A DNA stretch of 37,395 nt from Comamonadaceae bacterium (lineage in GTDB: Bacteria; Pseudomonadota; Gammaproteobacteria; Burkholderiales; Burkholderiaceae_C). The position numbers and the translations under genes were made by a program. Where the stretch lies: NCBI GenBank assembly GCA_947373605.1, contig CANBYM010000019.1, positions 1-37,395 of the forward strand. Reading direction: 5' to 3'. Below the pieces are notes generated by a model. The model was not told the origin of the DNA, did not search any database, and saw nothing but the letters and a program-made list of their open reading frames with translations. Shown here in pieces: positions 1-37,395 of the stretch (positions are counted from its first letter, which is position 1; the number at the start of each line of letters is the position of its first letter).

Positions 1-3000
1 TACAGCAAATCCGTCACCAACACGATCGACCGGGCGGCCGACTTCGGCAATAAACGCGGGCTGGTTCCAGCGTCTAACGCGAGCGCAAATTTATCGATAG
101 TGTCGCTGCTACAAGTAAGCAAGAGTTTTTCACCGTCTACTGTGGCGGCCGGGCAAATCGCGCCATTGATCATCACCATGACCAACGCGAGTCCGCTGAG
201 CACGGTTTCGCTGACGTCCTTCACTGACAATCCCATTGACGGAGTGGGCGCCGGGCCATACGGCCTTAAAGTGAACTCGGTAGCTACCACATGTTCAGGT
301 GCCGGTGCATCCATTACCGGGGGTAATACTGGAGTTACATTGACGGGTGGCAGCATACCTCCCTCAGCAAACTGCAACATCACGGTCAATTATGTTGGAA
401 CGCTGCAATCGGCGGGCGCACCGCAATCATTCACCAACACGATAGCGACAGGAGCCATAGGTACCACTGATCCAACTATTTTCAGTCAACCGGCGAGCCA
501 CTCCGTTACTGTCATTGACCAGTTGACCATTAGTAAAGGTGTCAATACTGGGACTGCCGGACCCGGGAATCCGGTGCAATACAGCCTTACCGTTAACAAC
601 TATTCAGCGACCGCACTGAACAATGTTCGCATTACGGACGTGCTGCCGTCCGGCATGATTGCTTTGCCCTCCAGCCCGGCCGCACCGTCTCTATCGGGTA
701 CTAATTGTTTGTTACTTACGACCGATATTCCCGCGCTGCCTCTAAGTAGTTCAACACCGCATTTCACGATTGGCACGGTGCCTGCTGGCGTCGGCCCGAT
801 CCCCTCCGTTTGTACCGTCGTCTTTTGGGCGATGCCACCAACCGGTGCTACAGTCGGCAGCAAATTTAACAATGCGATTGGCACAGGTGGCGTAGCCGAC
901 GGCAACGGCAATGGATCAAATGCCAACGCAAGTGCATCCAATTCAGTGCAGGTCACGATTGCCAGCGTCGCCACTATAAGCAAGGTATTTAATCCGAGCT
1001 CAGCATTTGAAGGAACCGTTTCACATTTAAAGGTTACCTTCTCCAATCTGTCAGCACAGCCACTTAGCAACGCCAGTTTTACTGACAATTTACCCCTTGG
1101 GAGTAGCGGTTTGCAATTAACGTTGGCAAGCCCCGCCAACGCATCCAGCACTTGCAGCGGCGCCACGCTGACCGCCGTGCCCGGCAGTTCTTCGGTAAGC
1201 ATGAGCGGTGCCACCATACCTGCCCGTGCGAACAACGGTGGTGGCGCGTTGGGTACCTGTTCCTTGACGGTGGATGTGATTGGTCCTGCGGGCAATTACA
1301 CCAACACCTTGCCGCAAGGTGCACTGACTGCTACGGAGACTTATGCCGATGGAACCACACATACGGCATCCAGTGTGGGACCAGTATCGGCCAGCCTTAG
1401 TTACGCTTCTGCGCTTACGGCCAGCAAACAGTTTAGTCCCGCCACTATCAGCTCGGGTGGCAGATCTACAGTCACTGTGCAGCTTGGGAACGTGGGTACC
1501 GGCATCCTGAATAACGTCAGCGTGACGGACCCACTGCCAGGGAATATGGTGGTGGCAACGCCTTCTAATGCCTATACCACCTGTGGTGGTACGCCGGCTA
1601 TTACTGCTGCTCCGAACGCGAGTTCTGTGGTCATGGCAGGTGCAGTGATTCCTGCCAGCGGTCAATGCAATTTGTTGTTCGACGTTACTGCGACTGGTAG
1701 TGCAAATTGGACCAACAACATCCCGCAGGGCAACGTGTCTGCTACCGGTGGTGTACAGAATGTGGCCCCCGTCACTGCTACGCTAACGAACTCCACCTTG
1801 GGCGGAGTGACGGTTACCAACAACGTGGCACCTAATAGTTTGACTGCGCCCGGACAGGTTGCCGTTTTGAGCATCAACATTGCCAATTCAGGAACGGTTG
1901 CTTTAACGGGTGTGGGCCTGACAAACTATTTCACTGCAAACGGCCTGGCTGTGGGCGTGGCAAACGGCATGGTCGTATCGAGCAACCCCGGCGCGACCAC
2001 GACATGCAATGGGGCAATCATCTCTGCATCCGGCGGTGCCGCGCAAGTCGGGTTGTCCGGCGCGTCACTGGCTGCCGGTGCGAATTGCACTTTGAGTGTC
2101 AATGTCACGCTCAACGTGACCGGAACCGTTCAGGACACTATTCCGTTGAATGCGATAAGTACTTCGCAAGGTGTCAGTAACACCCTGGTAAGCGTGACCA
2201 GTCTTTCCGCTTCGGCCAATATCGGTGTGAGCAAAACTTTCATACCGCCTGTCATCAAGCCGGGTGACCGTTCGCGCCTGCGGATTACTTTCATCAATCC
2301 ATTGTCAATTGCAGTCACCAGTCTGGCGGCGACCGACAACCTGGTCGGTATGACAGTTCCTGCCGGGGCTAACCCGTCTACCACCTGCAGCGGCGCTGTG
2401 ATTGCGTCTACTGCTAACCAGGTCACCATCAGCGGCGGCAGCCTGCCGCCCGCGTCGAATGGCGCCTCGGCGACCTGTGTGGCTGAAATAGATGTGACCG
2501 CGGCAACAACCGCGACCTATAGCAATCAAATTGCAGCCCACGCCGTTACCGGGATTGTTTCGGGTTCATCGGTTAACAACCCGGTTGCGGCCACGGCGAC
2601 GCTGCAAGTCAGCAATCCGGTAACGATCACCAAGTCCTTTAGCCCGGCAACTGTCCCGTTGGGAACGCAGTCGACCTTAACGATCACCTTGAATAATTCA
2701 AACAGCATTGCGTTGACCGGTGCGGTGCTGGTAGACGCCTTGCCCTCCAACTTAACGGTTGGCCTGACGCCGTCGGCAAGTACGACCTGCGGTGGCACCA
2801 GCGTCTACGTAGCTTCTGCGCCATCAGCGACATCAATCGCTTTGACGGGCGCCACTATTGCGGCGGGTAGCAGTTGTACGGTTACGGTCAACGTAGTCAG
2901 CAATTTCGCAGGCACCTATGTCAACACTATTCCCGGCGGCGCACTGAGTACAGTGGAGGGTGTCACCAATGAGTTGCCCAACTCAGGCACCGTAGTCGTG

Positions 3001-6000
3001 CAAAACCCGCCCACGGTGGGTAAGCAATTCAGTCCCGCATCCATTGCGGTTAACGGCACCTCGGTTCTGACGATTGTGCTGGGCAATACCAATGCTACGG
3101 CGGCGACCCTGACTGCGGACTTGGTGGATACCTTGCCTACTTCGCCGGCAAATATCGTGATTGCGCCGTCGAACGGCCTCAGCGGAACCTGCTTGTCGAC
3201 AGGCACTGTCGCTTTGACTGCGGGCAGCATCACTCTGCAAAACGGATCAACGATCCCTGCCGGTGGCTGCACGATCAGCGTTAACGTGACGGGCAATCTC
3301 AACGGTACCTATAACAATGCCATTCCCGTTGGTGCCTTGCAAACCACTTTGGGAAGCAACCTCACTCCTGCCACGGCCAATTTGGTGATTAGCCCGCTCG
3401 GGTATATCTCGGGTCGGGTTTTTAACGATAACGCACTCACCCCGAATGGTGTTTACGGCAGCCCGGACACACCGGTTGCTAACGCTGCCATTAATTTGAC
3501 CGGGACGGATTACGGTTCGAGCGGTGTCAGCAATGGCGGGACCAGCGTGGCGTTTAGCGCCTCGACGACCACAGACGCTTTGGGCAATTACTACTTCACG
3601 GGGCTGAACCCGGGTAGCTATACCGTCACCAGGCCTGGCATACCAACGGGTACTTTGCCTGGAATTACTACCGCCGGCACCATCAGTGGTGTTGGGACGG
3701 CGGGCGTTGCAACGGCATCGTCAGCGACGCCGGGTGCAATTGCAAACATTGTCTTGTTGAGAAATGCCGGGCTAGTCGCAAGCTCTGCCGACAATAATTT
3801 TTCCGATGTCATTGCGTCCACTATCTCCGGGACGGTGTTCCTTGACGCCAACGACAACGGAGTCTATGAGGCGGCGGACTCACCGCTACAAGGCGTGGCT
3901 ATTGAGCTATGGAACGCATCCGGTACCGTAGTATCGAGTACAACTACCGGCAGCAATGGCGTTTACAGCTTTAGCGGACTGGGCCCTGGAACCTATTCGA
4001 TTCATGAGCCGCTACAACCTGCCAACACTGCCAATGGGATAAGCACGGCGGGCAGCGTAGGCAACGGAGGGCACGCAGGTACGGCGACCCCGAATACGGT
4101 AGTTCCTAGCGTCATCGCAAATATTGCATTGCCTCCCAATACCAGCAGTCAGGGTAACAACTTTGCGGAAGTTCCCACGGGCCGTCAGATGCGCGGGCGG
4201 GTCTTCGTTGATGTTTTGAACACAGGCGTGTACGGCGGCAACGATTACGGTATCGGTGGCGTTTCGATCCAATTGAGCGGAACGGATCTGAACAATATGC
4301 CGGTCACCCAAACGACTTCCACAGCAGCGGATGGAAGCTATGTGTTTTCCGGGTTGGCTGCCGGTACCTATGTGGTTACAGAACCGGTAGACCCTGTGGG
4401 AACTACCAGTGGCAGAACGTCAGCCGGAACAACAGGGGGGACTGTGACCGCCGTCGGAGCTGCGCCGTCGTTCATTTCCGCGATAAATTTAAACGGCACC
4501 AATACGATTTCCGCGAACAACAATTTCCCGCGTCTGGTCGGTCTGGTTCCGGATCTAACTTTGTTGATGACGCATAGTCCGGCCAGTTTCGGCGCTGGCA
4601 GTACTACGGGCTACTACACCTTGACAGCTTCGAATGTCGGACCTCAGACCACATCCGGTAGGCTGACGGTGATTGATAACTTGCCTGCCGGTATCACTTT
4701 GACACAGACACCCGCCGGGACAGGCTGGACCTGTACTGGCGCAGCCGGTGCAAGTTCATTCACCTGCACCACCAACGATGCGATAGCAGCGGGCGCCAAC
4801 GGACCAGCCATCATTGTGCGTGTAGCTGTTGCGCCGGGTTTGCAGGGGCAGACCCTCACTAACACGGCTTCCATCTCCGGCGGTGCCGAGCCGGTGGCGT
4901 TGAACGGCAACAACACTGCCAATGATCCGACGCCCATTGCAGTGGGAGCCTCGGTGAGCGGGCATGTATGGCTGGATGTGACACATGATCGGAACTACGC
5001 CAATGCGAGCGATTACGGGCAAGCCGGCTGGGGTGTGCAACTGGTGCTCAATGGGGTTGTTGTTGCAAGCACCAGCACGGCTGCAGACGGTGCTTATATT
5101 TTCAGTAATGTTGCGCCTGGAACCGGTTACCAGATTCGCTTCCTTCATCCTGGCAACAACATGCCATGGGGCGGTGCTGTTCCCAATGAGTCTGCAACGC
5201 CCTTTACGTCCGGTGTCAATGCAGGCGTCACCAATGTATCAACGGGCATCCGCTCCGGCGCAAATCCGGCAGGTGCTACGACCACCGGCGGTACGCTTTC
5301 GGGTCTGACGCTGGCGTCGGGTATTGCGACGGTGCAGCAAAGCTTGCCGATAGATCCGACGGGAATAGTCTATGACGCAGTCAGCCGGCTGCCTGTCGCC
5401 GCAGCGGTTGTGACGATTAGCGGCCCAACCGGATTTACACCGGCGACTGACCTTGTGGGCGGACAAGCAAGCGAGACCACAGGGGTAGATGGTCGCTATC
5501 AATTTTTACTCAACCCCACTGCACCGTCCGGCACCTATCGCCTGGCCATCACCGCTTATCCCGCCGGATACGCCACGCAGAGTTCCGCAGTGATCCCGCC
5601 TTGTACCGCTACGCTGAACGTTGGTCCATCGCCGGCGCCGGCGCTGATACAGGTAAGCAATACCGCGCCGAATGCGGCAACGGTGGTGGCGACACCTGCC
5701 GGCTGCCCATCCGGTAGCGCGGGGCTGAATGCCACCAACGAGGCCAGCACCCAGTACTTCCTGTCGTTTCAGCTATCAAATAGTTCTGCCAATGTGATTA
5801 ACAACCACATTCCCATAGACCCGTTGTCAAGCACCGGGTTTGTCTTGAGCAAGACGGCCGACCGCCAGATAGCGCAGATCGGTGATACGGTGCGCTACAC
5901 AGTTGAGGTACGCCTGAATTCATCGGGTGTGTTGCCTCAGGTGACTGTGCGTGATCACCTGCCACCGGGCTTTACTTTGGTGCCCGGTACGGTGCAGGTC

Positions 6001-6801
6001 AACGGATTACAGGCGGCCAATCCGGTTGGCGGGCTGGGGCCATTGCTGGCATTCAACCTGGGCTTGCTACGTGGCACTGGCAACACCACCGCCGTTGGCC
6101 CCCAAGCCATTAAGTTGCAGTACCGCGTACGCGTCGGTATCGGAGCGCAGCAGGGCAACGGTATTAACACCGCAATGGCGGTCGGCTGCAGTTCAAGTAA
6201 CGGCTGTGTCAGCGCGCAGACTTTTCAGCCACTGACAAATAGCGTGTTGTCAAACCAGGGAAGCTACAAGGTTACCGTGAGCGGTGGTGTCTTTACCGAC
6301 CAGGCCTGCGTGCTGGGAAAAATATATGTGGAGTGCAATAACAACCACATCCAGGACGACGAGGAAATAGGTATTCCGGGCGTGCGCTTGTATTTTGAAG
6401 ATGGCACGTACGTGGTGAGTGACTCGGAGGGCAAGTACAGCCGCTGCGGCATGACGCCACGCAGTCACGTGCTGACGCCCGATCCGGCCACGCTGCCGCA
6501 GGGGTCGCACCTCACTACGTCAAGCAACCGCAACCTCGGCGATGCGAATAGCCTCTTTGTTGACCTGAAAAATGGCGAGTTGCATCGTGCCGATTTCATC
6601 GAGGGAAGCTGTTCCAACCGCGTGCTGGAACAGGTCAAGGCCCGGCGCACGCAGGGTGAGGTGAGGTCGGTTGAAACAGAGCGTGCAAACGGCTCGGCGC
6701 TGCGTTTCGAGAGCAAATCGCCGGGTTATCCGCTGCAGGGCACTGACAGTGCCAATCAGCCGCTGGTGAAGCCACGGCAAGGAGCTGTCAATGCGCAATA
6801 A
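1..6801 (+). CDS. Giant DUF11 / SdrD-B-like repeat surface protein (5' partial)
   Basis: The reading frame is open from base 1 to the TAA at 6799-6801, so the true start lies upstream; at least 2266 residues are visible. The GTG at 100 is only an internal codon. Eight tandem DUF11-like units of about 130-150 residues come first (about 115-3400), each opening with a motif like SKxFxPxxxxxG and closing with an N-T-I-P-like strand. Three SdrD-B/prealbumin-like domains follow (about 3400-4530; GRVFxDxNxxG and DGxYxFxGLxPGxYxV). Then come another DUF11 unit (4540-4950), an SdrD-B unit (4951-5340), a carboxypeptidase-regulatory-like unit (5350-5600), a DUF11 unit (from 5836) and a Cys-containing SdrD-B-like tail (6295-6620) with a likely calcium loop. 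Such domains build long extracellular stalks. No LPXTG, hydrophobic anchor or autotransporter barrel is present, so anchoring or secretion must come from elsewhere, plausibly from the next two genes. The function as adhesin or surface filament is inferred. Confidence 0.85.
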   Translation, partial: YSKSVTNTIDRAADFGNKRGLVPASNASANLSIVSLLQVSKSFSPSTVAAGQIAPLIITMTNASPLSTVSLTSFTDNPIDGVGAGPYGLKVNSVATTCSGAGASITGGNTGVTLTGGSIPPSANCNITVNYVGTLQSAGAPQSFTNTIATGAIGTTDPTIFSQPASHSVTVIDQLTISKGVNTGTAGPGNPVQYSLTVNNYSATALNNVRITDVLPSGMIALPSSPAAPSLSGTNCLLLTTDIPALPLSSSTPHFTIGTVPAGVGPIPSVCTVVFWAMPPTGATVGSKFNNAIGTGGVADGNGNGSNANASASNSVQVTIASVATISKVFNPSSAFEGTVSHLKVTFSNLSAQPLSNASFTDNLPLGSSGLQLTLASPANASSTCSGATLTAVPGSSSVSMSGATIPARANNGGGALGTCSLTVDVIGPAGNYTNTLPQGALTATETYADGTTHTASSVGPVSASLSYASALTASKQFSPATISSGGRSTVTVQLGNVGTGILNNVSVTDPLPGNMVVATPSNAYTTCGGTPAITAAPNASSVVMAGAVIPASGQCNLLFDVTATGSANWTNNIPQGNVSATGGVQNVAPVTATLTNSTLGGVTVTNNVAPNSLTAPGQVAVLSINIANSGTVALTGVGLTNYFTANGLAVGVANGMVVSSNPGATTTCNGAIISASGGAAQVGLSGASLAAGANCTLSVNVTLNVTGTVQDTIPLNAISTSQGVSNTLVSVTSLSASANIGVSKTFIPPVIKPGDRSRLRITFINPLSIAVTSLAATDNLVGMTVPAGANPSTTCSGAVIASTANQVTISGGSLPPASNGASATCVAEIDVTAATTATYSNQIAAHAVTGIVSGSSVNNPVAATATLQVSNPVTITKSFSPATVPLGTQSTLTITLNNSNSIALTGAVLVDALPSNLTVGLTPSASTTCGGTSVYVASAPSATSIALTGATIAAGSSCTVTVNVVSNFAGTYVNTIPGGALSTVEGVTNELPNSGTVVVQNPPTVGKQFSPASIAVNGTSVLTIVLGNTNATAATLTADLVDTLPTSPANIVIAPSNGLSGTCLSTGTVALTAGSITLQNGSTIPAGGCTISVNVTGNLNGTYNNAIPVGALQTTLGSNLTPATANLVISPLGYISGRVFNDNALTPNGVYGSPDTPVANAAINLTGTDYGSSGVSNGGTSVAFSASTTTDALGNYYFTGLNPGSYTVTRPGIPTGTLPGITTAGTISGVGTAGVATASSATPGAIANIVLLRNAGLVASSADNNFSDVIASTISGTVFLDANDNGVYEAADSPLQGVAIELWNASGTVVSSTTTGSNGVYSFSGLGPGTYSIHEPLQPANTANGISTAGSVGNGGHAGTATPNTVVPSVIANIALPPNTSSQGNNFAEVPTGRQMRGRVFVDVLNTGVYGGNDYGIGGVSIQLSGTDLNNMPVTQTTSTAADGSYVFSGLAAGTYVVTEPVDPVGTTSGRTSAGTTGGTVTAVGAAPSFISAINLNGTNTISANNNFPRLVGLVPDLTLLMTHSPASFGAGSTTGYYTLTASNVGPQTTSGRLTVIDNLPAGITLTQTPAGTGWTCTGAAGASSFTCTTNDAIAAGANGPAIIVRVAVAPGLQGQTLTNTASISGGAEPVALNGNNTANDPTPIAVGASVSGHVWLDVTHDRNYANASDYGQAGWGVQLVLNGVVVASTSTAADGAYIFSNVAPGTGYQIRFLHPGNNMPWGGAVPNESATPFTSGVNAGVTNVSTGIRSGANPAGATTTGGTLSGLTLASGIATVQQSLPIDPTGIVYDAVSRLPVAAAVVTISGPTGFTPATDLVGGQASETTGVDGRYQFLLNPTAPSGTYRLAITAYPAGYATQSSAVIPPCTATLNVGPSPAPALIQVSNTAPNAATVVATPAGCPSGSAGLNATNEASTQYFLSFQLSNSSANVINNHIPIDPLSSTGFVLSKTADRQIAQIGDTVRYTVEVRLNSSGVLPQVTVRDHLPPGFTLVPGTVQVNGLQAANPVGGLGPLLAFNLGLLRGTGNTTAVGPQAIKLQYRVRVGIGAQQGNGINTAMAVGCSSSNGCVSAQTFQPLTNSVLSNQGSYKVTVSGGVFTDQACVLGKIYVECNNNHIQDDEEIGIPGVRLYFEDGTYVVSDSEGKYSRCGMTPRSHVLTPDPATLPQGSHLTTSSNRNLGDANSLFVDLKNGELHRADFIEGSCSNRVLEQVKARRTQGEVRSVETERANGSALRFESKSPGYPLQGTDSANQPLVKPRQGAVNAQ
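115..3400 (+). repeat. Eight tandem DUF11-like domain repeats (protein level)
   Basis: Unit starts, judged by the SKxFxP-like opening, lie near 115, 529, 976, 1420, 1813, 2227, 2626 and 3016, so the period is about 390-450 bp. The repeats are diverged at DNA level and recognisable mainly in translation: an opening motif, a central Thr-Thr-Cys-Gly-like motif, an Ile-Pro-Ala-x-x-x-Cys motif and a closing strand. Each unit carries a conserved Cys pair. Old duplication followed by drift is the simplest reading. Confidence 0.75.
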
Positions 6802-9800
6802 GAACCAAGGTTACGTGCACTTGCAGCGTTCGCTGGTGGCGGTATGCGTGCTGTTGCTGGCGGCACAGCCCTGCAGCGTATTGGCGCAAGCGTTTGACGG
6901 ACGTTACGCGCCCTTGACCGGCGGCGACCGCAGTGCCTGGTCCGGTGCCGGTACGCCGCTGTATCCAATGGCTAACCCGGCCGATGTGCCATCCGATCAA
7001 CGCAGCGCGTTGTTCAAAGGCCAGTCGGGTAGGGTTGACTACAGCGCTAACAGTGAGGCTGCCCATCTGGTCGTCGAGGTCGACCGCAACGGGGTATCTG
7101 CTGATGGTCAGACGCCGGTTGGTGTCACGCTGCGGGTGCTGGGTAAGGACGGCAAGGCCTTGGCCAATGCGGTCGTTGCCACGATAGAGGTCAGCGGCGG
7201 GCGTATTTTGTTGCCCGGCGCAAAAACCGACGAACTCGGACCCGACGCGCGCAGCGCCGACCGCAGCACGCCCGGTGTGCAGCTCGAGGTGAAGAATGGC
7301 CTGGCGCACTTTCGCCTGCTTGCACCCATAACACCACAGGACGTGCAGCTGCGCGTGACCGTCGGGGAGCAGGAAGCGTCCGGCATGGTCAGCTTCGTAC
7401 CCGATATGCGCAAAATGGTCGCAGCGGGTTTGGTCGAAGGCATTATCAATTTCAGCAATGGAGCCAACCTGTTGGCGCCGGCCCATACCAATGATGGTTT
7501 CGACGCCGAGATCCAGCACTTCAGCACCGTGTTTGGCAATGGCCAGGCCAGTGCCGGTGCGCGCTCTGCTTTTTTCCTCAAGGGTGTGATCAAGGGCGAG
7601 TACCTTCTGACTGCGTCGTACGACTCGGATAAGGACGTGCAGTCGCGTTTGCAAAGCGCAGTGCGGCCGGATGACTTTTATCCTGTGTACGGCGATTCGT
7701 CGATCAAGGGCGAGGAGGCCAAATCGTCGACCGCCTTGTACGTGCGAATCGACAAAGACAAGTGCTATTTGATGTATGGCGACTTTGTCACAGGCGACGG
7801 GTTCAGTCAGCGCAGCGGTGGCGGGGCGGTGGCAGGACTGCAGCAGCGCAGCCTGGGCGCCTACAACCGCAGTGCGACCGGCATCCGCTGGCATTATGAA
7901 AAAGACAAGGTGACTGGCAATGTGTTTGCCATTAACGATACGTTGCGCCAGGTGATTGATGAGTTCGCCAGCCAGGGCAGCGGTCCGTATGCGCTGAGTA
8001 ACAACGGCGCCGTGCAGGACAGGGAGAAAGTGGAAGTGGTGGTGCGCGACCGCAACATGCCGGCGCGTATTCTGAGTACCACGCAGTTGATGCCGTTGGC
8101 AGACTACACATTCGAGCCGTTCAGCGGCCGCATTGTGCTTAACCAGTTTTTGCCGGCATTTGATCCCAACCTGAACCCGGTGTCGCTGCGCGTCACCTAT
8201 GAAGTGGACCAGGGCGGCGAGGCATTTTGGGTTCTCGGGGCCGACGGGCAGTTGCGCATCAATGAGCATTTCGAAATTGGGGGTTCGGCGGTGCAGGACC
8301 AGAACCCGCTGGCGGGCAACCAACTCACCAGCGCCAACGCCAGCTGGCGCATTGCACCAGGGACCATGTTGGTGGCCGAAGTGGCGCAGACAATCAGTGA
8401 AGTCAACACCAATCCGGTTAACCAGAATACCCTGCCGGGCCTGGTCAATATGAACGGTGACGTGGCGGGGCAGGCGTGGCGGGTTGAACTGGCACACGAG
8501 ACCGAGACTACCAAGGGACATCTGTTCATCGGCCAGTCGGACCCGACGTTCAACAATTTGGCCGCGCCACTTACCGGCGGTAAAGCAGAGGCGATGGCAC
8601 AGGGCTCGGTCAAGCTGTCCTCAACGACAGACATTTACGCCCAGGCACAACACAATGAAGACCGTAACCCTGGCATGGCAAGTAGTGACGAAGCCCAGGT
8701 CGGTATCAAGGTCAAGCTGACAGATCGCCTGTTGCTTGATGCGGGTGTTCGCGCGCTGAGTCAAAGCAGCGGAATTGTGGCAGCGACGGCGGCAGCGCCG
8801 TTTTCTTCCACCGCGGGCCTTACCGGCAGCATCGCCAGCGGTGCGGCGGGTAGTGCGACAGGCTATGGCAACCAGGTCATCGACACTGTCAGCGGTCTTC
8901 CCGTTATTCAGAACGGCACACTACCGGTACTACCCACGTTGAACCAGGCCAGCGGTATGCAAACCGAAACAGCACGCGTCGGCCTGGGTTTCAAGGCGAC
9001 GGACCGTCTGACGCTGGGGGGTGAGGTTGAATCGTCGGTTTCCGGCGACCCGCTGCAGCGGTATTCATTGGGAGGGGACTATCTGCTGGCGGAACGCACC
9101 CGCATGTATGCCCGCCTGGAGCAGCTAAGCGGTGTTTCCAGTCCGACCAATCCAACAGCGCCGAATGCCGACAGTGAAGCACTGGTGTTCGGCATTGATA
9201 CGTCGTATTGGCACGATGCTCAGCTCTTCAGCGAATACCGCATGCGTGATTCGTTGAGCGGCTCCGACACCGAACTGGCCTCGGGGGTGCGCAACAGCTG
9301 GTTGTTGAGCCCCGGCTTGCGTGCCAATACGGCCTATGAACGCACGGAAGTCCTGTCCGGAGCGGCACCCGTTACGCAGGCTGTTTCGGGGGGACTCGAT
9401 TACACGGCAGACCCACTGTGGCGCGGCTCTACCAAACTCGAATACCGCGTGAGCGGCGATGTACCCGGATCGGTCACCGATCAAGGGTTCAACACCACGA
9501 TGTGGCAGGTCATGGCCGCACGCAAGCTGAGCCGGGACTGGACCTTCCTGTCGCGCAACTATATGTTGCTGACCCAGCACGATGCGACCGGCAGTGTCTT
9601 TCAGGACCGGGTGCAGGTGGGCGCGGCCTACCGTGAAAACGATAGGAACCGGGTCAACGCACTGGCAAAGTACGAATACAAAACCGAGCAGGACAATAGC
9701 AATGCCGCGGTTGGACCACTGGCCAGCACTGCGCACATTGTTTCCGTGTTGGCTGACTACCATCCGTCGCGTCCCTGGTGGACCACAGGGCGCATCGCCG

Positions 9801-10156
9801 CCAAATGGCAGCAGGACCAGCTCGAAGGCGGTATCAACGACAGTTTTCAGGCCCAGTTGTTATCGGGGCGGATCACCTATGACGTCACAGAAGACTGGGA
9901 CGTCGGCGTGATGGCTGCAGTGCAACTCGGCCAGCATGCCTCGCAGCAGGCCGCAACCGGCGTTGAGGTGGGCTACCTGCTACAGCAAAACCTATGGCTG
10001 TCGGTGGGCTACAACTACGCCGGCTTCTCGGCCAATTCTGACCTTGCGGGTTATGAATACACCAGAGAAGGCATTTATTTGCGCCTGCGCTTCAAGTTTG
10101 ACCAGGACCTGTTCGCCGGATCCAACCAGAATATCAACCGTACTCTCGACCGCTGA
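6791..10156 (+). CDS. Large outer-membrane beta-barrel protein with N-terminal Ig-like domain
   Basis: The protein has 1121 residues. The start ATG at 6791 lies inside the last codons of the preceding gene (11-bp overlap ending in its TAA), implying translational coupling. Residues 1-33 form a signal peptide ending near Leu-Ala-Gln-Ala. Residues about 75-205 resemble an invasin-like Ig domain (a Gly-Val-Ser-Ala-Asp-Gly segment followed by alternating strands). From about residue 215 to the end the sequence is dominated by alternating polar/hydrophobic strands rich in Gly, Tyr and Asn, and it finishes with strands of the type YLRLRFKFD, as expected for an outer-membrane barrel. I see no TonB box or clear plug, so calling it a TonB-dependent receptor would be unsafe. 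Its place between an exported repeat protein and an OmpA-like protein suggests it secretes or displays the giant protein; this is inference. Confidence 0.75.
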   Translation: MRNKNQGYVHLQRSLVAVCVLLLAAQPCSVLAQAFDGRYAPLTGGDRSAWSGAGTPLYPMANPADVPSDQRSALFKGQSGRVDYSANSEAAHLVVEVDRNGVSADGQTPVGVTLRVLGKDGKALANAVVATIEVSGGRILLPGAKTDELGPDARSADRSTPGVQLEVKNGLAHFRLLAPITPQDVQLRVTVGEQEASGMVSFVPDMRKMVAAGLVEGIINFSNGANLLAPAHTNDGFDAEIQHFSTVFGNGQASAGARSAFFLKGVIKGEYLLTASYDSDKDVQSRLQSAVRPDDFYPVYGDSSIKGEEAKSSTALYVRIDKDKCYLMYGDFVTGDGFSQRSGGGAVAGLQQRSLGAYNRSATGIRWHYEKDKVTGNVFAINDTLRQVIDEFASQGSGPYALSNNGAVQDREKVEVVVRDRNMPARILSTTQLMPLADYTFEPFSGRIVLNQFLPAFDPNLNPVSLRVTYEVDQGGEAFWVLGADGQLRINEHFEIGGSAVQDQNPLAGNQLTSANASWRIAPGTMLVAEVAQTISEVNTNPVNQNTLPGLVNMNGDVAGQAWRVELAHETETTKGHLFIGQSDPTFNNLAAPLTGGKAEAMAQGSVKLSSTTDIYAQAQHNEDRNPGMASSDEAQVGIKVKLTDRLLLDAGVRALSQSSGIVAATAAAPFSSTAGLTGSIASGAAGSATGYGNQVIDTVSGLPVIQNGTLPVLPTLNQASGMQTETARVGLGFKATDRLTLGGEVESSVSGDPLQRYSLGGDYLLAERTRMYARLEQLSGVSSPTNPTAPNADSEALVFGIDTSYWHDAQLFSEYRMRDSLSGSDTELASGVRNSWLLSPGLRANTAYERTEVLSGAAPVTQAVSGGLDYTADPLWRGSTKLEYRVSGDVPGSVTDQGFNTTMWQVMAARKLSRDWTFLSRNYMLLTQHDATGSVFQDRVQVGAAYRENDRNRVNALAKYEYKTEQDNSNAAVGPLASTAHIVSVLADYHPSRPWWTTGRIAAKWQQDQLEGGINDSFQAQLLSGRITYDVTEDWDVGVMAAVQLGQHASQQAATGVEVGYLLQQNLWLSVGYNYAGFSANSDLAGYEYTREGIYLRLRFKFDQDLFAGSNQNINRTLDR

Positions 10157-10162
10157 AGCACC

Positions 10163-11230
10163 ATGTATAAAAACACGTTTTTACGGACTGTCTCCCGGAT
10201 TTTCAGCGCTAGCCTGTGTCTGTCGGGAGTGGGGTTTGCCCAGACCCCATTGAACGCCCCCGAGGCGCGCATATCGGACCCAGCCATCCACGCCGACTAC
10301 CGGGCCTATGAGCAACTCGAAGAGCGGATTCACCGTCTCAATGAACAGGGTATACCTGTGCGTGACTACTTTCTAAGCAAAGCCCAGTGCTGGCTGGACG
10401 TGTCCCTGCACGAATATTCACGCAATGACCGCACACCGTTCACGCAGGATGCCTTGACCGAATCAGAACGGTTAATCGTTTTGCTTGAACACCGGACGCG
10501 ACCGGCCTCTATGGAAACGCCGCTGGTCAACGGTGCAGCGCGCCTGCGTCCCGATTTGTGGGCGCGTACAGCAGACCTGAAGCAAGGTGCTGCGCTGGCA
10601 TGCGTGGGACGCGAGGTCGCATGTGCCGAAGTGGAATTGGTGCATGCCGGTAATGAGTTCAACCAGCAGCAGTGGCGCCACGCGAAACCGTATGTGCAAA
10701 TCGCCGAGGAACTGCTGTCGGATGCCAGTGCCCGCGCTGCCAGTTGTCCGGTGGCCGATGCGCCCGCACCGGCACCCCTTGTCCCTGTGCTCGCACCGGC
10801 TGCTGCTGAACGGGTGCCGGCTGCAGTGAGAGTAGCCCTGTCGGCACAGGTGCTGTTCGATTTTGACCAGTTCACACCGTCGCATATACGTGATGCGTCA
10901 CGGGCTGAGCTTGAAGCGCTAGTAGCCCGTGTCAAGCGCGACCACGTCCGGATCGGGTCACTGCAGCTCGTGGGCCATGCCGACCGCCTTAATGGAACGG
11001 GAAACAAGAATTACAACTTGCAGCTCTCGCAAAAGCGAGTAAAGACAGTGCGCGATCTGCTGGCGGCCCAAGAGATGGAAGTCTCCGGGGTCAGCATTGA
11101 CGCCCGCGGTGATACCGACCAGGTGCTGGCGTGCCAGAACCGGTTCAAGACGCGCGATGCGCTACAGGAATGCCTGTCGCCCAACCGGCGTGTGCAAGTG
11201 GAGTTGCTTGGGGTGATTTCGCAGAACTAA
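10163..11230 (+). CDS. OmpA-family peptidoglycan-binding protein
   Basis: The protein has 355 residues and starts 6 bp after the barrel gene's stop, as the third gene of the operon. Residues 1-26 look like a signal peptide (cleavage near Gly-Phe-Ala-Gln). Residues about 40-195 form a helical, Cys-containing N-terminal domain I cannot name. A Pro/Ala-rich linker (about 198-222) leads to a C-terminal OmpA-like domain (about 228-350): a Phe-Asp-Phe-Asp strand, Gly-His-Ala-Asp with Asp274, the Leu-Ser-Gln-Lys-Arg helix with Arg292, and a final Asn-Arg-Arg-Val motif. Asp and Arg at these places bind diaminopimelate in OmpA-like domains. There is no N-terminal barrel, so the protein is probably a periplasmic tether between the wall and the partner barrel encoded just upstream. 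The domain call is firm; the tether role is inferred. Confidence 0.85.
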   Translation: MYKNTFLRTVSRIFSASLCLSGVGFAQTPLNAPEARISDPAIHADYRAYEQLEERIHRLNEQGIPVRDYFLSKAQCWLDVSLHEYSRNDRTPFTQDALTESERLIVLLEHRTRPASMETPLVNGAARLRPDLWARTADLKQGAALACVGREVACAEVELVHAGNEFNQQQWRHAKPYVQIAEELLSDASARAASCPVADAPAPAPLVPVLAPAAAERVPAAVRVALSAQVLFDFDQFTPSHIRDASRAELEALVARVKRDHVRIGSLQLVGHADRLNGTGNKNYNLQLSQKRVKTVRDLLAAQEMEVSGVSIDARGDTDQVLACQNRFKTRDALQECLSPNRRVQVELLGVISQN

Positions 11231-11571
11231 TGACAGGTTGCCCTGCTGTGGGGAACAGCTTCGATGTGCTGCAAACCTGGCGGGAGAAATCGATCGATGG
11301 CGCAGTCCGTGGAGTAGGTTTGCCAATTGGCCACGACCTCCCAAAGGAAGCTCCGGAGAAATTGACTAGCGAATTTTTGCAGTTCTTTCGCAAGACATAG
11401 ATTCAATTGCCGTTGACTAAAAAAATTGTGTGGCCAGATCTGCCGAGGATTTCACCGGGATAAAAGGTCCTGTTTTGTGAAAGCCATTGCAGAATAGTAC
11501 AAGAAGTAGTTGTCCACTTCGGGAGTCGTGGACAACTTGGCCTTCATGCAATCCGGCTGCGCTACTGATTT
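11231..11571. other. Intergenic gap of 341 bp between convergent genes
   Basis: The gap lies between the OmpA-like gene (+) and the protease gene (-). Short open frames cross it on both strands, but none has a start with a ribosome site or recognisable protein features. The only structure I see is the perfect inverted repeat at 11508-11537, listed separately. Confidence 0.5.
11508..11537. terminator. 10-bp inverted repeat between convergent genes, possible terminator
   Basis: Arms AGTTGTCCAC (11508-11517) and GTGGACAACT (11528-11537) are perfectly complementary around a 10-nt loop. The place, just past the protease stop codon and downstream of the OmpA-like gene, suits a bidirectional terminator. 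There is no T-tract on either side, so the call is tentative; a protein-binding palindrome is the alternative. Confidence 0.35.
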
Positions 11572-14202
11572 TTACTTTGCCGTGATGGTCACCGGTATGG
11601 TGAGCGTAGCGCTCAGGCCGGCGTTGTCCACTGCAACCACTTTTAAACTGTAGCTACCTAAAACCGGGTTGGGCCAATTAGCGGTGAGAGTGCTTCCGAT
11701 AATCGAGAAGCCCATTCCGAGTGGCACGCCGGATATCGTGATGGCCATCGAAGTGGCAGCTGCGTCCGTGATGCTGATAGTGCCGCTCATCGCCTTGCCC
11801 ACCACACCAGTCATGGCTGCCGCCGTGATCAAAGGTCCTGCAGTGGCAATCTTGACTGTGTAAACACCTGTGCCACTTAGACTGGTTTTTGTGTCCTTGA
11901 CGGTTACGGTTACGCTAAAGCTTCCTACAACCGGATTTGCCCAACTCACAACACCGGCAGAATTTATAGTCATACCAGCAGGGGCGCCTGTAAGCGTGTA
12001 GGTAACTGGATTCGGTGCCGTCGAAGCCACCGTAAATGACAGGGCTATACCAGGCTTGCCAAGAATCGTTGCACTTCCCACGGAAGGAGGTAAAGGCGCA
12101 GATATGGCCACGCTGATCACGCCTTGGCCGATCAGTGAAGTCTTCGAATCCTTCGCTAATACGGTGACGCTGTAGTTCCCTGCAACCGGTGTGGCCCAAC
12201 TCAGGACGCCACTCGTGCTGATAACCATACCTGTAGGCGCGCCGCTAATGCTGTAAGTCACGGGATTTGTCGACGTCACAGCCGTAGCAAATGAAAACGC
12301 AGACCCCACTGAACCCGTGGCAGAAGCCGCAGCTACAACCGGCGCAGCTTGTTGAGCGATAGTGACTGTGTATACGCCCTGCCCGTTGAGAGCCGTCTTG
12401 CTGTCTTTTGCACTGACAGTGACTGCGTATGTGCCGACCAATGGGGCTGGCCAACTCACTACACCTGTGTTGCTGATGGTCATTCCGGTAGGCGCATTGC
12501 CCAGGGTGTAGGTGACCGGGTTGGGCGCAAGCACCGATGCGGTGAACGTCAGCGGGGTTCCCGCCACGCCGCCAATAGTCGCTGGGGTCACCACTGGTGC
12601 AGTGGCACTGCCTGACGATGTTAGTGCGCTTAGGAGTCCGGTGACATTGGGCGTGCCCAGCCCGGTCAGGGGGTCATAACCCACTTTGGCGGTGCAAAGC
12701 GCACAAGTGCCATCTGAACCCTTGGTAATGTCAGCAAACACGCTGGCATAGGTACCGGGTACCGTAGCAATCTGACCATATAAAACGGAGTGCGGCGCAC
12801 CTAGGACGGGTTTGCCCGACTGCGCCCGTGCTGCATTGGCAATCGCCATCAAGCCCGCCCATTGTGGAGTAGAAAGGCTCGTACCCCCCACACTCAGCCA
12901 ACTAGTTGTGGTGGTTCCCGGAGTTTGTACTGCGACATACTGACCTGACGCCGGATCCGCATTGAAAGCAACATCGGCCACGGCGCGGTGTGGCAAGGAA
13001 CTTACACCGGGAACTGTATTGTTCTGATAGCTCGGCGTCGGCGTATAGGCACTGACACCCCCGCCTGTGCCGGACCAGCTTATTTCACTGCGTGCTCCGG
13101 AGCCTGTGTAGGTCAGTGTGGTTCCACCCACTGCAACCACGTTTGATGAGACCGAAGGCCAGGAGACCGCTGCGCCTGAGTCGCCGGTCGCTGCAAGGTA
13201 CGTCATGCCCGCGCCCGTAAAAACAGAATCTACCGAACTGGTCCAACTACCTTCTGCAGCACCAAAGCTCATAGAAACAATGCCTGGCCCCATAGTGTTG
13301 GCCAATTTCACGGCACCCAACAAACTGTTGAGCGATGCATCTGGCGCTTCAATCAGCACAATGCGGGCTAACGGTGCGGTGGCGTGCGCCCATTGAACAT
13401 CAAGGGTAATTTCAGTGGCCCAACCCGCGTCATATGCGGGTGCGACGCTGCTCATAGTGCCATTTGCGGTGCTGAAAACTACGGAGAATTCGCATGCAGT
13501 TGGTGAAGCTGACGGCAACGGGAGTGCCACTGTCGACGCCATGGATTTAGTCGTGCAAGCTGACAAACCAAACTTGGTATTGAATGCCGCAAGCTCTGCC
13601 GCCGCATTGGGATCATGTTGCGCATCCACAATATAAATTGTCTGTCCCGCACCCATTTGTGCAGCCTGCGCTGCAGTAACAGTCGCGCCAGCAACGGGCA
13701 AAGAAGGCAAACCATAAGCCGCTCTGATCTGCGCCGGCGTATAGGTGGCAATCACTGTAGATGCCGCCATGGGCGCAGCGGACCCGTCGGCCGACATTTG
13801 TGCGTTACGCCGTGCACGCGCAGTGTGAGGCTCGCGCATATCTTGTGCTGTCAGGCGTCGAGTGGACAATTCGCTCAGTTCTGCCGAAATCGCCTGGTGG
13901 TGCGCAGCATGACGGGAGGATGCATCTGGATTGACAGTGTCTCTATCATCAGGTGCACTGAGCAATTCGGGTGCCGAATGGAAAAAGGGCTGTGCAATCT
14001 GCATGGCAGCCGCTTCCGGTAGATTCGCCATGTTGATCGTTAAGGTAGTCGAGCCTGTAGCCAACTGCGACTGGGGGCCTGCAGAAGTTGAACTACCGGT
14101 AGAACCACCATCGCCGCCACCGCAGGCGCTCAAAACCAGTGCTGCGCTAAGAGCAGGCAATGCCAAGCGCGATACAGTCGAACAAAATGGAATTTTTTTC
14201 AT
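11572..14202 (-). CDS. Sedolisin (peptidase S53) lipoprotein with four C-terminal Ig-like repeats
   Basis: The frame extends up to 14265, but the ATG at 14202 is preferred: it has GGAG 10 nt upstream and opens a lipoprotein signal with lipobox Leu-Ser-Ala-Cys (Cys27). The product has 876 residues. A short propeptide-like region (about 50-150) precedes the S53 domain (about 150-530). Catalytic residues are visible: Glu264 and Asp268 in ExxxD, the oxyanion Asp341 in Ala-Thr-Gly-Asp-Ser-Gly, and Ser442 in Gly-Gly-Thr-Ser-Leu-Ser-Thr-Pro. The end of the domain has the Asp-Ile...Gly-Tyr-Asp-Pro-Leu-Thr-Gly-Leu-Gly calcium-site pattern. Sedolisins are acid-active serine-carboxyl endopeptidases. Four Ig-like (He_PIG-type) repeats of about 82-90 residues follow. 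A lipid-anchored, surface or periplasmic protease is likely. The Ig repeats could bind substrate or hold the enzyme away from the membrane. A good sigma-70-type promoter lies upstream. Confidence 0.9.
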   Translation of the reverse strand: MKKIPFCSTVSRLALPALSAALVLSACGGGDGGSTGSSTSAGPQSQLATGSTTLTINMANLPEAAAMQIAQPFFHSAPELLSAPDDRDTVNPDASSRHAAHHQAISAELSELSTRRLTAQDMREPHTARARRNAQMSADGSAAPMAASTVIATYTPAQIRAAYGLPSLPVAGATVTAAQAAQMGAGQTIYIVDAQHDPNAAAELAAFNTKFGLSACTTKSMASTVALPLPSASPTACEFSVVFSTANGTMSSVAPAYDAGWATEITLDVQWAHATAPLARIVLIEAPDASLNSLLGAVKLANTMGPGIVSMSFGAAEGSWTSSVDSVFTGAGMTYLAATGDSGAAVSWPSVSSNVVAVGGTTLTYTGSGARSEISWSGTGGGVSAYTPTPSYQNNTVPGVSSLPHRAVADVAFNADPASGQYVAVQTPGTTTTSWLSVGGTSLSTPQWAGLMAIANAARAQSGKPVLGAPHSVLYGQIATVPGTYASVFADITKGSDGTCALCTAKVGYDPLTGLGTPNVTGLLSALTSSGSATAPVVTPATIGGVAGTPLTFTASVLAPNPVTYTLGNAPTGMTISNTGVVSWPAPLVGTYAVTVSAKDSKTALNGQGVYTVTIAQQAAPVVAAASATGSVGSAFSFATAVTSTNPVTYSISGAPTGMVISTSGVLSWATPVAGNYSVTVLAKDSKTSLIGQGVISVAISAPLPPSVGSATILGKPGIALSFTVASTAPNPVTYTLTGAPAGMTINSAGVVSWANPVVGSFSVTVTVKDTKTSLSGTGVYTVKIATAGPLITAAAMTGVVGKAMSGTISITDAAATSMAITISGVPLGMGFSIIGSTLTANWPNPVLGSYSLKVVAVDNAGLSATLTIPVTITAK
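11575..12600 (-). repeat. Four tandem Ig-like (He_PIG-type) repeats in the sedolisin gene
   Basis: Each unit runs about 82-90 codons and carries the recurring patterns Asn-Pro-Val-Thr-Tyr, Gly-Ala-Pro-Thr-Gly-Met, Gly-Val-Val-Ser-Trp and Ser-Val-Thr-Val-x-x-Lys-Asp-x-Lys-Thr. The first three units are close copies of each other. The fourth, at the C terminus, is diverged, with Gly-Val-Pro-Leu-Gly-Met in place of the third-strand motif. Confidence 0.75.
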
Positions 14203-14730
14203 GGCAACTTCGCTCCAAAAAAAGGGCGAGGGCCACGCTAAATCAATGTTGTGCAATTTCTGCAATCAAACTATATGGTTTGAATCAACACTGGCAACCC
14301 CGCTGCCGTTTCGCTCGCGCGAATTAGGCCGGTGGCTTTGCGTCCCTGTCTTTCGACAGGTTTGCCCTCAGGTATCCGCGACATGCGGGTACATCACTGA
14401 ATTCTACACAACAATTTTATTTTTATCAATTTTTTTTGCTCTCATTGTCAATGGTCAGAAGAGGCATGTTTTTGAAGGCACTTTTTGGCGCGTTGCGTCG
14501 CCCTCTCAAGGTCGGTGCGATTTGGTAATTGTGAACGCCATTGACTCCGTCTGACTGGCTATAGTCGGTAAATCACGCAAGATCAAGGCTCGTCAACTTC
14601 ATTTTGAGCAGTGCCCAGTACAAGAGGGCGGTACGGTGCGTTTCATGCCTGATAGCATCTTTACGAATTCTTCAAACGTCCCGACCAGCCGCACCCCATA
14701 ATCGGGGGCGATAACTTAAAAACACTGACC
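14203..14730. other. 528-bp divergent intergenic region
   Basis: It separates two lipoprotein genes read outwards. It holds the protease promoter (14270-14297, - strand), a 6-bp hairpin (CCTGTC at 14345-14350, GACAGG at 14355-14360) and an AT-rich island around 14400-14440 with long T runs. For the + strand gene I see only weak candidates: TATAGT at 14560 and CATAAT at 14697, neither with a well-spaced -35 box. Open frames here look non-coding. Confidence 0.5.
14270..14297 (-). promoter_or_regulatory. Predicted sigma-70-type promoter of the sedolisin gene
   Basis: On the - strand, TTGCCA (14297-14292) and TATAGT (14275-14270) are separated by 16 bp; each box matches the consensus at five of six positions. 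Transcription would start near 14263, giving a leader of about 60 nt before the ATG at 14202. The -10 box overlaps a palindrome TCAAAC-N6-GTTTGA (14266-14283), which could be an operator. Confidence 0.45.
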
Positions 14731-15957
14731 ATGCAACTGCGCGACCTCCGTATTCTTTTGATGACACTGCTTTTGTCAATGCTACTTTCTGCGTGTGGAG
14801 GTGGCGGAAGCGGGGCTCCTGCGCCCACCGGTGGGCTTACGCTCACGCCCGGTAATACGCAGGTGACGATTACTTGGGCGCAAGCCCCAGGGGTCGAGTA
14901 CTGGTTGATGTACGCACCAACAGCCTCGGCGATCGATATGAAAAATGCGCCGGCCGGGCACGTATGGGTTACCAATATCAGTTCCCCGTACACCGTAACT
15001 GGGCTGACCAACGGGACCACCTACTCATTTACCATGAACGGACGAACGGGCGGAGGCCCAGGCGGACCGCAAACGCCAACCGTATCCGCAGTACCGCGAG
15101 CAGCCGGTACAACAGGTCTGTGGACGACGGGTACGCCATTGGCAAACGACTTGCAAGGCGTGGCTACGGACGGTACGAATTACTATAGCGTTGGAGCACA
15201 AGGATCTGTCTATAAGTCAACTGACGGACAGAACTGGAGCAATGTTTCAAGTTCAGTTACCGGAACCAATACCCTGAGCGCGGTTGCATACGCAAATACC
15301 TCGGCGCTGTATGTTGTATCCGATACCGCCAAGCATGTTTACTATGGAACGGACCCTTCTAACTTGACGCAGGCTCCGGCACTTTCCGCCAACATCAATG
15401 CCTTTGCAACGGATGGGACAAATATCGTTGCCGTGGGCGACAGTGGAACTATTCTTTTGAGTACAACCGGTTCAACGTGGTCCGCGGCCAGCAGCGTTCC
15501 TGGATCAGCCAGTTTGTATGGGGTTGTTTATTCCAGCGGAATTTGGGTCGCGGTTGGTGCCAATGGTGCTGTTTACGTGAGTACTGACAGTGGTGCCCAT
15601 TGGGCCGTGCCCTCGGGCACATACTCGACAGTGGCTCAACGCCTCAACGGGGTTGCCGGCTACGGAACTTCGTTTGTTGCGGTGGGCGTCAATGGCACGG
15701 TGGTAACTAGCACGGATGGTGCAAATTGGTCATCACAAACTCTGCCCGGTTCAGCGACCTTTTACGCGGTGAACGCTTCTCAGTCCCAGTCTCAATATTT
15801 GATCGTTGGTGCTACGGGCACTGCGTTTTTGAGCACGGACTTGGCGACTTGGACTCCGGAAGTAACCAACCTCAGCAACGACCTTAAGGCGATAGCCGGA
15901 TCGGCAACCAAGTACGTGGTTGTGGGTCTTAGCGGTGCAAACGCGATATCCAATTAG
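14731..15957 (+). CDS. Lipoprotein with fibronectin-III domain and Asp-box beta-propeller
   Basis: The protein has 408 residues. A lipoprotein signal ends at Leu-Leu-Ser-Ala-Cys (Cys22) and is followed by a Gly-rich stretch. Residues about 33-125 look like one fibronectin type III domain (Thr-Ile-Thr-Trp, then Tyr-Thr-Val-Thr-Gly-Leu-Thr-Asn-Gly-Thr-Thr-Tyr). Residues about 130-405 contain repeats of the form Val-Ala-Val-Gly-x-x-Gly-x-x-x-x-Ser-Thr-Asp-Gly-x-x-Trp, which are Asp-box/BNR signatures of a beta-propeller related to YCF48-like or sialidase-like folds. No sialidase catalytic residues are evident, so I call no enzyme. The start is supported by the signal peptide rather than by its ribosome site, which is weak. 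It is divergent from the sedolisin, and both are probably envelope lipoproteins. The ligand is unknown. Confidence 0.75.
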   Translation: MQLRDLRILLMTLLLSMLLSACGGGGSGAPAPTGGLTLTPGNTQVTITWAQAPGVEYWLMYAPTASAIDMKNAPAGHVWVTNISSPYTVTGLTNGTTYSFTMNGRTGGGPGGPQTPTVSAVPRAAGTTGLWTTGTPLANDLQGVATDGTNYYSVGAQGSVYKSTDGQNWSNVSSSVTGTNTLSAVAYANTSALYVVSDTAKHVYYGTDPSNLTQAPALSANINAFATDGTNIVAVGDSGTILLSTTGSTWSAASSVPGSASLYGVVYSSGIWVAVGANGAVYVSTDSGAHWAVPSGTYSTVAQRLNGVAGYGTSFVAVGVNGTVVTSTDGANWSSQTLPGSATFYAVNASQSQSQYLIVGATGTAFLSTDLATWTPEVTNLSNDLKAIAGSATKYVVVGLSGANAISN

Positions 15958-15984
15958 TCCATTGGGTCAGCCGGCGAATGACAT

Positions 15985-16014
15985 AGTTTCTTTCCACTTG
16001 AGTGGAAAGAAACT
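15985..16014. terminator. Bidirectional terminator hairpin
   Basis: A perfect 13-bp stem (AGTTTCTTTCCAC, 15985-15997; GTGGAAAGAAACT, 16002-16014) with a TTGA loop sits between two convergent genes, 27 bp after the propeller gene stop and 21 bp after the hydrolase gene stop. No strong T-tract follows on either strand, so it may work through stem stability or as a 3'-end stabiliser. Confidence 0.65.
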
Positions 16015-16035
16015 CCCTTCTGTATCGGCGATTGA

Positions 16036-16911
16036 TCACACTACCGGGTTTTGAATCTCCCCGATTCCATCAATGGAAATGCGAACGACATCTCCTGATT
16101 GAAGGTATTTGGGAGGCGTAAAGCCGATACCTACTCCAACGGGTGTGCCGGTGGCAATCACATCGCCGGGGTACAAGGTGATACCGGCACTGAGCGTTTC
16201 AATCAGCGTCGGGATGTCAAAAATCAGATCTTTGGTGGATGCGTTCTGGCGTTCTTCGCCATTGACCCAGCAGCGCACCTGTGTGTCGGCAACATTCAGT
16301 TGGTCGGCGCTTGCCAACCAGGGTCCCATAGGACAGAACGTGTCAAATGATTTACCCAAATGCCACTGCGAATGACGGCTTTGCCAGTCCCGTGCTGTGA
16401 CGTCGTTGACGATGGTGTAACCCCATACATGTTCCATGGCTTTAGCTTTGCTGATGCCTTTTCCGCCACGTCCTATCACTACAGCCAGTTCTGCCTCGTA
16501 ATCAATGGCGGTGGAAACTCCAACAGGCATTTCGATAGCCGCACCGGTGGGAATTACGCACTCGGGTACCTTGGTGAAGATGATGGGAAAGCTGGGTATT
16601 TCTCCGCCGGACTTGGCACTGCTGTCAAAACCACTGCGCGCAAACTCCTTGGCATGGGCATGGTAATTTTTCCCCACGCAAAAAATATTGCGTATTGGTT
16701 TGGGTAAGGGCGCGCGCAGGCTCACTGCATTCAAAGGCAATGCGGCAAGCGTCGGCGGCAATGACTGTCCTGCCGCAAGCATTTCCACAATGGGCAAAGC
16801 ACCCAGTTCTCGCTTGGCCAACGGCATGTCAAATGGCGTCACGCTCTGCAGATCATCGGATACCAATCCGACGTGGGGTTGCTGTTGATACAAAAAGGCT
16901 GCAATGCGCAT
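16036..16911 (-). CDS. Fumarylacetoacetate hydrolase (FAH) family protein
   Basis: The protein has 291 residues, the usual size for the short bacterial FAH branch. The fold's landmarks are all present: Gly-Lys-Asn-Tyr-His-Ala-His-Ala-Lys-Glu (80-89), metal ligands Glu139 and Glu141 in Asp-Tyr-Glu-Ala-Glu plus Asp170 in Asn-Asp-Val-Thr-Ala-Arg-Asp, the Gly-Lys-Ser-Phe-Asp-Thr-Phe-Cys-Pro-Met-Gly-Pro segment (186-197), and Gly-Asp-Val-Ile-Ala-Thr-Gly-Thr-Pro near the C terminus. Family members use Mg or Mn to cleave or isomerise acylpyruvate-like compounds in aromatic-acid degradation; the exact substrate cannot be read from sequence. The start ATG at 16911 follows GGAA. The gene is divergent from a Bug receptor gene with 70 bp between the two starts, a common pairing in Burkholderiales where receptor and enzyme serve the same organic acid (inference). 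Confidence 0.88.
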   Translation of the reverse strand: MRIAAFLYQQQPHVGLVSDDLQSVTPFDMPLAKRELGALPIVEMLAAGQSLPPTLAALPLNAVSLRAPLPKPIRNIFCVGKNYHAHAKEFARSGFDSSAKSGGEIPSFPIIFTKVPECVIPTGAAIEMPVGVSTAIDYEAELAVVIGRGGKGISKAKAMEHVWGYTIVNDVTARDWQSRHSQWHLGKSFDTFCPMGPWLASADQLNVADTQVRCWVNGEERQNASTKDLIFDIPTLIETLSAGITLYPGDVIATGTPVGVGIGFTPPKYLQSGDVVRISIDGIGEIQNPVV

Positions 16912-16981
16912 GGGTAATTTCCATTAGTGAAAGTGAACGAATTGCACATGGTAAAGTGATTTGCAAATAAGAGGAGACACC

Positions 16982-17974
16982 ATGAAGACACACGGCACCA
17001 CTTCGCCGGCGGTATGGGTTTGTGCGCTATTTCTTGCAATCACGAGCATTGCAACGGTCCAGGCCCAAACCACTGCGTATCCTGCCCGGCCCATCACGAT
17101 GGTGGTGCCATTCCCGCCCGGGGGGCTGGCCGATACCGTGGCGCGCCCAGTAGCCGAGGCGATGGGCCGCGAACTGGGTCAAACTGTCGTGATCGAAAAC
17201 AAGGCAGGTGCCGGTGGTGGCATCGGAATGGGCGTGGCGGCCAAATCCAAGCCCGATGGCTACACCGTCCTCATGGCGCTCTCCTCATTTTCTGTCCTCC
17301 CCGAGGCCGATGCGCTGCTGGGCCGCTCACCCATGTACGTAATGGGCGATCTGCGACCGCTGGCCCGTTTTACTGCGGACCCCACGGTGCTGGCTGTGCG
17401 TGCGGACGCGCCTTGGAAAACGGTGAAAGATTTTGTGGATGACGCGCGTAAACGTCCCGGAGCGATCAACTACGGATCGTCCGGAAATTACGGCACCATG
17501 CACGTGCCTATGGAAATGCTGGCGCAAAGCAGCGGGGTACGTCTGATGCACATTCCGTACACCGGAGCAGGCCCTGCCGTACTGGCCTTGCTGAGTGGCC
17601 AGGTCGACGCACTGTCCACGGGGCCGGCCACGGTTTTGCAGCAGGTGAAGGCGGGCAAGATCCGGATATTGGGACATTGGGGCCAAGGCCGATTGGAGGC
17701 GTTTCCGGATGTGCCCAGCCTGAAGGATCAGGGATTCAATGTTGAATACGCTCAGTGGTCTGGCATGTTTATTCCCAGCACAACACCGGAGCCCATCGCG
17801 CAACGATTGCGCGCCGCCGCGCGCGCCGCGGCCAACGACGCCAAAGTGCGGGAAGCCATTCATAGTGCCGGAAGCCCCGTGTTGTACCTGGATAGCCCTG
17901 ACTTTGAAAAATATGTGCAGGAGGATGTCAAGCGCATGGTGGACGTAGTCCGGCGTATTGGCAAAGTGGAATAA
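16982..17974 (+). CDS. Bug-family (TctC-like) tripartite tricarboxylate transporter substrate-binding protein
   Basis: The start ATG at 16982 has AGAGGAG 5 nt upstream; an in-frame TTG at 16961 is not preferred. The product has 330 residues with a signal peptide ending near Val-Gln-Ala-Gln. Family features are present: Tyr-Pro-x-Arg-Pro-Ile-Thr-Met-Val-Val-Pro-Phe-Pro-Pro-Gly-Gly at the mature N terminus, an Asn-Lys-x-Gly-Ala-Gly-Gly motif, Pro-Asp-Gly-Tyr-Thr, Asn-Tyr-Gly-Ser-Ser-Gly, His-Ile-Pro-Tyr and Phe-Pro-Asp-Val-Pro. Bug proteins are periplasmic receptors for carboxylates or related acids. No TctA/TctB membrane gene is nearby, so this is an orphan receptor or works with a distant permease. 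It is followed after 14 bp by a paralogue. Confidence 0.92.
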   Translation: MKTHGTTSPAVWVCALFLAITSIATVQAQTTAYPARPITMVVPFPPGGLADTVARPVAEAMGRELGQTVVIENKAGAGGGIGMGVAAKSKPDGYTVLMALSSFSVLPEADALLGRSPMYVMGDLRPLARFTADPTVLAVRADAPWKTVKDFVDDARKRPGAINYGSSGNYGTMHVPMEMLAQSSGVRLMHIPYTGAGPAVLALLSGQVDALSTGPATVLQQVKAGKIRILGHWGQGRLEAFPDVPSLKDQGFNVEYAQWSGMFIPSTTPEPIAQRLRAAARAAANDAKVREAIHSAGSPVLYLDSPDFEKYVQEDVKRMVDVVRRIGKVE

Positions 17975-17988
17975 CAGGAACACAAACA

Positions 17989-18969
17989 ATGCCCATCTCC
18001 TTACACAGATACCTCCTGAGCGCTGGCGTAGCCATCAGCGCTTTGGTTGTGAGTGCCACAGGCCTTGCCCAGTCCTACCCTACGCGCCAAGTCCGCATCG
18101 TGGTGCCTTTTGCGGCCGGTGGGCCCGCGGACATCTACGCCCGTTTTATCGGACAGCGCTTGACGGAAGTTCTGGGGCAACCCTTTGTGGTGGATAACAA
18201 GCCGGGTGCCGGTTCCGTGATTGGTACCGATGCTGTTGCCAAGTCCGCGGCAGACGGCTACACGCTGCTTCTCATGTCCAACAGCCAAACGGTCAATGAG
18301 ACATTGATTCCCAATAAGCCCTATTCGCTGATGCGTGACTTCGTCGCAGTCGCCCCGATCAACTATTCCGATCTAGTGCTGGTCGTCAATCCCGGGACCG
18401 GGATTCAGAATGCGGCGGACCTCATCAAGCGTGCGCAAGCGCAGCCGGGGAAACTTAATTACGCATCCTCCGGGCCGGGAACGCCTTACCACATGGCTGG
18501 TGAGTTGTTCAAAAGCATGGCCAAAATCGATATGGTGCATATCCCCTATAAAGGAAGTTCGGGCGCTCGCAATGACGTTTTGGGCGGGCAGGTCGACATG
18601 ATGTTTGATGCCGTAACCACCATGGCGGAGCAGGTCAAAAGCGGCAAAGTGCGCGCCATCGGCACCAGTGGCAAGCAGCGCTCTGAAGTGTTGCCCGATG
18701 TGCCCACATTGAGTGAGGCGGGCGTAGCCGGTTATGAATCAACAATTTGGCTTGGATTGCTGGCCCCTAAGGGAACTCCCAAAGTGGTGGTCGACAAACT
18801 CAATGAAGTGGTATCCAAAATCACAAGCCTGCCGGAGGTGCGCCAGTCCTGGGGAAAACAAGGTGCTGTGCCAATGGTGATGACGCCTTCTGCGTTTGAA
18901 AAATATCTGCAGGATGATGTTAGCAAATGGGCTGGAGTTATCAAGTCAGCCAACATCAAACTCGATTAA
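17989..18969 (+). CDS. Second Bug-family (TctC-like) substrate-binding protein
   Basis: The protein has 326 residues, with CAGGAA upstream of the ATG and a signal peptide ending near Gly-Leu-Ala-Gln. The mature protein begins with Tyr-Pro-Thr-Arg-Gln-Val-Arg-Ile-Val-Val-Pro-Phe and carries Asn-Lys-Pro-Gly-Ala-Gly, Ala-Asp-Gly-Tyr-Thr, Asn-Tyr-Ala-Ser-Ser-Gly-Pro-Gly-Thr-Pro, His-Ile-Pro-Tyr-Lys-Gly and Leu-Pro-Asp-Val-Pro-Thr, all typical of the family. It is a clear paralogue of the gene before it, but the pocket segments differ, so a different ligand is plausible. It lies in the same operon (14 bp upstream, 10 bp downstream gaps). Confidence 0.92.
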   Translation: MPISLHRYLLSAGVAISALVVSATGLAQSYPTRQVRIVVPFAAGGPADIYARFIGQRLTEVLGQPFVVDNKPGAGSVIGTDAVAKSAADGYTLLLMSNSQTVNETLIPNKPYSLMRDFVAVAPINYSDLVLVVNPGTGIQNAADLIKRAQAQPGKLNYASSGPGTPYHMAGELFKSMAKIDMVHIPYKGSSGARNDVLGGQVDMMFDAVTTMAEQVKSGKVRAIGTSGKQRSEVLPDVPTLSEAGVAGYESTIWLGLLAPKGTPKVVVDKLNEVVSKITSLPEVRQSWGKQGAVPMVMTPSAFEKYLQDDVSKWAGVIKSANIKLD

Positions 18970-18979
18970 GCGAAATAGC

Positions 18980-19684
18980 ATGAACGCTTTGCATTTATTA
19001 AGCGGTGGTGCCGCACAGGGCTTGATACGCACGATGCAGGCGCCATTTGAGGCGAGCAGTGGATTTGCACTTCAATGCACTTTCAATGCGGTCGGCGCCA
19101 TACAGAAAAAGCTACTGGACGGCGAAGCTTGCGATGTATTGATTTTGACGCGCTCGCTCATCGACACGCTGGTCCGAAGCGGCAAGGTAGTCCCCGGAAC
19201 GGCGCGTGATCTGGGCACCGTGAAAACCGGTGTTGCGGTGAAGACGGGCGCTCCCTATCCGGCTGTCCATGACGCTGATTCACTGTGCGCTGCATTGCGT
19301 GCAGCCAGCGCCATTTATTTACCAGATCCCAAATTGGCAACGGCCGGTATTCACGTGATGAAGGTGATCAATGCGCTGGGACTAGCCGATGAACTGGCAG
19401 GGCGCCTGCGGCCTTATCCCAACGGCAACACGGCGATGAACGCAATGGCGGAATGCATTGACATGCATGTGATCGGCAGCACCCAAGTCACTGAAATTCT
19501 GATTACCCAGGGCGTGGATCTGGTGGCGGATTTGCCCAAAGAATTTGAATTGGCAACGGTGTACACCGCTGCGGTGAGTGCCGCAGCCGTCAACGCGAAG
19601 GCAGCAGCGGAGTTCATTGCATTGCTGGTGCAAGATGCTCAAGCGGCTCTGCGGGCACAAGTGGGCTTTTTGCCCGCGATTTGA
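18980..19684 (+). CDS. ModA-like periplasmic-binding-fold protein without signal peptide
   Basis: The frame is open further upstream, inside the previous gene, but the ATG at 18980 is the sensible start (10 bp after the preceding stop), giving 234 residues. The sequence opens directly with the first strand of a type 2 binding-protein fold (Leu-His-Leu-Leu-Ser-Gly-Gly-Ala-Ala-Gln-Gly), followed by Gly-Ala-Ile-Gln-Lys-Lys-Leu and Cys-Asp-Val-Leu-Ile-Leu, which correspond to molybdate-binding-protein-like (ModA/SBP_bac_11) core segments. I see no hydrophobic export signal in this frame. The product is therefore predicted cytoplasmic, which is unusual for a transporter-associated receptor. It might act as a sensor or cytosolic binding protein for the compound handled by the neighbouring Bug receptors and FAH-family enzyme. 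Fold assignment is moderately sure; function is unknown. Confidence 0.72.
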   Translation: MNALHLLSGGAAQGLIRTMQAPFEASSGFALQCTFNAVGAIQKKLLDGEACDVLILTRSLIDTLVRSGKVVPGTARDLGTVKTGVAVKTGAPYPAVHDADSLCAALRAASAIYLPDPKLATAGIHVMKVINALGLADELAGRLRPYPNGNTAMNAMAECIDMHVIGSTQVTEILITQGVDLVADLPKEFELATVYTAAVSAAAVNAKAAAEFIALLVQDAQAALRAQVGFLPAI

Positions 19685-19686
19685 TG

Positions 19687-21114
19687 TCAGTAGTTCTTGC
19701 TCCAACCACCGCCCAACGATTTGATCAACTGCACACTGGCGCGGCGCTGGCGCGTGGATAGCTCCAATGCGCTGCGTTCGGACTGCAGCGCAGTGGACTG
19801 CGCGGCGACTACTTCCAAATAGTTCGCGGAGCCTTCGCGATAGCGATTGGTCGCCAGCTCCAAGGCTTTTTGTGCAGCAACAGTGGCTGCCTGCTCCGAT
19901 TCACTCGCAGCACGGTAGCGACCCAACAGTGCCAGATTGTCTTCAACCTGCTGAAACGCACTCAGCACCAAACTGCGATAGCGCGCTGCGTTCTCGCCTA
20001 AAACGGCCTGCACCCGATCGATTTCTGCCTGACGCTTTCCCGCATCAAACAGGGTCAAGAACAGGCTGGGGCCAATCGCCCAGTACATATTGGGCGCACG
20101 CAGAAAATTTTCAATGTCCGACGTCTGGTAGCCCGCAAGAGCGCTGAGCGTCACGGTGGGGAAAAAGGCGGCATTCGCCACGCCAATGCTTGCATTGGCA
20201 GAAACCATGCGCCGCTGCGCCCCGGCAATATCAGGCCGCCGTTGAAGCAAAGTGGAAGGAACACCCGGCGGCACCTCTGGCAGCGCCAATTCAATGGCTT
20301 GTGGCGTCAACGAAAAACTCGATGCCGAATTGCCCACCAGTGCAGCAATGGCATGTTCCAGAACGGCGCGCTGTGCGCTGCTTTGCTGCAGTTGCGAGCG
20401 GGACGATTCCAATTGGGTCTGCGCGCGTGCGACGTCCAGCCCGGAGGCGATGCCCGCGTTGTGGCGCGTGTTGGTGAGATCCAAGGCCTTTTTGTAGTTG
20501 TCGACGGTCTGTGTCAACAACGCCGCATCCCGATCCAGCCCGCGCAGGGCAATATACGTATCAGCCAGTTGCGCCTGCAAACTCAGGCGCGCTGACTCCA
20601 GATCGGTCTGAGCACCTTGCAGCGCGTAATTGCTGGCGGCAACCTGGTTGCTCACCCGGCCCCACAAATCGAACTCGTATTCCAAGTCCACGCCCACGGT
20701 ATAGGAGTCATACTGGTCCGGCGAGGTCGGTCCCAAAACCCGCAGTGGCCTCGCCTGCGATTGCTGGTCGCGTTGCAAATTGCCGCTTGCCGTGAGGGTG
20801 GGGTACTGGCCGGCGCGGACTTGATCCGTGCTGGCGCGCGCCTGCTGGTAGCGCGCCAATGCAGCGCTCAAATCAGGACTGTTCGCCAGCAGTTGATCTT
20901 CCAGCGCATTGAGTTGCGGGTCGCCGTAGAAGGTCCACCAGGGGCCGCGAGCCAAGGTGTCAGCGGGTTGCGCACGGGCCCAGTCTAGCGCCTCCTTATA
21001 GGCCGCGGCCGTGGGCACATCGGGCGCTTTCAGGGTCGGTGCGGTGTTGCAGGCACCCAGACACAGGCAAAGCACCAAACTGCAGCAAGGGTTGAGCAAA
21101 AAGTGAGGCTTCAC
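19687..21114 (-). CDS. RND efflux outer-membrane factor lipoprotein (NodT/OprM family)
   Basis: The protein has 475 residues with a lipobox Leu-Gly-Ala-Cys (Cys22). Two repeated OEP domains are visible: long amphipathic helices with Ala-Leu-Ala-Arg-Tyr-Gln-Gln-Ala-Arg, the Ala-Gln-Leu-Ala-Asp-Thr-Tyr-Ile segment, Gly-Val-Pro-Ser-x-Leu-Leu-x-Arg-Arg-Pro-Asp, which is a family hallmark, and Ala-Phe-Gln-Gln-Val-Glu-Asp near the end. Members form the trimeric channel through the outer membrane for RND pumps. It is the last gene of a permease-adaptor-channel operon, 2 bp after the adaptor stop. Its stop lies only 2 bp from that of the convergent ModA-like gene. Confidence 0.93.
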   Translation of the reverse strand: MKPHFLLNPCCSLVLCLCLGACNTAPTLKAPDVPTAAAYKEALDWARAQPADTLARGPWWTFYGDPQLNALEDQLLANSPDLSAALARYQQARASTDQVRAGQYPTLTASGNLQRDQQSQARPLRVLGPTSPDQYDSYTVGVDLEYEFDLWGRVSNQVAASNYALQGAQTDLESARLSLQAQLADTYIALRGLDRDAALLTQTVDNYKKALDLTNTRHNAGIASGLDVARAQTQLESSRSQLQQSSAQRAVLEHAIAALVGNSASSFSLTPQAIELALPEVPPGVPSTLLQRRPDIAGAQRRMVSANASIGVANAAFFPTVTLSALAGYQTSDIENFLRAPNMYWAIGPSLFLTLFDAGKRQAEIDRVQAVLGENAARYRSLVLSAFQQVEDNLALLGRYRAASESEQAATVAAQKALELATNRYREGSANYLEVVAAQSTALQSERSALELSTRQRRASVQLIKSLGGGWSKNY

Positions 21115-21116
21115 GC

Positions 21117-22316
21117 TTACTGCTTTCCTGACGCCGGTGCGACCTTGGCTGCCGGTTCTGCGATCCTTACCTGATCACCCTCGCCAACGCCGTCGGGCGG
21201 GCTTTCGATTACACGATCCGTCGCGCTCAAACCTGAAGCCAGCGCGATAACCCTCCCGTAGTCACGGGCAATGGTCACCGTCTTGAGCACCACCCTGTTC
21301 ATTGAGTCTACGGTTGCGACATGCAAGCCTGATTTGTCAAAAATCAGCGCGCTGGGCGGAACGTTGAGCAATTTCACATCGCCCGGCAAATTGATGCTGA
21401 CGTTGGCGTAGCCACCGGGCAGCAATTCAGACTGCGCGTTGTCCACAGAGAGCTGCACCAGCATGCTGCCGGAACCGGCGGTTACGGCACCCGAGGTCGA
21501 CTCCAAGGTCGCGGTATACGTCTTGCCAGGATTTTCCGGCACGCTCAGGCGGGCCGTGGCGCCGCGCTTGACCAGCGAGACATAGTTCTGCGGCAGGTTA
21601 ATGTAGACCCGGAGTCGACGCGTATCGGACACCACAAAAAGCTCCTGACCGGTACCGCCGCTTCCGGCATTAATCAGTGCGCCCACGTCCGTCGACCGCG
21701 CCGTTACCGTACCGTCAAAAGGCGCCACGATTCGGGTGAAATTCTTGGTCGCAAGCAATCGGTCAACATTGGCTTGTGCGGCATTTACCGAAGCTTGTTT
21801 GATGGCCAGGTCGTTGGATTTTTCATCCGCTTCCTGGCGAGATACGGAGTCACTGGCGACCAGCGACTGCCACCGTTTTGCCGTGGCGCCTGCCAATGAC
21901 AAATTCGCCTGCGCGCTGGCCAGATCAGCACGGGCCTGCAGGAGTTGCTGATCCAGATCGGGCGTTTCAATTTCAGCCAGCAACTGGCCGGCCTTGACTT
22001 TGGTACCGATGTCCGCAGTCCAGCTCTTGATATAGCCGCTCACACGTGCATACAGCGGTGCGCGGGCTTGCGCTTCCAGACGCCCTGGCAATTCCAGCGT
22101 GGCAGCCGCGCCATTGCCGCTGGCGCTGCCGGGTGTGATGACCGCAACGGTGCGCACCGATTGCCGATCAGCCTGCTCCTGAAGACTTGCCGCTGACGAG
22201 CGGCGGCTGATGATACCCATGGCAACTATGACCAGCGCCAATGCCAGAAGCGCAAACGCAGCCAGGCGAAAAGCGCGCGGTACGCGAACGGACGCGTGAG
22301 TAGGATCAGGCAACAT
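21117..22316 (-). CDS. RND efflux periplasmic adaptor (membrane fusion protein, HlyD/MFP family)
   Basis: The ATG at 22316 is chosen over an upstream extension because it overlaps the permease stop by 11 bp, as expected for coupled translation. The product has 399 residues. A single membrane anchor (about 15-35) is followed by a lipoyl half-motif (Tyr-Ala-Arg-Val-Ser-Gly-Tyr-Ile, Gly-Thr-Lys-Val-Lys-Ala-Gly-Gln-Leu-Leu), a helical hairpin rich in Ala/Gln, the second lipoyl half (Ile-Val-Ala-Pro-Phe-Asp-Gly-Thr-Val-Thr) and a beta-barrel domain. The adaptor links the inner-membrane permease to the outer-membrane channel. The substrate cannot be inferred; the family covers drugs, solvents and metals. 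Confidence 0.92.
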   Translation of the reverse strand: MLPDPTHASVRVPRAFRLAAFALLALALVIVAMGIISRRSSAASLQEQADRQSVRTVAVITPGSASGNGAAATLELPGRLEAQARAPLYARVSGYIKSWTADIGTKVKAGQLLAEIETPDLDQQLLQARADLASAQANLSLAGATAKRWQSLVASDSVSRQEADEKSNDLAIKQASVNAAQANVDRLLATKNFTRIVAPFDGTVTARSTDVGALINAGSGGTGQELFVVSDTRRLRVYINLPQNYVSLVKRGATARLSVPENPGKTYTATLESTSGAVTAGSGSMLVQLSVDNAQSELLPGGYANVSINLPGDVKLLNVPPSALIFDKSGLHVATVDSMNRVVLKTVTIARDYGRVIALASGLSATDRVIESPPDGVGEGDQVRIAEPAAKVAPASGKQ

Positions 22317-25300
22317 GCAATTCTCCAGAAACAGGGCCAGTGGCGGGTGCTTTGCGGTCATTGGCATGCACCAGACTAAACACAACGGGCACAAACATGA
22401 GTGTGGCGATGGTGGCAAAAATCAGACCACCGATCACAGCGCGGCCCAGTGGCGCATTTTGTTCGCCGCCTTCACCCAAACCGAGTGCCATGGGCAACAT
22501 GCCGATAACCATGGCAAGGGCGGTCATGAGCACCGGACGAAAGCGAACAAAGCCGGCATCCATCGCCGCCGCCACGGCATCGCCCAAGGCGTCGAGCCGC
22601 TCGCGTGCAAAGCTGATCACCAGCACGCTATTGGCCGTTGCAACGCCCATGCACATGATGGCCCCGGTGAGCGCAGGAACCGATAGCGTGGTGTGCGTTG
22701 CAAAGAGCATCCACACAATCCCGGCCAAAGCAGCGGGCAGACCGGTGATGATCACAAACGGATCGCGCCACGATTGGAAATTAATGACAATCAGGAAGTA
22801 GATCAGCACGATGGCGCCCAACAGCCCGAACATCAGTCCGGAGAACGCGCTGTCCATGGTCCGCACCTGACCCACCAGCACCACCGTGGAGCCCTTGGGC
22901 ACTTGGCTTGCAGTATCCGCAACCAATTGCCGGATGTCGTTGGCAACTGCACCCAGATCGCGGTCCTGGGTAGTGGCGTTGATTTGGATCATGCTCTGGA
23001 TGTCGTACTGGCTCACCACCGCACTGCCATTCCGCCGTTTGAAATCCGCCATTCCGCCCAGCACCGGCGTCGCACCGGCGTTGGTTGTGGCACCGTTAAT
23101 CGGCAGATTGGACAGCGCCGCCAGCGAGTCAAGGTTGTACTGCGGCACCTGCATCACGATCGGATAGGAAACGCCGTTGGCCGGGTTGAGCCAGTAGGTA
23201 GGCGCTACCTGACTGCTGCCGGCCAAATTGACCACCAGACTGTTGGTCACATCACGCGTTGTAACGCCTACGTCCTGGGCACGCGTGCGATCCAGGTTGA
23301 TATCGAATACTGGGCTTTTCAGCGACTGCTGAATCCGCGCATCTGCCACACCCGGAATCTTTCGGATGGCGGCCAGCAATTTGCTGGCGTACTCGTAGTT
23401 GCCGGCCAGATTATTGCCCCGGATTTGCAAGTCAATCGGTGCGGGTGCGCCGAAGTTCAGAATCTGGCTGACGATATCGGCCGGTGGAAACGAAAAGGTT
23501 GTGTCGGGGAAGGTACGCGGCAGCAGGTCGCGCAGCGCCCGCACGTACTCCGCCGTAGGGCGGTGTTCCTTGCGCAAAGCGATTTGAATATCACCATCCT
23601 GCGTGCCAATCACACCGGTGCTGTTATAGGCCAAATTGATAGAGCTGGGCGGCAGCCCGATGTTGTCGACCAGAGTGACGATTTCCTCCTTCGGAATCAC
23701 CGTTGCAATAGCGTCCTCAATCGCTGCAAAGCGCGCCGCAGCGTCCTCCACGCGGGTGCCCACCGGAACGCGGGCATGCATCAGTATCTGACCGCCGTCG
23801 ACCGCCGGGAAAAAGTTGCGCCCTAGAAACGGCACCAGCGCAAAAGACGCAAGCACCACGACCATAAAACCAATAATGAATGTGCGCCGGTGCACCAGAG
23901 CCAACTGCAGCAGCCCCTTGTAGCCCTCGCGAAACACCTCGAACCGGGCTTCAAAGCCGCGTTGCATTTGTACCAGCGGGTTGCGTGTGGGCGGCAAGGT
24001 GCTGTTGTTGCCATGCATGTCCGTATGCGGCGCATGCGGCTTCAACAGGTACTTGGACATCGTTGGCACCAGCGTGCGCGATAGCAGGAACGAGCAGATC
24101 ATGGCAAACATCACTGCCTCTGCCATAGGCACAAACAGGTAACGGGCCACGCCTTGCAGGAAAAACATGGGCACGAACACAATACAAATGCACAACAGGG
24201 AGACAAAGGCGGGCGTGACGATCTGGCGCGCACCGTCCATGATCGCGGTCTCTACGTCTTTGCCATGCTCCAGGTGCCAGTTGATGTTTTCAATGGTCAC
24301 CGTCGCATCGTCGACCAATATGCCTACCGCCAATGCCAGCCCACCAAGGGTCATGATGTTGAGCGTTTCACCAATGGCAGCCAGTGCCACTAGCGAACCC
24401 AAAATAGACAGTGGTATCGAGACCGCAATGATGATGGTCGAGCGCCAGCTACCCAGGAACAAAAGAATCATCAGGCTGGTCAGTGCGGCGGCGATGACAC
24501 CCTCAACGGCCACCCCGCTGATCGCTGCGCGGACAAAGAGCGACTGGTCATTGATCGGGGTGACCAGCAAGTTTGGTGGCAGTGAAGCACTGATCTGAGC
24601 GAGCTTGGCGCGCACACCGTCAACAATCGCGAGTGTAGAGGTGGCTCCGTTCTTCAGCACGGACATCAATACGGAGCGACCGCCGTCTACGTGCACGATA
24701 TTGGTCTGCGGTGCGCTACCGTCATGGACATTGGCGACGTCGCGAATATAGATCGTCGTGCCATTGATGATCTTGATCGGCAGATTGCCCAACTCGGCAA
24801 TGACGGACGGCGCATTGTTCAGTTGCAGGGTGTATTCCAGACTGCCGATCTTTTGCGTACCGATGGGGACGATCAGGTTTTGCGCTGCGAGTGCATTGGC
24901 CACGTCTTGCGCCGACAGACCCCGAGCCTGAAGCTCGCTTGAATTCAGGTCGATCTGGACCAGCCGCTGGCGGCCCCCGTATGGAAACGGGATTGCGGCA
25001 CCGGGCACATTGACCAGAGGAGGGCGCACTTCATTGACACCCATGTCAAAAAGGTTTTGCTCTGACAGTCCCTTGCCAGAAAACGCCAGCTGAAGAATGG
25101 GAACCGTAGATGCGTTGTAGTTCAGGATCAGCGGCGGTGTGATGCCGGGGGGCATCTGCCTGACCACCACCTGTGAGATTGCGGTTACTTGCGCATTGGC
25201 AACGGCAATGTTGACGCCCGGCTGAAAGAAGATCTTGACGATGCCGACACCGGCGTAGGAGTTGGCCTCAATATGCTCGATGTCATTGACCGTGGTCGTC

Positions 25301-25518
25301 AGGCTGCGCTGGTACAAGGTGACAATGCGACCCGCCATCTGGTCCGGTGGAAGACCCGTGTACTGCCACGCCACAGCAATCACCGGGATGCGGATCTCGG
25401 GGAAAATATCCGTGGGTGTTCGCATGGCCACGATAGGGCCGATGATCAACAACAATAACGCCAGGACGACAAAAGTGTACGGCTTGCGCAGCGCAATGCG
25501 AACCAGATCTACCAACAT
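22306..25518 (-). CDS. RND efflux permease (AcrB/HAE-like family)
   Basis: The start ATG at 25518 has AGGA upstream; a longer frame to 25611 lacks support. The product has 1070 residues, the usual RND length. TM1 lies near residues 15-32; TM4 contains Gly-Ile-Leu-Val-Asp-Asp-Ala-Thr-Val (Asp403 and Asp404), the proton-relay pair. Two large periplasmic loops follow TM1 and TM7. The C-terminal half has an Arg-Phe-Arg-Pro-Val-Leu-Met-Thr segment before TM11. In TM10 the position equivalent to the AcrB relay lysine appears to be Ala (Ala-Thr-Ala-Asn-Ser-Val-Leu-Val), so the relay may differ. It is the first gene of the three-gene efflux operon. An inverted repeat in the leader may limit translation of this gene. 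Confidence 0.93.
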   Translation of the reverse strand: MLVDLVRIALRKPYTFVVLALLLLIIGPIVAMRTPTDIFPEIRIPVIAVAWQYTGLPPDQMAGRIVTLYQRSLTTTVNDIEHIEANSYAGVGIVKIFFQPGVNIAVANAQVTAISQVVVRQMPPGITPPLILNYNASTVPILQLAFSGKGLSEQNLFDMGVNEVRPPLVNVPGAAIPFPYGGRQRLVQIDLNSSELQARGLSAQDVANALAAQNLIVPIGTQKIGSLEYTLQLNNAPSVIAELGNLPIKIINGTTIYIRDVANVHDGSAPQTNIVHVDGGRSVLMSVLKNGATSTLAIVDGVRAKLAQISASLPPNLLVTPINDQSLFVRAAISGVAVEGVIAAALTSLMILLFLGSWRSTIIIAVSIPLSILGSLVALAAIGETLNIMTLGGLALAVGILVDDATVTIENINWHLEHGKDVETAIMDGARQIVTPAFVSLLCICIVFVPMFFLQGVARYLFVPMAEAVMFAMICSFLLSRTLVPTMSKYLLKPHAPHTDMHGNNSTLPPTRNPLVQMQRGFEARFEVFREGYKGLLQLALVHRRTFIIGFMVVVLASFALVPFLGRNFFPAVDGGQILMHARVPVGTRVEDAAARFAAIEDAIATVIPKEEIVTLVDNIGLPPSSINLAYNSTGVIGTQDGDIQIALRKEHRPTAEYVRALRDLLPRTFPDTTFSFPPADIVSQILNFGAPAPIDLQIRGNNLAGNYEYASKLLAAIRKIPGVADARIQQSLKSPVFDINLDRTRAQDVGVTTRDVTNSLVVNLAGSSQVAPTYWLNPANGVSYPIVMQVPQYNLDSLAALSNLPINGATTNAGATPVLGGMADFKRRNGSAVVSQYDIQSMIQINATTQDRDLGAVANDIRQLVADTASQVPKGSTVVLVGQVRTMDSAFSGLMFGLLGAIVLIYFLIVINFQSWRDPFVIITGLPAALAGIVWMLFATHTTLSVPALTGAIMCMGVATANSVLVISFARERLDALGDAVAAAMDAGFVRFRPVLMTALAMVIGMLPMALGLGEGGEQNAPLGRAVIGGLIFATIATLMFVPVVFSLVHANDRKAPATGPVSGELHVA

Positions 25519-25562
25519 GCAACGTCCTTTTTTTGCGAGCCGGATAAGTGATGCATGTTGAT
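25511..25562 (-). promoter_or_regulatory. Leader inverted repeat covering the RND permease start codon
   Basis: CAACATGCA (25513-25521 on the + strand) and TGCATGTTG (25552-25560) are perfect inverse complements, extendable to 11 pairs with one G-U. In the - strand message the downstream arm contains the AUG of the permease gene and the loop of about 30 nt holds the AAAGGA ribosome site. The fold would block initiation unless melted, a possible translational switch. Confidence 0.4.
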
Positions 25563-25716
25563 TGAGACCCCGCCCTATGCCTGTAGAAATTCCCCGGCGG
25601 GATGCTATCACGCGCTACAAAACTACGCAGGCAAGCCGATGTAAAGCTGGACGCGTCAAAGCACGGCCTTTCGAAGTATTCAGGGGACCAGCGCGGCATG
25701 ATTGCCGTGGTCAAGG

Positions 25717-26592
25717 TTAAGCGGTGGCGCCCTCCTTCACCTTGGGGAAGTCCGCAGCGCGTGCCACGGCGTCGCCCGCTTTAAACGCTGCGCGCAACTC
25801 GTCAAGCTTCGCCATGGCGCCGTCGAAGGCATAGTTCCCCAGCAGCAGGTGGTTCGGCGGATTGCCCGAGGACAAGGCCAGTATGATGGCGCTGGCGGCA
25901 CGCACCGGGTCGCCAGGATGGTTACCCGACGATGCGCGCACCGCTGCACGCACGGCACCGGCAGTGGCGACGTAGTCATCAATCCGATGCGCGCTTTCGT
26001 GGGCGGAGCGACCCGCCCAATCGGTGCGAAAGCCGCTGGGCTCGACCACCATCACCCGCACGCCCAAAGGCCCCGCCTCCTGGCGCAAGGATTCGGACAA
26101 ACCCTCTATCGCGAATTTGGTCGCGCCATACTGCCCAGCGCAGGCATGCCGCGTATGCCACCCAAGGAGACAACGTTCACAAAGCATCCGCTGCGGCGTT
26201 TACGTGTACCGGGCAACACCGCCTGCGTCAAGCGGGTCAGACCGAACACGTTGACATCAAACATCTTGCGCACATCGGCTTCCACGCCTTCTTCAATGGC
26301 GGCGAAGTAGCCCCGCGTTGTTCACCAGCACGTCAATGCCGCCGAAGTGGGCCTCAGCCGCCTTGACGGCAGCGGCAACTTCGTCCGCTTTCGTAACGTT
26401 GAGCTGAAGTACGAGGGCGTTCTCGGTCGCGCCGAAGCCTTGCAGTTTTTTGGGATCACGTGCGGCGATGACCGTGCGGAAACTGCGGTCGATGGCCTGT
26501 TTGGCCAGCTCCAGGCCAAAGCCGGTAGAGCAGCCGGTGATAAACCAAACGGGTGGTTCGGTGGCGAGAGGTTGACTAACCTTTCTAATCAT
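25717..26592 (-). pseudogene. Short-chain dehydrogenase/reductase with two compensating frameshifts
   Basis: The N-terminal part (26592 down to about 26315) encodes a clear Rossmann start: Phe-Ile-Thr-Gly-Cys-Ser-Thr-Gly-Phe-Gly (TGxxxGxG) and Val-Asn-Asn-Ala-Gly. An extra base in the CCCC run at 26311-26314 then breaks the frame and brings a stop at 26293-26295. In the shifted frame the expected Asp-Val-Asn-Val-Phe-Gly-Leu and Asn-Val-Val-Ser segments can be read. A missing base near 26131-26138 restores the first frame just before the catalytic Tyr-Gly-Ala-Thr-Lys (YxxxK), and the C-terminal part runs to 25717. Without the two errors it would be a 291-residue SDR of normal size. Sequencing or assembly errors are as likely as true decay. 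It lies directly after an aldehyde dehydrogenase relic in the same frame. Confidence 0.8.
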
Positions 26593-26601
26593 GAAAATTC
26601 C

Positions 26602-26820
26602 TTAGGGCATACGCTGATGCTGAAAAATGTTCGGATTGCCTGGCTTGCACCCGTAACCTGAATGCTTGATGCCGCTAAAGGGCAACTCCGCATCCAGCCG
26701 GTGAATGTTGTTGATGAACACCATGTCGTTGTCCATCTGGGTATTGCCTTTATTGAAGTAGGTGGCGGGTTCAGTCTGCGTATCGCACTTGCCCAGGTCT
26801 GGGCGATAGGACGCGCCTCA
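26602..26820 (-). pseudogene. C-terminal relic of an aldehyde dehydrogenase gene
   Basis: Translated from about 26817 to the TAA at 26602-26604, the - strand gives a segment containing Met-Val-Phe-Ile-Asn-Asn, Ala-Glu-Leu-Pro-Phe-Ser-Gly-Ile-Lys-His-Ser-Gly-Tyr-Gly. This matches the C-terminal signature of NAD(P)-dependent aldehyde dehydrogenases, particularly the succinate-semialdehyde type (GMVFVN...LPFGGVKxSGYG). Sequence before the motif is diverged, an in-frame TGA stands at 26818-26820, and no catalytic Cys/Glu part is present in the window. The tail after the Gly-Tyr-Gly motif also deviates from the family. It is a remnant of about 70 codons, ending 9 bp before the dehydrogenase pseudogene start, so both once probably formed an operon. 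Confidence 0.6.
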
Positions 26821-26900
26821 CCGCGTGTTATTCATCGCACAGACTGTGCAGGGCGCTGGCTCTACCTTGAGCCCCTTGTTCCCATGAGTAAACCCAGTCC

Positions 26901-27983
26901 ATGACCTCGACATCCATGCGCGTCGTAGCCACCCGGCCCAAGCCAAACAGCGCTCATGAAGATGTTGCACTTCGAATCTTGAAACGCCTATTGCACGGCT
27001 TCGCGGGGGCTGCAAATCTGCGCTTGTGGAATGACTGTTCGCACGCTCTGGGTACAGGACCGGCAGCGCTTACGCTGGTCCTGCGCGACCCGATGCTGCT
27101 GGACGCATGGCGCCTGCCATCGGTCAGTAAGCCCGCCAAGGCCGGGACCATGCTGGCGAGATTGGCAGTGCGCTTTTCGCCGCAACACGCTCGCCGCTCG
27201 GACAGTCAGGCCATCACCTTTCACTACGACGTCTCCAACGCCTTTTACGCACTGTGGCTCGACAAGGAGCGCGTTTACTCCTGTGCCTATTTCAAAACTG
27301 CAGAAGACACGCTGGATCAGGCGCAGCAGAACAAGCTGGAGCACATCTGCCGCAAGTTGCGGCTGCTGGCTGGAGTTCACTTGCTGGACATCGGCTGCGG
27401 CTGGGGCGCTTTGGTGTGTTGGGCAGCGAAGCATTACGGTGTGCAAGCCCACGGCATCACCCTCAGCCAGACGCAATATGATTTCGCGCAGGAACGCATC
27501 GTGCGCGAAGGATTGCAAAGCCGGGTGACTGTGGAGTTGCGCGACCACGAGGATCTGCAGGGCGACGCGGTTTACGACCAGGTGGCCAGCATCGGCATGT
27601 TAGAGCATGTTGGCCTCGCCAATATGTCGACCTACCTGGCTATCGTTCAACGTGTACTGCGCCCCGGTGGCCTGTTTCTGAACCACGGCATTACCTACGA
27701 TGAAGAAGGCTGGATCCGCACCGTGGCCACCAAGTTCATCAACCGCTATGTCTTTTCGGACGGCGAGTTTGATTGCGTCAGCAATATTCAACTCGGCATG
27801 GAGCGCGCGGGCTTCGAGATTCAGGACGTAGAAGCCCTGCGCCGGCACTACGCACTCACCCTGCGCCACTGGGTGCAGCGCCTGGAGGCGAACCGCGAAG
27901 CCGCGCTGTGCGAGGTGCACGAACCCACCTACCGAATCTGGCAGTTGTACATGACAACCCAAGGAACCCATGCCCAACATTAG
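26901..27983 (+). CDS. Cyclopropane-fatty-acyl-phospholipid synthase-like methyltransferase, apparently shortened
   Basis: The protein has 360 residues; family members are usually about 390-430. The C-terminal two thirds are well conserved: Phe-His-Tyr-Asp-Val-Ser-Asn-Ala-Phe-Tyr, Tyr-Ser-Cys-Ala-Tyr-Phe, Leu-Glu-His-Ile-Cys-Arg-Lys-Leu, the SAM-binding Leu-Asp-Ile-Gly-Cys-Gly-Trp-Gly-Ala-Leu, Gly-Ile-Thr-Leu-Ser, and Ser-Ile-Gly-Met-Leu-Glu-His-Val-Gly. The enzymes methylate unsaturated acyl chains of phospholipids. Two things are odd. The N-terminal region jumps from Leu-Val-Leu-Arg-Asp-Pro to the pre-catalytic linker, lacking the usual Gly-Glu-Ala-Tyr-x-x-Gly-Asp/Glu-Trp-like stretch (some 40-60 residues). 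The C terminus stops after Trp-Gln-Leu-Tyr-Met, about 20-25 residues early. The start is uncertain (ATG 26901 or 26916), with no clear ribosome site. It may be inactive or specialised. It overlaps the next gene by 14 bp. Confidence 0.75.
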   Translation: MTSTSMRVVATRPKPNSAHEDVALRILKRLLHGFAGAANLRLWNDCSHALGTGPAALTLVLRDPMLLDAWRLPSVSKPAKAGTMLARLAVRFSPQHARRSDSQAITFHYDVSNAFYALWLDKERVYSCAYFKTAEDTLDQAQQNKLEHICRKLRLLAGVHLLDIGCGWGALVCWAAKHYGVQAHGITLSQTQYDFAQERIVREGLQSRVTVELRDHEDLQGDAVYDQVASIGMLEHVGLANMSTYLAIVQRVLRPGGLFLNHGITYDEEGWIRTVATKFINRYVFSDGEFDCVSNIQLGMERAGFEIQDVEALRRHYALTLRHWVQRLEANREAALCEVHEPTYRIWQLYMTTQGTHAQH

Positions 27984-28491
27984 CCAATTTATCCACGGTA
28001 AGTGCCTGCAACTATTGTTTAGTCCCAAGGGGAGCGTGGAGGGAGTGCTGCTCAAGATGAGAGGTGCCGTAGTGCAGGTGTCTGTGCCAGGCGATCAGAG
28101 CGTTGCGCTGGCGCAGGCCGCAATTCCCGGGCGCCAGTTGCGATTGCTTGCGCTGCCTGATCAACCGTCCAAAACGGATCACAGCACACACAAAGTCTTC
28201 AAGTTCCAATCGTTCGCCGATGCAACGGGAGCAGCAATCTCGCCTTCTGAGGGTGAGCCCGACTGGATAAGTATGAAGGGCGTTGTCACCGCATTGCACT
28301 ACGCGCGCCATGGAGAGGCTAACGGCGTGATTCTGGATACCGGAGCGTTCATTCACCTGCGACCCCACGGCATGGTTTCAACCGACTTGGACATAGGTTC
28401 CAAAGTCAATGCTACGGGTACGTTGCGCATGACCATGCTCGGCACGCGCATGCTGGAAGCGCACCGGGTCAATAACGTCGATATCGCTTAG
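27970..28491 (+). CDS. Hypothetical protein preceding molybdenum hydroxylase genes
   Basis: The protein has 173 residues, with AAGGAA 4 nt upstream of the ATG at 27970, inside the end of the methyltransferase-like gene (14-bp overlap). I see no signal peptide, membrane segment or Cys motif. The sequence looks like two small beta-rich halves (about 1-62 and 95-173) joined by a charged, possibly disordered stretch. The C-terminal half (Gly-Val-Val-Thr-Ala-Leu-His, Gly-Val-Ile-Leu-Asp-Thr-Gly-Ala-Phe-Ile-His-Leu) has the strand pattern of an OB-like fold, but I cannot name a family. It sits 28 bp upstream of the 2Fe-2S subunit gene and so is probably co-transcribed with it; an accessory role in enzyme maturation is possible but unproven. 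Confidence 0.7.
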   Translation: MPNISQFIHGKCLQLLFSPKGSVEGVLLKMRGAVVQVSVPGDQSVALAQAAIPGRQLRLLALPDQPSKTDHSTHKVFKFQSFADATGAAISPSEGEPDWISMKGVVTALHYARHGEANGVILDTGAFIHLRPHGMVSTDLDIGSKVNATGTLRMTMLGTRMLEAHRVNNVDIA

Positions 28492-28519
28492 CCGCAGCAT
28501 CCATGAAACAGGAACACGC

Positions 28520-28996
28520 ATGAAGCACGCTATTGAATTTGGCTTGAACGGCCAATCCAGGAGCCTGGATACCGACGACGACCGTTCGCTGCTCTGGGTG
28601 CTGCGGTCCGACCTGCATCTCACCGGCACCAAATACGGCTGTGGTGAAGGGATCTGCGGCGCATGCACGGTGTTTGTGAACGGCAGTGCGACCCGCTCGT
28701 GCAGGACGTCGCTGAAGGCGATTGCAGGCAAAAAAGTCGTCACCATCGAAGGGCTGGCACAAAACGGCAAGCTGCATCCACTGCAACAGGCATTCATGGA
28801 CCATGGCGCCTTTCAATGCGGCTATTGCACCTCGGGAATGCTGCTGTCCGCGGCGGCCTTTCTGAGAGAGAACCCCAAGCCAAAACGCGAAGCGATTGCA
28901 GCCCACATGAGCCGCAATCTTTGCCGCTGCGGCGCTCACCAGCGGATTGTTGATGCCATTGAAGCGGTTTCCCTCCAAGTCGGAGCACCGGCATGA
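28520..28996 (+). CDS. (2Fe-2S)-binding small subunit of a xanthine dehydrogenase/isoquinoline oxidoreductase-type enzyme
   Basis: The protein has 158 residues, with an AGGA ribosome site before the ATG. The plant-ferredoxin-like N-terminal cluster is bound by Cys41, Cys46, Cys49 and Cys61 (Cys-Gly-Glu-Gly-Ile-Cys-Gly-Ala-Cys...Cys). The helical C-terminal cluster uses Cys100, Cys103, Cys135 and Cys137 (Cys-Gly-Tyr-Cys...Cys-Arg-Cys-Gly). This is the standard two-cluster subunit that passes electrons from the molybdenum site. No signal peptide is seen; export would have to occur bound to the Tat-dependent large subunit, as known for related enzymes. The 4-bp ATGA overlap with the large-subunit gene shows tight coupling. 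Confidence 0.95.
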   Translation: MKHAIEFGLNGQSRSLDTDDDRSLLWVLRSDLHLTGTKYGCGEGICGACTVFVNGSATRSCRTSLKAIAGKKVVTIEGLAQNGKLHPLQQAFMDHGAFQCGYCTSGMLLSAAAFLRENPKPKREAIAAHMSRNLCRCGAHQRIVDAIEAVSLQVGAPA

Positions 28997-31131
28997 ACCC
29001 ACCGCGTGGTTTGCTGCGTCGCAGCTTTTTAAAACGGGTGGGCGGCGGTATCGTGGTGCTGTTATCGGTGGGACCAGCCGAACTGCTAGCGCAGGACGCC
29101 AAGCGCATGTACCCCGAAGACTTCAACGCCTTTCTGGTCATTGGCGGGAACGGGCGGGTCACTGTGTTTTCCGGAAAAATTGAAATGGGGCAGGGCGCCA
29201 TGACCTCGCAGGCGCAAATGGTTGCCGAAGAGTTGGGCGTCGATTTGGCGTCCATTGATATGGTGCTGGGCGACACGGACCGATGTCCCTGGGACATGGG
29301 GACTTTTGGTTCGATGACCTCGCGCGTGTTCGGCCCGGCCTTGCGCGCGGCCGCTGCGCAAGCGCGCCTCGTGCTGACCACGCTGGCGGCAGAACGATTG
29401 GGCGTTGCCCCTGATAGATTGCAAGTAAAAAGCGGCGTGGTTAGTGTTATCAACGCGCCGGATCGCAGCATCCGTTTTGGCGAACTCTCCAAAGGCGCGC
29501 GCATCACCAAAGTGGTGGATGGCAAAGCCTTGTTGCATTCTGCTGCAGCGTTCAGCGTGATGGGAAGTTCGGCGCAACGGCGGGATGCCCTTGAAAAAGT
29601 AACCGGTGCAGCACAGTACGCAGCCGACATTGTGGTGGATGGCATGTTGTATGCCAGGGTGTTACGCGCGCCCATGCACGGGGCGACGCGACAACAACTC
29701 GATGTTTCCGGCGCCAAGATGATGGACGGCGTTCTTGTGGTGCAGGACGCGGACCTTGTTGCGGTCCTGCACGCAGATCCAGAGGTTGCAAGCAGCGCAC
29801 TGACACGTCTAAAGGTGGAATGGAGTCTGCCCGTTGCCAACCTGGACCCTGAGACTATTTTTTCGCACATAGAAAGTGGAACGGCAGCACCCAAAATATT
29901 GGTGAGCCGTGGCGATGGAGTTGTCGCGCAGGCGGGGGCCAGCCACCTGATCGAGTCGACGTACCAAAAGGGTTATGTCGCGCACGCCGCGCTGGAAACG
30001 CATGCGGCTTTGGCCCAGATGAAGGACGGGCGCTTGACCGTGTGGGCATCAACACAGACACCTTTCCCTACGCGGGATCGCATTGCCAAAGCACTGGGCC
30101 TGCTCGGTTCTGAGGTTCGGGTGATTACGCCATTGCTGGGTGGCGGATTCGGTGGCAAGAGCGCAGACGGCCAGGCGCTGGAAGCAGCCCGACTGGCCCA
30201 CATCACAGGCAAACCGGTGCAGGTCGCCTGGAGCCGTGAGGAGGAATTTTTTAACGATACCTTTGATCCGGCATCGGTCGTCAAAGTGACGTCCGGTCTT
30301 GACCGTGCCGCAAAGATTTCACTGTGGAACTACGCGGTTTTTTCTGCCGGTGAACGCGCTGCAGTGCCTTCGTATGTGCTGCCCCAGGCGCACATCCAGT
30401 CCGCGGGGCGCCCGTCCTATGGCGATGTAGCCGCAGGCGTGGGAGTTCACCCCTTTGCGGTGGGTTCGTGGCGGGGACCGGGGGCGAATATGAACGTGTT
30501 TGCCATCGAGTCGCAGATCGACCGCATGGCATCCGCTGCGGGAATGGATGCACTGGAATTCCGTTTGAATAATCTGGACGACCCGAGAATGCGCAGGGTT
30601 TTGCAAGCGGCGGCAAGCGCGTTTGGCTGGAAGCCGCTGCCGGCTCCCAGCGGGCGAGGCTATGGAATTGCCTGCGTGATTGACGCAGGAACCTATGTGG
30701 CGACGATGGCGGAGGTGAAGGTGGATGCTGCAAGCGGAAAAGTCACCGTGCTGCGCATCGTTTGCGCGCAGGACATGGGCGTAGTGATCAGCCCGATGGG
30801 GGCAAAAATGCAAATCGAAGGCGGGCTCACGATGGGGCTGGGCTACACCCTGTCGGAAGAGCTGCGATTTCGCGGCGGCGAGATTCTGGATCGCAACTTT
30901 GACACTTACACGATCCCCCACTTCGGGTGGGCGCCCTCGGTAGAAGCCGTGCTGATAAAGAACGATGACCTGCCCCCGCAAGGGGGTGGTGAGCCTGCGA
31001 TTACCACCACGGGTGCCGTCATTGCTAACGCGGTGTTTGATGCCACTGGAGCGCGGATGTTCAGGCTGCCCATGCTGCCGGGTCGTGTGAAACAAGCCAT
31101 CGCCGCTCATGTAAACGCCACAGCAGGCTAA
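28993..31131 (+). CDS. Molybdopterin-binding large subunit, xanthine dehydrogenase family (isoquinoline 1-oxidoreductase-like), Tat-exported
   Basis: The protein has 712 residues. A twin-arginine signal is clear (Arg9-Arg10-Ser-Phe-Leu-Lys) with a hydrophobic stretch to about residue 33. Family landmarks are Gly-Lys-Ile-Glu-Met-Gly-Gln-Gly (53-60), Ala-His-Ala-Ala-Leu-Glu-Thr-His, Leu-Gly-Gly-Gly-Phe-Gly-Gly-Lys, Gly-Ser-Trp-Arg-Gly-Pro-Gly-Ala-Asn, and the catalytic-type glutamate Glu667 in Gly-Gly-Gly-Glu-Pro near the C terminus. The enzyme should hydroxylate an N-heterocycle or oxidise an aldehyde in the periplasm. No FAD subunit or c-type cytochrome domain is encoded here, so the electron acceptor is unknown. 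The substrate cannot be deduced from sequence. Confidence 0.92.
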   Translation: MNPPRGLLRRSFLKRVGGGIVVLLSVGPAELLAQDAKRMYPEDFNAFLVIGGNGRVTVFSGKIEMGQGAMTSQAQMVAEELGVDLASIDMVLGDTDRCPWDMGTFGSMTSRVFGPALRAAAAQARLVLTTLAAERLGVAPDRLQVKSGVVSVINAPDRSIRFGELSKGARITKVVDGKALLHSAAAFSVMGSSAQRRDALEKVTGAAQYAADIVVDGMLYARVLRAPMHGATRQQLDVSGAKMMDGVLVVQDADLVAVLHADPEVASSALTRLKVEWSLPVANLDPETIFSHIESGTAAPKILVSRGDGVVAQAGASHLIESTYQKGYVAHAALETHAALAQMKDGRLTVWASTQTPFPTRDRIAKALGLLGSEVRVITPLLGGGFGGKSADGQALEAARLAHITGKPVQVAWSREEEFFNDTFDPASVVKVTSGLDRAAKISLWNYAVFSAGERAAVPSYVLPQAHIQSAGRPSYGDVAAGVGVHPFAVGSWRGPGANMNVFAIESQIDRMASAAGMDALEFRLNNLDDPRMRRVLQAAASAFGWKPLPAPSGRGYGIACVIDAGTYVATMAEVKVDAASGKVTVLRIVCAQDMGVVISPMGAKMQIEGGLTMGLGYTLSEELRFRGGEILDRNFDTYTIPHFGWAPSVEAVLIKNDDLPPQGGGEPAITTTGAVIANAVFDATGARMFRLPMLPGRVKQAIAAHVNATAG

Positions 31132-31152
31132 TTCACTCAAGAAATACAAACC

Positions 31153-31803
31153 ATGAATACCCTCACCAAACTCGCACTCGGATTAATGGACCAACTCCAG
31201 CCACTGCCTGCGATCGGCATCGCTCAAAAAACATTGACCTTGTTGCCTGCAACACAAACCGGAGGCAAGCCGCTGATGGAGGCGTTGGCCGCGCGTCAAT
31301 CGCAGCGCGAATTTTCTGACATTCCTTTGCCCGCGCAGACCCTGTCGGATTTGTTGTGGTCAGCCGCAGGCGTCAACCGCACCGCGCACGGGGGAAGAAC
31401 GTTCCCCAGCGCCATGAACGCGCAGGAGGTTTTGCTTTATGTCGCCATGCCCGAGGGTCTCTTTTTATACGACCCGATTCGGCACGTGATGGAGCTGGTG
31501 GCTGCGCGCGATGTGCGTCGCGTGACGGGCTATCAGGATTTTGTGGATGCGGCGGCGCTCGATCTGGTTTTTGTCGCGGACCATACGCGCATGAAATTGA
31601 TACCTGCAGCACAACGTGAGGCCTTTGCCAGCGTCTCCGCAGGCGCTATGGCGCAGAACGTTTATTTGTACTGCGCATCAATGGGCTTCTCTACCGTGCT
31701 GCGCGCCTGGTTTGACCGCCATGCCCTGTCACAAGCCATGGGGCTGGGCACGGACCACCAGCTGCTCCTTTCGCAGACGGTGGGTGCGCGAAAAGCGATC
31801 TAG
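31153..31803 (+). CDS. SagB/ThcOx-type nitroreductase-family flavoprotein
   Basis: The protein has 216 residues and starts 21 bp after the hydroxylase large-subunit gene. Residues 40-55 (Leu-Met-Glu-Ala-Leu-Ala-Ala-Arg-Gln-Ser-Gln-Arg-Glu-Phe) form the FMN-phosphate binding start of the nitroreductase fold. Thr-Phe-Pro-Ser-Ala-Met-Asn-Ala-Gln-Glu (83-92) and Gly-Ala-Met-Ala-Gln-Asn-Val-Tyr-Leu (from about 158) are typical SagB-like positions, and Gln-Thr-Val-Gly lies at the end. No export signal is evident. SagB relatives oxidise azolines or act in other FMN-dependent redox steps, but no cyclodehydratase or precursor peptide gene is present here, so a redox role linked to the molybdenum enzyme is more likely (inference). 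The stop is 7 bp from that of the convergent lipoprotein gene. Confidence 0.85.
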   Translation: MNTLTKLALGLMDQLQPLPAIGIAQKTLTLLPATQTGGKPLMEALAARQSQREFSDIPLPAQTLSDLLWSAAGVNRTAHGGRTFPSAMNAQEVLLYVAMPEGLFLYDPIRHVMELVAARDVRRVTGYQDFVDAAALDLVFVADHTRMKLIPAAQREAFASVSAGAMAQNVYLYCASMGFSTVLRAWFDRHALSQAMGLGTDHQLLLSQTVGARKAI

Positions 31804-31810
31804 CGTCGCA

Positions 31811-32350
31811 TCAGATTGGCAGAAAGGTTGCTTCGATGTTGCGGCCGCTGTTGAATTGGCACTCACCCTGACCGCCGCCATTCATTCCCTCAGACGGCCT
31901 GTTGAGGTGAAAGCGACATCGCAACGACTTGTTGTCCGGGCCCGTCAAGTTGGCAATGACCTTGCCAGAGTAATGCGTTGTAAAGGAGGTCTCAGGGTAG
32001 GAGCCCCAATAGCCCCAATCGTTCCAACCGCGTCGCCAGCCGCGCCACATCGGCTCAAAAGATTCGGTACGGCTGCTGCTGGTGACTTGCAGGAACGGGC
32101 CGCTGAACACACTGGCGTTGGTGTCTACAGGCTTGCTGTTTCCAAAAGTGGCTGACATGGTGCCGCTTATTCCCGAGTCGTTGCTTGTCCATGAAAAGCT
32201 TACCGGCGAGTTTCCGGGCTCTAAAGTCCCGGTGCCGGTACCCATGGAGGTGCATGCCAGAAGGGTCAGGGCAAAGCCCGATAGTAATGACGCCTTCAAG
32301 GCATGTCGCATGGACTGCGAACTTGGTTTGGTGATTGAAGCATTTTTCAT
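31811..32350 (-). CDS. Hypothetical lipoprotein
   Basis: The ATG at 32350 is chosen because it opens a lipoprotein signal (lipobox Leu-Leu-Ala-Cys, Cys33); the frame continues upstream to 32503 without support. A second possible start is Met14. The product has 179 residues. After a Gly/Thr-rich linker comes a compact beta-rich domain with a Trp-rich insertion (about residues 100-115; Trp-Arg-Gly-Trp-Arg-Arg-Gly-Trp) and a closing Gly-Glu-Cys-Gln-Phe-Asn motif. I do not recognise the family. Cys residues near 146 and 165 could form a disulfide. The gene lies 46 bp downstream of the YihY-like gene on the same strand and may share its transcript. Confidence 0.7.
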   Translation of the reverse strand: MKNASITKPSSQSMRHALKASLLSGFALTLLACTSMGTGTGTLEPGNSPVSFSWTSNDSGISGTMSATFGNSKPVDTNASVFSGPFLQVTSSSRTESFEPMWRGWRRGWNDWGYWGSYPETSFTTHYSGKVIANLTGPDNKSLRCRFHLNRPSEGMNGGGQGECQFNSGRNIEATFLPI

Positions 32351-32396
32351 AGCTTTCTCTTCGGAGCTCTGGAGAGCCTGACTATGCACAACCTGA

Positions 32397-33323
32397 TTAC
32401 TTCTGTATGTGCGCCAACGCATCGTGTACCTGCGCTGCGGGACTTGCGACATCGCTGCTGCGTGATCCGAACAGATTTGCATAGACCCAGGTGAACTCCG
32501 CACCGACTAAAAGAATCTGCGCCGACCAGTAAACCCAAAGCAGAATGACGACCAGCGAGCCTGCAGCACCAAAGCCCGAGGCAACACCCGAGCGCCCGAT
32601 GTAAAGTCCGATGAGTGACTTGCCCAGTGCGAATAAAAGCGCGGTGAACAGGGCGCCGATCCACACGTCCTTCCACATCACATGCGCACGCGGCATGACT
32701 TTAAAAATCAGTGCGAACATGAGTGCTGCCAGCACAAAACCCCCCGCCGCACTTCCCATCGCCACAACGTTTTGCCAACCTTCAAACACGGGCTGGAGCG
32801 TGTGGCCCAGCGCAGCCAGCATGGCGTTGATCACAAGCGATACGGTCAATAAAAAGCCCAGCGCCAGGATCATGCCGTAAGACAACAGTCGTGATCGCAA
32901 CAAGGCAAGCCATCCGCCGCCGGATCCCTCCTTGACGGGCACCCGCCAGATGCGGTCCAGCGCGTCCTGCAATTCACCAAACACCGACGCCGCCCCGGCT
33001 ACCAGCAACGCCAGTCCCAGCAGGGTGGCTGCGACACCTTTGGCAGGCTGGTGCACGCTGGCCAACAGGTTCTGTACCGCGTTGGCACTGTGCGGGCCCA
33101 TCAGGTTGTCGAGTTGAATCTGGATTTCCCCACGGGCTGCGGCTTCTCCAAATACCAAGCCTGCCACAGAGATCACGATCAGCATGAGGGGTGCCAGGGA
33201 GAACATCGTATAGAACGCGAGAGCCGCGCCCATGCTCGCTGCGTAGTCAGCCCACCACGCCTTCCAGACCCGCAAGGCCAGAGACCGACTCGCTACCAAA
33301 ACTGCATGTAGGTCAGGCTTCAT
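32397..33323 (-). CDS. YihY/virulence factor BrkB family membrane protein
   Basis: The protein has 308 residues with about six membrane segments. Family features include Ala-Ala-Ser-Met-Gly-Ala-Ala-Leu-Ala-Phe-Tyr-Thr-Met-Phe-Ser-Leu-Ala-Pro (28-45), Leu-Asp-Arg-Ile-Trp (the Asn/Asp-x-Ile-Trp motif), a polar loop followed by Ser-Arg-Leu-Leu-Ser, Pro-Arg-Ala-His-Val-Met-Trp-Lys-Asp-Val (residues 217-226), and Leu-Leu-Trp-Val-Tyr-Trp-Ser-Ala-Gln-Ile-Leu. The family was once called ribonuclease BN; that activity is not accepted for these membrane proteins and their role is unsettled. The gene stands alone, with 46 bp to the downstream lipoprotein gene. Confidence 0.9.
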   Translation of the reverse strand: MKPDLHAVLVASRSLALRVWKAWWADYAASMGAALAFYTMFSLAPLMLIVISVAGLVFGEAAARGEIQIQLDNLMGPHSANAVQNLLASVHQPAKGVAATLLGLALLVAGAASVFGELQDALDRIWRVPVKEGSGGGWLALLRSRLLSYGMILALGFLLTVSLVINAMLAALGHTLQPVFEGWQNVVAMGSAAGGFVLAALMFALIFKVMPRAHVMWKDVWIGALFTALLFALGKSLIGLYIGRSGVASGFGAAGSLVVILLWVYWSAQILLVGAEFTWVYANLFGSRSSDVASPAAQVHDALAHIQK

Positions 33324-33581
33324 GCACGCTTTTTACAGCCGCAGTGCCAAGCCTGCGTGCGTTCATGAAATCAGCGTGCATTGAATTTCCCCGTTGAACC
33401 GACGTCCGGATACTGGCTGGTGCAAAGGTGTCGGTCTGTATGAAAACCAACTGACGCGTGTGCGGTTCACGATGACAGTAAGGCTGTGAATGCGGTGACT
33501 GCTGGTTTTGCGGTGGCACGCTTAAAGGAATTCGATATGTTGTTGAAACCGAGCCGGATGCTTTGACCATGCGAGCGAATT

Positions 33582-34463
33582 TTGAAGATTGAACTGGAAC
33601 AGTTCCGTGTGCTGCCGGGTGAGACGATCGATCTCATACAGCGGTCGACCACCGTGCTCCCGTTGTGCAAGTCTGACAAACACTACGCTGAGCGGCTACA
33701 AAGGCATGTGAATCACTTGAGCACCTTGCAGCAATTGCTTTATGCCGACAACCGGCACGCGGTGCTGCTGATTTTTCAGGCGATGGACGCGGCGGGAAAA
33801 GATGGCGCTATCAAACACGTGATGTCAGGCGTTAATCCGCAGGGCTGTCAGGTGTTCAGCTTCAAACATCCCAGCGATGCTGAACTTCAGCACGACTTTC
33901 TGTGGCGCACCACACGCGATTTACCGGAGAGAGGGCGCATCGGAATTTTTAACCGCTCCTACTACGAGGAAGTCTTAATCGTTCGTGTTCACCGAAATAT
34001 TCTGTTGAGTGAGGGCGTTCCAAGCCCGCTGCTTGGCGGGAACGGCACCAACCCGGACATCTGGAAAGGTCGCTATCGATCCATAGTCGATCTTGAGGAC
34101 CACCTCCATGCCAACGGCACGCGCATCATCAAATTCTTTTTGCATCTGTCAAAAGAAGAGCAGCGGAAACGATTTCTTGAACGCATTGACGACCCGAACA
34201 AGAATTGGAAATTCAGCGCTGCAGACATTGCGGAGCGCAAGTTCTGGCCTAAGTACATGAAGGCCTACGAGCAGTGCCTGAGTGCTACTAGTACGCTGAA
34301 CTCGCCTTGGTACATCGTACCCGCCGATGAAAAAAACAGTTCGCGGTTAATCGTGTCGGAAATTGTGCTGCACACCTTGGAAAGTATGAACCTGGCACCT
34401 CCCAAGGCTAACGTGGCGCGTTTGAGAGAATTGAAAGCCATACGCGCGCAGTTGGCACGCTAG
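33582..34463 (+). CDS. ppk2: Polyphosphate kinase 2 (PPK2) family protein
   Basis: The protein has 293 residues and begins at a TTG; the nearest ATG upstream is out of frame, and the family's typical N terminus (Lys-Ile-x-Leu-x-x-Phe-Arg-Val) begins right at this codon. Walker A is [10 protein letters not shown] (66-75). Other landmarks are [10 protein letters not shown], Asp-Phe-Leu-Trp-Arg, the Walker B-side Phe-Asn-Arg-Ser-Tyr-Tyr-Glu-Glu-Val, and Phe-Leu-His-Leu-Ser-Lys-Glu-Glu-Gln. PPK2 enzymes transfer phosphate between polyphosphate and nucleotides in the cytoplasm; the sequence type resembles the class acting on AMP/ADP, but the direction and nucleotide cannot be settled by eye. It is monocistronic, convergent with a small membrane protein gene. 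Confidence 0.93.
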
Positions 34464-34468
34464 TGCTC

Positions 34469-34855
34469 TCAAATTTCAGAAAGCCAGATGGAAACGGATC
34501 TTTTGAAGAGCGTGGAAATTATAAAAATATCAAGCGGCGCCTTAGCCAGCATGTGCCACAGGTCATTGGTCGTCAAACCGTCTGCATCCAGAGCCAGGAA
34601 TGCATAAAAGACGACGGCCAGAACTACTGCTGCGTATCTGGCCCAACGCCGTTTCAAGGGAAGTGCCTTGATAGTCATGAAGTCGCCGGCAAAAATGGCT
34701 ATCCGGATGACGGGGTCCAATATGGATGAGGAGGCAATGACCTCATGAATTGCAAAGCCGACGCTCAGTAGCAGACTGGCCCACATGGCATAGATTGCAA
34801 AAGCAATATCGACGGGGACGTACAGCGTTTCAGGCGCCTTTTTGGGAGCGGTCAA
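34469..34855 (-). CDS. Small integral membrane protein of unknown function
   Basis: The frame runs up to 34924, but the first TTG there lies inside the terminator stem of the preceding gene. A TTG at 34855 with GAGG just upstream is a better, still uncertain, start; it gives 128 residues. Three to four hydrophobic segments are visible: one around the Ala-Ile-Tyr-Ala-Met-Trp-Ala-Ser-Leu-Leu stretch, one at Asp-Pro-Val-Ile-Arg-Ile-Ala-Ile-Phe-Ala, one at Tyr-Ala-Ala-Val-Val-Leu-Ala-Val-Val-Phe-Tyr-Ala, and a C-terminal one. I recognise no family. It is flanked by a convergent PPK2 gene (5 bp between stops) and the terminator of the upstream gene. Confidence 0.6.
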   Translation of the reverse strand: MTAPKKAPETLYVPVDIAFAIYAMWASLLLSVGFAIHEVIASSSILDPVIRIAIFAGDFMTIKALPLKRRWARYAAVVLAVVFYAFLALDADGLTTNDLWHMLAKAPLDIFIISTLFKRSVSIWLSEI

Positions 34856-34919
34856 ATTGGCCTCGGTGCGTGCTCTGTGAAACCGGATAGATGCATGCGA
34901 GGAAATATAACCTACGAAC

Positions 34920-34947
34920 GACAAGGGGCGCCGAAGCGCCCCTTGTC
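34920..34947 (-). terminator. Terminator hairpin of the Ala/Pro/Lys-rich protein gene
   Basis: A perfect 12-bp stem (GACAAGGGGCGC, 34920-34931; GCGCCCCTTGTC, 34936-34947) reads with a TTCG tetraloop on the - strand, 17 bp after the stop at 34965. The stem is GC-rich and the tetraloop very stable; the following T-tract is weak. Confidence 0.75.
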
Positions 34948-34964
34948 ACGGGATTCAAATTGGC

Positions 34965-35318
34965 TTACTTGCTGCAGGCCTTGCCATGATTGGCATGGAA
35001 CCCCTTGGCCTTGGCGTCGGCTTCGGTCATGTATTCGCCGGCCTTGGTCTTGCCGTAAGACTTGGAACCTTCGCAGTGGTAGACCTTGGAAGCGGTATTT
35101 GCCCAAACTTTGCCATTTCCGCCGCCGGCTGCTGGTGCAGTGGCAGCCGCAGTGGCTTTAGCCGCGGGAGCTGCAGCTGGCTTGGCAGCGGGCGTTGCTG
35201 CGGGGGCTACAACAGCGGGTGCGCTTGCTTTTGCGGCAGGTGCAGCAGTCTGCGCAAATGCAGAAACCGCACAGAAAAGACCAACGGCGATCGTAAGGGC
35301 ACGTACTTGAGACTTCAT
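34965..35318 (-). CDS. Small periplasmic Ala/Pro/Lys-rich protein with conserved Cys/His C-terminal domain
   Basis: The protein has 117 residues, with AGGAAA upstream of the ATG. The signal peptide is clear, with cleavage after Ala-Phe-Ala at about residue 22. Residues 23-65 are low complexity (Ala, Pro, Lys, Thr), likely a flexible linker. The C-terminal 50 residues carry [12 protein letters not shown], [12 protein letters not shown] and His-Gly-Lys-Ala-Cys, a pattern I know from many small betaproteobacterial proteins. The two Cys and two or three His could bind metal or form a disulfide. The function is unknown. It is monocistronic with its own terminator. Confidence 0.85.
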
Positions 35319-35522
35319 TTGAATTTCCTTTTACAGTGGGCTTCAAACAACTGAAACCCTTCACCTTTAACGCGTGAGGGCGTGATGCGTGCACAGGTTT
35401 ATGTGAATTTTTTGTGAAGTTTGCTGTTGTTTCTGTTCACTCATGGAGAATGCTCTTCTGGACTAACCCGACGCGGCCGATCCATTGAATGGCCTAGGTC
35501 CCGTCAAAACAATGAAATAGTT

Positions 35523-36215
35523 ATGAACAATGTACCTGTCCTGCCCCATTTGGAAAAGCCTTTCTTGATACGGCTTCTGCTGGCTAGGCCCAGACTATTT
35601 TTTAGTATTGCATTCGGGGTGTTGACTGCAGTTGCAATGCCACAGGACATTGCGCAGCAGCCCATTACCCGGTCCATTATTGGATGGAATGCAGGCGCCA
35701 TTTTGTACCTCGTTCTGGCAATGCGCATGATGTTTTGGTCCACCCATGAGCGGATGAAAACACGGGCCTTGCAGCATGATGAGGGCAACACGGTCGTGCT
35801 TATTTTGGTGGTTACCGCGGCGCTGGCCTGTATTGGCGCCATCGTTGCTGAATTGGCAGTAGTTAAAGAACTTACGGGAAAGCTGCGGTATGCGCACATC
35901 GGCCTGGCCGCCTTGACGATAGTTACTTCATGGGCTTTCACGCAAATCATGTTCGCGCTGCACTACGCACATGACTACTATGTCGCTGCCGTGCGCGGTG
36001 AGCACGGCGGTTTGGACTTCCCCGGCGGGCAGGCGCCTGACTACGGTGACTTTATTTACTTTGCCAGCGTCATCGGCACTTCCGGTCAAACTGCTGATGT
36101 GAGTTTCTCCACGCGCAAGATGCGCAGGATTGGCGCAGTGCACTGTGTACTTGCGTTCTTCTTCAACACGACGTTGGTGGCCTTGACCATCAACATTGCA
36201 TCCGGACTGTTCTGA
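35523..36215 (+). CDS. DUF1345 family integral membrane protein
   Basis: The frame opens at 35421, but Met-Asn-Asn-Val at 35523 is the sensible start, giving 230 residues, normal for the family. Five hydrophobic segments are seen. Typical sequences are [11 protein letters not shown], Gly-Trp-Asn-Ala-Gly-Ala-Ile-Leu-Tyr, [14 protein letters not shown], and Asp-Phe-Ile-Tyr-Phe-Ala-x-Val-Ile-Gly-Thr-Ser-Gly-Gln-Thr-Ala-Asp-Val-Ser-Phe. The last resembles a pore-like loop, but no transport function is established. The ribosome site is weak. The stop is one base away from that of the convergent ABC-transporter gene. Confidence 0.88.
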
Positions 36216-36216
36216 C

Positions 36217-37395
36217 CTAAGTTAATTCGTCAAGGTCGTCATCGACCTCAGGCAACTGAATCATGCCGGTGGTGTAGTTGTAGCTGAACACCTCGCCATG
36301 ACGCCCCCAGCCAATGGCAATGTTCAAAACGCGTTCTGCCTCTTCTTTGTCCAGCGATTCACGCAAAAGCGCAAGGAAGTGTTCTTCCTTAATGGCGCCG
36401 GAAGGCTCCTGAAGCAAGCTGTGCTGAATATGCGCGGCAAGTGGCACGCGTTTTAACAACTGCTTGGCAAACATGGTCTGTCGCTCGTCGTATTCGGCGG
36501 CGACATAGTGCTTACCCAGCTCGGTTACCGATACGTCACCGCCTTCCAGCATTGCAAACTCTAATAGCTCAAGCGCCTCGGCAGCGGGTAGCAACTCTTC
36601 GTCGGTCAGTTCGGTTTCGTCGCCCAGTTGGGGCAAGTCCGCATGGCCCAGAAACGGATCGTCCATCAAACGTTCCAACAGGCCTTCCATGAGGGCGATA
36701 TCGGCATCGGGCAAGCGTGCATCCAGACGCAGCGGTTCGATCTCCTCGGTCGTCTTGCCGGCGCGGATGCGTCCTGCGGTCATCACCGCGTAAATTTCGT
36801 CGACCAGCATTCGCACCTCTTCGCTGTCGGCGTCGCGCGGGCGGGGCAGGTCCACCCGCATTTCATACCGTACGCGCCCTGGATCGCTGGCGAATATCAG
36901 CACGCGGTCTGCCATCATGATGGCTTCCTGAATATTGTGAGAAACCACCAGGATCGCTTTGGTTGAAATCTGCTGCTTTTCCCACAGTTCCAAAATGTCA
37001 TCACGCAGGCGCTCGCCAGTGAGCACATCCAAGGCAGAGAATGCCTCGTCCATCAGCAAGACATCCGGGTCTACGACCAGTGCGCGCGCAATACCCACGC
37101 GCTGGCGCATCCCGCCGGATAGTTCGCGCGGCAGCGCACCTTCAAATCCGGAAAGACCGATCAGATCAATCACTTTTTCTGCCCGAACTTCCCGTGCGGC
37201 GGCCGGGACGCCCTGCGCTTCCAGACCGATTTCAACGTTTTGTTGAACGGTCAACCAGGGGAATAGCGCAAAAGACTGAAACACCATGCTTATGCCGCGC
37301 GCCGGGCCGTATAGCGGCTGGCCGCGGTACTTCACTTCACCGCGGTCAGCCCTCCCCAGGCCGGCCATGAGGCGCAGTAAGGTGGATTTGCCGGA
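36217..37395 (-). CDS. ABC transporter ATP-binding protein with AAA-associated C-terminal domain (5' partial)
   Basis: The frame is open to the last base of the window; 392 residues are visible, beginning inside Walker A (Ser-Gly-Lys-Ser-Thr-Leu-Leu). Q-loop Val-Phe-Gln-Ser-Phe, signature Leu-Ser-Gly-Gly-Met-Arg-Gln-Arg, Walker B Val-Leu-Leu-Met-Asp-Glu-Ala-Phe-Ser-Ala-Leu-Asp and H-loop Val-Val-Ser-His-Asn are all intact. The ATPase part resembles nitrate/sulfonate/taurine importers (SsuB/TauB-like). From about visible residue 235 an additional acidic, helical domain follows, of the kind found C-terminal in such ATPases (AAA-associated C-terminal domain). Its role may be regulatory. Partner permease and binding protein genes would lie upstream, beyond the window. 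Confidence 0.9.
   Translation of the reverse strand, partial: SGKSTLLRLMAGLGRADRGEVKYRGQPLYGPARGISMVFQSFALFPWLTVQQNVEIGLEAQGVPAAAREVRAEKVIDLIGLSGFEGALPRELSGGMRQRVGIARALVVDPDVLLMDEAFSALDVLTGERLRDDILELWEKQQISTKAILVVSHNIQEAIMMADRVLIFASDPGRVRYEMRVDLPRPRDADSEEVRMLVDEIYAVMTAGRIRAGKTTEEIEPLRLDARLPDADIALMEGLLERLMDDPFLGHADLPQLGDETELTDEELLPAAEALELLEFAMLEGGDVSVTELGKHYVAAEYDERQTMFAKQLLKRVPLAAHIQHSLLQEPSGAIKEEHFLALLRESLDKEEAERVLNIAIGWGRHGEVFSYNYTTGMIQLPEVDDDLDELT

Follow-up and report, generated by a model that had tools for sequence, protein, structure and literature searches.

Among type V secretion systems, type Vd proteins are arranged as passenger, POTRA and barrel, and type Ve comprises the intimin/invasin proteins. 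TpgA has an OmpA/peptidoglycan-binding role, as its NCBIfam name also records. The giant trimeric autotransporter adhesin AtaA, as the available part of PMC13082670 describes it, has a transmembrane domain in the outer membrane that is bound on its periplasmic side by this wall-binding partner, an arrangement similar to the one proposed below. AtaA carries its own transmembrane domain, whereas the Pfam matches of the barrel-like protein studied here (P0002) include no trimeric-autotransporter anchor, and on our third protein (P0003) the TpgA model covers just the OmpA part, scoring 76 bits where its cut-off is 350. The Myxococcus TraA/TraB operon is likewise translationally overlapping and joins a tandem-repeat surface protein to a PF00691 OmpA partner, but TraA bears a MYXO-CTERM tag and Cys repeats (PMC3325183, in the part available), and the TraB model reaches 12.4 bits on P0003 against a cut-off of 700.

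DUF11 stalks are widespread among bacterial surface proteins (PMC12617251, available part), and their combination with OmpA anchors is already published (PMC12617251, PMC10952558). In the available parts of these two papers, the hold of such stalks on Gram-negative cells is ascribed to an OmpA-like anchor, as in the DUF11/CLIPPER adhesin B9T28_05395 of Acinetobacter silvestris, or to another anchor domain at the C-terminus, and no outer-membrane partner is mentioned; a word search of the text of PMC12617251 to hand returned 0 occurrences of 'barrel' and of 'outer membrane'. The locus described here shares with that adhesin a putatively isopeptide-locked DUF11 stalk and the use of OmpA as a Gram-negative anchor, and is set apart from its description, as far as that text goes, by the two features that define the unit, a conserved C-terminal module (C-module) in the stalk and a barrel-like protein dedicated to it. 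Our literature search found neither the barrel nor the three-gene unit described, and the stalk, barrel-like partner and wall clamp apparently form an undescribed, recurring kit by which a giant adhesin is built and held on the cell surface. Looking for a 'type Vg' subtype brought up nothing relevant, and a T11SS cargo paper (PMC12282271) was discarded as a DUF11 source, since almost every 'DUF11' match in its available text proved to be DUF1194 and DUF11 itself is mentioned once in passing.

The window, 37,395 nucleotides from a Comamonadaceae bacterium, is an entire contig (C19) of an assembly of 331 contigs, and the absent 5′ part of the stalk gene is therefore explained by the contig end. 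An earlier note on this DNA had placed three adjoining ORFs at one end of the window, and we reproduced their coordinates exactly, together with the 11-bp overlap between the stalk and barrel ORFs and the 6-bp gap between the barrel and the third gene (Table 1). Signal peptides were judged by eye throughout.

Table 1 Genes and domains of the three-gene locus, in window coordinates.
Feature	Position	Strand	Remark
Giant stalk gene	1..6801	+	Open 5′ end at contig edge; 2266 aa visible
Eight DUF7933-type Ig repeats	112..3354	+	Lys/Asp/Asn triad complete in 7/8
Stalk C-module: DUF11 + SdrD_B + VLEQVKARR end	5830..6702	+	Conserved, tied to barrel
Stalk C-terminal tail	6703..6798	+	Conserved [GA]T[DE]-type motif, 72/76 examined
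Barrel-like protein gene	6791..10156	+	1121 aa; N-terminal signal peptide (by eye)
Big_1/invasin-D3-like Ig domain	7070..7240	+	Precedes barrel region; below cut-off in window protein
Predicted large outer-membrane beta-barrel region	7391..10153	+	About 920 aa; sequence-based prediction
Third gene	10163..11230	+	355 aa: signal peptide (by eye), helN domain, OmpA domain
helN domain of third protein	10265..10726	+	Conserved, presumably helical; name coined here
OmpA C-terminal-type domain	10838..11212	+	Pfam PF00691, E 1.2e-7, 32.4 bits vs cut-off 27.2

The visible part of the giant protein matches Pfam DUF7933 in nine stretches and SdrD_B and DUF11 in five each. The Lys/Asp/Asn triad comprises the residues expected for an intramolecular isopeptide bond, as defined in the available part of PMC12617251; the G018 orthologue of the giant keeps it complete in only 5 of 12 aligned repeat rows. 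An orthologue from the same genus is complete at 2599 aa, begins with a signal peptide and has no TPS domain, and signal-peptide-like starts were seen in all 23 giants listed, most, though not all, of which pass directly into repeat-like sequence. With the signal peptide taken from the orthologue and the bonds as predicted, the giant would thus combine the signal peptide and tandem isopeptide-type Ig repeats by which DUF11/CLIPPER adhesins are recognised. Three complete giants matched no TPS domain and no known adhesive family in Pfam (up to E 0.01). The lack of a TPS-type domain reported for the visible passenger therefore extends to complete proteins, and no known secretion domain came to light at the 5′ end. 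The giant had also been described as having no recognisable anchor, but it ends in a conserved C-module and a conserved tail motif. The C-module retains the triad in 30 of 30 aligned sequences and matches a solved domain of B9T28_05395 (9IFR; E 9.8e-12), while the tail motif may possibly act as a docking or retention tag.

The second protein is predicted to be an outer-membrane beta-barrel. The description of it as barrel-like holds to the extent that alternating hydrophobicity and weak barrel-family matches, present in a minority of members, agree with it; it draws on these signs rather than on a structure. No Pfam or NCBIfam model reaches its cut-off on the window protein, and only Big_1 and DUF2490 appear in Pfam up to E 0.1, both under cut-off. 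Ten Pfam families are matched among 29 aligned members of the barrel family up to E 0.01, and at E ≤ 0.01 Big_1 is found in 19 and Invasin_D3 in 9. Type V barrel and POTRA families are absent from the Pfam matches of both the window protein (up to E 0.1) and the 29 members (up to E 0.01), and the T11SS/Slam DUF560 barrel is unmatched by the window protein up to E 0.1. When the barrel family was compared with PDB sequences (up to E 10), an invasin Ig domain was matched at a borderline level (E 0.019); three other matches, one of them covering the barrel region (E 0.048), were set aside as chance. An amphipathicity scan, with 62 peaks over residues 68–1121 including the Ig domain, proved too crude to be read as a strand count.

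In the third protein, helN has no significant Pfam or PDB match, two weak PDB matches (E 0.49 and E 0.97) being dismissed as chance, and it occurs without OmpA in two relatives (L021 and L025). Compared with the PDB, the aligned OmpA family hits an OmpA entry (E 1.5e-29). Asp274 and Arg292 of the OmpA domain, which we take to be its diaminopimelate (peptidoglycan) contacts, are invariant across all 26 third-gene rows, and the corresponding residues are present in all 18 other rows. The suggestion of an OmpA-type tether is strengthened by this, as OmpA domains recur with the stalk and barrel and keep the putatively peptidoglycan-binding Asp/Arg pair.

Among the best 80 of 290 relatives, the C-module lies in the gene upstream of the barrel in 73, is fused to the barrel in one and lies downstream in one; in the five that lack it, the barrel sits at a contig end. 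A helN gene immediately follows the barrel in 79 of these 80, with an OmpA part in 78. Recurrence on this scale argues that the three-gene arrangement does not owe to chance. Departures from the order are a stalk gene placed after the barrel (G033 and L109) and the lack of a third gene in L098. In Rhodoferax lacus (L075) the locus contains each of the three ORFs in full.

Gene fusions connect the same parts. The C-module is present in 23 of 117 barrel ORFs, an OmpA match (E ≤ 0.01) in 14 and both in 8; of six proteins submitted to Pfam, four have OmpA above cut-off. The C-terminal OmpA-like stretch of L028 was unconfirmed by Pfam and left out of the counts, and L030 was left out of the fusion set because it shares a contig with L019. 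Some members carry stalk, OmpA and barrel as a single protein in which the passenger precedes the barrel. The system had been distinguished from type V by its separate passenger and barrel, a distinction that is not supported as stated, since other members fuse the two: the type Va/Vd trait of a passenger followed by a barrel on the same chain is found in 23 of 117 barrel ORFs, though not in the window. Fused and split forms interleave in a quick, long-branched tree of all 117 barrel rows, which we read for this point only, and the Stenotrophomonas humi protein (L042) is a fusion within a split clade, its linker having no visible signal peptide. Outside the window, fusions join stalk, OmpA and barrel in more than one combination, and from these we place the stalk C-terminus, OmpA and the barrel N-terminus on what would be the periplasmic side.

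The fused members run passenger, periplasmic domain and barrel, as in type Vd, and an Ig stalk, an invasin-like Ig domain and a wall-binding domain occur together with a barrel, as in type Ve. The family differs from type V in that type V barrel, POTRA and TPS families are all missing from its Pfam matches, its barrel region here spans about 920 residues and its genes here are separate; compared with type Ve, OmpA takes the place of LysM and the domain order is reversed.

In an order-level sample of 120 genomes, the barrel was matched in 22 and the C-module in 21, all of them shared (hypergeometric 1.6e-22, kinship ignored), and all 23 C-module matches lay ≤10 kb from a barrel match. A class-level sample of 229 genomes gave the barrel in 32, the C-module in 28 and both in 27, with 37 of 42 C-module matches ≤10 kb from a barrel match. 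Two of the remaining five have a barrel adjoining or in the same ORF that the barrel survey missed, one has its barrel cut by a contig end, and two are open at contig ends. Five of the 32 barrel genomes gave no C-module match at the cut-off; in G287 a weak match lies in the barrel ORF. The C-module profile was derived from barrel-found loci, and these counts are therefore biased toward co-occurrence. Viewed from the stalk, the order sample contains 25 strong-DUF11 genomes, of which 18 have a barrel match and 7 do not, the window's own genome falling below the strong-DUF11 cut-off, so the stalk is not usually found without its barrel partner. Conserved order, co-occurrence and natural fusions all bear out the proposal that stalk and barrel belong together, and their reading as one system is well supported. 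The third gene follows the barrel in nearly all of the best relatives but is a less constant partner across the order, where helN occurs in 9 of 120 genomes and only 7 of the 22 with a barrel. In G033 roughly 1 Mb separates it from the barrel, in G143 it is present without a barrel match and in G045 it stands at a contig end; in part of the order-sample barrel genomes without helN, OmpA sits in other genes.

These features make it probable that the locus encodes an autotransporter-like display system for a fibrillar adhesin, split into three genes in this genome. The giant would be exported by Sec and, outside the cell, would fold as a stalk of Ig-type repeats, many with the residues for internal isopeptide cross-links, while its conserved C-module and tail would stay behind on the inner side of the outer membrane. 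The second protein would sit in that membrane, its periplasmic N-terminal Ig domain taking up the C-terminal end of the stalk, and the barrel would most likely release the stalk and then retain it. The third protein would dock from the periplasm, its OmpA domain fastening the complex to peptidoglycan. The topology, the export of the stalk through the barrel, the docking of the parts and adhesion are inferred. Tentatively, the family may amount to a new type V-like class, in which an isopeptide-locked giant exits via its own large barrel, itself of a new family, and its periplasmic C-module is locked to the barrel Ig domain and peptidoglycan; it would take one-, two- or three-gene forms in Gammaproteobacteria. 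In Alphaproteobacteria, and perhaps in Cyanobacteria, relatives of the barrel would lie next to DUF11 or SdrD-B proteins. The locus gives DUF11 stalks a specific barrel-like partner and a diagnostic C-terminal module, and since the natural fusions suggest which ends are periplasmic, export and anchoring are open to direct testing.

Alternatively, the barrel may merely hold a finished stalk exported by another machine, such as a type I or II system encoded at another place in the genome. Protein 2 matches no known translocator barrel family, the OmpA and Ig parts suit anchoring well, and a retained C-terminus would also fit a separately exported adhesin trapped in the outer membrane. We consider this unlikely, given the signal-peptide-like starts of the 23 giants and the stalk-then-barrel order of the fused forms, which is that of self-exporting proteins; moreover, the outer-membrane factor, HlyD-like and AcrB-like genes within the window form an RND efflux set and not a type I ABC exporter. 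The fused-barrel genes of L024, L025, L026, L143 and L146 adjoin separate proteins of ~800–1010 aa that show stalk-like matches and open with signal-peptide-like sequence, and an Acinetobacter plasmid has DUF11-annotated genes on either side of the fused gene and of an OmpA gene, as might be expected if the barrel were an usher-like platform for a fibre of several surrounding DUF11-type proteins, the giant one among them. Such a fibre is improbable here, with a single giant stalk gene in each window-type operon read and no match of the three window proteins to usher or chaperone families. That the barrel is a TonB-dependent-receptor-like uptake channel for ligands caught by the stalk is very improbable, for although a Devosia relative and others among the plasmid matches are annotated as TonB-dependent receptors, Pfam finds no TonB receptor or plug family in the window protein, two alphaproteobacterial relatives or the 29 aligned members, and association with a wall-binding OmpA suits anchoring. 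Other annotations among the plasmid relatives of the barrel-like protein include DUF11 protein and hypothetical protein.

The window is contig C19 in full, from an assembly of 331 contigs. Its first three open reading frames form the operon that the earlier note had put forward as a candidate surface system of stalk, barrel and OmpA-type tether; re-reading of the ORFs showed the three-gene observation to be right and its coordinates, 11-bp overlap and 6-bp gap to be exact. By Pfam, the stalk ORF contains DUF7933 (nine stretches), SdrD_B (five) and DUF11 (five), and the third protein joins OmpA (PF00691) to a conserved, presumably helical domain, termed helN, that has no significant Pfam or PDB match. 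The barrel-like protein gives no Pfam family over the cut-off, with Big_1 and DUF2490 matching weakly. A second, partial pair in the same genome (contig C254, locus L022, 1-4775) consists of a stalk end and a barrel 41% identical to that of the window, and both genes leave the contig. It is very probable that the three window proteins function together.

Features of the window
Feature	Position	Strand	Remarks
Giant stalk ORF	1-6801	+	open at contig start; 2266 aa visible
Barrel-like ORF	6791-10156	+	1121 aa; 11 bp overlap with stalk ORF
Third ORF	10163-11230	+	355 aa; 6 bp gap after barrel ORF
ORF of 897 aa	11572-14265	-	convergent with operon; no Pfam match at E ≤ 1e-4
408-aa protein, fn3-type domain	14731-15957	+	close to adhesin operon
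Two adjacent TctC-type solute receptors	16961-18969	+	FAA hydrolase gene alongside on opposite strand
RND efflux set: outer-membrane factor, HlyD-type fusion protein, AcrB-type pump	19687-25611	-	

In G018, a congeneric genome, the operon is entire and encodes a 2599-aa giant, a 1143-aa barrel (70% identical to the window barrel) and a 346-aa third protein. This giant begins with a Sec signal peptide (read by eye, ending ...SPMAWA), followed by Ig-type repeats. In three complete giants, Pfam (E ≤ 0.01) detects DUF7933, DUF11, SdrD_B and Ig/prealbumin folds related to them. Neither a TPS domain nor any other recognised secretion domain was found there, which agrees with the absence of a TPS-type domain noted earlier for the visible part of the passenger. 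A signal-peptide-like stretch stands near the start of all 23 giants listed (by eye), leading in most straight into repeat-like sequence (exceptions, loci L084 and L108). The giant ends in a conserved 280-residue module (C-module) made up of DUF11, SdrD_B and a VLEQVKARR end. According to passages of PMC12617251, DUF11 has been renamed CLIPPER and an isopeptide-bonded domain solved (9IFR), and DUF7933 and SdrD_B count as isopeptide families, their triad being either Lys/Asp/Asn or Lys/Glu/Asn. The C-module of the window family matches 9IFR (E 9.8e-12) and has a putative Lys/Asp/Asn isopeptide triad in 30 of 30 sequences; putative triads also occur in seven of eight DUF7933-type repeats of the window and in 5 of 12 aligned repeat rows of the G018 orthologue. 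Of 76 C-modules, 72 are followed by a short tail containing a motif of the [GA]T[DE] type.

Indirect evidence from the sequence suggests that protein 2 is a barrel: it has a signal peptide (by eye), strongly alternating hydrophobicity and a YLRLRFKFD strand near its C terminus. Outer-membrane barrel families match a minority of 29 members (Porin_4 and OMP_b-brl four each, DUF2490 three), and the N-terminal domain is Big_1-like in 19 and invasin-D3-like in nine of them. Type V, usher, Omp85, T11SS and TonB-receptor families are absent from the Pfam matches of the window barrel and the relatives examined; one relative annotated as a TonB-dependent receptor (L153, 7233-10589) lacks the matching Pfam family up to E 0.05.

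Of 297 stretches matched in a barrel-alignment scan of the genome collection, 290 encode relatives. Reading covered the best 80 of these 290; going by record titles, they belong to Burkholderiales, Lysobacterales/Xanthomonadales and one Nevskiaceae bacterium and, being top-scoring, are biased to close kin. In 73 loci the gene preceding the barrel carries the C-module; in one (L042) the module is fused to the barrel, and in one (L109) it lies downstream. The other five, in each of which the barrel begins at a contig end, lack it. The helN domain directly follows the barrel in 79 (L098 lacks it), and the OmpA part of the third gene is present in 78, a contig end cutting the gene in L067. Stalk and barrel overlap by exactly 4 bp in 26 loci, taking longest-ORF starts.

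Among 120 genomes of the order (profiles at E ≤ 1e-15), the barrel was found in 22 and the C-module in 21, with 21 common to both (hypergeometric 1.6e-22, not corrected for kinship, with a C-module profile that was built from barrel-found loci and favours co-occurrence). A barrel match lies within 10 kb of a C-module match in 23 of 23 cases, and the sole barrel genome without a C-module (G076) is a 520-contig assembly. Across 229 genomes of the class the figures were 32, 28 and 27, and 37 of 42 C-module matches have a barrel match no more than 10 kb away. Among the other five, the barrel gene adjoins in L130 and shares the ORF in L131, both barrels being absent from the class listing, for which up to three candidates per genome were scored; the barrel of L132 is cut by a contig end, and contig ends leave L133 and L134 open. 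No C-module reached the cut-off in five of the 32 barrel genomes (G171, G287, G295, G351 and G356); G287 has a weak match inside the barrel ORF, and the stretches examined in the last three are fragmented or run to contig ends. A looser test used strong matches to DUF11 (E ≤ 1e-10): 25 of the 120 order genomes have them, and 18 of these 25 also have the barrel (P 2.5e-12). Since the other seven are without it and the genome to which the window belongs falls below the cut-off, DUF11 by itself is neither a specific nor a sensitive marker. The co-occurrence and order for which the earlier note proposed a search are borne out for stalk and barrel, whose association is strong.

Natural fusions bear on topology. 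The C-module occurs in 23 of 117 barrel ORFs, an OmpA match (E ≤ 0.01, model built from the third window protein) in 14, and both in eight. Pfam confirmed OmpA over the cut-off in four of six proteins submitted: in L110, L113 and L114 it precedes the barrel, and in L117 it separates the C-module from the barrel. In L115 a weak match (1e-4) lies at the C terminus of the stalk gene, and the barrel is the next gene. Fused and split forms interleave in a quick tree with long branches, and Stenotrophomonas humi DSM 18929 has both a fusion inside a split clade (L042, its linker without a signal peptide by eye) and a split copy (L083). One open frame of 11,777 aa (G254, contig C2; L135, L136) combines numerous stalk-like repeats with a C-module match and a barrel. 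In L024, L025, L026, L143, L146 and L150, the neighbours of fused stalk-barrel genes include separate genes whose matches are stalk-like or to DUF11, possibly encoding further fibre subunits.

OmpA domains bind peptidoglycan in the periplasm. Because OmpA is joined to both sides in the fusions, the C terminus of the stalk and the N terminus of the barrel should face the periplasm; with both ends there, a stalk outside must cross the outer membrane while its C terminus stays inside. Such a crossing would resemble that of classical autotransporters, which have a passenger-then-barrel order, with periplasmic OmpA and Ig domains inserted before the barrel in the present case. In the split version of the window, the chain would be broken within the periplasmic stretch between stalk and barrel. 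That the barrel exports the stalk is somewhat favoured.

All 26 third-gene proteins and all 18 other OmpA rows retain the Asp and Arg of the OmpA domain, which we take to contact diaminopimelate. Although nearly all of the best 80 loci have helN, it occurs in only nine of the 120 order genomes, seven of them among the 22 barrel genomes; it lies ~1 Mb from the barrel in G033 and at a contig end in G045. G143 has helN and no barrel match; its helN-OmpA protein (L121, contig C44, 10016-11104) has a lipobox-like start by eye. Two relatives (L021, L025) carry helN without OmpA. OmpA itself is supplied by the third gene, the barrel protein or the stalk, and was not found in some members. Given this varied supply and the patchiness of helN in the order sample, the clamp is the most variable part.

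OmpA-like domains as anchors of DUF11 stalks are already published, in passages of PMC12617251 and PMC10952558. A description of the barrel or of the stalk-barrel-OmpA unit was not found in the full-text literature searched, which lacked most subscription papers and the bioRxiv collection, and apparently the system itself has not been described. For the clamp, TpgA-AtaA (PMC13082670) offers the best parallel in function; TraAB (PMC3325183) parallels the overlap, within one operon, between the genes of a surface protein and its OmpA partner.

On plasmids, tblastn with the barrel matched 13 of 72,556 records, in two of which a single place accounts for 80% of the query or more. Cyanobacterial plasmids gave weaker, tentative matches. 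Among Alphaproteobacteria, a Pacificitalea plasmid has a barrel match, a Devosia plasmid encodes an SdrD-B giant, a small gene and then a barrel annotated as a TonB-dependent receptor, and on a Sinorhizobium plasmid a DUF11 giant overlaps the barrel gene by 4 bp. On an Acinetobacter haemolyticus plasmid, stalk and barrel are fused in one gene, an OmpA gene comes next, and genes annotated DUF11 flank the two.
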